A stretch of 64,000 bases of DNA from Protonemura montana (taxonomy: Eukaryota; Arthropoda; Insecta; Plecoptera; Nemouridae), in assembly GCA_947568835.1 (NCBI GenBank), contig OX387612.1, positions 7,812,001 to 7,876,000 of the forward strand. The letters run 5' to 3'. Made by a program: the position numbers and the translations under genes. Positions 1 through 64,000 of this stretch are shown here, in pieces. Numbering within the stretch: the first letter of the stretch is position 1; each line of letters begins with the position of its first letter. The notes under the pieces are model-generated. The model saw nothing but the letters and a program-made list of their open reading frames with translations. It made no database searches and was not told the origin of the DNA.

Positions 1-159
1 CCAGTCGAACACGTGAAAGTTGCACTGGGGCAGAGTCACATTCCCAGTTGAACATGCAGATCGTCCCTGGTGCACACCAGGGCAGCCAGTCAAATACGCT
101 AATAGGTCAAACAGGAGTTACGTGCGGGACATGAAAATGTCTGTGAATTTGACCCCCAG

Positions 160-3100
160 GAAAATATCCGGTCAGCACTACAAAACCTGTGCGCTCACCT
201 TCCCAAGTCGCTGATCGCCGAGTGCAAGGACTTTGTGTCAACGTACGAGGAGCAGCTGATCGACATGCTGATTGCTGACTTCACGCCACAGGAAGTCTGC
301 GTTTACCTGCACCTCTGCGACGACCAGAAGCCGCACCGAGATATCGAAATCAGTGAGCAGATGCTTTCAATACGTTTCGGGCATCAATAGCAATTAATCG
401 ATTGATTTGTGTTTAACGATGGACTGATTTGACAATGATATGTGACATTGGTCTAATGGTGTTGGTGGAAGATGAGGATGATGATGAACCTTACCTGGGC
501 TAGAAGGGAGGAGGGGAAACCCGGTGTCGGCACGTAGCCTTCTCCTGACAAAGAGCACCAAGGGGACCACCGGTTTAACGTCCCTTCCAAAGAACGGTAC
601 AATGCGAAAAACAGGATTCCTCCACAAATCCATGCTGTCAAGAGGTTGATAAGCAAGGGGAGTTTCTGTAATAGCTTTCATCCCTCCAACCTCAAACCAG
701 AAGTGGTCATGTGTATAATGGTCACCTATCCAACACATGACTCAGCACAATGTTGCTTAATAAGGCAAAATTTTGCTTATTTAAGTTTCAAATTTATCCA
801 TCGTGACTTAACTGAAAATATCTGTCTGTCAGATATGAATGTGCATTAGTTGAGAATGTAAAAACAAGGCTAAATGATTATTATTTATCTGACTAGCCAA
901 CGTCTTGTGACGATTACGCTTATTCATGAAAGTTGAAACGCTGTTTTACTCGTAGTGAGCAACGAGATTCCGTCGCTGCAATCCGTTACTTCAGACGTAG
1001 AGTGCGTCATCTGCGAGTTCGTGCTGACGAAGATCGAAGCCCTACTTAAGAACCAGACCTCGGAGGTGAGTCTTCAGTCTAAACTGGCCATTGTCCTAAC
1101 CACTCATTTAGCTTAGAGTTGGTTTCACTACATGGCCAGGTAAATACACCTCGATGGTCACAGCCAATTAGATACTTTTATTTGTATAATTAACCGGAGA
1201 ATTGATAAAATTTATCGCTGTTCATATATTTCATCCTTGATGAAGAGGTTAAACCTTCTTATTTGCTTAAACCTAAAAACATAATGTATTAGTTCGTTTA
1301 GTTAATAGCTAGTTATTTATTTACCTAACCGCTTTTACACTCCTATGGCTAATTGAAGTAACCCAAGGTTCTATACTTTTTGCCCTGTAAAGCATGACTG
1401 GTTCACTAGAATCAGAGTGACTGTGAGCATTCAAAACCTCGTGGTTCTTCTCCTTGGAGATCCGTCATTCTCATCAAATACACTAAAATCCTCTTAAATA
1501 TATCTTTAGAGTGTTTTGGATGCAAATTTGATGTTCCTACCAGCCATTCCTAATTCAAACTTAAATGGTAAAATGCTGGTAAATGTTATCGCAAAGAGGC
1601 AAGAAATAACCTCGACGTAATTCGTAAATTCTCGTTCGCAGGCCGAAGTGAAGCACGTGGTGACGGAGATCTGCGACAAGCTGCCGCGCACGGTGTCGAC
1701 GGCTTGCGACGGGTTCGTGGATCGCTACGGGGACCTCGTGGCCGCTTTGCTGGCCGCCAGTATCGAACCCAAGCAGGTTTGCCAGGAGGTGAAGCTGTGC
1801 CTTGCGACCTCGCTCCAGCCGCTGAAGAGCGTTGCCGGTAAGCACCTTGGCACGTTAATATGGTTAGCTATACCGTTGAGTGTGCAGGTCCTAGGTAGAG
1901 ACAGAACGTTAATGTTAAACCGTTGAGTGTGCAGGTTCTAGGTAGAGACAGAACGTTAATGTTAAACCGTTGAGTGTGCAGGTCCTAGGTAGAGACAGAA
2001 CGTTAATGTTAAACCGTTGAGTGTGCAGGTTCTAGGTAGAGACAGAACGTTAATGTTAAACCGTTGAGTGTGCAGGTTCTAGGTAGAGACAGAACGTTAA
2101 TGTTAAACCGTTGAGTGTGCAGGTTATAGATAGAGGCAGAACGTTAATGTTAAACCGTTGAGTGTGCAGATGTCAAGTCAGTCGAGCTTTTATCGTTGAT
2201 AAATTTAATAGTAAATGTTGCAAAACGTAGGGAAAAGAGTTCGACTTCACTTGGCGTTGAAAGCTTTGTGCGTGTTTGCAGCCAACGCCGAAGAGTGCCT
2301 GGTTTGTGAGGCCACGATGGGTGCCCTCGAGGGACTGCTAGAGGATCCTACCGTCGAGACCGACATTGGCGAGAAGCTGGCCAAGGCTTGCACCGCCCTC
2401 CCTGCATCCAAACAAGACCAGGTCAGTCTCAATCAGGTCGTAACAAGCGAAATTCAGCGGGTGATCCGTTTTTCGATAGGTTTAGCAACGGTACACTGGA
2501 TCAGAGTCCAGGTGGGTTACCGAAGTCAGGTACCAAGATTCCTGACACTTTTTTAAGCCTTTTAAATTTAGGTTCGATTTGGTTTATGCTCACCTTTTGA
2601 TTAAGCCACTTTAATGGAAAAGAGAAAAGTAGGAACACAATTAGTAATTACCCAAGGTTGAAGAAATTGGTTGCGATACTGAGTAAGTCTCTGTTGATCT
2701 TTTCTTCTACTTTGCTCAATGACATGGCCGCCATATTGTGTTTGTTTGCGTCAGATAGTGTCACTTTGGAGCAGAAAAGCTGATGCTTTCCTGCAACAGT
2801 ATAGGAGGTGGTGTGAATTGAAGCAAAAACAAATTAAAATTGTGTAAGACGATCTACTCTGCTCTGATCGAACCAAATTCTGATGCTGCCAAACGAAAGG
2901 AATCTCTTGAAGTGTCCAAATTTAAGTGAGAAAAGGTTTTGACGCACAATTGTTGCTTCCAGTGCCGCGCGATGACCAAGATCTACGGTCCGTCCATCAT
3001 CAACCTCGTGGCTCAGATGTTTGGCGGGCGCCGAGTGTGCGTGGAGATCTCGCTGTGCGCCAAGGAGGCGGCGCCCAAGAAAGTGCTGCTCGGCAGCAAG

Positions 3101-3891
3101 AAGTGCACTTGGGGCCCGGGGTACTGGTGCCAGACAGAGAAGCACGCCCAGTCGTGTGGGGTAAGGCCCGGCGCTGAAATCGCAGACCGACTTCATTTTT
3201 ACTTTCTCATTGGCTGGTTAATTTGGGGCACAAAACTACTTTTTTGCATTTCAGCTTTGGAAACTAATATGTGAGACAAAAATAATTATATTAAAGCTCA
3301 TTTTTAACACCCCACACTTAATGCTCAAAGCGTGTTGAATTTGTACTGATTACGGCATCAAGACTCAATCGCCGGCGACAGTGTCCATGCCAAGCCAGTG
3401 CTTGTATATCGATGACGACATCGCGACACATTCTCCGGCTATAGCGTCCATGCCAAGCCAGTGCTTGTATATCGATGACGACATCGCGACACATTCTCCG
3501 GCTATAGCGCCCATGCCAAGCCAGTGCTTGTGTATCGATAACGACATCGCGACACATTCCCCGGCTATAGCGTCCATGCCGAGCCAGTGCTTGTGTATCG
3601 ATGACGACATCGCGACACATTCTTCGGCTATAGCGTCCATGCCAAGCCAGTGCTTGTGTATCGATGACGACATCGCGACACATTCCCCGGCTATAGCGTC
3701 CATGCCAAGCCAGTGCTTGTAATTCAGCAAGTTTAAAAATACAACCAAAATAAGGAGAAAAAATCTTAAAAATTACACTTAGCTCAATGATATTTGTGAA
3801 GCAAATGTGAAACAAATAAGATTGTTTTTTTTTGCAGGCAACCAAACATTGTCAAGAGAAGGTGTGGCTCGGGGAGAAGCCATCTCAGTGA
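160..3891 (+). CDS. PSAP-like: Prosaposin-like protein, 3' part (saposin-B domains plus C-terminal saposin-A domain)
   Basis: Six exons join in phase: 160-352, 956-1065, 1642-1837, 2282-2421, 2963-3160 and 3838-3891 (stop TGA at 3889), giving 296 residues; upstream exons lie outside the window. The first exon gives the end of one saposin-B domain (pattern C..LP......C..FV..Y...L...L ending VCVYLHLC). The next two give a full domain starting CVICEFVL and ending VCQEVKLC, and then another starting CLVCEATM and ending VCVEISLC. The tail has the saposin-A pattern CTWGPGYWCQ...CG...HC...VW. In this family the precursor is cleaved in lysosomes into small disulfide-bonded activators that present sphingolipids to hydrolases. 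Family and domain order are confident; the left boundary at 160 (acceptor CCCCCAG) is probable, with an alternative acceptor near 114. Confidence 0.9.
399..770 (-). repeat. 5S-derived SINE copy in a prosaposin intron
   Basis: Read on the minus strand, this copy runs from a diverged 5S-like head (GTTAAGCAACATTG-like at the right end, GGATGGGTGACC-like segment) through the core (AAGGGACGTTAA, GGTGGTCCCCTTGGTGCTC) to the tail with ATCATCATCCTCATC and ACAAATCAATC. It is nearly full length but lacks the extreme 5' end, and it is more diverged than the copies at 28385 and 56008. Confidence 0.85.
1385..1500 (+). repeat. Fragment of tRNA-derived SINE (leader region)
   Basis: The stretch containing CTCCTTGGAGATCCGTCATT and CATCAAATACACTAAAATC matches the segment that precedes the tRNA-like part of the copies at 48295-48535 and 56730-57050 (there on the minus strand). 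Only this leader part is present. Confidence 0.6.
1873..2168 (+). repeat. 47-bp minisatellite, about 6 copies, prosaposin intron
   Basis: The unit starts CCGTTGAGTGTGCAGG and contains TAGGTAGAGACAGAACG; copies differ by single changes such as GGTCC/GGTTC. The array is immediately followed by ATGTCAAGTCAGTCGAGC, a segment also found at 53119, next to another repeat remnant. Confidence 0.95.
3386..3720 (+). repeat. 63-bp minisatellite, about 5.3 copies, prosaposin intron
   Basis: Units start CATGCCAAGCCAGTGCTTGT and contain ATCGATGACGACATCGCGAC; the spacing is 63 bp. Because 63 is a multiple of three and units lack stops, open frames run across the array on both strands. The array lies between the exon ending 3160 and the exon starting 3838, so it is intronic. 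Confidence 0.95.
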
Positions 3892-4109
3892 TAGCACCGA
3901 AGCGACAGACTGAACATAGTCATGCGGAGGGAAGCTTGTGATTTCAGTTCAATATCGACTCTTTTTTTGTCAGTTAGTTTGGCAACTATCGTTTTTAATC
4001 TACATTTGATTTTATTACCTAGTATAATTAGATAATAATCTGAACATTCTGTTTTCTGTTGTTTTGACAGTTGTAAATTACCTGGTTATTCACTCTTGTA
4101 TACAACACC

Positions 4110-4115
4110 AATAAA
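4110..4115 (+). terminator. Polyadenylation signal of the prosaposin-like gene
   Basis: AATAAA lies about 220 bases after the TGA at 3889. No closer canonical hexamer was noticed. Confidence 0.6.
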
Positions 4116-5407
4116 ACTATGCTAGTTATTACGACCGGATCATGTGGTTGGGGTTTACTGTTTCCTACAAACTACAGAATATGTTTGAGGTTGGTTCATC
4201 TGAAAATATTGTAAGAAATGAATCATAAGTGTGTTCCAACGCAGTAAGAACTATAATTCTAAACCTTACTAGCAACTTCAAAACCCTTTTATTGGCATTA
4301 ATAACTACAGAAGAAGAAAAAGTTATGAATGCAGTCCTTTGGTGGGACTAATCAAGCTTAAGATGAAAGTGTTTCATAAGCAGGACTCGAATTGAAATAT
4401 TTTGTGAAGTGGAAACAAGAATACAAACTTAACAGGTAGAAAACAACAAGGAGAAATTTAAAAAATTTTGAATTTTGTGTGAATTTTGGTTGTAAGCACA
4501 CAACTGTTTGAATCTGCGGTGGAAACTTACCACGTGTTTCTTGATTTTCTTTTGAGAATTCCCCGAGTTCCTTGCGCTGTAAACATAAAGTTAGCGCACA
4601 CGTGTACGATGGGTGGCTTACCCATCAGGATTCACTGCTAGATGTGATTTATTTATATCTTGTTTTATTTACTTCCTGCAAAAGGTACAAAAAATGGAAC
4701 GGAGGAGAAACGGGGCCGAGTTCGTATCCCGGCTGGTACACTATTTTTAACTCGGAAACAATCACCTACCATGATTGTTAAAGTATTGTCATGAAACTGT
4801 TGCCGGTCTTTATCACGGTTAGATTATTATTGACCAGCTTGATGATCAAACTCAAAGTAAGCATAGCCATCAAGTGAATTGAAGAAAGAAATTCTATAAT
4901 ATATTTTTCAAGTGTTCTCACATTTCTTATAGAATCTAGGGGGTGAAAACAAGATGGTACAATTGTTGTACAAGCTTTAACAAACTGTTCTCCATTTATC
5001 GCTTGGGTTTTCTTTAACATTTGTCCTCTTTTGTGGTAAAGTTCGAAAATATAATAAATGCTTGCGTAAATGTACTTATGTACATTATTTCTAGCCTGTC
5101 AATGACAAGACTGTGAGACCGTTTCCCATTGGAATTGAAAAAAGGGGGTAAATAATGCATAATTGAATCAAATAAAAAGTAAATACATTTCCTCTATTAA
5201 TAATTTTACTATTTCAGTTGGATCACGATCAGGATCACGAATATTACCGTAAAAAATAATTTATTTACACCTAGTTTTATTTACTAACAACCAAAGGTCC
5301 AATAAGAAAGGGAAATAATTTAAGTAATTGACATAGTAATTCATACTAATATGAACCTTCACACCAGTTTGGCGGCTTGCAAAAATTGCTCTCGTGGCCA
5401 GCTTCAG
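4116..5407. other. Intergenic stretch, no gene recognised
   Basis: AT-rich sequence with short open frames only, none with a recognisable protein pattern. The promoter and any first exon of the SNAPC4-like gene should lie here, but no ATG exon could be identified with confidence. Confidence 0.5.
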
Positions 5408-8400
5408 GACGCAGCGGCCAGCGGGTCTCTGGTTCGATGCCCATTCGCATAGCTTTCTGTTTGTTAAAAGAAGGTTATACGAATGTCATCAATCACTACG
5501 AGTATTACAAGTTATTGTACGAGCTATTCAAAGTCTACTCGATGGCTGGTTGGAAAGCTTTGAAAGTGAAACTGCAGACGAGGATAAACGGTCAAGAAAA
5601 CCACTTCACTCCTGTGTCAGGTTGGTGCTTGTTTTTGTAGAATTTTACAAAAATTTTGTAAATGTTAGCCTTTTTTGTCCAGGGCTGGCCCAAAAATGAG
5701 GACTATCACAATGCCATAGCTTGTCACGTTCTCGATCATCTATGAAAAATGCAAGGATGGTCCTATTCGCGTTTATGCGGTATTATGGAAGGAGTATTTC
5801 GGTTTTGTTACTTTTGTATACACTATTTTTACTGCGGTTTGTTCACTAAGTTTGCGAAGCAATTCCGAGCTATCATAGGCGGAGGCTGACTGCTGTCAAG
5901 GATAACTTTCTACGAGCAACGTTATCGCGTACATACATGGTTATAAGTTGTGAAACTCGATTAATGGCCGCTTTTCTTGTACTTTGAAAGTGTTCTGCCG
6001 GGAAATAAAAAAGGGCCTCTCTTCTGCCATAATTTTTGTGAGCATGGAAAGACTAATAATACAATCTTTGATGGAAAGTGCTTAGCACTTCAATTATTTC
6101 TTAACCATAACCTCAAAATGGAAGCTGATATCATAGCTGATACCAAAGAAAATGCTGATACCCTGGCTGATACAAAATTAATGTCTCTTTTCGTAATTGA
6201 AGAATGCTTGAAGAAAAACAAAGAATTGGAAAATAAACTAAGCTGTGCATCACGTGCTATTCAGGAGAAGCTGGATTCAATTAGAATTTGTATCCGTGAA
6301 GTGAAACGGAAAATACGCTGCAAGGCAGGAAATGAAATACGTGCTTCAGATAAAAGAATTATTTACACATCTGAATGGGTAAATATGCCATCTGTGTGCT
6401 TGTTTTACCTTCCTTTTTTTAGAAAAATGTAACAAATTTTGGGTAATTGCTTAGTTTGACATCTCTTAACTGCCAATAAAGCATGACAGAGTTTTTTCAC
6501 CTTCTGGTTCTGTACCATTCTGCATTGAGTAGAAGTAGATCCTATTACTATTGTTAATTTATCGTTGTTTGGTCTACCTTCTGAGGGCATTCTGAAGCAA
6601 CGGTGGGTTGGTTAGATAGCTTCTATCCTTGGCTTTCAATTTCCGTTAATATCAACAAAAGTTGTCAATAAGGTAAGGTAAGTAAAGGCTACTTCGATCA
6701 ACTCAAAATCAATGCAATAGAGTGTTGATCTGGGCCTTTGGATATAGGTCTCATGGAAGTGACTTGCCAACTTTAATTTTCATCATCATTTTTCAGAATG
6801 ACCCATACAATCCAAAATGCTCTCTTCCAAATGCTGACACAATTGCCAAACACCTTCAAACAGGAGTTGAAAATTATTACACTATGTTCACAAGAAGCCA
6901 AACGGAAAGGTGGACTGGAGTGCAGAACCGTTCCTTGTGTTCCGTCATTCAGAAACAAGAAGTGGCAAAACGATTGAGAGAATATTCAGAAAAGAAATTT
7001 GCACTCCAGAAGAAGGCATTAATGAATTTGGACTCGTTGAAGATATCAGCGTTGAAGAAAGATGTAGCTGAATTTGACATAAATGTTGTGGAAAAGAAGT
7101 CTTTGGAAGAGTTAGTTTTAACTGGAAATGGTGAGTAGCACAGGAATCCTGGAATGCTGGATACAAGAAATACATTTTGTGCTTGACAAACGTTGTTTGT
7201 GGTCAAATTCTTGCTTAATTTCTAGAATTCTCAGAGGATACTGTTTCTCTTGCAGGTATTTACGACTGGGAAAAAGTTTCGAGCGCCGTCCATAGAAATC
7301 ACACCCCTCTTGAATGCAAAGCAAGATGGTTTCACTACTTGCATCCGAGTGTAAACAGATCTCAGTGGACACTAGAAGAAGATATAAGGTAGGTACCTTC
7401 TTCTTTTAACAAATCCCGACAGCAACATTAGATATTTTGAAAATTAATTATACCCTCTAATGTTGGAATTTATTTCCTGCAAATTACCTTTTTATAAATT
7501 AGAACGTTTTGACTGCATGTTTTGTCTGCATTTTTGAAAAAATATTGAAAGATCAGAGAAGACAGGAAGGTAAGATAGACGAAATATGAAGAAAAAAAAC
7601 GCAACTTACCAGACATTTTAAGTAGTAGTAGCATTTTTTTATTTTTGTTTTCTTTTAACATGCAGTACGTTTAAGTAATGTAGACGATTTTTTTCATAAA
7701 ATCGGCAATTCTAATGAACTTACGATGCAATGTTTCTAGACCTTACTGTTCCTGGTTCTTATATTTCAACCATCTGGTTTATTGTAACTTTAATTACCTA
7801 CTATTTTGATATCATGATGTTTTGGCTTTAGAAAACAAAGAAAGCTAAAAAAATCTTAATCGTTGATGTGCATTGAGCCAAAATGCTGGATGTGACTCTG
7901 GATATGCACACCGAAAATACATGTCGTAATTGATGAAACTTTGGTTGTTGCCTCGTAGATTTTGGAGGGATGATTCTTGAAATAATTAGAAGCTTTGGCT
8001 AAAAATATATGTGGATAATTTTGTTGAAAAATCTAGTGGGTTCGACGTTGCAATCCAGGAAAGATAATCTAAAAGTCAAATAAGTGTGGTTGGCAGCCCG
8101 CAAAAAAAAAATGTATTTTCTGGACTAGAACCACCATCAAAAGTGGCCGACACAAAGCCTTTAAACAACATTTGCTCACAAGAACTAATCGGCAAGCTGG
8201 CTGTGCCTCTGCTATTTTAGTTGGCCGTTCCAACTTTGAAAATAAAATACTTCAGTGGATTTAAACATTTCACCTGCAAAGTTCATAGATAAAAAAAAAA
8301 TGCTCGTTGTTGCAGACTGAAGGAGATTGCTGAACGCATGTCAGAGCAAGACTGGGACGCGATCGCGGCCGATCTCGGCACCGGCAGGAGTGCCTACGCT

Positions 8401-11400
8401 TGTTTCACCGCGTATCAGTCGCGTCTGCGTGGCATGGACTTGCTTGGCGGCGGGAAACTCAGAGCCAGGGAAGAGAAGCTGGTCCAGGCGTACGATGTGG
8501 AAGCTTTGTGGTCCAGAAACGATGACTGCTCACTGGCTGCAGCTGTCACCAAGGTGAGCTTCTAATTAGCAGAACATTTCCTTATAACCGTGAACAAAAT
8601 TTGTACCGATGCTGGAAATTCAATTGTGTTTTTACGTTTAATAGATGTTGTTCTAACCTTCTGCGGTAATTTGGCGGTGCTACCGTGGTGCTACATAATA
8701 TGACCAGTGTTATTATATAATCCCGACCTAGAGCGGCCATTTGGCGGTGCTACCATGGTGCTACATAATACAACCAGTAGTTCGATAACCTGATTTCAAG
8801 AGTGGCACTTTTCAACGTTGCATATAAAGTTTGTTCATTGAAATTAACTAAGCAACCAATACTGCCTGGGGCAATCAATTAGCGAAGATAATTATCAAGA
8901 AGGTACACTGGATTTTAGTCTAAGAAAGCACATTATGATAATCGCTAAGAGTATGAATTACCGGGCTGATTTCAGAATCAGAGCATCAACGGAATAGCGT
9001 GGGAAGAAGTGATGAAAGAGTTTCCGCACAAGAATCGCAGGCAGCTGTTTGCGAGGTGGTCGCAAGTGCTGGACCCGACGTTGAGGGGCGGAAGGCTCAC
9101 CTTCGTCGAGCAAAAGGCCATCGTGATCGGAGCCAGGAGGTACATTTTTACTACGGTTTCGAAAACGCCACTTTGGTTATGTAGTTGTGGACATAGATTT
9201 TTTTTTGCTGTTAGGCTAAAAAAAAATTTACAATTCTCACAATTCTTTTGGTTCTTCCAGTTCTTTCAATTCTTCAAAAGCTCCTTCAATTTCTTACTGT
9301 AAAAATGTTGTCATGGAAACAATATCAGCAAGTTTTTTAGCCGTACTTTCATCTGTTACATGTTACACTCATTAAGTTGTCTCTCTTCACAATACTTGTC
9401 TCCGCCGCCAGGTTCGGACTAAGCTTCGGCAAGATTCGCAACGAGCTGATCCCCCACCGAACTGTCAGCCAGCTCCGCCACTACACGCTCTACCGCATTA
9501 ACAACAGCTCCGGCCGCGGCAGGTGGACATTGTTTGTCGAGCACATTTTCAGGGTGAGTAGACATCGAGCCTTAATCTCATTCATTTCCTGTGGTTTTAT
9601 CTAACGTCATGGTAGAACTGTCAAAACAGTGATACATGAGCGTAAGGAACGAAATTTGAGTTGGGTTTTAGAAGTAAGTAGCTGTTTTTTTCCATTTCCT
9701 TCGTTTTGAAGGCAGTGCCTCCTAAACCTTGTCAGAGCCGATCCACTACGGCCTGGATGCCACTGCAGCGACCTACACGAATGCGTTAAATTAATGTGCA
9801 TAAATTCAGTCAATTCATCAATTCGGTTGCTGTACCTAAGCGAATGGACCAAAAATAAAAAAATAAAAATGTGTGAAGCTATAAGAAAGTTGGTCGAAAA
9901 TGACAACGGGTCATATTATAATTTCTGATCATAAGTTGTTCCTTGATGCCATGGGCTGAAAAAGTTCTCCATTCAATTTCTTATGGGAAAAGCCCCTTCA
10001 TAGATATTAATATGAGATCAATGTCAATAAATATAAAACAATTCACCAGCACACTTTCGAAACGTTGCAATTCAGGCAGTCATCGATTATTTGGGACCCG
10101 GCAATTGGCTTGAAGTCCGAGACTACTTCCCGCAGTCGTCGGTAACTCAAATAAAGCGCAGGTACGACAGGCAACTCGGGTGCGAAGCAGACCGCCACAC
10201 GACGATATGTAAGTTACCCGCGGCTGAATTTATTTTACTAAACACTATTTACAATCGCTTCACACTAAAAACTCTAAAATATGTCAAATAAAGACATCAA
10301 CATTCATCATCATTTTTGCCAGCGTACTTAAAATTTATCAGACAGTACTAATTAGAACTACATAAGGCCAGATCTGCAGAGTGGAGTTGACATTTAACCC
10401 CAAGGTTTAAAGATGATCAGCCCATCACAGATGGTGTTTTCAGATCTATAGCGGTTGTTACCATGGAGTTGTTACTCTGCTCTGTGGATCCAACTGCTAA
10501 AATTAAAGCAATCGACCGCTCTGTGTATTTACTCTTAAGCTGGATTGATTCTTACAGCTATACACACACATTGACAATAAAAATCAAAGCCACACTTAAC
10601 CTGAGCCTAAGAAAATCGTTCTTGTTTGGTTTTCTCAGATGATTTGCCGAAGAACCTGCGAGTATCTCTCTCCGAAGCAGACCTCCGAACGTGCAAACTC
10701 ATTGACCGCTGGGAACGGATTGTAAGTCCGGTTTCATTTATAATGACTGCTATGAAAAACCTTGAGGCAAAAATGTGCCAAGAAGTAATCACAATATTTT
10801 TGATATCTTTTAACTACTTTTAGCTATCGTGGATAAAAGTAGATTGTTGCAAATTGGTCTACGCCTACACTAGCTATTAAAATACTCGCGGGCTATCCTT
10901 CCCAGGAACCGTTGGGAAGTTTCGACAGCCTCAACGACGATTACGAAGCGACATCGAGCAAAACCGAAGACAACCTCTACGACGTCGCGATTTCCGAAGA
11001 GCAGCTTCTATCGGCTTCTTCAACTTCACAAAAATCTCCCCGAGATCCGTTACAGGAAGGCGTTGGTGCCGGCTCGAGCAAAGGGAATGAAGAACCTTGT
11101 GATTCTGGTAAAAATGACCTCATTTGAAGTTTTGAGATAGCGCTAAGTGGTGCCATTTTGAGTTTGTGCCAGAAGATGCAGAGAGTTCTACTACCTTTCA
11201 GATACGTCCCCTTGTTTGTGTAGAGTAAAAGAGTGTGAGTACGTTGTGAAATACTCTAAAAACCTTTAAAAAAGCCAGGTTCTATTAGTTCAAATCGTTG
11301 GAGCTACACCCGCGACAGCTGGAGATTGAGGTAAGAGTCCCCAACTGAGCACCAATTTTTGAAAGGTTACTAATGATAAATAAGTTGATTTTTTTTTAAA

Positions 11401-11679
11401 TATTTATAAAGTTTTAGACTTTCTGGCTGTTGGCATTGGAAAATGTTGAAACAAAAACCTTATGGCATCAACCACTTTAACAGCTGGTTACTTTCTCCAG
11501 ATGGTTCGTCCGAATTCGTCGAGCCCCCGAAGTGCATTCGAAAGCGAGGCCGGCCCCCGAGCAGAAAGAAGAAGAAGGAACGCACGAAACCGATTCGACC
11601 GTACGTCCGGAGCGGACAGTTCAAAGTCAGGATCGACGAGAATTCAGTGCCGAAGCGGAGCCTGAGACCAAAGAGTTGA
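5408..11679 (+). CDS. SNAPC4: SNAPC4-like Myb-repeat protein (snRNA-activating complex large subunit)
   Basis: Eleven exons join in phase: about 5408-5620, 5991-6378, 6797-7130, 7256-7388, 8316-8553, 8976-9139, 9412-9553, 10076-10208, 10639-10721, 10906-11107 and 11501-11679 (about 735 residues). In this family SNAPc binds the proximal sequence element of snRNA genes for Pol II and Pol III. The N-terminal part is coiled-coil-like (exon 5991-6378). The segment NDPYNP is followed by a run of Myb-type repeats with spaced tryptophans: YDWEKV...RWFHYLHP, WTLEED, DWDAIA, IAWEEV...ARWSQVLDP, WTLFVE and NWLEVRDYF. The C-terminus is acidic-serine-rich, then strongly basic with an AT-hook-like KRGRPP, ending at TGA 11677. 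It is much shorter than the vertebrate protein, whose long C-terminus is absent. The first exon has no ATG in frame, so the true start is unresolved. Confidence 0.85.
5655..5760 (-). repeat. Dispersed repeat shared with 51040-51300
   Basis: On the minus strand this intronic segment reads like the region at 51130-51170, sharing GCCTTTTTTGTCCAGGGCTG (in plus orientation here) and a neighbouring GACTATCAC. It lies just downstream of the 5620 splice donor of the SNAPC4-like gene. Confidence 0.6.
8669..8785 (+). repeat. Two-copy tandem duplication of 70 bp, SNAPC4 intron
   Basis: ATTTGGCGGTGCTACC followed by TGGTGCTACATAATA occurs at 8669 and again at 8739. Confidence 0.85.
11275..11375 (+). repeat. 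Fragment of tRNA-derived SINE, last SNAPC4 intron
   Basis: Contains GGAGCTACACCCGCGACAGC, a degenerate B-box-like region and GCACCAATTTTTGA, matching the tRNA-like part and 3' body of the copy at 43025-43265. The B box is decayed. Confidence 0.6.
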
Positions 11680-11809
11680 AATGACGAAGAAATTGATTCG
11701 ATTTATTTAGTTATCAAAAACATTTTTTTTTTCATTATTTGATTTAAAGATAGTGAAAGAAACTTGCTTGTGATTTAAGTTAAGGTAGCATCATAAGTAT
11801 GTAATTCAC

Positions 11810-11815
11810 AATAAA
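11810..11815 (+). terminator. Polyadenylation signal of the SNAPC4-like gene
   Basis: AATAAA about 130 bases after the stop codon at 11677. Confidence 0.6.
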
Positions 11816-12921
11816 ATGTATTGTTTTGTTCCCATGCTCCTATAGGTTCTACCATTTGGCTTCAAGGCAGTCAGGGCTAATGTAAAGTAAATGTAAATAC
11901 AATGTTCATTATTTTTTTGTTAAATATTATTTACATATTATTGAGAAATATAATAATTATCGAATTAATAACATCAATGCAAAGTATATGCTAATGGTAG
12001 TTGTTCATTGGTAGAACCACCGACATTTCCTTTCGTTGTTTCTCGTTGTCTACGCTTAGTGATTCTTTCTTTGCATTCATTTCTTAATTCATTCATTCTT
12101 AATAACTCCTTTTTAGACTTCTGTGGTCCTCAACTGCTACGACGTGAGTGGATCGATTCAAAACTTCCAGCTCATATTTTGAGACCAACAAACAACTGTT
12201 TGACGGTTAAGCCATTTTTCCTTAACCCTAGTAACAGGCACTCCTTGCTGTAAGATACAAATGGTGAATAGTTATGCTCAAGTCCTAGCTTTACACTGGT
12301 TTAAACGAGTTGAACGGAAAAAGCAGTGTAAAGTTATTGCTAACATTATTCAGGTGCATCGAAATTGTTTGACTCAGAACTGGTAAATTGAATAAAATCA
12401 ATCTACGTCGCTATTTGCGGTAATTACGTGACCATCAAAAGCAATAACATTTAGGTAAGAAGAGCATGAAATAATGGTATCCTGTTCAGGGTGAAGAAAA
12501 TTCCTCTCAATATGGGGCATCCTCTATCATAAGAAATCCCTAAGGACCAATCCGTTAAGAACCTAGCAGTTTGTCAATATATTATTTGCTTGGAATAGCC
12601 AATCAGAAGATTTTTTTGTTTGTTAACAGTCTGTTACTTAACATGCCACTAAGAAATCTGCACTTAAAACCGGTTAATTCAACGGATAGTTTATTTGTTA
12701 TTTGGTTGGCAATCACCAATTAAAAGATGTTTTGTTTGGCCTGTAAATGTCCTGTAATCGGTTAAGCTGTTGATACCTCATACATCTGCCATTCACTGAA
12801 AAACTAGATGCTATCTATATGCTCCTTTTACTGCAAGCCATATTGGCCCATATTGAATAGTTCAGGAGCAATATTGAAATTAAGTATAAGAAGTGGTTGA
12901 AAACATAGGTTTCATTTTTTT
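11816..12921. other. Intergenic stretch between two convergent genes
   Basis: AT-rich and without a recognisable gene, RNA or tandem repeat. It separates the 3' ends of the SNAPC4-like gene (plus strand) and the NME5-like gene (minus strand). Confidence 0.5.
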
Positions 12922-12927
12922 TTTATT
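12922..12927 (-). terminator. Polyadenylation signal of the NME5-like gene
   Basis: TTTATT on the plus strand, i.e. AATAAA on the minus strand, about 120 bases beyond the NME5-like stop codon. Confidence 0.5.
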
Positions 12928-13047
12928 TGCTACAAATTTGGCTAAAAGAACATGTACCGTAAGTGGCTCAACATAGACACCACAACCACAAAATCCAAGT
13001 CTTACTCGCTATTCAAAATCAGACAGCCTCCATAACAAACAACCTCT

Positions 13048-16000
13048 TCAAGTTTTGAGTGTGGCAATCCGTTCCTCCTGCTTGGGCTGTGCCCTATCAT
13101 TGAGCAGGAGATATCGGCCCAGCCAGAGAATCGGGTCGATCGGCTTCACCTTGCAGACCTCGGCCAGTGCAACAAGCAGCTCGCTGCGCAGCCGTTCGTG
13201 GAAGTAATCGTTCGCTCTATCGTCGATCCACAGCGGTTCTAGCACCACTGCAGCGGAGAATACGTTTTAAAAATGGGGATGGTGATGTAGTGGTCAATGC
13301 TCGCGGGTGTACGCAGTCCACCCAGTGATGTAGTGGTCAATGCACGCAGGTGTACGCAGTCCACCCAGTGATGTAGTGGTCAATGCATGCGGGTGAACGC
13401 AGTCCACCCAGTAATGAATGGACAATGCTGATCATTCTCTATTTTTTTATAACCTAATCATACCCTCTACTTCTAACGCCCTCCCTATCACCATTTCACG
13501 GTTAATAGTTTTTCTTAAAACTAGTGCTAAGGATAAATCAAGTAGACATGAGTCTAAAAACCATCATAAGGAATTCACACCTTACTCTAGTTGAAATGGC
13601 CGGTAAGAATATATGTTCTTCTACCAAGAATGTCAATAATTTCAATAATACAATCTTATATTAATAACTCTTTTCATTGCAATGTAGTCAATTTTGTATT
13701 GTGTTGGAAACCTGGTGAGATTCTTCGATTTTGATTGTATTTATTTTGTTTGGCTGCTGACAAGTTATATGGTAATTGTATGGGCCTTAAAGAATATGTT
13801 TACATATAGAACTGTAGACAATGATAGAAAATATAATAATAATAATAGTGATTGAGATTATGATCAGTAGGTACCTCTTAAAAAAGTATTAGTTGGTCCT
13901 TCTCTGTGCTAGGGTTGTTAATAATAGTAGACTCAGTAGGTACTAATTTAGTAGTGGTAGTCTTAATAAGATAATAGTAAAGATAATAGGTAAAACCTTT
14001 TACTTACAGTAATATTAAAATAAAAATAATACATTTTTTATAGACATAATAAAAATAATAGTAATTATAATAATGCTAATGGTGCATCCCTTTTTTTTGT
14101 CTTCCTTCATATTTTTGGTGATTGTAGTTAGGAAATGGGAGGATATCTATATAATTACAGATAGTATAAATAGTATCAATAGTATAAATAGTATAAATAT
14201 AGATAGTATATCATATGTGATTCTATGTGGGATGGTCATGGAGGATAGGTATTCATCTGTATTGATAAGTTGATTGATGTTAGCCTAGCTTTATAAGCCC
14301 ATGTCCTATATTTCTATGTCCCTGTAGTCGATGTTTTATTAGAACTTCAAATTTTAAAGCCACTCTGACATACATTTGGTCGCAGTAGCTCTAATCGAAA
14401 AAATGGTGACTTTGAAACTAATGGTTCTAATAAAGCATAGACTACAAGAATCTGTTTTTACGTTCTTTATGGGTCACAATAAAAGGGCTGACCCTAGACG
14501 GTTCCGGGACAACGGAGGAATTCTCGAAAGATAATTTACATAAAAAAATAAAGATGTGTAGTTACTGTTAGGGAAAAAGAAGTGAATTTCAAACTCTGCC
14601 TTCTCCTCGTTAGCCGAAGCGTGGATCGCGTCCCTCAGGTTGTCCTGAACGTTCCCAAACTTGGCTCGCAGACACGCTGGAAACAACCTCCTGGCCTCCA
14701 AAACCTGAAGCCAATGAACAGAAAAGGCCATATTCATCATCAGCCGGTCATTCATCAACAGCCAATAGAGTAGTGGCTCAGCTAGTGTCTCAGGGACAGC
14801 GCCAACACAGTGTGTCAAAGGGACAAGGCTAAGCGGTGGCCGGTCCTTGGTGATGTTGGACAGGAGCAGCCAACACAGTGTGTCAAAAGGACAAGACTAA
14901 GCGGTGGCCGGTCCTTGGTGCTGTTGGACAGGAGCAGCCAACACAGTGTGTCAAAGGGACAAGACTAAGCGATGGCCGATCCTTGGTGCTGGTGGACAGG
15001 AGCAGCCAACACAGTGTGTCAAAGGGACAAGGCTAAGCAGTGGCCGGTCCTTGGTGCTGTTAGACAGGAGCAGCCAACACAGAGTGTCAAAGAGACAAGG
15101 CTAAGCGGTGGCCGGTCCTTGGTGCTGTTGGACAGAAGCAGCCAACACAGTGTGTCAAAGGGACAAGGCTAAGCGGTGGCTGGTCCTTGGTGCTGTTGGA
15201 CAGGAGCAGCCAACACAGTGTATCAAAGGGACAAGGCTAAAACGGAGCAGACTGTGTGCCGGCACCGAGTTCATTCTAAGCTCCACTATGTTAACTTCGT
15301 CTTGAGTTCCTCACTAATGGTAATTGGTTCGTACATCGTTGGGTCCGACGAGTCGGTTCAACGCGTTGATGCAGTCTATCTTGGCCACGCAGACTGCAAG
15401 GACGGGCCCCCTCGAGGTTAGAGCCACCTGCCGAGGGAACCAGGCTTCGCCGTAGTTCTCGGCGAAGAACTCGCTGGCCTGTTCAGGGCTCAACAACACG
15501 TGGCGTTTCTGTGAAAAAAAAAGTGTATTCGTTTTAATTAATGACGCATTGTTTTGACAACAGGTCATGTGGCACTGATCTAACGGCTCGGTGAATGGTT
15601 GGATGATGATGAGGATGATGATGAACCGAACCCAGCATAGAAAGGAGGAGGGGAAACCCAGTGGTGGCACGTAGCCTACACCTGTCGAAGAGCACCAAGG
15701 GGACCACAGGCTTAAAGTCCCTTCCGAAGGACGTTACAATGTGAACAGCAGGATTCCTCCACAAATCCATGTCGTTAAGAGGTTGATAAGCAAGTTAAAA
15801 GTAGCATTTGCTTTCTGAGATATAATGAATAAATAGGCTCACAGCAGATTACCAGTTACTCTTTCTGAGAGAGTAACCTTTCCTGTAACTCCCATAACCG
15901 TAGATTTTTCGCTTTTTTAGTTATGTTTCGATCGCCCAGTAGGTACATTGAACCGTAATGGAAAGATACATGTCCTTTTTTTAATCACTTGTGCGAGTTG

Positions 16001-16699
16001 TTCAGTTTTGCATTGCTTAGTACTCACGTACTACGTTCCTTAGTTATTTTACCAACCATCAAGCATAGATTTTTAGAAAAATCTTAGCAAACAAGGACCA
16101 AAAAAATTGAGCAATGCTAAAATCTCAGCTACACCGCAAGTTTATTGAAGAAAACTGGACTTAAAAATGTGTCATTTTGTGAACGTTATTACTGGAAAGG
16201 TCGGGAGAGGGGGATACTTTTTGCGTCTCCTGAGTTCCGATCCGAGCTGCGTTCAGATACGACAGATGACATATTTTATAAATACATTTATATGTAGTAG
16301 TGTTATTTTTGACTAGCTGAACTCGAAAATAAATAACCGGACAAACAAACAAATAACCCTTATTACTGGATATACCTTCTTAAAAACAGTCTAGTATTTT
16401 ACCTGGATCACGAAGAATCCTTCTTTCTTCAAACGGGCTAAGATCTTGAGCTGGTGCTGAACAGCTTCGGGTTTTATCAACAGAAAACTTCGCTCCAAAT
16501 TTGCTCGAAATTGACACGAATCGTGAGAAAAAAACTTAAAAAATCCTTCTTGGTCTTGAACCGATAAATTTTCTTTGACAGGTGCGAGTAACTCGTCCAC
16601 TTCTTCTTCAACTTCTTCTTCTGCAATTATTTCTTCTGTTTGTTCTTCTTGCGGGACAGGTTCTTCTGTGGCGAAGTCTGTTTCGTCAGGATCATCCAT
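13048..16699 (-). CDS. NME5: NME5-like protein: nucleoside diphosphate kinase domain plus Dpy-30 motif
   Basis: Four exons on the minus strand join in phase: 16699-16403, 15508-15335, 14704-14566 and 13247-13048 (269 residues). After an acidic N-terminal stretch of about 65 residues, the NDPK fold begins at LERSFLLIKPEAV and continues with GFFVIQ, LSPEQASEFFAENYG, TSRGPVLAV and GPND. The histidine segment RDAIHAS retains the NDPK histidine but not the usual HGSD context. The C-terminus KPIDPILWLGRYLL is a Dpy-30-type helix pair. In animals NME5 is a radial-spoke protein of motile cilia and sperm flagella with little or no kinase activity, and the Dpy-30 motif is a docking module. The start is the only in-frame ATG before the conserved domain. 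The introns hold two minisatellites and a SINE. Confidence 0.9.
13284..13412 (+). repeat. 43-bp minisatellite, 3 copies, NME5 intron 3
   Basis: Three units start GATGTAGTGGTCAATGC and end GCAGTCCACCCAGT, followed by a decayed partial unit (AATGAATGGACAATG). Confidence 0.9.
13507..13568 (+). repeat. Solo end of the foldback element family
   Basis: Matches the outer segment at 45535-45595 (TTAAAACTAGTGCTAAGG, then CATGAGTCTAAAAACCATCA) but lacks the palindromic arms. Confidence 0.75.
13800..14215. repeat. AT-rich low-complexity tract with TAA/TAG-type microsatellites
   Basis: Contains repeated AATAATAATAG-like and ATAGTATAAATAGT motifs within NME5 intron 3. No coding potential is credible here. 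Confidence 0.7.
14795..15245 (+). repeat. 68-bp minisatellite, about 6.5 copies, NME5 intron 2
   Basis: Units contain GGACAAGGCTAAGCGGTGGC, CCTTGGTGCTGTTGGACAGG and CCAACACAGTGTGTCAAAG. The same unit forms a longer array at 59180-60740. The unit aligns with the core of the 5S-derived SINE (AAGGGAC, TAAGC, GGTGG, TCC..TTGGTGCT, GACAGGAG in the same order). Because 68 is not a multiple of three, open frames across it are incidental. Confidence 0.95.
15534..15790 (-). repeat. 5S-derived SINE, 5'-truncated copy in NME5 intron 1
   Basis: On the minus strand this copy holds the core (GGATTTGTGGAGGAATCCTG, AAGGGACTTTAAGCC, CTTGGTGCTCTTCGACAGG) and the tail (ATCATCATCC, TAGATCAGTGCCACATG) but no 5S-like head. 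Confidence 0.85.
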
Positions 16700-17589
16700 T
16701 GTGAGCGGCGTTTGGTGTGCAGTTAATTAATTTCAAATACTTTTCGCCCCTGTCAAAAACAAAAACAAATGAGCTTAACGTTCTTGCTTCATGGCTTACT
16801 GTTTAATTAACAAGCATTTTCCGAAGATTGCCAAATTAATTGCCGGAAAGAAAACGTGTCGCGGGCAGCATCGAATCAAATTAGTATTTTGTTTTGGACG
16901 TGGTTGTAGGAAATGGTTATCGAAAAAGGAGCTGGAAATGATTGTTATGCTATTTTGGAGTTCAATATCAAGGAAGAGTCCAAGAATACTTGATTTCTAG
17001 CTTTTAAACTTTAATAAAACGGCCAGGATATTTCTGCAATAATTTGTCTGTAGCAGCTGGTGAATCTTTCCCCTCAAAATGTCTGACACAATCTATCCCC
17101 TTAAATGTCTTGTTCCAAAATGTGCTTCTCTTTGCTATCATTGTTTAAATCTAACAAAACTTTTCTAATTAATTTGGTCTTAACTTATAAAAAAAAATAA
17201 TAATAATTGTCTCCCTATGATAAAATCATAACGTTTTCATGTCCAACCAAAAGTTTGTGTTAGTTAATAACATTTCTTCGCTTACACAAAGAATTTACAA
17301 TAAAAAAGCGGTTACGCCACACATGTATTTGATGTTTTTATACACAAAAAAAACCTTTTCGTCTGAGATTCAATATTTTATCAAAACAATCAATTAATCG
17401 ATCTTGTCAGACAAAAGAAGCTCATCGCGTTTTTTTACGTAACATGCTTGGGGAAGATAATTTATTATACGTTACGTCAAGTTTGAGAAGGGATAGGTAA
17501 CTTTCTAGGGAATTACCCAAGGAATCGAAAGTCTCACGCAATATCTGGACAATGCATTCTCTTTGTTAGCCACTTTATACCACGAATCA
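16700..17589. other. Upstream region of NME5-like gene, no further gene recognised
   Basis: AT-rich. A 69-codon open frame at 16791-17000 + has no recognisable domain and no supporting splice or polyadenylation context. The promoter of the NME5-like gene should lie at the left edge. Confidence 0.4.
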
Positions 17590-17785
17590 AACATTTGAGA
17601 ATGGGTTTTGAATGCTAAGTAAAGGGCAACTAAATTTCCCGACGTTTCGCAACATATACTAGTTATCGGAAAATTGTCAGGACTGCTCAAACCCCTGAAG
17701 AAGTAACTAGTATATGTTGCGAAACGTCGGGAAATTTGGTAGCCCTTTACTTAGCATTCAAAACCCATTTCAAATAGTTTTTGTT
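17590..17785. repeat. Foldback element, copy 1
   Basis: Two inverted arms: ATGGGTTTTGAATGCTAAGT and CCCGACGTTTCGCAACATAT on the left are mirrored on the right by ATATGTTGCGAAACGTCGGG and ACTTAGCATTCAAAACCCAT, around a short centre at 17664-17700. The same family recurs at 29773, 45317 and 55233. Confidence 0.9.
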
Positions 17786-17989
17786 TAAGCGTATCCACCC
17801 GTGGGTTTGCCAATCTGATATTTACAACATAATGCGATTACAGTATTAACTTAACTTTTAAGCAAGGCTCTATTCCACCAAAAAAAGTAAATTTAAATCC
17901 TTTGCTTCGTTCAGAAAGCGCATTACGTTAGCCAAACAGTTATGTCAGGTTTTGAGCAAATTTCTGTGCTGAATTAGGATAAAATCTTA

Positions 17990-18125
17990 TTTAAATTGCA
18001 AACGCTTGCAATGCGCGGGGTTTTTAATTATTAACAACACTATAACCGTCTCGAAAATTGATCCGAAAGAGTCCGCGTTTGGGCATCAATTTTTGAGATG
18101 GTTATAGTGTTGTTAATAATACAAT
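17990..18125 (-). repeat. Palindromic remnant of the tRNA-derived SINE 3' body
   Basis: The SINE 3' segment (AAACGCTTGCAATGCGCGGG, then AACACTATAACCGTCTC) is followed by its own inverted copy (GAGATGGTTATAGTGTTGTT), with GTCCGCGTTTGGGCATCAAT in the middle. Confidence 0.8.
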
Positions 18126-18309
18126 TTCTTTGCTATTTTCCGTGCGATGTACCTGCACTGACATTTTATAAATAAACATGTTATTTTGATTTTCAAAAAC
18201 TCGAGACAGTTTCTTTGTGCACGCTAGACCCCACTCGCCGATTAGCTTGATAAACGGTTATCACTAAGTGGTGGCTAAATTTAAAAGCAAAACGGATGGA
18301 CAGGATAAG

Positions 18310-18795
18310 ATTATCGATTGATTTGTATTTTGACGCAGGGCCCAGTGTTGCTGGTCTCATGACGTCGTTAAATGAGTGGATGATGATGATGAACCTAACC
18401 CGACCTAGAAGAGATGAGGATAAACCCGGAGATAGCACGTAGCCTACTCCTGTCGAAGATCATCAAGAGTGCCACCGGCCAAACGTCCCTTCCGAAGGAC
18501 GGTACAACGCGAACAGCAGGATTCCTTCACAAATCCATGCCGTCGAGAGGTTGATAAGCAAGGCGAGTGCAGTTGCTGTACTTACTCTCATCCCTCCAAC
18601 CTCTCTCCCGAACAAAACTGGTCATGTGTATGATGGTCACCCATCCAATACCTGACCCAGCGCAGTGTTGCTTAACTCTCATCCCTCCAACCTCTCTCCC
18701 GAACAGAACTGGTCATGTGTATGATGGTCACCCATCTAGTACCTGACTCAGCGCAGTGTTGCCTAACTTCGGGTGATCTCATGCGAACCGTTTGG
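18310..18795 (-). repeat. 5S-derived SINE, nearly full-length, with duplicated head
   Basis: On the minus strand there are two successive 5S-like heads (each with GTTAGGCAACACTGCG or GTTAAGCAACACTGCG, and a GGATGGGTGACC-like segment), then the core and the tail ending ACAAATCAATCGATAATC. The doubled head looks like the first step towards the 91-bp arrays at 30771 and 57615. Confidence 0.9.
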
Positions 18796-19135
18796 GGTTG
18801 TTTGGAAAATCCGCAGGTGGCCTTCGGCTCGTTATCAGGTTATTTGAATTACGATATCAGGAAAAAAAGGAAAGAATGTGGTCTTCTATGATCATTATGG
18901 ATACGATTTTTTTGAAAGCTCTTTAGGGGGGTAGGGGGGAGGAATGGATGGTGTAGCCCCCCTGGCGGGGTTGCCTCCTGAAAGGCGCAGAGGAAAATAT
19001 CCAATTAAAATAATTAAAAAACGTGGTTAAAAAAACTCTAGTCCGGTATCTAAAATATCAACAGTTGATTCAATTTGCGCTCTGAATGGTTGCGCTTAAA
19101 ACGGCTAAAAAGTTCTTACAAACCAAATTTTGCTC
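18796..19135. other. Spacer between SINE and satellite, nothing recognised
   Basis: Contains a G-rich tract near 18926-18950 (GGGGGGTAGGGGGGAGG) and otherwise unremarkable AT-rich DNA. Confidence 0.4.
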
Positions 19136-21358
19136 TGTCAGTTGTGTACAGTCCCATATGATAACCAAGTTTTAAGATCCTTGTGTGCTATGCTTGTGCT
19201 TATTGCTATGTCAATTGTGTGCAGTCCCATACGATAACCAAGTTTTAAGATCTTGTGTGCTATGCTTGTGCTTATTGCTATGTCAGTTGTGTGCAGTCCC
19301 ATATGATAACCAAGTTTTAAGATCCTTGTGTGCTATGCTTGTGCTTATTGCCATGTCAATTGTGTGCAGTCCCATATGATAACCAAGTTTTAAGATCTTG
19401 TGTGCTATGCTTGTGCTTATTGCTATGTCAGTTGTGTGCAGTCCCATATGATAACCAAGTTTTAAGATCCTTGTGTGCTATGCTTGTGCTTATTGCCATG
19501 TCAATTGTGTGCAGTCCCATATGATAACCAAGTTTTAAGATCTTGTGTGCTATGCTTGTGCTTATTGCTATGTCAGTTGTGTGCAGTCCCATATGATAAC
19601 CAAGTTTTAAGATCCTTGTGTGCTATGCTTGTGCTTATTGCCATGTCAATTGTGTGCAGTCCCATATGATAACCAAGTTTTAAGATCCTTGTGTGCTATG
19701 CTTGTGCTTATTGCCATGTCAATTGTGTGCAGTCCCATATGATAACCAAGTTTTAAGATCTTGTGTGCTATGCTTGTGCTTATTGCTATGTCAGTTGTGT
19801 ACAGTCCCATATGATAACCAAGTTTTAAGATCTTGTGTGCTATGCTTGTGCTTATTGCTATGTCAATTGTGTGCAGTCCCATATGATAACCAAGTTTTAA
19901 GATCCTTGTGTGCTATGCTTGTGCTTATTGCCATGTCAATTGTGTGCAGTCCCATATGATAACCAAGTTTTAAGATCTTGTGTGCTATGCTTGTGCTTAT
20001 TGCTATGTCAGTTGTGTGCAGTCCCATATGATAACCAAGTTTTAAGATCTTGTGTGCTATGCTTGTGCTTATTGCTATGTCAGTTGTGTGCAGTCCCATA
20101 TGATAACCAAGTTTTAAGATCCTTGTGTGCTATGCTTGTGCTTATTGCTATGTCAATTGTGTGCAGTCCCATATGATAACCAAGTTTTAAGATCTTGTGT
20201 GCTATGCTTGTGCTTATTGCTATGTCAGTTGTGTGCAGTCCCATATGATAACCAAGTTTTAAGATCCTTGTGTGCTATGCTTGTGCTTATTGCTATGTCA
20301 ATTGTGTGCAGTCCCATATGATAACCAAGTTTTAAGATCCTTGTGTGCTATGCTTGTGCTTATTGCTATGTCAATTGTGTACAGTCCCATATGATAACCA
20401 AGTTTTGAGATCCTTGTGTGCTATGCTTGTGCTTATTGCTATGTCAATTGTGTGCAGTCCCATATGATAACCAAGTTTTAAGATCCTTGTGCGCTATGCT
20501 TGTGCTTATTGCTATGTCAATTGTGTGCAGTCCCATATGATAACCAAGTTTTAAGATCCTTGTGTGCTATGCTTGTGCTTATTGCTATGTCAGTTGTGTG
20601 CAGTCCCATATGATAACCAAGTTTTAAGATCCTTGTGTGCTATGCTTGTGCTTATTGCTATGTCAATTGTGTGCAGTCCCATATGATAACCAAGTTTTAA
20701 GATCCTTGTGTGCTATGCATGTGCTTATTGCTATGTCAGTTGTGTGCAGTCCCATATGATAACCAAGTTTTAAGATCCTTGTGTGCTATGCTTGTGCTTA
20801 TTGCTATGTCAGTTGTGTGCAGTCCCATATGATAACCAAGTTTTAAGATCCTTGTGCGCTATGCTTGTGCTTATTACTATGTCAATTGTGTGCAGTCCCA
20901 TATGATAGCCAAGTTGTAAGATCCTTGTGTGCTATGCATGTGCTCATTGCTATGTCAATTGTGTGCAGTCCCATATGATAGCCAAGTTGTAAGATCCTTG
21001 TGTGCTATGCTTGTGCTTATTGCTATGTCAATTGTGTGCAGTCCCATATGATAACCAAGTTTTAAGATCCTTGTGCGCTATGCTTGTGCTTATTGCTATG
21101 TCAATTGTGTGCAGTCCCATATGATAACCAAGTTTTAAGATCCTTGTGTGCTATGCTTGTGCTTATTGCTATGTCAATTGTGTGCAGTTCCATATGATAA
21201 CCAAGTTTTAAGATCCTTGTGTGCTATGCATGTGCTTATTGCTATGTCAGTTGTGTGCAGTCCCATATGATAACCAAGTTTTAAGATCCTTGTGTGCTAT
21301 GCTTGTGCTTATTGCTATGTCAGTTGTGTGCAGTCCCATATGATAACCAAATTTTAAG
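19136..21358 (+). repeat. 72/73-bp satellite, about 30 copies
   Basis: The unit contains GTGTGCAGTCCCATATGATA, ACCAAGTTTTAAGATC and TGTGCTATGCTTGTGCTTAT. Units of 72 bp (GATCTTGTG) and 73 bp (GATCCTTGTG) alternate in the left half, giving a 145-bp higher-order period. The right half is mostly 73-bp units, with more changes toward 20870-21010. Open frames across it are by-products. Confidence 0.97.
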
Positions 21359-22909
21359 ATTCTCTAATGATAACCAAGTTATTGAAAATCAAAACATGTT
21401 GCGCACTCAAAATCAATGATACCAATTAAAAGGCACGCACAGAAAAATCAAGGCGAATGTACCTAGAAACAAATTCACCGAGAAGATACCGAACCAAGGC
21501 TCTCTAGGTCCTTCATAAAAGACAGTTGAAAAAAATTCAAACTCTACTTTGAAGCTCTGCTTTGGTGGTTCTCAACATCAATCAATTTCGATTATTTCCA
21601 CACTTAATTTGAGAGTTGCCACGCGGTCCTTGACGACATTTCTATCCACAAAGTGCATTTATATCAATTCCCCCAAAAATTGACGACTCGCCGCTGGCAT
21701 ATCCTTTGATTTATTTCTTTTCCTTACATAGTTGGGATTGATGACTTTATAGTCTTAGACCTTGGCATAGAAGGACAACACTTTCTTGTCTGCGTTTCTT
21801 GGATTGACCATCAAACGTCGCGTTGAAAGATGAGCGTTTCAATTGGCATACTGACTCCTTTTAAAAAGTGTACCAGACATAATTAGGACACACAATACTT
21901 GGTGTGGTTATTTAAAAAATATATTTCTTTTCTGGGTTTTTGAATTATTGATCTTCTTTTTTTAGTTAGATGATTCGAAAGTATTTTTATTTTATTTTAT
22001 ATTTTTGAGATTATTTCGTTATCGGAGAAATTTTACAATTGTTAGAAGTTACGAAACGACAGAAAAATTATTGTTTTTTACCAAGCGTTCCAAAAAACAC
22101 AGTTTCAAATCGATTTTTTTTCACAAATTACACGCTTCTTCAAAACGCGATAAAAAAAAGTATACTGAGATCGACCTTTCATTGTTAATACCGTAAAAGC
22201 ACTTTAACATCTTAATACAACTCTTTAAATCTTTAAAATCTTTAAATTATTAAAATATCATAAAATGCTTAATATATTAGAGTATGAAAACTTAGCAGAT
22301 CTAAAGTTGCCTTAAGAGTATTTGCAAAGAACCCCCTCCCACCCTCCCTACACCACAACCCCCCCCCCCCCCCCATCGCCACGTCAAGCCTGATTATAAA
22401 CTTAGATTGACGCTAAGATATCACCAACGAAATGGTGGTGAAATGCAAGGCTCCATCTGCACATGCATCAAATACTAAAGGTCTCTTGCACCAGTCGTTG
22501 GATTGCCTGACCTATGGCATTGCCAGGTGCATTGTTTCTGTCGTTTTCATTTACGCCCAGTGAATTATTGATCATCGTGCACAATTGCAAGGAAAATGAG
22601 TTTTTCCGCACTTTTGAGGTGAAAATGCATTCATTTTATGCGCGCTCTTTATGAATTTCCCTGCGTCTTGTATGTGGCTTGGTGTAAACACAAGTAACAC
22701 ATGTTGGAAGTAACATTGCAACATTGAGGAAAGCATTACTCAGCGAACTCCTACATGCAACCCGCAAGACAAACTTGGCTCCTCCACTAACTCCTAGATG
22801 CAGCCCGCAGAGCAAACTCAAGGCGTAATCAAATTCCATTTGAATCATTTTTGCCTTTAGAGCTAGTGGAAACAAATGCTTGCAATGTGCTGTGATCACT
22901 GATATCAAA
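21359..22909. other. Intergenic stretch, no gene recognised
   Basis: AT-rich DNA with a run of C residues at about 22360-22374. No open frame here shows a recognisable domain, and no tandem or dispersed repeat was identified. Confidence 0.5.
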
Positions 22910-23315
22910 TAACCTGGATAGAGCATAGGATCCAGCCAGCTGATCTCAAATAACCTGGATAGAGCATAGGATCCAGCCAGATGATCTCAAATAACCCATG
23001 GATAGAGCATAAGATCCAGCCAGCTGATCTCAAATAACCTGGATAGAGCATAGGATCCAGCCAGCTGATCTCAAATAATCTGGATAGAGCATAGGATCCA
23101 GCCAGCTGATCTCAAATAACCTGAATATAGCATAGGATCCAGCCAGCTGATCTCAAATAACCTGAATATAGCATAGGATCCAGCCAGCTGATCTCAAATA
23201 ACCTGGATAGAGCATAGGATCCAGCCAGCTGATCTCAAATAACCTGGATAGAGCATAGGATCCAGCCAGCTGATCTCAAATAACCTGAATATAGCATAGG
23301 ATCCAGCTAGCTGAT
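22910..23315 (-). repeat. 41-bp minisatellite, about 10 copies
   Basis: On the plus strand units read CCAGCCAGCTGATCTCAAAT and AACCTGGATAGAGCATAGGA. The same unit in the opposite orientation forms the array at 53405-54310. An isolated unit in the opposite orientation to this array (TTATTTGACATCAGCTGGCTG) sits at about 23554-23574. Confidence 0.95.
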
Positions 23316-24029
23316 AAAAATTTAAGTCACGCAGTCCATTGCTGGCAACAGGTCGGATACCCTAAATCCGAGGTGTCCCTATGATTTAAAATCTAATTTT
23401 AGTGTTTTTGAAAAATAAACTACCAAAACCACGAAAACTACAGATGAAAACAACTTAAAATAGCACACGGTTTTTTTTGAGAGAACTTAAAGTCAGGGTC
23501 TCTCAAGATGGCGGTCTTTGCTTCAAGTCTCTCCGTGGCAACCGTTATCCGAGTTATTTGACATCAGCTGGCTGTAATACTGGATTTTCTCTCTTGAGGC
23601 AAACTTTAAACATAATTAAAATTATTGATAGAGAAACCTTGGAACATTGATCGGGCATCTTGGTATACCGCAATGTTGAAAATCAAACGTCGAGTTTTCA
23701 ATTATTAATTTATTTCGAATGTTTTATCAGGTAAAAGAGTAATTAAAATTATCTGCTTCTGGCAAGAAAAACTATCTCTTAATTGATAGCAGTTCGCTTG
23801 CGGGAAACTATATCAGCAAAATGTTTGCACTCATTTTAATTTCTTCTTAGATGATGCAAATATCAGTTACCTGGGTTCATTAAAATGCCATTGAATTTGC
23901 TACCAAGACGTTGAGTGCAATATCAATGTCGCAGAGCTTGATTTTCTTCGTCATTAGTCTAAATAAATTTCTCTGAAAGTTAGCCTTAAACATGGCTATC
24001 GATTGGTAGTAATTACTATGGTATTAAGT
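23316..24029. other. Intergenic stretch, no gene recognised
   Basis: Unremarkable AT-rich DNA apart from the single 41-bp satellite unit near 23554. Confidence 0.4.
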
Positions 24030-24790
24030 CCAAAAAACTCAGGTGAATTGAATTCAAGCTTTCAAGTGGCAATTAGGAGAGATGTTGTTTGATTCATGTT
24101 CATCTTGCAAGGTGCCAACATTTTAATTAGTCTTCCCTCGACCATGTAACCTATGTTCCCAATTTACGTACTTACCTACCTTCTCCTTTTCCTATCAGAA
24201 AACACCTGAAATCAAATTGTTAGGCAAAGAAAAATAACTGTCAACGAAGCCCAATCAACCAGTTCTGACAGCTTACATATTTCTGAGGTAAAGATTAATT
24301 TTTTTCAAATGCGTGAAACCATTGATAGAAATTGATTCACCTGAGCTTTTGTGGAACACGTTGTGAAATATAATTTAAATTTCAAGTGCTTGCAATGAGC
24401 ACAGCTTTAATAAATTAGGTTTACGCTTTTCGACAATATAAATTAAATATGTGTTCTATCTGCGGGCACTGTTTGCTGCTTTTAATTATTTAAGTTTTCA
24501 AGTGGCAATTAGAAGGGTCTTTGTCCGATTCGCGTTCATATTATCAGGTGCCAACATTTCAACCCGTCTCGACTCGTTTACCCATTCCCATCGGGTAAAC
24601 ACGATAAATAGAACTGCAGTGAAATGCAAACGCACTCTTATCAACCAATTGAAACTTGATCAATTGAAAATTGATTAACTTGGGTATATGGGATACACTA
24701 TACAAAGTGTACAGTGCTAAATTTATTTTAAATTGCAAATGCTTGCAATGGGCAAAGTATTAACAATTAGGTCTACGCTTTTCGGCAACA
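24030..24790. repeat. Diverged tandem duplication of a dispersed element
   Basis: TTTCAAGTGGCAATTAG is followed by CATATT/CATCTT, then AGGTGCCAACATTT, at about 24058 and again at 24496. A second shared block (GCTTGCAATG, AATTAGGT.TACGCTTTTCG) follows each. A related stretch with TGAAATGCAA and ATCATTTCTGACA lies at 46290-46490. Confidence 0.6.
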
Positions 24791-25394
24791 CCAATTATAT
24801 AAATTATATTTACGATTACCTTGTGTTGCTTTTCAATTTTGACAGTTAAACATGCAAGAAGAATATAACACCGCCTCGTTAGTACTTATCACCGCCTTGT
24901 GCGTTAAAATTAGGATTTGATTAGTACCAATCTTGGCTCCTAGGTAGTGCCGACCATTGACCGAGAAGACATGTAAATATATATTTATAACTTAATTTGG
25001 AACCTACAGGGAGCGTTTCGTTTTAGGGGTTGGGATAGGGAGCGCATTCTGCTTTGCGTGGACCGAATCAAAAGGAATCTAGGCTCCTTAGTCGAGTGGA
25101 GATAGGGCAAGTGGGCAATTTTGTAACCCTCTTGGCCGGATCCACGAAGCAGTGTTTAAGCTTAACTCTCATAAATTTGAGGGTTATGTTGTTATCACCA
25201 TGGTAACCACCTCTTAATTCTGGGAACACCGTTTTTGATTGGCTGATCAACTGTTCAGCTTCAAGATTGAACTGAAACTCTGCCGGCCCCAGGTTTGCAA
25301 GATCGAGTAAAGAGAACTACAGGAATTATTTTCTTGCAAAAGAAGGACAGATATTGAGTGATGTCCGATTTATATTATTAAGAAAACTAATAAC

Positions 25395-25610
25395 TTCCCA
25401 AAGGTTAGTGCCCGAATGGGGACTCAAACCCCGGTCGCCAGCTGTCGAGAGTGATGCTCGAACTAATGAAGACGTTATTGAGAGTGTTTAGTGCATTTGA
25501 TCAGAAAAGGGGTTGAGTTCCCCGATTGTACACATATTTTGAGAGGTTATTCGTGTTCTTAATAATATTCGAATTGTAAGCATTGCAATTTAAATAAAAT
25601 TGCACCGCAA
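25395..25610. repeat. Degenerate tRNA-derived SINE pieces
   Basis: A minus-strand B-box-like part (GGGGACTCAAACCCCGG) is followed by a plus-strand piece (GGGGTTGAGTTCCCCGAT) and the body and tail ending GCATTGCAATTTAAAT. Two decayed copies appear joined in opposite orientations. Confidence 0.55.
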
Positions 25611-26089
25611 GTTTAATTGATTTTTTGTGTTTACTGGCACACCGCTTAAGTCAGGGAAAGAGAGAAAACCTGGTACCGGCGCAAAATAAAAATAAACATA
25701 ATTAGTTTTCTTATTTATTTGTTTAATTAAAAATTGTACGTGTAATAGAACTGGTACCAGGTGCATCAGTACATGTTAAAAAATTTCTAACAACACAAGA
25801 AAAATAATTTTGAATTCGAAGAAAAAATTTTAATTTTGCCAACTTACCAGAGATAAAACAAACAGATTCGTGGAAACTCACCTCCAATTTGATTGCCAGT
25901 TGACCTGGAAAAACAAAAAACCATCGCCGTCGATCAAAAATCGTGGACCGTGAAATCGCGAGAGTCAAAGCGGCAGTCTCTTCAAGACGCCAACACGCAC
26001 GCGCCCTAACGACTTTAAAAACAAATCACAGCACGGCGCTGACTTTCAGTAACTCACAGGACCGTGACTAGTTCAGAGGTTGCAGTGAA

Positions 26090-28253
26090 ATGTCTTCTGT
26101 TTTTCGTTCGCTCGCCGCTCTAGTTGGTTTTGTTTTAACATCGTCTTTGGCACAGCGTGGAGGTCTTGTGCTTGGCATGGATGCAGATGTGGACAGTAAT
26201 GCGACAGGTGTGGGCGTAGTCAAACTTTTGGCGTCTGACGGTGTTTCTGAAGGTAGCGTTAGTAGTTTCGGGGATTATGTTGAATTAGTTGGTGATTTCA
26301 ATGTTCAAGATACAAATCTAGAGAATATGACATTTTATGACAGTTCAGATACTTTTGCTGAGACCGTCTCGGCAAGTGAGATTGTTCGAAATAGTGAGAT
26401 TTATAGCACGTCAGAAAGCGATAGAAACTACGTCAAAGAGACTACCAGGAATTTTACTGAAATAAGTGAAAATGAGCAATTAGTCAGTGTTGACGCAAGC
26501 GTCGACAAAGCCGGTGAGAAAAGCGGAAAAGTTTTGAGTAATTCGGACAACTTCACAAGTGGTAATCAACTGAAAAATGGATTCGAAGAAAATCCAAATG
26601 TTTTTTTTGGAAGCTTAGAAAACTCACCAACGACGCCAAGTTACACCGAGGAAAATTTCACGAGAAGTAAAGCTCCTCTGCGTTTTCAAAAGTCATTCGA
26701 AATTGCCGACGAAGTGCCGAATTCCACAGAAGAAACGCTTCATTATTTTCATTCGACACGAAACGACTCCATCGAAAGGTCAACGCCAACAGAAGAACTT
26801 TCATCAGCCCCAACAACCAACGAAGAAGCCCAAGACAACCCCTGCTCGAAATCAGCAAATCCTTTAGTTAAACAAAGTACACCCAACAACCCTTGTCACT
26901 GCACAACCACTCTGACTCAAGAACGGAACGAGTCCATGATCCTTGAGGACTTCCGCATGCAGTGGCCGGTGGACGAGTGGCTCTCGCAAGGCTTCTTCAC
27001 TGAAGAGTACCTCTTGAAGATCCCCGTCCATTGGCTGTCGTTTCCCCCACCTGCTCCGGAGGCTCACTACCTTTTGGCAGTGGCGTATGTGGTAATCATG
27101 TTGGTTGGAACAGGTGGGAACTTGCTGGTGATCTTTATGTTTTGCAGGTAAGGTTTTGGAGATTTTTGACAAGATATTTCGTTTGCACTAACGGTTTGAC
27201 TGTCGTGAAATCAATGTCATGAAATTTTATGGAATGACATGACTTTTATGCAATGAATAAATTATGTTTTACATATTATTTATGTATACATACCTAGTAT
27301 ATTTTCCTTCATGAAGTTCACCAACTGTATAAATTATTTAATATTTGCAATTTGTTATTGGTTTTCAAGAACTTTGATAAACTTTGTTCAACAAGAGAAC
27401 ATACTTTTCCGATAGAGGCGCCACCGGTCGTTTTCGGGTGACATGCTGGCCAACTGTCATTTTTTTGAATACTAAAAATCATTTTTGCTGATTTCCGCCA
27501 GTTTCCTTATGCCTAAAACTGTTGTCGTGCCAAGATCTTTTCTTTTTAAATTCTGTGGCTAAATTCAAACAATTTAACCATCTTGGCAAATATTTTGCAG
27601 GTATAATAAATACTTTGAAATCCTCCCAGTAAAAACATTAACTGACGTTTCATTCTTGAGTTGGTAGAAATGCTGGCACCTCTGTCTTTGGGCTGGCATC
27701 TTTCTCACAGGCTAGACTGTATGTGTCCAAATTTGGATTTATTGCTACTAATTTTCAATGCAAACCATGCTCAGATGTTTTCGAGTTTAAAAAAAAATTG
27801 TTTATTTCCCGGTTCAGACCCACTTATATTTGTCTTCTTGGAATTTTTACAGATGCAAATCTTTGAAAACTCCCGCCAACATTCTGGTGATGAATCTGGC
27901 TTTCAGTGACATGATGATGCTGTTGAAGATGCCGATTTTCATCTACAACAGCTTTTACCTGGGACCGGCAATGGGTGAAATAGGTCAGTAACACACTGAT
28001 TAGGACAGCAAATTCGTTTACAGCACCTTTTTTTTGTGTGGAACTACGATACACGAAAAAAGTCTGGTTCCACGCAAGAAAGTGTGTCCAGCAGGTACTG
28101 GATTATTTTAGCCGCACGGCACCTCCATCTTGGCGAGTAAAGAAATAGGAATTAAATCAAAACTTAACACATTGCTTTGGTTAACGTGCTGTATTTTTTG
28201 AACGAAACTTAGTATTAAAACGTATTTTTTTCGCTGTTTCTTTAGATGATTAA

Positions 28254-28285
<32 letters not shown>

Positions 28286-31200
28286 TAGCAGTTTAATGGC
28301 TTAGGTGTAAGATGTCAAAAAATGTATCTGCGCTTTTCTTATGGGCTGAATTGTTTCGATGCATACCAAAACTGACAAAAAAATCGAACGGTTTGGCATG
28401 TTGGAAACACCGGTACTCGTGAGATCAACGAAGTTAAGCAACACTACGCTGGGTCAGGTATTGGATGGGTGACCATCATACACATGACCAGTTCTGTTCG
28501 GGATGAAATTTAGTACAGCAACTTCACTCGCCTTGCTCGACAGCATGGATTTGTGGAGGAATCCTGTTGTTCGCGTTGTACCGTCCTTCGGAAGGGACGT
28601 TAAGCCGGTGGTCCCCTTGGTGCTCTTCGACAGGAGTAGGCTACGTGCCTACACTGGGTTTCCCCTCCTCCCTTTTAGACTAGGTTAGGTTCATCATCAT
28701 CCTCATCATCATCCACTCATTCACCGACGTCATTAGACCAGTGCCGCAGGGCCAGATGTCAAAACAGTGCGTCGTTAAACACCACAAATCAATGAAACTG
28801 AAAAAGAAAATAAGCGTGAATCATTTTTCCTCGGGGTTCTGGCGACATAAATAGCTTTTAAATAACCTGTCAAACACACAAAAGTAAACTTTATTAAGGG
28901 TTAATAACTCTTTAAGAGTCACATTAAGATGGGCCATTAAATATTTTGTTTACAATGAAACATCCCCTTTAAGAAAGTATCTAACAATTGCCTTATTTAT
29001 GCCCAACTGGACCTGGTGTAATGCACTCAAACATGGTGCATACGGCTAATTACTTGCACTTGAAATCTAATTAAAGCTGGCCGTCTAAATCTAGTTACCT
29101 GTCACAGATTGCAGTTTCTTCCCCGAGACAAAACGATCCCAACAAGACTCCAAACAGAACTCCATGCACTTCCCCGAGAAGATACAATTAATTTTGACTG
29201 ACATTTCGTCTAATTAGCATTCAATTGCGGCTTCTAATTAATTAAGTGGACAGTCTTGTCTGCCGTTGGCATTCATTGACTTGGCTTTTGACCTTGAGAC
29301 AGAACCGCGGAGGGATTTCCAGTGGCGGATCGTCAATATTATTTTGTGGCGGTCATCGTCAAGCTTTAGGTCGAAAGTATTCGGTGTGTATAGGCGTTTT
29401 GGTCAAAGTCTACGCACCGATTTAAATGTAGGTATAGTTTAAAAAAAAATTACATATTGACTATTATACCGATGATTACGATTAACGTCACTGTTAATAA
29501 GAAGGTTAATTTCGTTATTTTGAGAGACTGGGAATGACGGTTAAACAATCTTAATTTATTTTAACTTTTCTCGCTTGCAGTTCATTTGCAGACCACAAGT
29601 GTTGTGAGTGATAGCAGTGATCTGAGTGATGTCAGAAATCGACAGTTAAATTTTGACCCGCTTTGCTGGCACTAAGGTATAGACTCGACATCTTGGTTCA
29701 AATTCAGAACTAACATCAAATAAATTACAAAGATGAGCATTCCATGAAATGGCTAAAAATGCTTAACAGTATGATGGTTTTTAGACTCATGTCTACTTGA
29801 TTTATCCTTAGCACTAGTTTTAAGAAAAACTATTTGAAATGGGTTTTGAATGCTAAGTAAAGGGCTACTAAATTTACCAACGTTTCGTAACATATTCTAG
29901 CTACTTCTTCAAGGGTAAGAGGGTAAGAGCAGTCTCTTACCTTTGAAGAAGTAACTAGTATATGTTACGGAACGTCGGGAAATTTAGTAGCCCTTTACTT
30001 AGCATTCAAAACCCATTTCAAATAGTTTTTCTTAATGCTAAACAGTCTCTGCGAAAATCTTCTCTGCAAACTGTACACTAATATACAGTTTGTACGATGA
30101 CCCAAGATATTTATTGAAGATGATGCTAGTGATGTTTTGTTAGTGATGCAACTAACTATAATTTAACTTTCTCCTTACTCTAAAAAACAACTGACTTTCT
30201 CCGTATGCGATTGATTGTTGCCATCGCAATTGATTTCTTGTAGTTAAGAAAATTGTAATACTAGGTCCAACTAACGGTAAACCATACCTTCAATCCAGGT
30301 TGTCAAATCTACGGTTTCATCGGTGGTCTAACGGGTACCGTCTCCATCGCAACCCTGGCAGCGATCGGACTCGACCGCTACTATGTCATCGTTCATCCAC
30401 TAGACCCACTGCGCAAGACGACCCGGCTGCGCGCTAGACTCTGCGTCGCTTTTGTCTGGCTCTACGGCTTCACTTTCGCCGTGCTTCCGCTCACTGAGCT
30501 GGAATTCTCTCGCTACGTTCCCGAAGGCTACCTGACTTCGTGTAGTTTCGACTATCTGAATCCGAGCCTGCGGTCGCGTTCGTTCATCCTACTGTTTTTC
30601 ACGGCCGCTTGGGTGGTGCCGTTCATTGTGCTCACCTTTTCTTACCTGGCCATCTGCCACGTGGTCGTTCAGGCGAGAGAGGTGCCGCCTGGCGGCGATT
30701 CGTCGCGACACTGCCGGGAAAACGACAAGCGACGAACGGAGCTCAGGTTAGTGGGATGTGCTGGATTTAAAGTTAATCAACACTGCGCTGGGTCAGGTAT
30801 TGGATGGGTGACCATCATACACATGACTAGTTCTGTTCGGGAGAGAGGTTGGAGGGATGAAAGTTTAACAACACTGCGCTGGGTCAGGTATTGGATGGGT
30901 GACCATCATACACATGACCAGTTCTGTTCGGAAGAGAGGTTGGAGGGATGAAAGTTAAGCAACACTGCGCTGGGTCAGGTATTGGATGGGTGACCATCAT
31001 ACACATGATTAGTTCGGTTCGGGAGAGAGGTTGGAGAGATGAAAGTTAAGCAACACTGAGCTGAGTCAGGTATTGGATGGGTGACCATCATACACATGAC
31101 TAGTTCTGTTCGGGAGAGAGGTTAGAGGGATGGAGGTTAAGCAACACTGCGCTGGGTCAGGTATTGGATGGGTGACCATCATATACATGACCAGTTCTGT

Positions 31201-34157
31201 TCGGGAGAGAGGTTGGAAGGATGAAAGTTAAGCAACACTGAGCTGAGTCAGGTATTGGATGGGTGACCACCATATTGATGACCAGTTCTGTTCGCGAGAG
31301 GTTGGAGGGATGAAAGTTAAGAAACACTGCGCTGGGTCAGGTATTGGATGGGTGACAATCTTACACATGACCAGTCTGTTCGGGAGAGAGGTTGGAGGGA
31401 TGAAAGTTCAGCAACACTGCGCTGAGTCAGGTATTGGATGGGTGACCACCATACTCATGACCAGTTCTGTTCGGGAGAGAGGTTGGAGAGATGAAAGTTA
31501 AGCAACACTGAGCTGAGTCAGGTATTGAATGGGTGACCATCATACACATGACCAGTTCTGTTAGGGAGAGAGGTTGGAGGGATGAAAGTTCAGCAACACT
31601 GCGCTGAGTCAGGTATTGGATGGGTGACCATCATACACATGACCAGTTCTGTTCAGCAGAGAGGTTGGAGGGATGAAAGTTAAGCAACACTGCGCTGGGT
31701 CAGGTATTGGATGGGTGACCATCATATACATGACCAGTTCTGTTCGGGAGAGAGGTTGGAAGGATGAAAGTTAAGAAACACTGCGCTGGGTCAGGTATTG
31801 GATGGGTGACAATCTTACACATGACCAGTCTGTTCGGGAGAGAGGTTGGAGGGATGAAAGTTCAGCAACACTGCGCTGAGTCAGGTATTGGATGGGTGAC
31901 CACCATACTCATGACCAGTTCTGTTCGGGAGAGAGGTTGGAGAGATGAAAGTTAAGCAACACTGAGCTGAGTCAGGTATTGAATGGGTGACCATCATACA
32001 CATGACCAGTTCTGTTAGGGAGAGAGGTTAGAGGGATGAAAGTTAAGCAACACTGAGCTGAGTCAGGTATTGGATGGGTGACCATCATACACATGACCAG
32101 TTCTGTTTGGGAGAGAGGTTGGAGGGATGAAAGTTAAGCAACACTGAGCTGAGTCAGGTATTGGATGGGTGACCACCAAACGGTTCACCCTTTACTCTTT
32201 ATAAGCCTAGGTTTGATTATACCATCGTCACCATTTGGTCGGTGCCATTCTAAGCTTCGCCCTTTCCTCCATGCAGACTCGCCGAAGTGGTTCTCGGCGT
32301 GGTGGGCCTCTGGTTCATCAGCTGGACACCGTACGCCGTGGTGGCGCTGCTGGGAGTAAGCGGCAACCAACAGCTGTTGACGCCACTGGGCAGCATGGTG
32401 CCCGCGCTGCTAGCCAAGATGGCGTCTGCCGCCGACCCGTATGTGTACGCCGTCAATCATCCCAGGTTTCGTCTGGAGCTGGTCAAGAGCTGGCATCGAA
32501 TCAAAGGGCGACCGCAGTTCCGCGCCTCGCAGGTGGGGACAATTAACTCAACTTGCAACCAAATGCAATAAATAAAATTAATAAACTTACTTACAAAAAA
32601 AGGTTTCGAATGCCAAATGAGGTTATATTGTTTCGAGTTTTCCCGACATATCAAAACATGCACAAAAATGTAAATGACTGTTAGGTTAGTGAAAGACCGT
32701 TAGTGTAAGTGACAGATTGCCCCATAAGCATTGCTACCATTCCCATGGAATTAAATGTCAGTTATGATTTCTGTACAGGGATTGCAAAATACTTATATAT
32801 TTGAAAATAATTGCCAAGCTTGGAAAAATAAAACATCTTGGCACGACCAAAGCTTGAGAGCGAAAAGGAGCACATCGGCGGAGATGATTTGTTGTATTAC
32901 AAAGAAAGTTACTGCTGGCTAGCATTTCAACGATCAGTGGCGCCTCTACCAGGATGTGTTCTTTCGTTGAAACAGTTTCTTTATCATAGATGAAAGCTCG
33001 ACATCTTGTAACAAAAGAACCAACAACCACCTTGCCTAGGCTTTCTTGTGTATCTGGCTTAAAACCAGAATCAATAAAACTTCAAATGTCTGATTTTCAA
33101 CTCGTTTCCCAATTGTGCAAGACCTTGAATCAGCAATAAAAATTAAAAATAAATAAAATTACAGAGTGGTACTTTGGGGCTTTGCAGAGACGTACTTTTT
33201 TTTTTGTAATTTTTATTGTGGAAATCTTAAGATTTATCGTTGAATTGATCGCATTAAAGCATCGCATTGATCGCATCACTGCACTCACAGCAGCCTTTAG
33301 CGCAGTGTGAGGATATCTTTTTGAAAAAGCTCTCCAAAGCGGATAGTACCTTTTTTTTTGTTTTCAAAATTGACAATATAAAAAAAAATATATATTTAGC
33401 ATAGCACAAAGACGCATAGGAGCAAAGATGGAGGTTCAATGGTAGATTCAACGTTTGGTAGCCATGGAGATGCTGAGATCGCCTGACAGAGCTTCTAAAT
33501 TCTGCTATCTTATGTTACCACGGGCATATCATGACCTAGCATAGGAGGTTCAATGGTAGATTCAACGTTTGGTAGCCATGGAGATGCTGAGATCACCTGA
33601 CAGAGCTTCTCAATTTTGCTATCTTATGTTACCACGGGTATATCATGGCCTAGCATAGGAGGTTCAATGGTAGATTCAACGTTTGGTAGCCGTTTGGCTG
33701 GACGACGTTTGGCTGAGATCGCCTGACAGAGCTTCTTAATTCTATCTAACTCATGGGCTGGACAGTACTTCAAACGATGATAGGAAAACAATAGTTCCCA
33801 GATTGTAACTAATCAGTAATCGAGTGTGACCGTGAAATATTCCAGGGGCGCTCGGTGGCGGTGACCATGCACGAGCCAACTGAACAGAGCTCGCATTCAT
33901 CCGAGTCCGACGAGTTCCAACTGAACGTGCTCCAGCCCCAGGAACAGGAACCGGAAGCCGCTGGGAAGCCTGTCGACCTACCGACCGCTCGATGGAACGT
34001 TGGGTTACTCCCGCCTACCTGGTACCGGCCGCCGAAGCCGAAGAGAAACCGATCTACGAGTTTGCGGCTGAAGAGCAGGGTTAAGGATGTACACGACAAG
34101 GCCGTTTTTTATTCGTACTCGGAGCCGCGAACCGAAGAGAAGAACGACATGGATTAA
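26090..34157 (+). CDS. Rhabdomeric opsin with a very long N-terminal ectodomain
   Basis: Five exons join in phase: 26090-27147, 27853-27983, 30299-30746, 32277-32532 and 33846-34157 (734 residues). This is a light-sensing seven-helix G-protein-coupled receptor. Residues 1-21 look like a signal peptide. About 300 residues follow that are acidic and Ser/Thr-rich, with eight N-glycosylation sequons. TM1 is at about 326-350, then KSLKTPAN, the DRY motif at 422-424, the extracellular-loop-2 segment SCSFDYL typical of invertebrate opsins, and WFISWTPYA in TM6. The retinal-binding lysine is K593 in LLAKMASAADPYVY (NPxxY appears as DPYVY), then HPRFR. These features indicate a Gq-type visual opsin; the closest known group may be the Rh7-like opsins, which also have extended termini (inference). 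The introns carry a SINE, a foldback element and two tandem arrays. Confidence 0.92.
28385..28800 (+). repeat. 5S-derived SINE, full-length reference copy, opsin intron 2
   Basis: Runs from AACGGTTTGGCATGTTGGAA through a 5S rRNA-like head (ACACCGGTACTCGTGAGATC, GTTAAGCAACACTACGCTGG, TATTGGATGGGTGACCATC), the core (GGATTTGTGGAGGAATCCTG, CCTTCGGAAGGGACGTTAAG, GGTGGTCCCCTTGGTGCTC) and a TCATCATCCTCATCATC stretch, to the tail (CATTAGACCAGTGCCGCAGG, CACCACAAATCAATG). The head matches the A box, intermediate element and C box region of eukaryotic 5S rRNA genes, so this is a SINE3-type element. It has no protein-coding capacity. Confidence 0.92.
28801..29772. other. Opsin intron 2, non-repetitive part
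   Basis: No coding, RNA or repeat feature was recognised between the SINE and the foldback element. Confidence 0.4.
29773..30035. repeat. Foldback element, copy 2, opsin intron 2
   Basis: Inverted arms match copy 1, plus a left flank (GATGGTTTTTAGACTCATGT, CTTAGCACTAGTTTTAAG) that is the reverse complement of the right flank of the copy at 45317-45595. The centre contains diverged AAGGGTAAGAG repeats. Confidence 0.9.
30771..32182 (+). repeat. 91-bp tandem array of the 5S-like SINE head, about 15 copies, opsin intron 3
   Basis: Each unit reads GTTAAGCAACACTGCGCTGG, GTCAGGTATTGGATGGGTGA, CCATCATACACATGACCAGT, then TCTGTTCGGGAGAGAGG. It spans the 5S A-box, intermediate element and C-box equivalents. 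A block of about 454 bp (five units, including the GACAATCTTACACATGACC variant) is duplicated at 31320 and 31774. The array starts about 25 bases after the exon-3 donor. Confidence 0.95.
33428..33735 (+). repeat. 114-bp minisatellite, about 2.7 copies, opsin intron 4
   Basis: Units start GGAGGTTCAATGGTAGATTC and contain GCCTGACAGAGCTTCT and TATGTTACCACGGG. The last copy is interrupted by CGTTTGGCTGGACGACG. The reverse complement forms the array at 52210-52760. Confidence 0.93.
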
Positions 34158-34170
34158 TTGAGAGGATAAG

Positions 34171-34575
34171 GGTGTTGGAAACACCTTTTTATGTTAAGCA
34201 ACACTGCGCTGAGTCAGATAATGGATGGGTGACCGTCATACACATGACCAGTTCTGTTCGGGAGAGAGGTTGGAGGGATGAAAGTTAGTACAGCAACTTC
34301 ATTCGCCTCGCTTATCAACCTCTCGTCAGCATGGATTTGTGGAGGAATTCTGTTGTTCGAGTTGTACCGTCCTTCGGAAGGGACGCTAAGCCGGTGGTCT
34401 CCTTGGTCTTCGACAGGAGTAGGCTATAAGCCAGCACCGGGTTTCATTGCCTCCCGTCTAGGCTAAAAAAAGTTAATCGTGATCCCCATTAAATAATTCA
34501 CTGACGCCATTAGACGTCCAGTACCACAGGGACCCGTTGTCAAAAAAAAAAGTGCGTCATTAATCACCGCAGACT
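34171..34575 (+). repeat. 5S-derived SINE just after the opsin stop codon
   Basis: Starts with GTGTTGGAAACACC about 14 bases after the opsin TAA and lacks part of the 5S-like head (a jump from GAAACACC to GTTAAGCAACACTGCG). The core is intact with small deletions, and the tail (CATTAGACGTCCAGTACCAC) is decayed. It would lie in the opsin 3' untranslated region. Confidence 0.88.
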
Positions 34576-36091
34576 GAATATTACTATTTTAAGATATTTG
34601 AAAAACAAATTTGTTTTCTATATGTCTTTTATGAGGTTGATGGTCCAGGTATATTGGTTTAAAGTAACTTGCTTTGAGATCAGTCTGACCTCGCCATGGA
34701 GAGAATTCGTGAGGTCGAAGATGTAAATTGTCAATCCCTTGTCGCCTTTATTGCGTTCCAGGCAGTGAAGAAGCTTAGGGTGCCAAGATAAGGGGTTAGG
34801 GAGAGAGATGGTTGAGTTTACGAGGGTCCTTGCGCCCCATTGGTTGTCGCGTACTTACCTTTGGGAACATTTTAGAACGAGTACGAGTTTTATATTAAAA
34901 TACAGCAATATTGGTGCCATTGGAGAGAAGGGGGTCTAGTCAAATCCAAATAAAAGTCTAGTCAGCTAAAGGGCACAAGAAATTTACGTGTAGATTTCTT
35001 GAATCATTTGATTTTAACCATAGTCAACGTTTGCACCTGAGGTATGAGCATTTAGATGTCTGTGTGTGACTTGGCAATAGGTAATGGTTCCAAAAAGTGG
35101 AAATAGAATTACAGAAGTGTTTGTTTCAGGCTTATGCGTTTGTTTATTTGTAGATTGTATGTACAAATGTGTGTAATAATTATATTTACTGTCAAAGATC
35201 TCGTCATTTTTTCGTATGATTTCAGAGGTTTTTATGGGTTATGGGTTAAAATAATTGTTGTATTATTTGTAGATACCTTTAAAAAAAACGTGGTTCCTGA
35301 GGATCTCTTGTTTTTATGTTTTTTTTTTGTGTTTATTATATGCTTTCACGGCTTCATGGTTTAACAATACGATCATTTAATCAACAATTTCATAAAAATA
35401 TCCAGACACCTTGTTTGGTTGACAGCTGAAGACCAAGATTTTTACAGCCTGAATTTGAAAAAAAAAAGGCTTTGGTGAAACAAAAGTAAAAAAATAAGAA
35501 TGAGGGTGCATCCATTTTCAAAGAAAAATAAAGAAATAAAAAACAATATCGAATACACTCAACTGTAACGCAACTCAAATTACGAAGGATTGATCAAGAA
35601 ACCCCTGGATTTCTACACCTTTTGCCTTTTACCAATTGATTTTTGTAGGAAATTAGTTAGAAATACCCGTAACGCTTACCACCTCGACTAAAATGATTCA
35701 AGATATTTGTTACTAACTCTTCGTAGTAGGAAAAATTTACAATATTTACCTTTGCTATTGACTGCGATTTTGTCAAGGGTCTCATATGTTCCTACTAGAT
35801 CTCGAAGTGACGAAACAACGTTCAAGCATCAAGTGTAGCAGCTTACCAGTATTTTTTTCCTTATTTCCACTGTAAATATCCAAATACATGGAATGTTTGG
35901 TTGTTAATAGTTCTTTCATATTATCTAAGCTGTAATACTGTAATGAGAGATTCTACAACCAGTAACTCGTGCTCAAGAAGCCATTGTTTTAAAATTCTGC
36001 CGGGCTGCCGCTAAATGTGACGTCAAACTCCAGCCGTTCGGCCATCAGTCGGTCGAACAGCTCACTGTGTTTCGGCGAACAACTATCCAAG
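34576..36091. other. Spacer between the opsin and RpL24 genes
   Basis: AT-rich with T- and A-rich runs. No AATAAA that clearly belongs to the opsin was identified. The RpL24 promoter should lie near the right end. No gene was recognised. Confidence 0.45.
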
Positions 36092-39000
36092 ATGAAGTAA
36101 GTTTGGCTCTCAAAAATTCAATTTTAAATCGCGAAAATCTCGACTCATCCCTCAGTAAAAGTAACTAATTTTTGTGAGAATCGCTTAAGTAAATTATGTT
36201 TTTTCTTACAGGATCGGTTTGTGCGCGTATAGCGGGTTCAAGATTTATCCTGGCCATGGCAAAACTTTGGTCAAGGCAGACGGCAAGGTATGGCGATATA
36301 TCCACATTACACGTTTTACATTATTTGGAGGTGGTTCGCAACTGCAGTTCTTCTGTTCTTTTAAAATATGTGCCCTAAATTTGGGGTGAACTGTCTGGTA
36401 CCATTCACGAAAATTTTAATCCAGATACCAAAAGAACCCATATCAACCTACAATGTTTTGAGGTTATTTTCATTGAGATCTGTTTCAAAACCGAGTTTTG
36501 TTTCGGAAACTGCATTTAGTGCACAAAACAGAGATACATTCGCAAGAGTAAATTAGAATAAAAACAATACGGATGAGTGGTCAGGTCTTGCTGTCATGAG
36601 TTTAGTTTTGACAACTGGTATGTCAATGGAATATGGAATAAGGATAGGTTGAGTGACAAACAAAGTGCTATAGAATACAGATTTGGTTAGTTGAAAGCCT
36701 AGGGCTATTGAGAGGTCTGATGCTTTGAAGAATTTAATTTTTGAGGGAATCGTTTGTATGCTGGAAAGAGTAAACCACTCCGCACACAGGTTCTGATTTC
36801 TAATATCCTGTAGTATGCGTGCTAGTAGTTCTTTGCAAATGGTCGCATGCTGAAAACTTCCTGCAGTATGTACACATGCCCAACTATTGGAAATTGAGAA
36901 TGTTCATGTCTCTTACTACTAGCGTAATTGCTAGTCTTTATAGCTTTTTATTGCTATAGTCGCAGCCTTATCTGTATTCTTCGCTAGTGTTAATGGAAGA
37001 AACAAAGCTTGCATCGAACTATTGTTAGCAAACATGGCGCACTGTTTGGTTCTAAATAGCGATCCCACACAATTGTGGCCATTTATTTCTTACACTGGTT
37101 ACACTGCAAATATCGCCACAATATAGTATTTTCTTTACTGCTAAAGTTAATCACTCCCAATGCAGAAGTCCTTAAAATACTCTACGTTTATACTACATGT
37201 GCACTTACTCTTAACAAGTTGGGCTATTCCAACTCGGCTCGGCGTTTGACTACTAGCTCTCTTACGTCGCAACAAAATACTCGTTGTTAGCACACTTTTT
37301 TAGCACTGGGCTTTTAACTAAGTAACTGGTTAGTAGAACCTTACGAGTAGTGGTTTTCTTCTACTAGTGCGCAGATTAGCGCACGGAAGAACTATTTTGC
37401 CGCAATACGTGTTGATTGTATTACGTTAGGCTTCTACCTAACCTTCTAGAGCTTCTTCTATGTACATGAACCTACTCACAACCTGCTTGTATCTTAAGTA
37501 GTTAGTAGATATCTCAATCATTTAAAAAAGAAAGTTACTCACCTCATATTGCACATGCAATTTCTTTCATTTACAGTCGCATACAAATATCAGTCGATGC
37601 TAATGGGTATTATTAATTCTTTGCAGTGTTATACCTTCCTGAACGCCAAATGCGAGTCATCTCACTTGATGAAGCGAAATCCTCGAAAGGTGACATGGAC
37701 TGTACTTTACCGACGTAAGCACAAGAAGGGTCAAGAAGAGGAGCAGACCAAGAAGCGCACCCGCAGGACACAAAAGTTCCAGCGAGCTATCGTTGGCGCC
37801 TCCTTGACAGACATCATGGCCAAGAGGAACATGAAGCCTGAGATCAGGAAAGCGCAACGGGAACAGGCCATCAAGTAAGTTTTCCGATACCTTGCGAGTT
37901 ATTTTCTATATCAGTTTCTTCTATCGGACTATCAAATGCCTTGAATTACTAAAATATCAAATGGTTGATATGGAAATTGTCTGAGTGACACAGAACATAG
38001 TGTAAAAAGTGAAATCTCTTTTTTTTTTAGTAATATTTGCATCTTTGACGTGAGGTAACCTTTTAGGTATTGATCTTTCAGGCTGTACCGGTTTGGTTAA
38101 ATAATCTGACAGTTAAGAATCTAATAGGGGTGTGGACTACAATGTGTGTTGAAGGGCTGAGGGCAGTTGTCGTGGATTACCAATGGTTAATTTTGTTACC
38201 GACCTGTTTGTTGGGCAATGCTAGAATGAGTAAACATGAGCATGAGTGACTATTCACTGCTATGAGCCTGCATCAGCTTTACAATTCCAATGTGTTAATA
38301 GAAGTTTAAATTTTCAGGGCGGCGAAAGAGGTGAAGAAGACCGCTAAGCCCTCGAAGAAGCCCGAGAAAACCGCGGCTAAGGTAACTATTTGAACCAATG
38401 AAAGGAAACGCCTTGTTCCGCACGTTGTGCTCCTCTGTTGAATTTCTATGCGAGCGTTGTTTAAGCTCCATGACATGCAACATGGGTTAGGGTAGAAATT
38501 TCGATCACTTGCTATTGCTTTACAATTGCTACTCGAAATCTATTTAGGAAAAGTGTTAGGTGAAAAACGTATCGGTATAATCCACTTGATGTCCAATTTG
38601 GGGGCCGGTTGAAACCCATGAATAACCATAGAATATGATACGATATCAAGCGGCAACGCACTAGACATTTTTAAGGAATCACTAGTTTGTTATCGAACCT
38701 ATGTTGACTCACTGGTTGCTTGTGACGAATATTTAACCATTGAAAATAAAAGGTTGCGCTAGGTTTTGGTACGTTGAATGTTCGTAATCGCGGTCATTTA
38801 AGTTGACTAGAGTAGCTAAAGTTACATAGACCAACTGTACCTAGACAAACCAAACTAAGTGCCATTTGAAAATGTCCTGTAGGTAGTGTAGTGAAATAAT
38901 TTTTTGATTTTAAAACTCCAGTGGCCCAATCCTCTACTCTTGACCACGGCTCAACTTTTTATTCAGGGTAAAGCAACGTACGTGCAGTGCTCATGTTTGG

Positions 39001-39335
39001 TGTACACAATATGCGCACTGCACGCCACTTTGTTCTGAATCAAAAGTTAAGCCGCTGTAACGTTTCGAGAATAGGTATCCTGAAGGGGCAAGTTTTGACT
39101 GAATTTGGGGAAATTTGTGAAGCAAATATCTTTGTAGACCAAATCAGAGATGCCTTGCTTCCGAATTCCTTGTTAGGAGCGGTCAGGAATACCAGCTATA
39201 ATTGACAGCATTGGGCTGCTATAGACAGTGAGCTAATTTTGGTTTTCTTTATTTCAGGCAAAGACCGCTCCAAAACAGAAGGCAGCCAAGATGCAACAAG
39301 CGAAGGCGGCACCAAGAGTTGGAGGAAAGCGCTAA
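36092..39335 (+). CDS. RpL24: 60S ribosomal protein L24 (eL24)
   Basis: Five exons join in phase: 36092-36096, 36212-36287, 37627-37874, 38318-38381 and 39258-39335 (156 residues, the usual length). The start ATG is followed after five coding bases by the first intron, a common layout for ribosomal protein genes. The protein opens [19 protein letters not shown], continues with the zinc-ribbon-like C...C pair, [26 protein letters not shown], and the helix [20 protein letters not shown], and ends in a lysine/alanine-rich tail. In the large ribosomal subunit eL24 forms an intersubunit bridge. No defect was seen. Confidence 0.97.
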
Positions 39336-39349
39336 GAAGTGTGGAGTTC

Positions 39350-39355
39350 AATAAA
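39350..39355 (+). terminator. Polyadenylation signal of RpL24
   Basis: AATAAA 15 bases after the stop codon, a tight spacing that fits the very short 3' UTRs of ribosomal protein genes. Confidence 0.8.
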
Positions 39356-40373
39356 ATATACAAATGAAAATCTCCTCGAGTATTTCTTATTAAAAACTTG
39401 GACAGGTCATCAGTTATAGAAAACCCTTCCAGTAAATTTTGAGGATTATAATGATAATTATTAAGAGTATTCGCATTATCCTTCACAAATCTTTAAGATT
39501 TATTGAGATTTCCGACAGTTGTGGCTAATTAATGGATTGTGATGGATTACTCACAATGTTTTGTTGATATGCCAGATTCTGGAGTGGATTAATTTGTAAG
39601 TACATTGGATAAAATTAAGTTTACTTAGTAAAGTGGAAGGTGGCTATCGGACCGTAAGCGGCACAAGGTGACCTTTGCAATGTACCTAATCTTTTTGCAT
39701 TGGAGTACAAAACGACAGAATTCTGGGTGGGGTTTGAAAATACTTGCATTATGGAGTTCATTAGAATATTGTAGCAGTTGCAGATCATGGCTATTTGTAT
39801 GAAAACATCCACTCGGTTTTAGGTATTGGACTAATTAGCCTTGGCAACTTTCTTTCTGACAGTTCTTGGACGTTATTTGTCGAGAACGTTGATTAGACCA
39901 CATGAAATCCAATTTGGACCCGGCCAATGATAGTAGCAATCATATTAATTTTGGAGAAGTTTTAATTAATGAATTTGGGGGGAAGGGGTAAAAGTGAAAT
40001 CAGTTTGAATGGAAAGCAAGACCTTAGCTTAACCTTAGCTAATCTTGCAGTTACTGATTGCAAATAAAACACTTCATTCTCTAATGTCAAATGAAAAAAG
40101 GTAGATTTTTAATGGCTCCAATGTAACCATTGTGGCAAAATCTAAAAGTTGGAGAAGGGAGCGTCACTTTTGTGGTCTCGGCTTTGGGCGCAAAAAGACA
40201 ATGAAGAATTGCTAAATCATTCGACAGGATTTGAGAAATGATGAATGCCTTGCAAAATTTAAAACTTTGATTTCACTACTTAAATGCTGATACTTGCTAC
40301 ATTTGCTTCGATGTTTAAATCATCTGCTTGGTAAGGTGGTCGTTTCTTCCACGGTGCTAGCATAGAATGAGGA

Positions 40374-40464
40374 TAATTATTACCATCATATTTTCCAAGC
40401 CAGTTGGCTTGAATAAGCCTGTCATGAGACTATCTAGCCTATCGGCTTGGAAAGAATAATTATT
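40374..40464. repeat. Inverted repeat / hairpin
   Basis: ATAATTATT and TTTTCCAAGCC on the left pair with GGCTTGGAAAG and AATAATTAT on the right, with a 10-base bulge on the left arm. Confidence 0.65.
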
Positions 40465-40507
40465 TATTGAGGTGAAAGGCTCCTAAATAGCTTATACCCA
40501 TTTTTGC

Positions 40508-40680
40508 TGTGGTGAGGAAGGAAAGGGCATGCAACTTAACCTGAGAAGAAATCGTCAAAGCGTGGTGTGCTTGTCGATAAGATTCTCATAAATTCTAGTA
40601 ATTTCTCGACAAGTACACCACACGACTTCAATTAAATTCTCCGGCAAATGGCGCTTACTCTCTTTCCTTCACCACATCAA
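40508..40680. repeat. Long imperfect palindrome downstream of CRYL1
   Basis: The inner stem CGTGGTGTGCTTGTCGA pairs with TCGACAAGTACACCACACG around a loop of about 30 bases. The outer arms TGTGGTGAGGAAGGAAAG and CTTTCCTTCACCACA also pair, giving a foldback of about 170 bases. It could be a MITE or a folded transcript. Confidence 0.7.
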
Positions 40681-40776
40681 TAAGTACAAAACAATTACGC
40701 AACAAGTAAGACAGAAAAATATTTCATCATCTTTCATATATTGCATCTCTCCCATATATTGCCAAACATTGTACAA

Positions 40777-43700
40777 CTATTCGTTCATCTCCTTCTTGAG
40801 CTGGGCCAGTCTAGTGAGGCAAGCATCTCTCCAAGCCCTTCGCTCTGGCAGCTTTTCGATGGGCGAAAGCGCCGACAGCTGCTTGGTTATGTCTTCTGCC
40901 ACCGGTCCTTCCATATTCGGGGTCTCACCCATGGTCTGGCTCACAGCGTAGATGGTCTTGGAGTATCGTTCGCAGTAGCTGCCCATACCTGTCGGATTAG
41001 AAGAAATAGAAATTAATGAAATTAAGGAATATTGGAATAGGATATGAAATCCCATGGCTGTGGGATTGCGCGGTGTGTTCTAATGAGTTTCTAATCTAAA
41101 GAGTTTGATTTATTCATTCATTTAATATTGCCCAACATAGACTTGACAAACTACATAGTTTAAGGTCGGTTTAAGGTATAGTGAAAGTGACAGCGTTAAT
41201 ATTAAATTTTCTGCTGAGCAAATCAGCTGGCAACACGTGGTAACGGTAACTGGCCACCCAATTCAGCTTGCGGCTGAATTTGTAATATTTTGTGTGATTT
41301 TATCAAAATAATTGCTGCCACAGATCAACCAACTGAAAATCTGTATCTGAGGCATATCGACCGACCTTCTGCGTTGAGGTGTGCAGTTTCGAGCGGTCCA
41401 AGGAAAGCGTAGCGCATGCCAAGACCTTCGGACATGACATTGTCGACGTCCTCGACGTTCAGAATTCCCGCGCTGACAAGTCGCCAAACCTCGTTCAGGA
41501 TGCAATACCTGGGGGCAGGGGGATAGATGTTAATAATTGTTCGAATCATTTGTTGCAACTTTTGGAATTAAAAGCCAGATAGTGGCCTGGGTGTACTACT
41601 GGTTGCACAGTTTATGTAAATTGGGGTAAAATAAGTTATTATCAGTTCTTTTAAATAAACTCGGTAAGAGGAAAGATTAAAACATCTTCAAGGACGGAAA
41701 TCATTGATAAGTTGTGTCTTTCCTCTTCCTCAGTTGACATACCAGCTGTGGAATCTAACTTAAATTGCAAATGATGGCAATAATAATCATTGGTATAATA
41801 AGATATACCAGCTCTTTACCACATAATGGCAGTTTGCCTTCAAGTGCAAATTTAAGAAATCAGGAATTATAACTATAAGAAAGAATATCTAAATGCCAGG
41901 TCTAAATCAATTGAGTTCACAGAGTAATTGTGTGAACGACTAGGGTGCACAGGTGTTTCGTAGAACAATTATGTGATCCATGCTATTTCTGGCTTCACCA
42001 TCTCTCTTCATTGATCCACTTAGATAAGTCTCCTTTCTTACTAAGCTTCTTCCCAGAGTTACTTTTTACTTAATGCCACTTAAAAGCAAAGGAAATTATA
42101 TGTTTGGCTAATGTCTGGCAAGTCCAGTTGCCAACCATTTCCAACTAACAGCAAGAAAAGGCTGCATAAGAATTTAAAAGAATTGAAATTTGCAAAAACA
42201 ACCAACAGAAAGGAAGTGGCTCCGAGGTTAGACTCACTGTATTCGGTTCAGAGCAAATCCCTCGATTTCGCGGTTAAGTACGACGGGCACCTGGCCGATT
42301 TCCTTCATGATTGCCTTGGTTGCAGCGATGACTTCCTTGTTGGTCCATGGAGCGGGGACCACCTCCACCAAAGGCACGTAGTACGGAGGATTTACCTGTG
42401 AAGACCAATTGTCGATCATTAGATGTTTGTGTAGAAGAAGATTGATTGGTTCCTGGTTTGTCTTTTTAAGGCTGTTTGCTTATTAAACGAAAGAAACACT
42501 TGCCAACTTTCAATAATCATTGGTTATAAATTTAGGGAACATGTATACAAAACAATTTTGTGGTGCTGCACCCTGGGAAAAAAACATCAAGGTTGGTAAT
42601 TTGGCTTGAGTAAGAAAGACGAAGAATATGCCATAAAACATCACAGAACTATCGGTCCCCTGCAACAAGGAAAATCTCATTTTTAAGTCCTAGCAGCAAC
42701 AAATACTAACCGGATGGGAAACAATAACGTTGGCTTTGTGCTTCAAGTCGGCTGAGAAAAGACTTGGCAAGAAAGTGGAGGTGGAGCTTGACAAGATCGT
42801 GTCGGCATCGACAGCTTCGTCAAGTTGTTGGAAAACTTTCTGCTTGAGGGCCAGCACTTCCGGAACGCATTCTTGCGCCAACCTAGCCCCAGACACGGCC
42901 TCCTTTAGGTTTGAAGCACCTGAAAAAAATTTGAAATAGTTAGAAACGCGCTCGAAAATTTGTATTTTTGTTTAAACACCATATCCGACACTGAGATCAG
43001 CAGAGATCAGGCAAAAGAATAAAGACTGAATAATATTAGGTATGCTAATAACCTCTGAAAAATTGGTGCCCAGCAGGGGACTAGAATCTGAATCTCTGCC
43101 ATTGACAGGAGCAAATAAAGCTGCTTTTTAGAGCCACACCCGCAAAAGGTGGAGATCGAGGTTCGAGTCCCCGTTTCGGCACCAATTTTTGAGTGGTTGC
43201 TAGTGTTCCTTGTAATAAAATACTTGGCCATTGCAAGCATTTGCAATTCAAATCAGATTTCATTGGATATTTTTTTTAAATTAATAAGCACATTATTTCC
43301 CTGTCAATAGATGTCCCATTTGAGACTCCATATCATTTTGATTGTTCATAACTATAAATAAAAAATCCTGCTAATTGCACTCAGTGTAAATACAAGAAAA
43401 TAACTTGTAAGAGTAGTGTTACCATTACCATAATCTTTATACTATTGCACATTTTGAGATGACTATCAATTCCAAATAGAAAAGCCACAAATACAATTAT
43501 TATAAATTTTAAGCTGGACCAGGGCAAGCAGCCCGGTTATTCCAAAAACTTTTTATTTAAATATGAAGATATTCAAAACCATATATATTCTAGCTTATTG
43601 ACAAATCTGTTATTAAGTGTTCTTTGTTTAACTACCTTCCTAAAATAGCCATACTCATATCTCATAATTACTCCTAAGAAGACCAAAATAGATGGTAAAT

Positions 43701-46697
43701 AATATGATTCTACACTCTACAGAGCTGATTTTGTAGCAAATTGTAGCTTTTTTTATACCAGAACACCCCAAAATTACAAGCATATCATTAGACATTTTGG
43801 TGAAATGGGTAAAAAAATTATATAATCAATTACCCAACTTCTTTAATTAGGTTGGTACCAGAGCTTATTGAAATTACTTTGGGGATATTGCTACTTTCCT
43901 TATTTATTATTCAAATAGCAACGTTGCAGGACAATTGGATATCAACTCAAAACATGGTTTGAAATTAGATTTGTTACCTCTTTACTGAGTAAAGTTGTTA
44001 TTCAATGTCGTAACAAACTCAACAATATCAAGGTCAGACAATACCAGATCAATCCAATTGCATTGCACGATCCGTTAAATTCCATGCTCATTTACACCTT
44101 GTACAGAAAATAAAAAATAAATAGCAAGATAGAATGATAAAATCATCTGTCATTGCATCAGTGACATTCTTATCAGTACCAACGGTATCGCGTTAGGTAG
44201 AGATTACAACTGATCACTCCATTACTCGTACCAGTTGCATTACTCTTGCTAGCATTTTATATTTAGAAGGTTAATGACTTTTCAATAGAAAACACATTAA
44301 GAAATAAATTATTTGGGGGAGTAACGTAAGGATGGTGTACATATAATGAAGAGGAAAGAAGGAAAATTGGTTGCAACTAGCCTTTTAACCCTCAGGAATT
44401 TGCAATCCTTCTTTCCTCTTCCCGATTATAAAGGGAAATAAATTTTATTTTTGTGCCAAACTATATGAAACTAATTATCAGAGATAAATATCCATTCAAG
44501 GAATTAAACTCAGTACTTTTTTTAATATTTTGAAATTTTTAGAGGGTTGTAGCATAGAATAAATGTTATATTAGGTTGTAGTGTTCATATTAAAAAAGAA
44601 AAAAACTTACAGCTGTTTATGAGCATTAATAGTTTAGAGAATAATTAACTTACATTATACTTATGTTCTATGCTAATCAGTAGAACAGTCACGTTGAAAT
44701 ATAATATAAAAAAATTAGGCTTCAACTTGAACTTAGACTTTGACTAAAGAATTTTAATCTTCTACCTGTGATGAGTGCTGCTTGCTGACTGGCTGTCAGA
44801 TTTCCCCTCAGCATCTTGGACTCCTCGAGCGTAGTCAGCTGTTTCTTGATCTCCACGAGGGCAGCGGCGACTTGCTTCGGCTCAACGTCATAGATGTTGA
44901 CCTTGTAGCCGACGCCAGCGAACAGCATGGCCCAGCTGCGTCCGATCAATCCGCTAGAAAGGAAGACATTTGCGGACGATTATCACTAGGAAATTGGAAC
45001 GGCGAAGAGGTTCAGAGCCTTGAGCTGTGATTTATGTAACGGGTTTGCCCTGTTATGACTGACTTTATATCATAAAAAGCACCCTGGTCAACGTTTCGTT
45101 GGCATTGGCGCCAACATCTTCAGGACTGAGAAGATCCTGAACAGTCGTGAAGATATCAGCACCAACGCTGACAAATTCTCGCCTCACGTCGTTATTTAGG
45201 ACCAAAAGTCAATCTAAAAAGAGCAAACCCGTTTTATACACCACTACTAAACTTAATTCTTGTGTCTGTCGATGAAAAATGTTTGTTTCACAATTTCCAT
45301 GTGTTTTAACAGATGGGAAAAACTATTTGAAATGGATTTTGAATGCTAAGTAAAGGGCTACTAAATTTCCCGACGTTTCGTAACATGTACTAGTTACTTC
45401 ATCAAGGGTTAGAGCAGTCCTTGAACCCTTGAAGAACCTTTTGAAGAAGTAACTAGTACTGTACATGTTACGAAACGTCGGGAAATTTAGTTGTCCTTTA
45501 CTTAGCATTCAAAACCCATTTCAAATAGTTTTTCTTAAAACTAGTGCTAAGGATAAATCAAGTGGACATGAGTCTAAAAACCATCATTTTAAAAGATGGG
45601 TTTATTTTCTCTGTTCATTTTCCTTTCAATTTCAAATGCTCGTAATCATGATATGAGATTTAATTAATATAAAAACTATTAACTTCACAAAAATGATTGA
45701 TGCAAAGGGGATGAGATCAGGGTTCAATTCTCTGATTAGGTACACAATTTTGGAGAATGAAGAAGTGTTTAAAAAAAGAAAATTTGTAAAAATTTGAGGG
45801 CTAGCAACAGTTTACTGGCTTATCAATAATTGAAGCTTATTTAAATCCCAATTGGATCCGCTAGAAAGGTGATCAATGAATATGATATTTAAGCCTATTG
45901 CAGCTTCACATTCAAAGTTAAGCAACATTGTGTTGGGCCAGGTTTCGGATGGATGACCGCTAGTTCAGGAGAGAGTAAAGTGAAATCTTTACCACCAGTG
46001 CAGCAGCCCAAACTCCTACTAAACATTTTTTTTCTGAAATTCTCCGTTAAGCTTGAAGAATTTCACAGTTGTTTTTGCGCTACTGTACTGCTACCGGCAT
46101 TTCTCTTGATTCCATTAGGCTAGATCACGTAATTGGTGCTTCAATTTATTTTCTGTGGTGCATTATAGTTTTTAAAGTTGTTTTTAAAGTTGTTTATGCC
46201 CAGAGAAAATATTTTTCATCGTAATGTATTCATGTATACAATGTGAGTCACATACATAACCTACCTATGATACGTCCCAAAAACCAGGGTGGTCTCAATT
46301 TTGGTCTATGTTCGATTCGTGTCTGCGCTGCCACCTCACATAACTACCCTCACCGGCACCCTTTAGGTATAAACACCAGAATTGTAATGAAATGCAATAC
46401 ATTCGACAACGCAACCCAATCAATCATTTCTGACATGTACCTACAAAGGTATCGACAAAGACTAATTGCTAGAAATTGATACTCCCGAATGTTTGGGATT
46501 AACTGTACCTAGGTAGTCTGTGATACGGGTCATGCGTGCAGTTTTAACATAGTATAACAAGTTTCTTGACGTTTTAAATTAAATCAAAGATAATGATAGG
46601 CTAACTTGACTCAGCACAGATAATCAATTAGAAACACATCTCTGTGCGATACCTACCTGCCAATAATGGCGATCTTTCTTTCACCTGATGCAGCCAT
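40777..46697 (-). CDS. CRYL1: Lambda-crystallin homologue / L-gulonate 3-dehydrogenase
   Basis: Six exons on the minus strand join in phase: 46697-46657, 44953-44766, 42919-42711, 42395-42238, 41508-41366 and 40988-40777 (316 residues, close to the family length). In animals this enzyme oxidises L-gulonate to 3-dehydro-L-gulonate with NAD+ in the uronate cycle. The N-terminus carries the Rossmann motif [18 protein letters not shown] (GxGxxG at residues 13-18), followed by the expected acidic residue in NIYDVE. The catalytic region includes [10 protein letters not shown] and [17 protein letters not shown]. The C-terminal helical domain has [18 protein letters not shown] and [17 protein letters not shown]. 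All key motifs are intact. Its introns hold a tRNA-derived SINE, foldback elements and hairpins. It is divergent from the membrane-protein gene starting at 47977. Confidence 0.95.
41655..41735. repeat. Inverted repeat in CRYL1 intron
   Basis: GTAAGAGGAAAGA pairs with TCTTTCCTCTTCC across a loop of about 50 bases. A related stem occurs at 44345-44425. Confidence 0.55.
43025..43265 (+). repeat. tRNA-derived SINE copy, CRYL1 intron
   Basis: Contains TTTTTAGAGCCACACCCGC, the B-box-like GGTTCGAGTCCC, GGCACCAATTTTTGAG, and the tail GCAAGCATTTGCAATTCAAA. A partial inverted piece lies just before it (GGTGCCCAGCAGGGGACTAG at 43069). Confidence 0.75.
44345..44425. repeat. Inverted repeat in CRYL1 intron
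   Basis: GAAGAGGAAAGAAGGA pairs perfectly with TCCTTCTTTCCTCTTC, and TGCAA with TTGCA inside it, around a loop of about 27 bases. Confidence 0.7.
45037..45236. repeat. Foldback element with covarying internal hairpins
   Basis: The outer arms AACGGGTTTGC and GCAAACCCGTT are inverted. Each arm contains TGAAGAT followed by a hairpin: on the minus strand GTTGGC-GCCAAT-GCCAAC then GAAACGTT (45123-45090), and on the plus strand TCAGC-ACCAAC-GCTGA then CAAATT (45146-45178). The two stems differ in sequence but keep pairing. Confidence 0.8.
45317..45595. repeat. Foldback element, copy 3, CRYL1 intron 1
   Basis: Arms match the copies at 17590 and 29773 (GCTAAGTAAAGGGCTACTAA, CCCGACGTTTCGTAACATGT and their inversions), with a right flank ending CATGAGTCTAAAAACCATCA. 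The centre carries an imperfect palindrome around AGGGTTAGAGCAG. Confidence 0.92.
45895..45985 (+). repeat. Degenerate 5S-like SINE head
   Basis: AAGTTAAGCAACATTGTGTT, CCAGGTTTCGGATGGATGACC and TTCAGGAGAGAG correspond to one 91-bp head unit with several substitutions and a deletion. Confidence 0.75.
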
Positions 46698-47976
46698 TTC
46701 AGAGTCTTGAGCAGCAATGAGGAAGGCAGATCACAAGAACCTGTTGGACAGCATTGCAAGCCATCACAATGCGGCATCTTGCTCGTTCAGTTGAAGGGGA
46801 GGGGCGTATCTGAGTGGACCTTGGCACTTGAGATTTGATGATATGATCATCAATGTCACAATTCATTATCAAACTAAAGCGCATGGATAAGGCGCAAGGA
46901 TGTGATTTTTTTCTTATAAGTGAAGGCGTGACAATCAGAGATGTAAATTATCATTGTTTAACCATTTTTACCACAGTTACTACTATTACCAATTACCATT
47001 ATATCCTATTCTATAAAATTCTACCACTATTATTATAAATATTATATTTTATATGACATTACCTAATTATAAATGTTTACTAGAATATAATATAATATAA
47101 GCTCCGTGCAATGGCTGTGTACATGTCAGTAGCCAATAAATAAAGGACAAGCATAGGTGGGTGCACGAAATGTAATTGAGTCAAATAAGTGGTATTTGGG
47201 GAAAGAAACAGGTCCTTATTAATGCAGTTAACTTTGCCAAAGGGTCAAAAATTTCATGAAGCTCATGTAGTTGAGTGAAGCGAAATCATCGATTTTTGTG
47301 CAATTTTTGAGCATATTTTTGTGTTTTCAACAGAGACCCCCTGTGTTTTTCAGCAAAATTGGCCAATTAGTTTAGAAACTATTAAAATGTTTTAATTTTT
47401 TCAGATTTTTTATTAACATTTTGGAGTTTTACAGCCGAAAGCATGCGATATTTTTTCACCAAACTTTGCAAAGATGTGAATTTGGTCAGCATTATTGGTT
47501 AGCACATTACATTTCTATAATATTAGCCTTGTCAATGTACAATTCATTCAGCATCAATGATAATCAATTACATGTAATCAATTATATAGATAATCCTCTA
47601 CTCAGACACCGCAAATTATATGTACTTGCAAATCTGTTTTAGTAAATAAATAATTAAACTGCAAAATTGGTAGGAAATGTATGACCAAAGCAGTTTAATG
47701 AGCAGAATAGAAATTGCAATATTATTTTCAGAATCAATAATTTCCCAAATTACTATTTTTGCATTTTTTTAAATCCCCCCCTCCCCCACACCAATTACAA
47801 AAAGCTTAATTTTTTCCTACACTTTGGTTTGAATCAAAGCCATCTGGAAATACATTACTGTAGGCTCAAAAATAAGCAAGATAAAAACACTCAATTGTTA
47901 GATGTTTTTCATAATTTGAGAGATTTGCAACAGCAAAGATTTTAAACTTTTTAAAAGTGTATCTTTTATTTTTAAT
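46698..47976. other. Spacer between divergent genes
   Basis: AT-rich sequence between CRYL1 (minus) and the membrane-protein gene (plus). Both promoters should lie here. No repeat or gene was recognised. Confidence 0.45.
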
Positions 47977-50706
47977 ATGACTATGATTAATGACCAGAGC
48001 TCCTCTGTTCTTGGGCTGGTTTTATGCATGACAATATTCGTTGGTAAGTATTAATCAGCTACCTATACTATCAGTGTGTACATCAAAGCTATTTCTATAA
48101 TCAAACAAATCAGAGTTTTTTTGCCCTTGCAAATAGTGAGGATACGATGATTATATAATTTGATCAAATATAAAAGTATAGTAGGTGCATAGAATACTGC
48201 AACAGACTTGCTATCAACTGAGATAAGCAAATCACATTGAAAGAAGCCCCAGTGAAATCGATGGAATTCAAATGAACTGCTACTTTCTATTAGGATGAAA
48301 TCTGATTTAAATTGGAAACGCTTGCAATGCGCGGGGTATTTTATTATTATCATCACTATAACCGTCTCAAAAATTGATGCCCAAACGCGGACACGAACCC
48401 CGATCTCCACCTATCGCGGCTGTTGCTCTAAACCATTGAGCTATTTGGACACTGGCTTTTTGAGACGATTTTAGTGTATTTGATGAGAATGACAGTTCTC
48501 CAAGGAGTAGAACCATGATGCAACTTTCCATGCTTTGGAGTCAATTTTCCCTTGGTAAATTAATTTTGTCAATCTAGATTTTGGTGTGTCGCTAGAAATA
48601 TATTTTTATGCCTACCTATCTCAATCAATTAATTAATATCACCTAACAGTCATTTAGGAGTAAATGGTACGTAATTGATAATGAGGTATAAAGATTGATA
48701 CTAGGAAGGTTCATCGTAGTTTTGGCTATAGGTATATACAAGAAAATAAGCTTAACTGAGATGAAAATTGTTTTTCCAGCCTTTTCTGCAGCTAAGCCAA
48801 CCACTCTAGGAAACAAGGAGATAGCGTCTATTGAAGATGAGATTCGTTCCCAGAGGCAAAATAGTTCCAAGATTGTGAGTATCGATTTAACTAGGGAAAA
48901 TAAAATTACAATTTTCTGGAAATCTAGAGGTCCCCGTTCCCACAAGCTTTTTTGCCAGTAATTTTTAAGCAAACATAAAAAATTCTATTGAATGAAAGAC
49001 TGCAGTCAAAGTTGAACAAGAGTTGATTTGATTCTAGGGTTTGTCAGTTACTTTTTATCAAATATGTTCATGATCGAACTTTCCATTATAAATATATAAG
49101 CATCAACTAACCAACACTTAAAAAATTTCACGCCCAAATTAAAATTTTGATAAAAAAATATTTAAATACAATTTCAGAGGCTACTAGTTCTTATGATAGT
49201 ACGACACCCTACACCAGTAGTGAATTCTAGTTCTGTAAGTTCTGAAATAATAACACTGATGACTTTCTATAATGGTAGGCTTCGCCAGATGCAAATTCAG
49301 AAGAGATGGCCGCATACAAAATGGCAGTGGCGCAAGCTGCTCAAAACTCAAACGGAAGATTTCCAGACGTCGAGATGTTTTTTTCTGATTTCGATCGATT
49401 CGAGACGGAGACGTCAGACCACAGAAACCAGCAGGACCGAAGTGGCGATGTGGATCCCACCAACCAAGCTTTGTCAGTAGATCAACACACTCTACCAAAT
49501 GTAAAGCCTCATGACAAAGATGATGGTGTGTTCAGCTTCGAACTAGATTTCTTTTGGCCAGAATCTAGGAATTCCGTATCATTGCACGATGAAAAGCAGG
49601 CTGACCAAAATTGCACCGCTGATTTTGGGGACCCTCCGTTGTTAAGAAAGCAACATGGTCCGCCAAATTTTAAACCTCTTGGCAGTGACGACGGTATATT
49701 TAGCCTAGGACGAGCACTGGATTTCTTTTGGCCGAAAACTGAGATAACTGAACAGCCTCAAAACAAAAAACAGGCTGAACCCAATGCCACTACACACTTT
49801 GATGACGAGCCGCTGTCAAGAGAGCAACGTGGTGCACCAATGATTGAACCTTTTGATAATGATGACGGAGCATTCGGTCTTCTCGAGGGAGTATTTGATT
49901 TTTTTCGTTCGCAATCTGCGAAGATGGATTCGGCTCATGACAAAAGGCAGGCTGTCGGAAATGGTGTTGTTAATTATGTGGACCGTACATTGTTACGAGG
50001 ACAACGTGTTGTCCCAAATGTTGAGCCACGAAACAATGATAAAGAAATAGAGCAAGAGATTCAAAATTTATTGTGGCCACATCCCGAGACGACTGAAACT
50101 GTGTACAACGAAGAACAGATAAACGAAAATAGGCCGATGAATTTTGCTGATCCATATTTTTTGGGAGGACATGGATATACTCTGAAAAGGAATTCGCGGG
50201 ACACTCGTGAAGGAGACACCGAGACTGAGTCGGTGCCAATCAAACCCGCAGATATTACTTATCAATCAAACATGATGCATTACTTCCTGACTGTCACCCT
50301 GCCCACATTTATTGGTAAATAGCTAAACAACTTTTTCAATTTATTATCTTGAAGGTACTTTGCCAGACCTCCACTCTTTTTAATGTGGTTTACACAAACA
50401 AATTAGTATGTTAATGTAAAACACAGGTAGGAAGAAGTTAGCAGCTAAGTATCAAGGCATGAACGTGAATGCATGCACATTGACTCACATTGGGTGTACG
50501 TAGAATAGCTCTGAATGCTAACTGAATTGAACGTTCTTTGTTACTACACAGGCATCTCACTGTCGATAATCCTGTGCTGTTTCTGCATGAGGATTAACGG
50601 ATGCTGTTGCCGGCTGTTTGACGCAAGACCACCCGATGTAATAGAAGAAGATGCTTATAATTTTGGCGAAGATAACCGTGCCTTCAAGAAGGGACAAATA
50701 GTTTAA
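47977..50706 (+). CDS. Unrecognised single-pass membrane protein with tandem repeats (DFFWP motif)
   Basis: Five exons join in phase: 47977-48043, 48780-48874, 49178-49234, 49279-50314 and 50552-50706 (469 residues). A signal peptide-like N-terminus (VLGLVLCMTIFVAFSAA) is cut near AAKP. The large fourth exon encodes about four and a half degenerate repeats of roughly 57 residues with the frame P-N-x-K/E-P...DDG-x-F...LDFFWP...DKKQAE...PLLRxQ. A hydrophobic segment, YFLTVTLPTFIGISLSIILC, is followed by a cysteine-rich juxtamembrane stretch (CCFCMRINGCCCRLFD) and a short acidic tail ending AFKKGQIV. The inferred topology is type I with an acidic ectodomain. No known family is recognised and no function is proposed. 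The third intron is only 44 bases, and exon 49178-49234 is the least certain. Confidence 0.75.
48295..48535 (-). repeat. tRNA-derived SINE, best copy, intron of the membrane-protein gene
   Basis: On the minus strand: leader CTCCTTGGAGAACTGTCATT, then tRNA-like CCAAATAGCTCAATGGTTTA (A box), GGTGGAGATCGGGGTTCGTG (B box), then GGCATCAATTTTTGAGACGG and a tail ending CAATTTAAATCAGATT. It is not a functional tRNA gene: the 5' and 3' arms do not pair as an acceptor stem and the body continues. Confidence 0.85.
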
Positions 50707-50729
50707 ATAATGAGTAAATTAGTGGGCAC

Positions 50730-50735
50730 AATAAA
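50730..50735 (+). terminator. Polyadenylation signal of the membrane-protein gene
   Basis: AATAAA 24 bases after the TAA stop, supporting the chosen last exon. Confidence 0.75.
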
Positions 50736-52022
50736 GAACTTCAAATCTAGATTTTTGTGGTTGATTTGATTTGATTTATTAACACCAAAATAACATATGG
50801 TATACAAAATAACTACCAATAACAATAACAATAATAGAACTCACACAGTGTTTGTAACCTAACGTAGTCATTAATGTGAATATTACTGTAGTTATGTGAA
50901 CTGTCACTGGGCGCAAGCCTGTTGTACTTTCATGCTTAGCTCGCAAAATCTAAAACGCCATCTAAAGGCACCAACTCAACATAGCGCATCGACAAAAGAG
51001 CCTACAGGAGCATGAAACAGGATAACAAATATTTGGTTATCATTTATTTGCGCGAAAATGAAGGAGGGGTACTCCCTTGAAATTTTCACAGATGATAGAT
51101 TACGTGACGAGGTCTCGATCCGTGATAGTCTAAATTTTTGGCCCAGCCCTGGACAAAAAAAGGCTAACTTTTACCAAAATTTGCTTTTCATTTATTTTCG
51201 CGAAAATGAAGGGGGGGTACTCCCTTAAAACTTTCACAACGCTTTCACAGATGGTAGAGTACGTGACGACATTTTGATCCGTGATAGTCTAAATTTTTGG
51301 ACTATCCAAAAATTTGGATAGTCCAAATTTTGTAGCACAAATGTAGCACTCGAAACGACAGTTTACTTAGAAGCATTCTAGGTATTAGCAGTCTTTGTTG
51401 GCGATTACTATGGTATTGCAATTGAAGCATCAATATTTGTTGTGAAAAATATGAAAAATGTAGAAAATGTGGAAAAACTTTAATGCTGTGGAAAAACCTT
51501 AGACAGCATGACCAAACTCTGTATTCGACAGACTTTGGACGCGTCTCAGGCAGCGCTGAAACTGAGAGTATATAGATACCTGTTCGATTGTAGGATGGAT
51601 AAATCCGCATGCACGGTCATTTCTATAGCTAGCGGCAAAGTAATTATATATACGTACAGTGGCGGCCAATAAAACCATACTAAACTAGCGCTACTTTTTA
51701 AACTGTCTTCGCGAAAAATAGCCGCCAAATGACAAAGTTTTGTATCGCAACTAATATTGAGAAGCACAAAAAGAAAACATCTCACATTTTTACAGATTTG
51801 TCAAGTCGCTACACTCATTCACCAGTGAGACCCAAGCGTAGATTGCTTTAACATACCCCACTCCACTGGGAGTATTTGCTTCTCGCCAAAAAAAAAGCAA
51901 ACAATCTCTACGCTGTGCATGATGACCCTGTAGCCTTCGACGAGATGGCAAGAACGTTGATTTAGCGAATGTCCAGTCAGTGTTTGATTTGAGTTTGTCG
52001 GTTGTTGTGGCTGGAACCCAAG
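50736..52022. other. Spacer upstream of the Ig gene, with a duplicated dispersed repeat
   Basis: A segment of about 140 bases containing GGGGTACTCCCTT, ACGTGACGA and CGTGATAGTCTAAATTTTTGG is present twice (about 51055-51143 and 51205-51300). Part of it matches 5655-5760. A short perfect hairpin follows (GGACTATCCAAA / TTTGGATAGTCC at 51299). No gene was recognised. Confidence 0.6.
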
Positions 52023-55000
52023 ATGCGTCGCTTGGCGATTGTGATTTTCTTTATCTACTTTGCATCGAGTTTCAAAGGTAATTAGGCTATTTGTTCCGGG
52101 TTTTGATATGCAACCTCGGCGGGGATGGGGAAGGGGGCACGTGCACGTCTCTGAAACTTGAAAGGGCCATCTCTTCAGCTATGGAGAAGCTATAGCCATA
52201 GCTATAATGGCTATTAAACTTTGAATCTACCATTGAACCTCCTATGCTAGGCCATGATATACCCGTGGTAACATAAGAAAGCAGAATTGAGAAGCTCTGT
52301 CAGGTGATCTCAGCATCTTCATGGCTACTAAACGTTGAATCTACCATTGAAGCTCCTATGCTAGGCTATGATATACCCGTGGTAACATAAGATAGCAGAT
52401 TTAAGAAGCTCTGTCAGGCGATCTCAGCATCTCCATGGCTACCAAACGTTGAATCTACCATTAAACCTCCTATGCTAGGCCATGATATACCCGTGGTAAC
52501 ATAAGATAGCAGAATTGAGAAGCTCTGTCAGGCGATCTCAGCATCTCCATGGCTACCAAACGTTGAATCTACCATTGAACCTCCTATGCTAGGCCATGAT
52601 ATACCCGTGGTAACATAAGATAGCAGAATTGAGAAGCTCTGTCAGGCGATCTCAGCATCTCCATGGCTACCAAACGTTGAATCTACCATTGAACCTCCTA
52701 TGCCAGACCATGATATACCCGTGGTAACATAAGATAGCAGAATTGAGAAGCTCTGTCATTTTCTAATAAAAATTACCCGTGTTTTTAAAGCCAAATGACC
52801 CTCACCGATAGATACTTATTTTTTACGCACACACCTCAGTTTATGAATTCGGTCAATGGTTTTAACAAAATTGCAAATCCAAGTTGAAATGTCAGTTGAA
52901 GCAAAAATGCAATGGCGAAAATTGTGTCATTTCTATGACCTACCACACCAAGATTAATTAGTGACCTCAATGATATAAGATAACTTAAGATGACGCGATG
53001 AACTAGAACAGATTGGAAATTTTTGATTGAAAAAAGCTCAATTTATGCTTTAGTAATTTGGACTTTAAAGCATTCAGGAAGCCCTGGTGAGTTGGTTGTT
53101 GGTTCTTTTGTTACGATATGTCAAGTCAGTCGAGCTTTTATCCTTGATAAACTGACTGGTACCAAGTTTCGAAACGTCGGGACAACAGTTTTCACCTGAC
53201 AGACAAAACCAAAGAAACCATTACGACAAAATACTGTTTGGAAAATAGATATTTTTGACAACTAGAAAGAAGAAGACGCCCTTCAAAAGTGCGTCTCAAT
53301 CACGTAGATTTGGTCAATCGTGCCAATTAGAAGCATTTCATATGTGTCAATGATTTACTGCGGTCACAAAGAATTCTTGACGCTCAGATAACAAAGCATG
53401 GCATATCAAAGTTATTTGAGATCAGCTGGCTTGATCCTATAGCTCTATCTAGGTTATTTGAGATTAGCTGTTTGGATCCTATACTCTATCCAGGTTATTT
53501 GAAATCAGCTGGCTGGATCCTATGCTCTATCCAGGTTATTTGAGATTAGCTGTTTGGATCCTATGCTCTATCCAGGTTATTTGAGATCAGCTTGCTGGAT
53601 CCTATGCTCTATCCAGGTTATTTGAGATCAGCTGGCTGGATCCTATGCTCTATCCAGGTTATTTGAGATCAGCTGGCTGGATCCTATGCTCTATCCAGGT
53701 TATTTGAGATTAGCTGGCTGGATCCCATGCTCTATCCAGGTTATTTGAGATCAGCTTGCTGGATCCTATGCTCTATCCAGGTTATTTGAGATCAGCTGGC
53801 TGGATCCTATGCTCTATCCAGGTTATTTGAGATCAGCTGGCTGGATCCTATGCTCTATCCAGGTTATTTGAGATCAGCTGGCTGGATCCTATGCTCTATC
53901 CAGGTTATTGGAGATCAGCTGGCTGGATCCTATGCTCTATCCAGGTTATTTGAGATTAGCTGGCTGGATCCTATGATATATCTAGGTTATTTGAAATCAG
54001 CTGGCTGGATCCTATGCTTTATCAAGGTTATTTGAGATCAGCTGGCTGGATCCTTTGATCTATGTAGGTTAATTGAGATCAGCTGGCTGGATTCTATGCT
54101 CTATCTAGGTTATTTGAGATCAGCTGGCTGGATCCTATGCTCTATCCAGGTTATTTGAGATCAGTTGGCTGGATCCTTTGCTTTATCCAGGTTATTTGAG
54201 ATCAGCTGGCTGGATTCTATGCTCTATCCAGGTTATTTGAGATCAGCTGGCTGGATCCTATGCTCTATCCAGGTTATTTGAGATCAGCTGGCTGGATCCT
54301 TTATTCTAGCCAAGATATTTCAGATCATTGACCTGACTAAATGCCCTCCTAATAACCATTTCAGACACCGCTTCATGGACGATATCAATAAAACCAGACG
54401 CCGGGCACATCCGAGTAAACAAATCAACAAGAATCTTGTGTCAAACCACTGAGTACATCAAAGACTGCCTTATCAAGATCGACAGCCGACCTGCGTTAGA
54501 TTTCAGCAGTGGTGCCAACGCTATAGTTCATGTTACCACCGATCACGGCAGCCATTTGTACAGCGCTAGGTACGCCGGTAAAGGCCTGCGTAACGGCGAG
54601 TGTGGAGTGAGTTTGATGAACGTTGCTGCCGGAGTCTATGTGGTCGGATGTCTGATGAGAAACAAGGTGGGAAGTCTGCGGATGGAACACATGACCCTCA
54701 CGGTCGATGGTAAGTGAAATAATTATTGTCTTATTGAATTGATTGGTTGGTTTGTGGTGTTTAACGACGCGCTGTTTTGACAACTGGCCCTGCGGCACTG
54801 GTCTAATGGCGTCCGTGAATGAGAGGTTGATGATGTTCCTAACCTAGCCTAGAAGGGAGGAGGGGAAACCCGGTGCCGGCACGTAGCCTACTCCTGTCGA
54901 AGAGCACCAAGGGGACCACCGGCTTAACGTCCCAACCGAAGTACGGTACAACGTGAACAACAGGATTCCTCCACAAATCCATGCTGTTGAGAGGTTGATA

Positions 55001-58000
55001 AGCAAGGCGAATGAAGTTGCTGTACTAACTTTCATCGCCTCAACCTCTCTCCCGAACAGAACTGGTCATGTGTCTGATGGTCAATCATCAAATACCTGAT
55101 CCAGTGCAGCGTTGCTTAACTTCGGTGTCCTCATGAGAACCGGCGTATCCCACATACCAAACCGTTCGGTGATATGACAGAAGTCATTGGGTTTGTAGGC
55201 TTAGTTAGAGTGCTAATGTCACACTGTATTAACAAAAACTATTTGAACTGAGTTTTGAATGCTAAGTAAAGGACAACTAAATTTCCCCACGTTTCGGAAC
55301 ATGTACTAGTTACTTTAACCCTTACTTTAACTTACTCTTACTTACCCTTACTTTTACTGCTCTTACCCTTGAAAAAGTAACAGGTACAAGATACGAAACG
55401 TTGGGAAATTTAGTTGTTCCTTACTTAGCATTCTAAACCCAGTTCAAATAGTTTTTGTTAATTGTTCAGCTTATTTAAAATCAGGTGAAATTAGAACATA
55501 ACTCTATGAATTTAAATCTTATATGTAACTATAATTAACATTGCAATATCGTAGCAAAGTAACGATTGTTTTTGCAGACAGCCATCCACTGAGAGTGAAG
55601 GTGAACCGGAAGTACCAGGTGGCGGCGCCAGGAAGCGAGGTTGCCGTTTTGTGCAGCACAGAATTGAGGACGCCGCTGGACCACTGTGCGCTGCGCTTAC
55701 CTTCCAACAATTGGGTGATGTTCCCCAAGGTCAGCATAAAACTTTACTGAAATATTTAATATTCTGAACGGTTTGCCGTGTTGGAAACAACGGTCTTCTG
55801 TGATCACCGACGTTAAGCAACACTGCGCTGCATTTGGTAATGGATGGGTGACCACTGAACAGCTAGGCGTTCTGGATACACAGGCCCTCTTAGGATCAGC
55901 ACCACGCTGGGCCAAGCATTGAATGGGTGACCATCATTCGTACTGCCATTGCAGTTTTAGTGAGAAGTTGAAGAAATTATCGACGAGCCTTTTTGGCATT
56001 ATTCTTATTTGTGGTGTTTACCGACGCACTGTTTTGACATCTGGCCATGCAGCACGTGTCTAATGGCGTCGGTGAATGAGTGGATGATGATGAGGATGAT
56101 GATGAACCTAACCTAGTCTAGAAGGGAGGAGGGGAAACCCGGTGCCGGCACGTAGCCTACTCCTGTCGAAGAGCACCAAGGGGACCACCGGCTTAACGTC
56201 CCTTCCGAAGGACGGTACAACGCGAACAACAAGATTTCTCCACAAATCCATGCTGTCGAGAGGTTGATAAGCAAGGCGAGTGAAGTTGCTGTACTAACTT
56301 TCATCCCTCCAACCTCTCTCCCGAACAGAACTGGTCATGTGCATGATGGTCACCTATCCAATACCTGACTCAGCGCAGTGTTGCTTAACTTCGGTGATCT
56401 AACGAGAACCGGTGTTTCCAACACGCCAAACCGTTCGGTTTATATACTCTGCAGCTTTACTGTCTGTATACGTTTAAAGATATTTGCCCTCGCTTTGTCT
56501 GTAGGGCCACCTGTCCAGGGAGACTGACCGCTACCACTACCACGGTCGGGGCTTGGAGAAAGGTCACTGCGGGGTCAACTTGGTGAATGTCAGACAGGCG
56601 GACAGCGGGTTGGTTCTCTGCCACGTCAAGGCTGGCGGGAAAAGTGCTGTACGCGCAGCCGTTATTAAGGTTGCGAGTGAGTTGCTAGGGGAAAGAACAT
56701 GTGTAGTACTTACATATAAGTTAATCAAAACTTAAATTCATCTTTTGCATATGCTTGCAATGGGTAAAGTATTTTGTTATACGGACCACAATTAGCCTCT
56801 TAAAAATTAATGCCCAAAGGATTCCATCTCCGATCTCCACTTGCAGTGAGTGTTGCTCTAGCCGATTGTGCTACTTGGACACGCCATTTTCGAGAGGATT
56901 TTAGTGCATTTGATGAGAATGAACGGATCTCCAAGGAGTAGAAATAAGAGGCTGTGAATACTCACAGTCACTCTGATTCCAGTGACGCTATACTACGTCA
57001 CAACCTGTCAATCTCGAGTAACTCAAATTTAAAGTTGTGTGCGTGAAATCCCTTTGAAATCTGATTTAAATTGCAAACGCTTACAACGGAAAAGGTATTT
57101 TATTATTGGGAACACTTTCTCAACAAACTCTCAAAAATTGGTGCCCAAAAAGAGAGGACTTGCAGTTCGATCTCCACCTGCCGCGGGTGTTGCTCTAACC
57201 ACTTTAGAAAATACATTCGACAACGACAGCCAACCTGTTTCAGAGGTAAACATTGAAGCCCCAAATTGCGTGGACTAGACTTTATTGTTTTAAGGATTTA
57301 ATTCCTTTTCACTTCTTACCAGAGGGTCCATAAAGAAGAAGTTACATTTTCTACGTATGCTTTAGGACCTAAACCCGAGATACAGATCAGCTGGGCAGAG
57401 AAGACTCATCTTGCGCCTGCCGACATCTTGGATGCAGAATGCGTCATGAGGGGCGCCTACCCTTTGCCAGAGATGGTCTGGACCTTAGATTCTAAGAACA
57501 TAAACAACTCAGACATAGTCAAGATATACGAAGACGAGAAAAAGTTCCAGTGGCCTTGGGAAGACCACGTCATCAGGTAGATCATTAGAAGTTATAATTG
57601 GGTTCGTAATAACGAATTGTAAGATCAACACGGCGCTGAGTCAGGTATTGGATGGGTGACCATCATACACATGACCAGTTCTGTTCGGGAGAGAGGTTGG
57701 AGGGATGAAAGTTAAGCAACACTGCGCTGCGCCAGGTATTGGATGGGTGACCATCATACACATGACCAGTTCTGTTCGGGAGAGAGGTTGGAGGGATGAA
57801 AGTTAAGCAACACTGCGCTGCGTCAGGTATTGGATGGGTGATCATCATATACGTGACCAGTTCTGTTCGGGAGAGAGGTTGGAGGGATGAAAGTTAAGCA
57901 ACACTACGCTGAGTCAGGTATTGGATGGGTGACCATTATACACATGACCAGTTCTGTTCGGGAGAGAGGTTGGAGGGATGAAAGTTTAGCAACACTGCGC

Positions 58001-61000
58001 TGGGTCAGGTATTGGATGGGTGACCATCATACACATGACCAGTTCTGTTCGGGAGAGAGGTTGGAGGGATGAAAGTTAGTACAACAACTTCACTCGCCTT
58101 GCTTGTCAACCTCACGACAGCGTGGATTGTAGAAATCAAATAATGAATATATTCTTATGAAATGTAAATTAAACAAAGGGGTTTCAATTTCGTTTTTCAG
58201 ACAGAAGGTCTCAGTCCCCATTGGAACAAATCTTGGCAACAAGACATTGAAGTGTGAAGCTGCCGAGAGTCTCGACGACCCCGAAGAGTCCCCAACAGCC
58301 AAGTACATAATCTCGGACAACAACGTGATCGTGGTGCCCGTCTTCCCGAGTAAGTTAGAGGATGAGCTCCCTTAAATCGATTACATGAAAATATCAGTGT
58401 TCACTCTTGCCAAGGAATTGGATCGATTTGACTGCAGTTTGCTGGTTTCAGCTCCCAAGTGGAATCACCAGAAAAAATAAAAACCCTGCGTAAATAATAA
58501 TGATTTGTTTGAGGTTTTGTGAGCCGTTGGTTTGTGGATCTTGTGTTATTTCGGTTGATGCTTTTTTGTGATGGGTTTTGAGTCCTAAAAAGGACTTCTC
58601 TAGACGTTTCGACAGACACCGCTCTGTCATCTTCAGGGTGAGACTGATCAGTGGGAGCCTGATAAGTGATAACTGATCAGTGATCAGGGTGAGACTGATC
58701 TCAGTCTGGGTGAGACTGAGTGACAGAGCGATGTCGGTCGAAACGTCGTGAGAAGTCCTTTTAAAACCTAAAAACCCATCACAAAAGAGCATCAACCGAA
58801 AAACTACAAGATTCATAAATAACATTATAAAAAGTTGACTTATAACAACCACCGTTACCTTAATTTAAGCTTGCGGCAAACGAACAAAATCAACGTACAA
58901 CTCAGCATTCCCACGGAAGCCAATCTCCAAGTGGCCCGCGAGAACAGGGGCGCGGTCTCGAAGGTCAAGCCCGCCCAAAAGGAGTGAGGAAATCGCGAGC
59001 AAAAGCCACGCCCCTGCGAACGTTTCGGACGCGCTCAAGTCATCGCCGAAGACGACCACTGATCCATCTCCGAATACTTCTACCGTTGGTGTCGATGTCG
59101 ACTACGAGGAACCAGTTTGGGACGAGACAGTGAGTTCTGTTCATCATGTAATTCACCGACAGCCAATAGATCAGTGCCACAAGGACAGCGCCAACACAGT
59201 GTGTCAAAGAGACAAGGCTAAGCGGTGGTCGGTCCTTGGTGCTGGTGGACAGGAGCAGCTAACACAGTGTGTCAAAGGGACAAGGCTAAGCGGTGGTCGG
59301 TCCTTGGTGCTGTTGGACAGGAGCAGCCAACACAGTGTGTCAAAGAGACAAGGCTAGCGGTGGCTGGTCCTTGGTGCTGTTGGACAGGAGCAGCCAACAC
59401 AGTGTGTCAAAGAGACAAGGCTAAGCGGTGGTCGGTCCTTGGTGCTGTTGGACAGGAGCAGCCAACACAGTGTGTCAAAGAGACAAGGCTAGCGGTGGCT
59501 GGTCCTTGGTGCTGTTGGACAGAAGCAGCCAACACAGTGTGTCAAAGAGACAAGGCTAGCGGTGGCCGGTCCTTGGTGCTGTTGGACAGGAGCAGCCAAC
59601 ACAGTGTGTCAAAGGGACAAGGCTAAGCGGTGGTCGGTCCTTGGTGCTGTTGGACAGAAGCAGCCAACACAGTGTGTCAAAGAGACAAGGCTAGCGGTGG
59701 CCGGTCCTTGGTGCTGTTGGACAGGAGCAGCCAACACAGTGTGTTAAAGGGACAAGGCTAAGCAGTGGCCGGTCCTTGGTGCTGTTGGACAGGAGCAGCC
59801 AACACAGTGTGTCAAAGAGACAAGGCTAGCGGTGGCCGGTCCTTGGTGCTGTTGGACAGGAGTAGCCAACACAGTGTGTCAAAGAGACAAGGCTAAGCAG
59901 TGGCCGGTCCTTGGTGCTGTTGGACAGGAGCAGCCAACACAGTGTGTCAAAGGGACAAGGCTAAGCAGTGGCCGGTCCTTGGTGCTGTTGGACAGGAGCA
60001 GCCAACACAGTGTGTCAAAGGGACAAGGCTAAGCAGTGGCCGGTCCTTGGTGCTGTTGGACAGGAGCAGCCAACACAGTGTGTCAAAGGGACAAGGCTAA
60101 GCAGTGGCCGGTCCTTGGTGCTGTTGGACAGGAGCAGCCAACACAGTGTGTCAAAGGGACAAGGCTAAGCGGTGGCCGGTCCTTGGTGCTGGTGGACAGG
60201 AGCAGCCAACACAGTGTGTCAAAGGGACAAGGCTAAGCAGTGGCCGGTCTTTGGTGCTGTTGGACAGGAGCAGCCAACACAGTGTGTCAAAGGGACAAGG
60301 CTAAGCAGTGGCCGGTCTTTGGTGCTGTTGGACAGGAGCAGCCAACACAGTGTGTCAAAGGGACAAGGCTAAGCAGTGGCCGGTCCTTGGTGCTGTTGGA
60401 CAGGAGCAGCCAACACAGTGTGTCAAAGGGACAAGGCTAAGCGGTGGCCGGTCCTTGGTGCTGGTGGACAGGAGCAGCCAACACAGTGTGTCAAAGGGAC
60501 AAGGCTAAGCAGTGGCTGGTCTTTGGTGCTGTTGGACAGGAGCAGCCAACACAGTGTGTCAAAGAGACAAGGCTAAGCGGTGGCCAGTCCTTGGTGCTGT
60601 TGGACAGGAGCAGCCAACACAGTGTGTCAAAGTGACAAGGCTAAGCGGTGGCCGGGCCTGGATGCTGTTGGACTGAAGCAGCCAACACAGTGTGTCAAAG
60701 GGACAAGGCTAAGCGGTGGCCGGTCCTTGGTGCTATGAGACTCCCTGTCAGAAAGCGTTTTTACTCGTTTTGTTTCTTTAGTATCATCTATTTTTAACAT
60801 TGTCTGCAGGAGATAGACGCTGTCATCCTAGGGAACCCTTCACACATCATGGATTCATCGCCAGCAGTTGGTTTGGTATGTTTGTGTCGTGAACATGTTT
60901 TTTTTTTAAATACACTTTACTTTAAAAATAAAAACTACCAATTAAAATGGCTACCTCACAGCCTTCTAGCAACAATCTCAAATGGAGTAATAATCGACTG

Positions 61001-63091
61001 TGTCAAATGTAATTTTATTTAAAGTATGCAGTCATCTTTGCTTATGGTTCGAGTCCAGATTTAATTTTAATTTTATAGGATTTTTAGCCCAAATTCTAAG
61101 CTAGCCACTGGGCTTAGCTAGAGATAAGGCTTAATTAGTATAAGATATAAGGCTTAATTAGTTGAGGGTACTCTGGCCACAAGCCCTTTGTAGGTATACT
61201 TTTTTTTATACTTTTCGTTCACCAAAAACCCATAAAATTGTACAGTGTAAAATTTGCTCAAAGATATGTTGTGATACTTGAGAAAATTGAAAACCAAATA
61301 CATCTGGGTTTTGGGAGACAGTATATCCCGAAAATTGGATAAATATCGTAAGTGTCATTTGATTGAGTGAGTTTGTTTAATAATGTATTTATAGTTTTGT
61401 TTCGTTTATTTTAGTTTAAAGTTTAGTGGTTTTAGTGAGTGATTTTAGATGAGCGAACGAGTGAGTTCAACCGTTGCAGTTGAAGGTAATCTCACTCATT
61501 TGCAGGCGGGGGCTGTATCGATATTGAGCCCGGACTATGACATGATCGAGGCCACTCTGCCGATTCAACTAAGACCAAAGTTTCCTGCAATGGCCTTGGT
61601 GAGTTCTGCTCAGAGATCTTCTAGAAATAGTTGACCGCAATCAATGATATATAAAGTATATTCCGTATTAACATAAGATGCCACGTCAATGACCTGCGTA
61701 TGCATTTGCTTTCCTTGCACTTTAAAAGTAATGAGCGAAAATCTACTCTTTTAAAATGCGAAAAAGATCTACTAGTTTTGATTCGGTTAATGTTTGGATA
61801 TGTTTTGTTTGGTTTTGTTTTGAAGTTGTTTATTTAGCAAAAAAAAAAGGCTATTTACAGATAGATGATTTTAATATCTTAGCTTAAAATTTTACTTGAA
61901 TATCAACACAGCTTTCTAATTTTCTACTAAACTTAACACAATTTTCCTCGTCTTTGATTTTTGCAGGAAGTGCATAATATTTTCTTATACTCCTCTATCA
62001 AATATACTTTTACTAGCCTTGCCCACAAGAATTTCTTTCTAATCTAGTATTACGTTTGTGATCTTTAAAATTAAGTCTCTTGTCGAAGTACTTTGGCATC
62101 TTGCCATCTTGGATCTTAAATATGAAAGTACGTACATCTATTTCAAGAATGTCTTTTACATTTTTCCATTAAAATTTTTTATTTTTTATTTTATCGAATC
62201 ACTTTCAGAGCGAAACTTGAACATTTTTGTGTTTTAAGTAATATTTTCACTTCTTACCTTCACAATCCATGGATCTGTACTCTATAAAAAGTTCCCAAAA
62301 CTATTTAAATTCTTTATCACATTTTCATTGATAGCACCAATTCTATTCCATCTTCAACGCCTCTTTCAAGAATCAATACAGATATGAAACTAATATATGT
62401 AACATGGAATAAGCTCACACTCGTGATTTCACGTTTATCGGTAATTACTCATTGTTGGTAATTAAAACCTGTTGAAAAAAGTGCTTACCATTGAAAAGAC
62501 TGTAGTGACCAATACAGGCAGGTTGATGCAGCTTTAATTATTACTTATTAATAGTCTGAACGTACCCCCATTTATGCTCGGTATCACAATTACCTGAAAA
62601 AGTGTCGATATTTCTACTATTTCCGTAACCCCATGGACACTTACTTACTTCTTAATTACTTAGGCCCAGTATGACAATTGTTCAACTTTAAATCAATTGT
62701 CATAGCATCAGCCAATCACAAGCAGTGAAAGTCAGCTGTTTCTGTGAGTTAGGAGCTTAATTCAGAGTTGAAAATCATTGTAATACCGGACCGAAGGGAA
62801 GTTTATTTGTAATTAAATTTAACCAATTGAACCGATGAAACCAGTACAGAGAATCACAGCACTCTTAGAAGAAAGACGCAACTATTTCAGTAATTTGGAA
62901 TTGTTACAAGAATTAAAATATATAAATTAACGTTCCTTTTGAAAGTTGCGCCTACCATTACCATGCGTGTAGGCGTATGTTTTCAATGTTTAACATTAGC
63001 GCTATACATAAGTATCTATTCGATTTTCTTTGATTGCAGTCTGGTGGCAAATCGGTGCTTTCTGTCCTCGCCGGTTCCAAGTCAATTACAG
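52023..63091 (+). CDS. Immunoglobulin-superfamily secreted or membrane protein, 3' end outside the window
   Basis: Ten exons join in phase: 52023-52077, 54365-54709, 55578-55729, 56505-56676, 57366-57576, 58201-58349, 58870-59129, 60810-60875, 61506-61598 and 63040-63091 (518 codons so far). The first exon is a signal peptide (RRLAIVIFFIYFASSFK). Two similar domains follow, each with four cysteines and the shared pattern C...C...G.CGV.L.NV...G...C (GECGVSLMNV...YVVGC and GHCGVNLVNVRQADSGLVLC). The third Ig-like domain is DAECVMRGAYPLPEMVWTLDS...TLKCEAAE. From about residue 361 the chain is basic and Ser/Pro/Thr-rich, so a transmembrane segment and cytoplasmic part may follow beyond the window. 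Such proteins commonly act in cell adhesion or recognition; the specific family is not recognised. Confidence 0.82.
52210..52760 (-). repeat. 114-bp minisatellite, about 5 copies, Ig gene intron 1
   Basis: On the plus strand units read GAATCTACCATTGAACCTCC, ATATACCCGTGGTAACATAA and GAGAAGCTCTGTCAGG. It is the reverse complement of the array at 33428-33735. Confidence 0.95.
53115..53190 (+). repeat. Remnant sharing the GAAACGTC hairpin signature
   Basis: ATGTCAAGTCAGTCGAGC (also at 2169), then TTGATAAACT-GACTGGTACCA-AGTTTC-GAAACGTC. The stem AAACT/AGTTT precedes GAAACGTC, as in the foldback elements. Confidence 0.5.
53405..54315 (+). repeat. 41-bp minisatellite, about 22 copies, Ig gene intron 1
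   Basis: Units read GGTTATTTGAGATCAGCTGG and CTGGATCCTATGCTCTATCC. It is the same unit as 22910-23315 in the opposite orientation. The array ends about 50 bases before the acceptor of exon 54365. Confidence 0.96.
54750..55170 (-). repeat. 5S-derived SINE, full-length, Ig gene intron 2
   Basis: On the minus strand the copy runs from the 5S-like head (GTTAAGCAACGCTGCACTGG) through the core (CTTGGTGCTCTTCGACAGG) to the tail with CACCACAAACCAACCAATC. The head carries a few substitutions. Confidence 0.9.
55233..55458. repeat. Foldback element, copy 4, Ig gene intron 2
   Basis: Arms TTTTGAATGCTAAGTAAAGG / CCTTACTTAGCATTC and CCACGTTTCGGAACATGTAC / GATACGAAACGTTGGG are diverged relative to the other copies. 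The centre has expanded into TTACTTACCCTTAC-type repeats. Confidence 0.88.
55765..55945 (+). repeat. 5S-like SINE head, two successive 3' halves
   Basis: AACGGTTTGCCGTGTTGGAA and GATCACCGACGTTAAGCAAC lead to a GGATGGGTGACCACTG C-box region. A second half-copy follows (CACGCTGGGCCAAGCATTGA, ATGGGTGACCATCATTCG). No core or tail follows. Confidence 0.8.
56008..56440 (-). repeat. 5S-derived SINE, full-length and well preserved, Ig gene intron 3
   Basis: On the minus strand: AACGGTTTGGCGTGTTGGAA, 5S-like head with GTTAAGCAACACTGCGCTGA and CCGAAGTTAAGC, core CCTTCGGAAGGGACGTTAAG, and tail with CATTAGACACGTGCTGCATG. It is one of the best copies for building a consensus. Confidence 0.92.
56730..57215 (-). 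repeat. Two adjacent tRNA-derived SINE copies, Ig gene intron 4
   Basis: The first copy (56730-57050) has on the minus strand the leader CTCCTTGGAGATCCGTTCAT and a degenerate tRNA-like part. The second (57057-57215) holds the body, tail and B-box-like segment (GTGGAGATCGAACTGC). Confidence 0.75.
57615..58130 (+). repeat. 91-bp array of the 5S-like SINE head, about 5 copies, followed by a SINE stub
   Basis: Units are near-identical (GTTAAGCAACACTGCGCTG, GGTATTGGATGGGTGACC, TTCGGGAGAGAGGTTGG). The last unit continues into the normal SINE core start (TAGTACAACAACTTCACTCG, CTTGTCAACCTCACGACAGC) and then breaks off. This shows that the array grew inside a SINE copy. Confidence 0.93.
58549..58800. 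repeat. Foldback element of a second type, Ig gene intron 6
   Basis: Arms GATGCTTTTTTGTGATGGGT and ACCCATCACAAAAGAGCATC are inverted, as are GACGTTTCGACAGACACCGC / GCGATGTCGGTCGAAACGTC. The centre has GGTGAGACTGATCAG-like repeats. Confidence 0.88.
59150..60740 (+). repeat. 68-bp minisatellite, about 23 copies, Ig gene intron 7
   Basis: Same unit as 14795-15245; most units differ at one to three positions and several lack one base (CAAGGCTAGCGG). The left edge begins with a SINE-tail-like stretch (TTCACCGACAGCCAATAGAT, CAGTGCCACAAGGACAGCG), matching the tail of the 5S-derived SINE. The long open frames across it are by-products. Confidence 0.96.
61599..63039. other. Intron of the Ig gene, no feature recognised
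   Basis: AT-rich and without recognisable repeats, RNA genes or further exons. Confidence 0.4.
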
Positions 63092-63230
63092 GTAATTCTT
63101 CCTTGCAGTTAAAATAGTAAAATAATCACCAATTCAAAAGCAATGCCATAGCAAGCTAGGACCACTTCTGATTTCTGATTTTAGCAGAGCTAAATCTTCA
63201 ATTTCACATAACCCAGAATAAAATCACTTA

Positions 63231-63250
63231 AGTGTGTGTGTGTGTGTGTG
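63231..63250 (+). repeat. (GT)n microsatellite
   Basis: About ten GT units. A short (AT)n run follows at about 63430-63445. Confidence 0.9.
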
Positions 63251-63778
63251 TTTTGTTTGGAAATGTTGGCACTTAAGGAGGTTGTATCGCCTCCATCTTA
63301 TTTTTCTGGCGGTCCAGGAACAAAATCATACATTTTTATTCTTTAAATAGGGTTGATAAAAACTGTTTCATCTACTGAAAAAAAAAAAAATCTTTTAGTG
63401 CACATTTTCTGAAATTTATTCCAAAAAAAAAATATATATATATATCTAAACTAATCTAAACTAAAAACAACTAATAAGGAAGGATTTTCAAAATGGTTGG
63501 CTCGAATATTTGTTTGTGTGAAGTTTGGTAGTGTTAACAGATTGAAGAAAGTTGGGATCCACAGCTGCTACGGAAACACTGATTTGTTTTCTTCTGAAAA
63601 ACACCGTAAAAATGTCTTGTAAAGGCTTTTTTACAACACGTCAAACTATAAAAAAAAGAAAATTTGATTTTGAAAAGCGTCAATCTGTTGGCAATAGTGT
63701 AATGAGTCGCCTAGTTTTTGTTTCGTCGCGATCGGACAAGTGGTTTGGCCGATTAGTTGTATCCAGTAAGCCTGGATA

Positions 63779-64000
63779 TAGACCTGAGTAAGCTCCCACT
63801 CCAATAGACCTGAGTAAGCTCCCACTCCAATAGACCTGAGTAAGCTCCCACTCCAATAGACCTGAGTAAGATCCCACTCCAATAGACCTGAGTAAGCTCC
63901 CACTCCAATAGACCTGAGTAAGATCCCACTCCAATAGACCTGAGTAAGCTCCCACTCCAATAGACCTGAGTAAGCTCCCACTCCAGTAGACCTGAGTTAG
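63779..64000 (+). repeat. 26-bp minisatellite running off the window end
   Basis: About 8.5 units of TAGACCTGAGTAAGCTCCCA then CTCCAA, with some units carrying GATCCC. It lies in the intron after exon 63040-63091 of the Ig gene or in its downstream region. Confidence 0.95.

Follow-up and report, generated by a model that had tools for sequence, protein, structure and literature searches.

A probable Rh7-type opsin gene of Protonemura montana with a long, probably signal-peptide-bearing N-terminal extension and a GC3 step inside its first exon

The window analysed here is a stretch of 64,000 nucleotides from the stonefly Protonemura montana (contig OX387612.1, positions 7,812,001 to 7,876,000 of the forward strand). 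It carries an opsin gene for which a five-exon model of 734 residues was built, with exons 2 to 5 placed downstream of exon 1 (Table 1). All four introns of the model are of the GT-AG type. According to approximate splice matrices, the donor of exon 1 (CAG/GTAAGG at 27147/27148) belongs to the top 0.05% of forward-strand GTs. Exon 5 is the least certain of the five, because its acceptor is the weakest in the model (score 0.95, top 9.6% of AGs). Despite this weak acceptor, the GC3 of 0.72 in codons 626-735 and a codon periodicity that was reached by none of 500 shuffles favour a coding exon. A second opsin gene was not evident in the 64-kb window by a coarse regular expression, which is blind also to the variant DPYVY of the present gene.

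Table 1. Features of the opsin locus, in positions of the window.
Feature	Position	Strand	Remarks
Putative core promoter	26014..26079	+	TTTAAAAA, initiator TCAGT, DPE-like AGAGG; motif reading
Exon 1	26090..27147	+	Signal-peptide-like start (codons 1-21), extension (22 to ~278), opsin N-terminal segment, TM1
Predicted signal peptide, residues 1-21	26090..26152	+	Cleavage ~21/22; layout only
Low-GC3 extension, residues 22-278	26153..26923	+	Acidic; 7 of the 8 sequons
High-GC3 part of exon 1, residues 279-352	26924..27147	+	HW.FPP segment, TM1
Exon 2	27853..27983	+	LKTPAN, TM2 with K378
Exon 3	30299..30746	+	TM3-TM5, C398, Y401, DRY 422-424, E472, C478, QAKK-free third cytoplasmic loop
Exon 4	32277..32532	+	TM6-TM7, K593, helix 8
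Exon 5	33846..34157	+	C-terminal tail, stop TAA 34155-34157

Upstream of exon 1, an initiator of the arthropod type (TCAGT) begins at 26046 and has its A+1 at 26048; TTTAAAAA precedes this A by 34 bases, and a DPE-like AGAGG follows at +28. This putative promoter is a reading of patterns. The photoreceptor promoter motif RCSI (TAATYNRATTA) was not found on the + strand of 23500-34500 with three relaxed patterns. Its absence decides nothing, because the Rh7 gene is reported to lack the motif in 6 of 12 Drosophila species and to have an altered version of it in another (PMC5018682).

The surroundings of the gene are rich in repeats. Intron 3 of the opsin is filled by a tandem array at 30769-32175, in which a 91-base unit is repeated 15.5 times; by eye, this unit resembles part of the 5S-like elements, and similar 91-base arrays occur at 18584-18768 and 57626-58078. 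Three full-length 5S rRNA matches exceed the Rfam threshold (28383-28503, 55050-55170, and 56319-56439); they are perhaps heads of a 5S-derived SINE, and the first of them is located inside opsin intron 2. Further long tandem arrays extend over 19130-21360 (30.7 copies of 73 bases) and 59190-60734 (22.8 copies of 68 bases). An RpL24 gene (~36092-39330, + strand) follows the opsin at a distance of about 2 kb; it was recognized by a PF01246 match in 37498-37875, its other exons being placed by eye. The second-longest open frame of the window, 49279-50319 (347 codons), contains degenerate repeats around DFFWP by eye, has a GC3 of 0.369 and no Pfam match, and perhaps encodes a fast-evolving protein. 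On the minus strand, an ORF at 14477-14896 overlaps a tandem array and matches nucleoside diphosphate kinase with 25.9 bits (cut-off 27), and a tRNA match was obtained at 48378-48450 (34.5 bits, threshold 29).

That the gene is a real opsin, as the sequence-only reading had assumed, was borne out by the core of the protein. Residues 343-603 match Pfam 7tm_1 (E 2.1e-51), and the best PDB match among those listed is jumping-spider Kumopsin1 (6i9k, E 1.1e-58, residues 304-622), which is thus the closest solved relative over this stretch among the matches listed; the five best PDB matches, taken from the best 60 of 395 matched sequences, are all Kumopsin1 and squid-type rhodopsin chains. Ahead of the aligned stretch, the 6i9k chain has no more than 27 residues. 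K593, the DRY motif, C398, C478, and E472 align with their counterparts in Kumopsin1 and squid rhodopsin, K593 falling on the A-K of both proteins in TM7. We take K593 to be the retinal-binding lysine, C398 and C478 the disulphide pair, and E472 the counterion. Judged by these matches, the core is an r-opsin, with a seven-transmembrane (7TM) domain of the rhodopsin family and the lysine in TM7. Scans with exon 3 gave 37 pattern matches in bacterial and archaeal contigs and three in viral contigs, none of which was confirmed as a relative.

Which kind of r-opsin this is can be judged by the hallmarks published for Rh7. In this group, the third cytoplasmic loop is devoid of QAKK, both tails are long, and DRY is present, as is the motif LRTPXN, whose L and N are described as necessary; three residues past the TM3 cysteine stands a tyrosine, which is also found in visible-light visual rhodopsins (PMC5018682). 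A lysine at TM2 position 90 is found in most, not all, Rh7 members (PMC5544684). In the P. montana protein, QAKK is absent throughout, whereas Kumopsin1 has it in the aligned third cytoplasmic loop. The first cytoplasmic loop reads LKTPAN, in which L and N are kept and R is replaced by K, and Y401 stands three residues past C398, a criterion that is unspecific to Rh7. K378 directly precedes M-P in TM2, and its equivalence to lysine 90 hinges on a one-residue gap against Kumopsin1. The tails of the gene model measure ~325 (N) and ~113 (C) residues, compared to 115 and 96 in Drosophila Rh7 (PMC5018682), whose long C-tail is also described elsewhere (PMC5544684), and the whole protein of 734 residues exceeds the 463-502 residues of three mosquito Rh7-like proteins (PMC5359912). 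By these hallmarks, the gene probably encodes an arthropod light-sensing opsin of the Rh7 type, and the non-visual role that the sequence-only reading had considered possible can be graded as probable from the sequence. Its passing remark that N-termini are somewhat longer in Rh7-like opsins proved central to the interpretation: because Drosophila Rh7 already possesses an N-tail of 115 residues, the long tail exaggerates a known Rh7 trait.

The frame that encodes this tail is real coding DNA. An in-frame stop at 26069 makes the ATG at 26090 the first possible one in frame, and from there 353 codons are open in a single frame through TM1, forming part of the longest stop-free stretch in all six frames of the window. 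Within codons 1-300, no stop occurs in this frame vs. 14 and 25 in the other two, and none of 2000 dinucleotide shuffles was stop-free in any forward frame. The codon-position information of codons 22-300 amounts to 0.0375 bit, compared to 0.0051 (sd 0.0029) after shuffling; this value was reached by 0 of 500 shuffles and by 3 of 316 tiles of the window, those over exon 1 included. A chance ORF as the source of the extension was ruled out by these stop counts, shuffles, and periodicity. In steps of 60 codons, periodicity is strong in codons 1-180, with purines at 0.65-0.85 of first positions, and weaker in codons 181-300 (0.53-0.58), where the other frames contain few stops too. The exon 1 frame is coding at least to about codon 180 and most simply all along. 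Thus, the main observation of the sequence-only reading stands: one open frame in 26090-27147 leads from the ATG through a signal-peptide-like start, about 300 acidic residues, and eight sequons into TM1, and the frame break that it named as speaking against this arrangement is absent.

Residues 1-21 have the layout of a signal peptide, with R6, a hydrophobic stretch, and a plausible S-L-A/Q site at 21/22 by eye. The 11-mers that begin at residues 7 and 8 share a mean Kyte-Doolittle (KD) value of 2.21, the highest among all 11-mers starting at residues 1-310, and the next-best 11-mer outside the signal region (start at residue 38) reaches 1.67. A simple rule-based check selected the same hydrophobic stretch and placed the cut at 17/18 instead of 21/22. 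This rule passes 3 of the 74 ATG-initiated ORFs of at least 60 amino acids in the window, the exon 1 ORF included, and, when residues 2-60 are shuffled, 342 of 5000 permuted sequences (6.8%), which is why the signal peptide predicted by the sequence-only reading is considered likely rather than proven. Starts at Met30, Met80, Met283, and Met290 lack such a layout.

Behind the predicted cleavage site, the extension is acidic as claimed (43 D/E vs. 18 K/R in residues 22-278) and falls on the disordered side of the charge-hydropathy plot. The eight sequons are located at N37, 79, 121, 154, 189, 211, 225, and 280. As their total does not clearly exceed chance (8 vs. 5.1 expected by composition in residues 22-300, P = 0.106), it was dropped as stand-alone evidence; within the same residues, N-X-T sequons number 6 vs. 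2.1 expected (P = 0.012) and N-X-S sequons 2 vs. 3.0 (P = 0.83). Two comparisons drawn by the sequence-only reading had to be abandoned. Firstly, the tail cannot be called mucin-like, with 23.7% Ser+Thr and 4.3% Pro in residues 22-278 and no direct DNA repeats of at least 14 bases in 26000-27200. Secondly, it resembles adhesion GPCRs in having a long ectodomain ahead of the 7TM domain, but differs from them in that it contains no GAIN/GPS or other domain (outside the 7TM domain no Pfam match up to E = 1, and no NCBIfam or PDB match in the extension) and in that the core is of the rhodopsin-family 7tm_1 type. Based on its composition, the sequons, and the lack of domains, the extension can fairly be described as an acidic, probably disordered, and probably glycosylated spacer. 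A structure prediction by AlphaFold2 for exon 1 alone, run without an alignment, is uninformative on the tail (mean pLDDT 34.2, with TM1 unfolded too). Searches of open-licence papers yielded no report of an opsin that combines an N-tail of more than 250 residues with a signal peptide.

A new feature of this locus is a GC3 step from 0.35 to 0.69 inside exon 1. Among 707 synonymous codons of the gene, the best single change point is at codons 278/279 (0.345 before, 0.692 after), with a likelihood ratio of 82.9 vs. a maximum of 19.6 in 500 permutations and a two-unit support interval of 263-281; exon 1 alone yields the identical change point (likelihood ratio 28.0). When the gene is split at codon 275, GC3 is lower on the upstream side for 16 of 16 amino acids compared. 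The GC3 of the extension equals the GC content of the local non-coding DNA (0.33-0.38 in five stretches), and within the window the RpL24 exon has a GC3 of 0.646 and the unmatched ORF 49279-50319 one of 0.369. Disorder alone fails to explain the low value, because the C-tail of the opsin also falls on the disordered side of the charge-hydropathy plot, yet keeps a GC3 of 0.72. The seam lies within one exon, approximately 50 residues ahead of TM1, and this position roughly matches the switch in Drosophila Rh7, which is reported to be highly variable upstream and conserved downstream of the exon start NYSNY; a start at that exon would give an N-tail of ~50 residues (PMC5018682). The step suggests a younger or less constrained addition ahead of an ordinary opsin start. 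We infer that the ancestral N-terminus began near the seam and that the upstream part is a lineage-variable addition, either young or merely unconstrained.

On balance, the whole is best explained by an Rh7-type arthropod r-opsin whose N-tail has grown to ~325 residues before TM1, and we regard this as probable. The tail appears to be an extreme form of one that is already long and variable in the Rh7 group. With Drosophila Rh7, the protein shares the 7TM r-opsin core with DRY, the retinal lysine, the TM2 lysine, and the absence of QAKK (PMC5018682, PMC5544684), as well as the C-to-Y spacing, the long tails, and, in the fly, an N-tail that is conserved in about its last 50 residues and variable upstream (PMC5018682). 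Besides the length of the N-tail, two differences stand out: the extension and the opsin start share one exon here, whereas the conserved part of fly Rh7 begins after an intron, and a signal-peptide-like start is present here, whereas the excerpted text of PMC5018682 names a signal peptide only within the description of a predictor.

A more specific origin, in which a new segment of secreted type (signal peptide plus ~257 residues) was added in frame before the old Rh7 start and the GC3 step marks the seam, is conceivable, but on present evidence we consider it unlikely. If true, this photoreceptor would possess a large glycosylated ectodomain that may bind matrix or a partner, or be shed, and the opsin may act as a combined sensor of light and contact. 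Alternatively, the main product might be a short opsin that starts at Met283 or Met290, with the upstream frame being residual or used by an alternative isoform. The GC3 step at 278/279 lies only a few codons before Met283, the resulting N-tail of ~45 residues would be like that of ordinary opsins, and upstream donor-like sites (24043, 24288, and 25404) could join to an acceptor inside exon 1; the authors of the Drosophila Rh7 study raised the same idea for their gene, but their qPCR reportedly detected the long form only (PMC5018682). Moreover, codons 1-180 bear a strong frame-specific coding signal, and the acceptor score of site 26922, beside the step, is only -0.93, compared to 0.95 for the weakest acceptor in the model. 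The bases at position -3 are T for Met283 and C for Met290, both poor contexts, compared to G for the ATG at 26090. For the downstream start near residue 280, which the sequence-only reading had named as something that would refute its claim, the position of the step thus speaks in one direction and the start contexts in the other, and we judge such a product distinctly unlikely.

It is also improbable that the gene is an r-opsin of another clade, such as a visual UV/blue-type opsin or an arthropsin, that gained long tails independently. The TM2 lysine is indeed common to insect UV opsins (PMC5544684), but the QAKK motif that is described as conserved in characterised visual insect opsins is missing (PMC5018682), and long tails at both ends, as found here, fit Rh7 rather than the six short-tailed visual rhodopsins of Drosophila.

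Least credence is given to an in-frame cryptic intron that is usually removed from exon 1 and leaves a tail of, for example, ~151, 207, or 253 residues, even the shortest of which exceeds the 115 of Drosophila Rh7. Four donor-like sites of exon 1 and, out of its 74 AGs, three acceptor-like sites are at least as strong as the weakest sites in the model, and together they form six in-frame pairs. Donors 26208, 26376, and 26514 are each in frame with acceptor 26730 (codon 214, score 1.25 vs. 0.95 for the weakest model acceptor). The resulting introns, 522, 354, and 216 bases long, would not touch the opsin core, so that a shorter form is possible, and coding periodicity fades past codon 180. However, these spans start in codons 40-142, where periodicity is strong, the three donors share a phase, so that one coincidence per acceptor suffices for the frame, the splice matrices are approximate, and the three further in-frame pairs, which use 27081, would remove the HW.FPP segment and cut TM1. 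The assertion that the arrangement is not a splicing artefact is therefore likely to hold, with no acceptor of model strength at the GC3 step, but it is weakened by the pairs of 26730 and by the closeness of the step to Met283.

If the favoured reading of an Rh7-type opsin with an extended N-tail is correct, the plain reason for the gain of a signal peptide would be the ~300-residue charged tail itself. TM1 alone translocates long charged tails poorly, and in the endothelin B receptor, a class A GPCR that is a peptide receptor rather than an opsin, a signal peptide was reportedly found, in a 2002 paper cited by PMC9599219, to be necessary for translocation of the N-tail. In P. montana, a cleavable signal peptide would take this acidic tail through the ER membrane and signal peptidase would cut near residue 21. 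The remaining ~300 residues would be N-glycosylated and mostly disordered and would form a hydrophilic spacer projecting from the photoreceptor membrane, which may affect trafficking, packing, or partner binding, but not photon capture. Roles of the tail other than spacing and the display of glycans are conjectural; earlier authors suggested that the tails of Rh7 serve protein-protein contacts (PMC5018682, PMC5537319). Retinal would be bound at K593 with E472 as counterion, and K378 may tune the pigment to UV or short wavelengths. K378 and E472 together suggest a chemistry like that of Drosophila Rh7. The fly pigment is bistable, couples to Gq, and covers the UV-to-visible range (PMC5544684); what it contributes to clock input is disputed (PMC6466219). 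Gq coupling as in the fly and a non-visual or accessory function in light sensing would be expected. The extension itself is probably lineage-specific, either recent or fast-drifting, and would precede an ancestral opsin start ~50 residues before TM1.

Rh7 is an ancient, widespread, and puzzling opsin whose roles in clock entrainment and eye function are disputed. The P. montana gene has an N-tail almost three times longer than that of Drosophila, a probable signal peptide for export, and a sharp compositional seam. These three features give it its interest and make it a case in which the mode and the reasons of ectodomain gain by an opsin can be tested.
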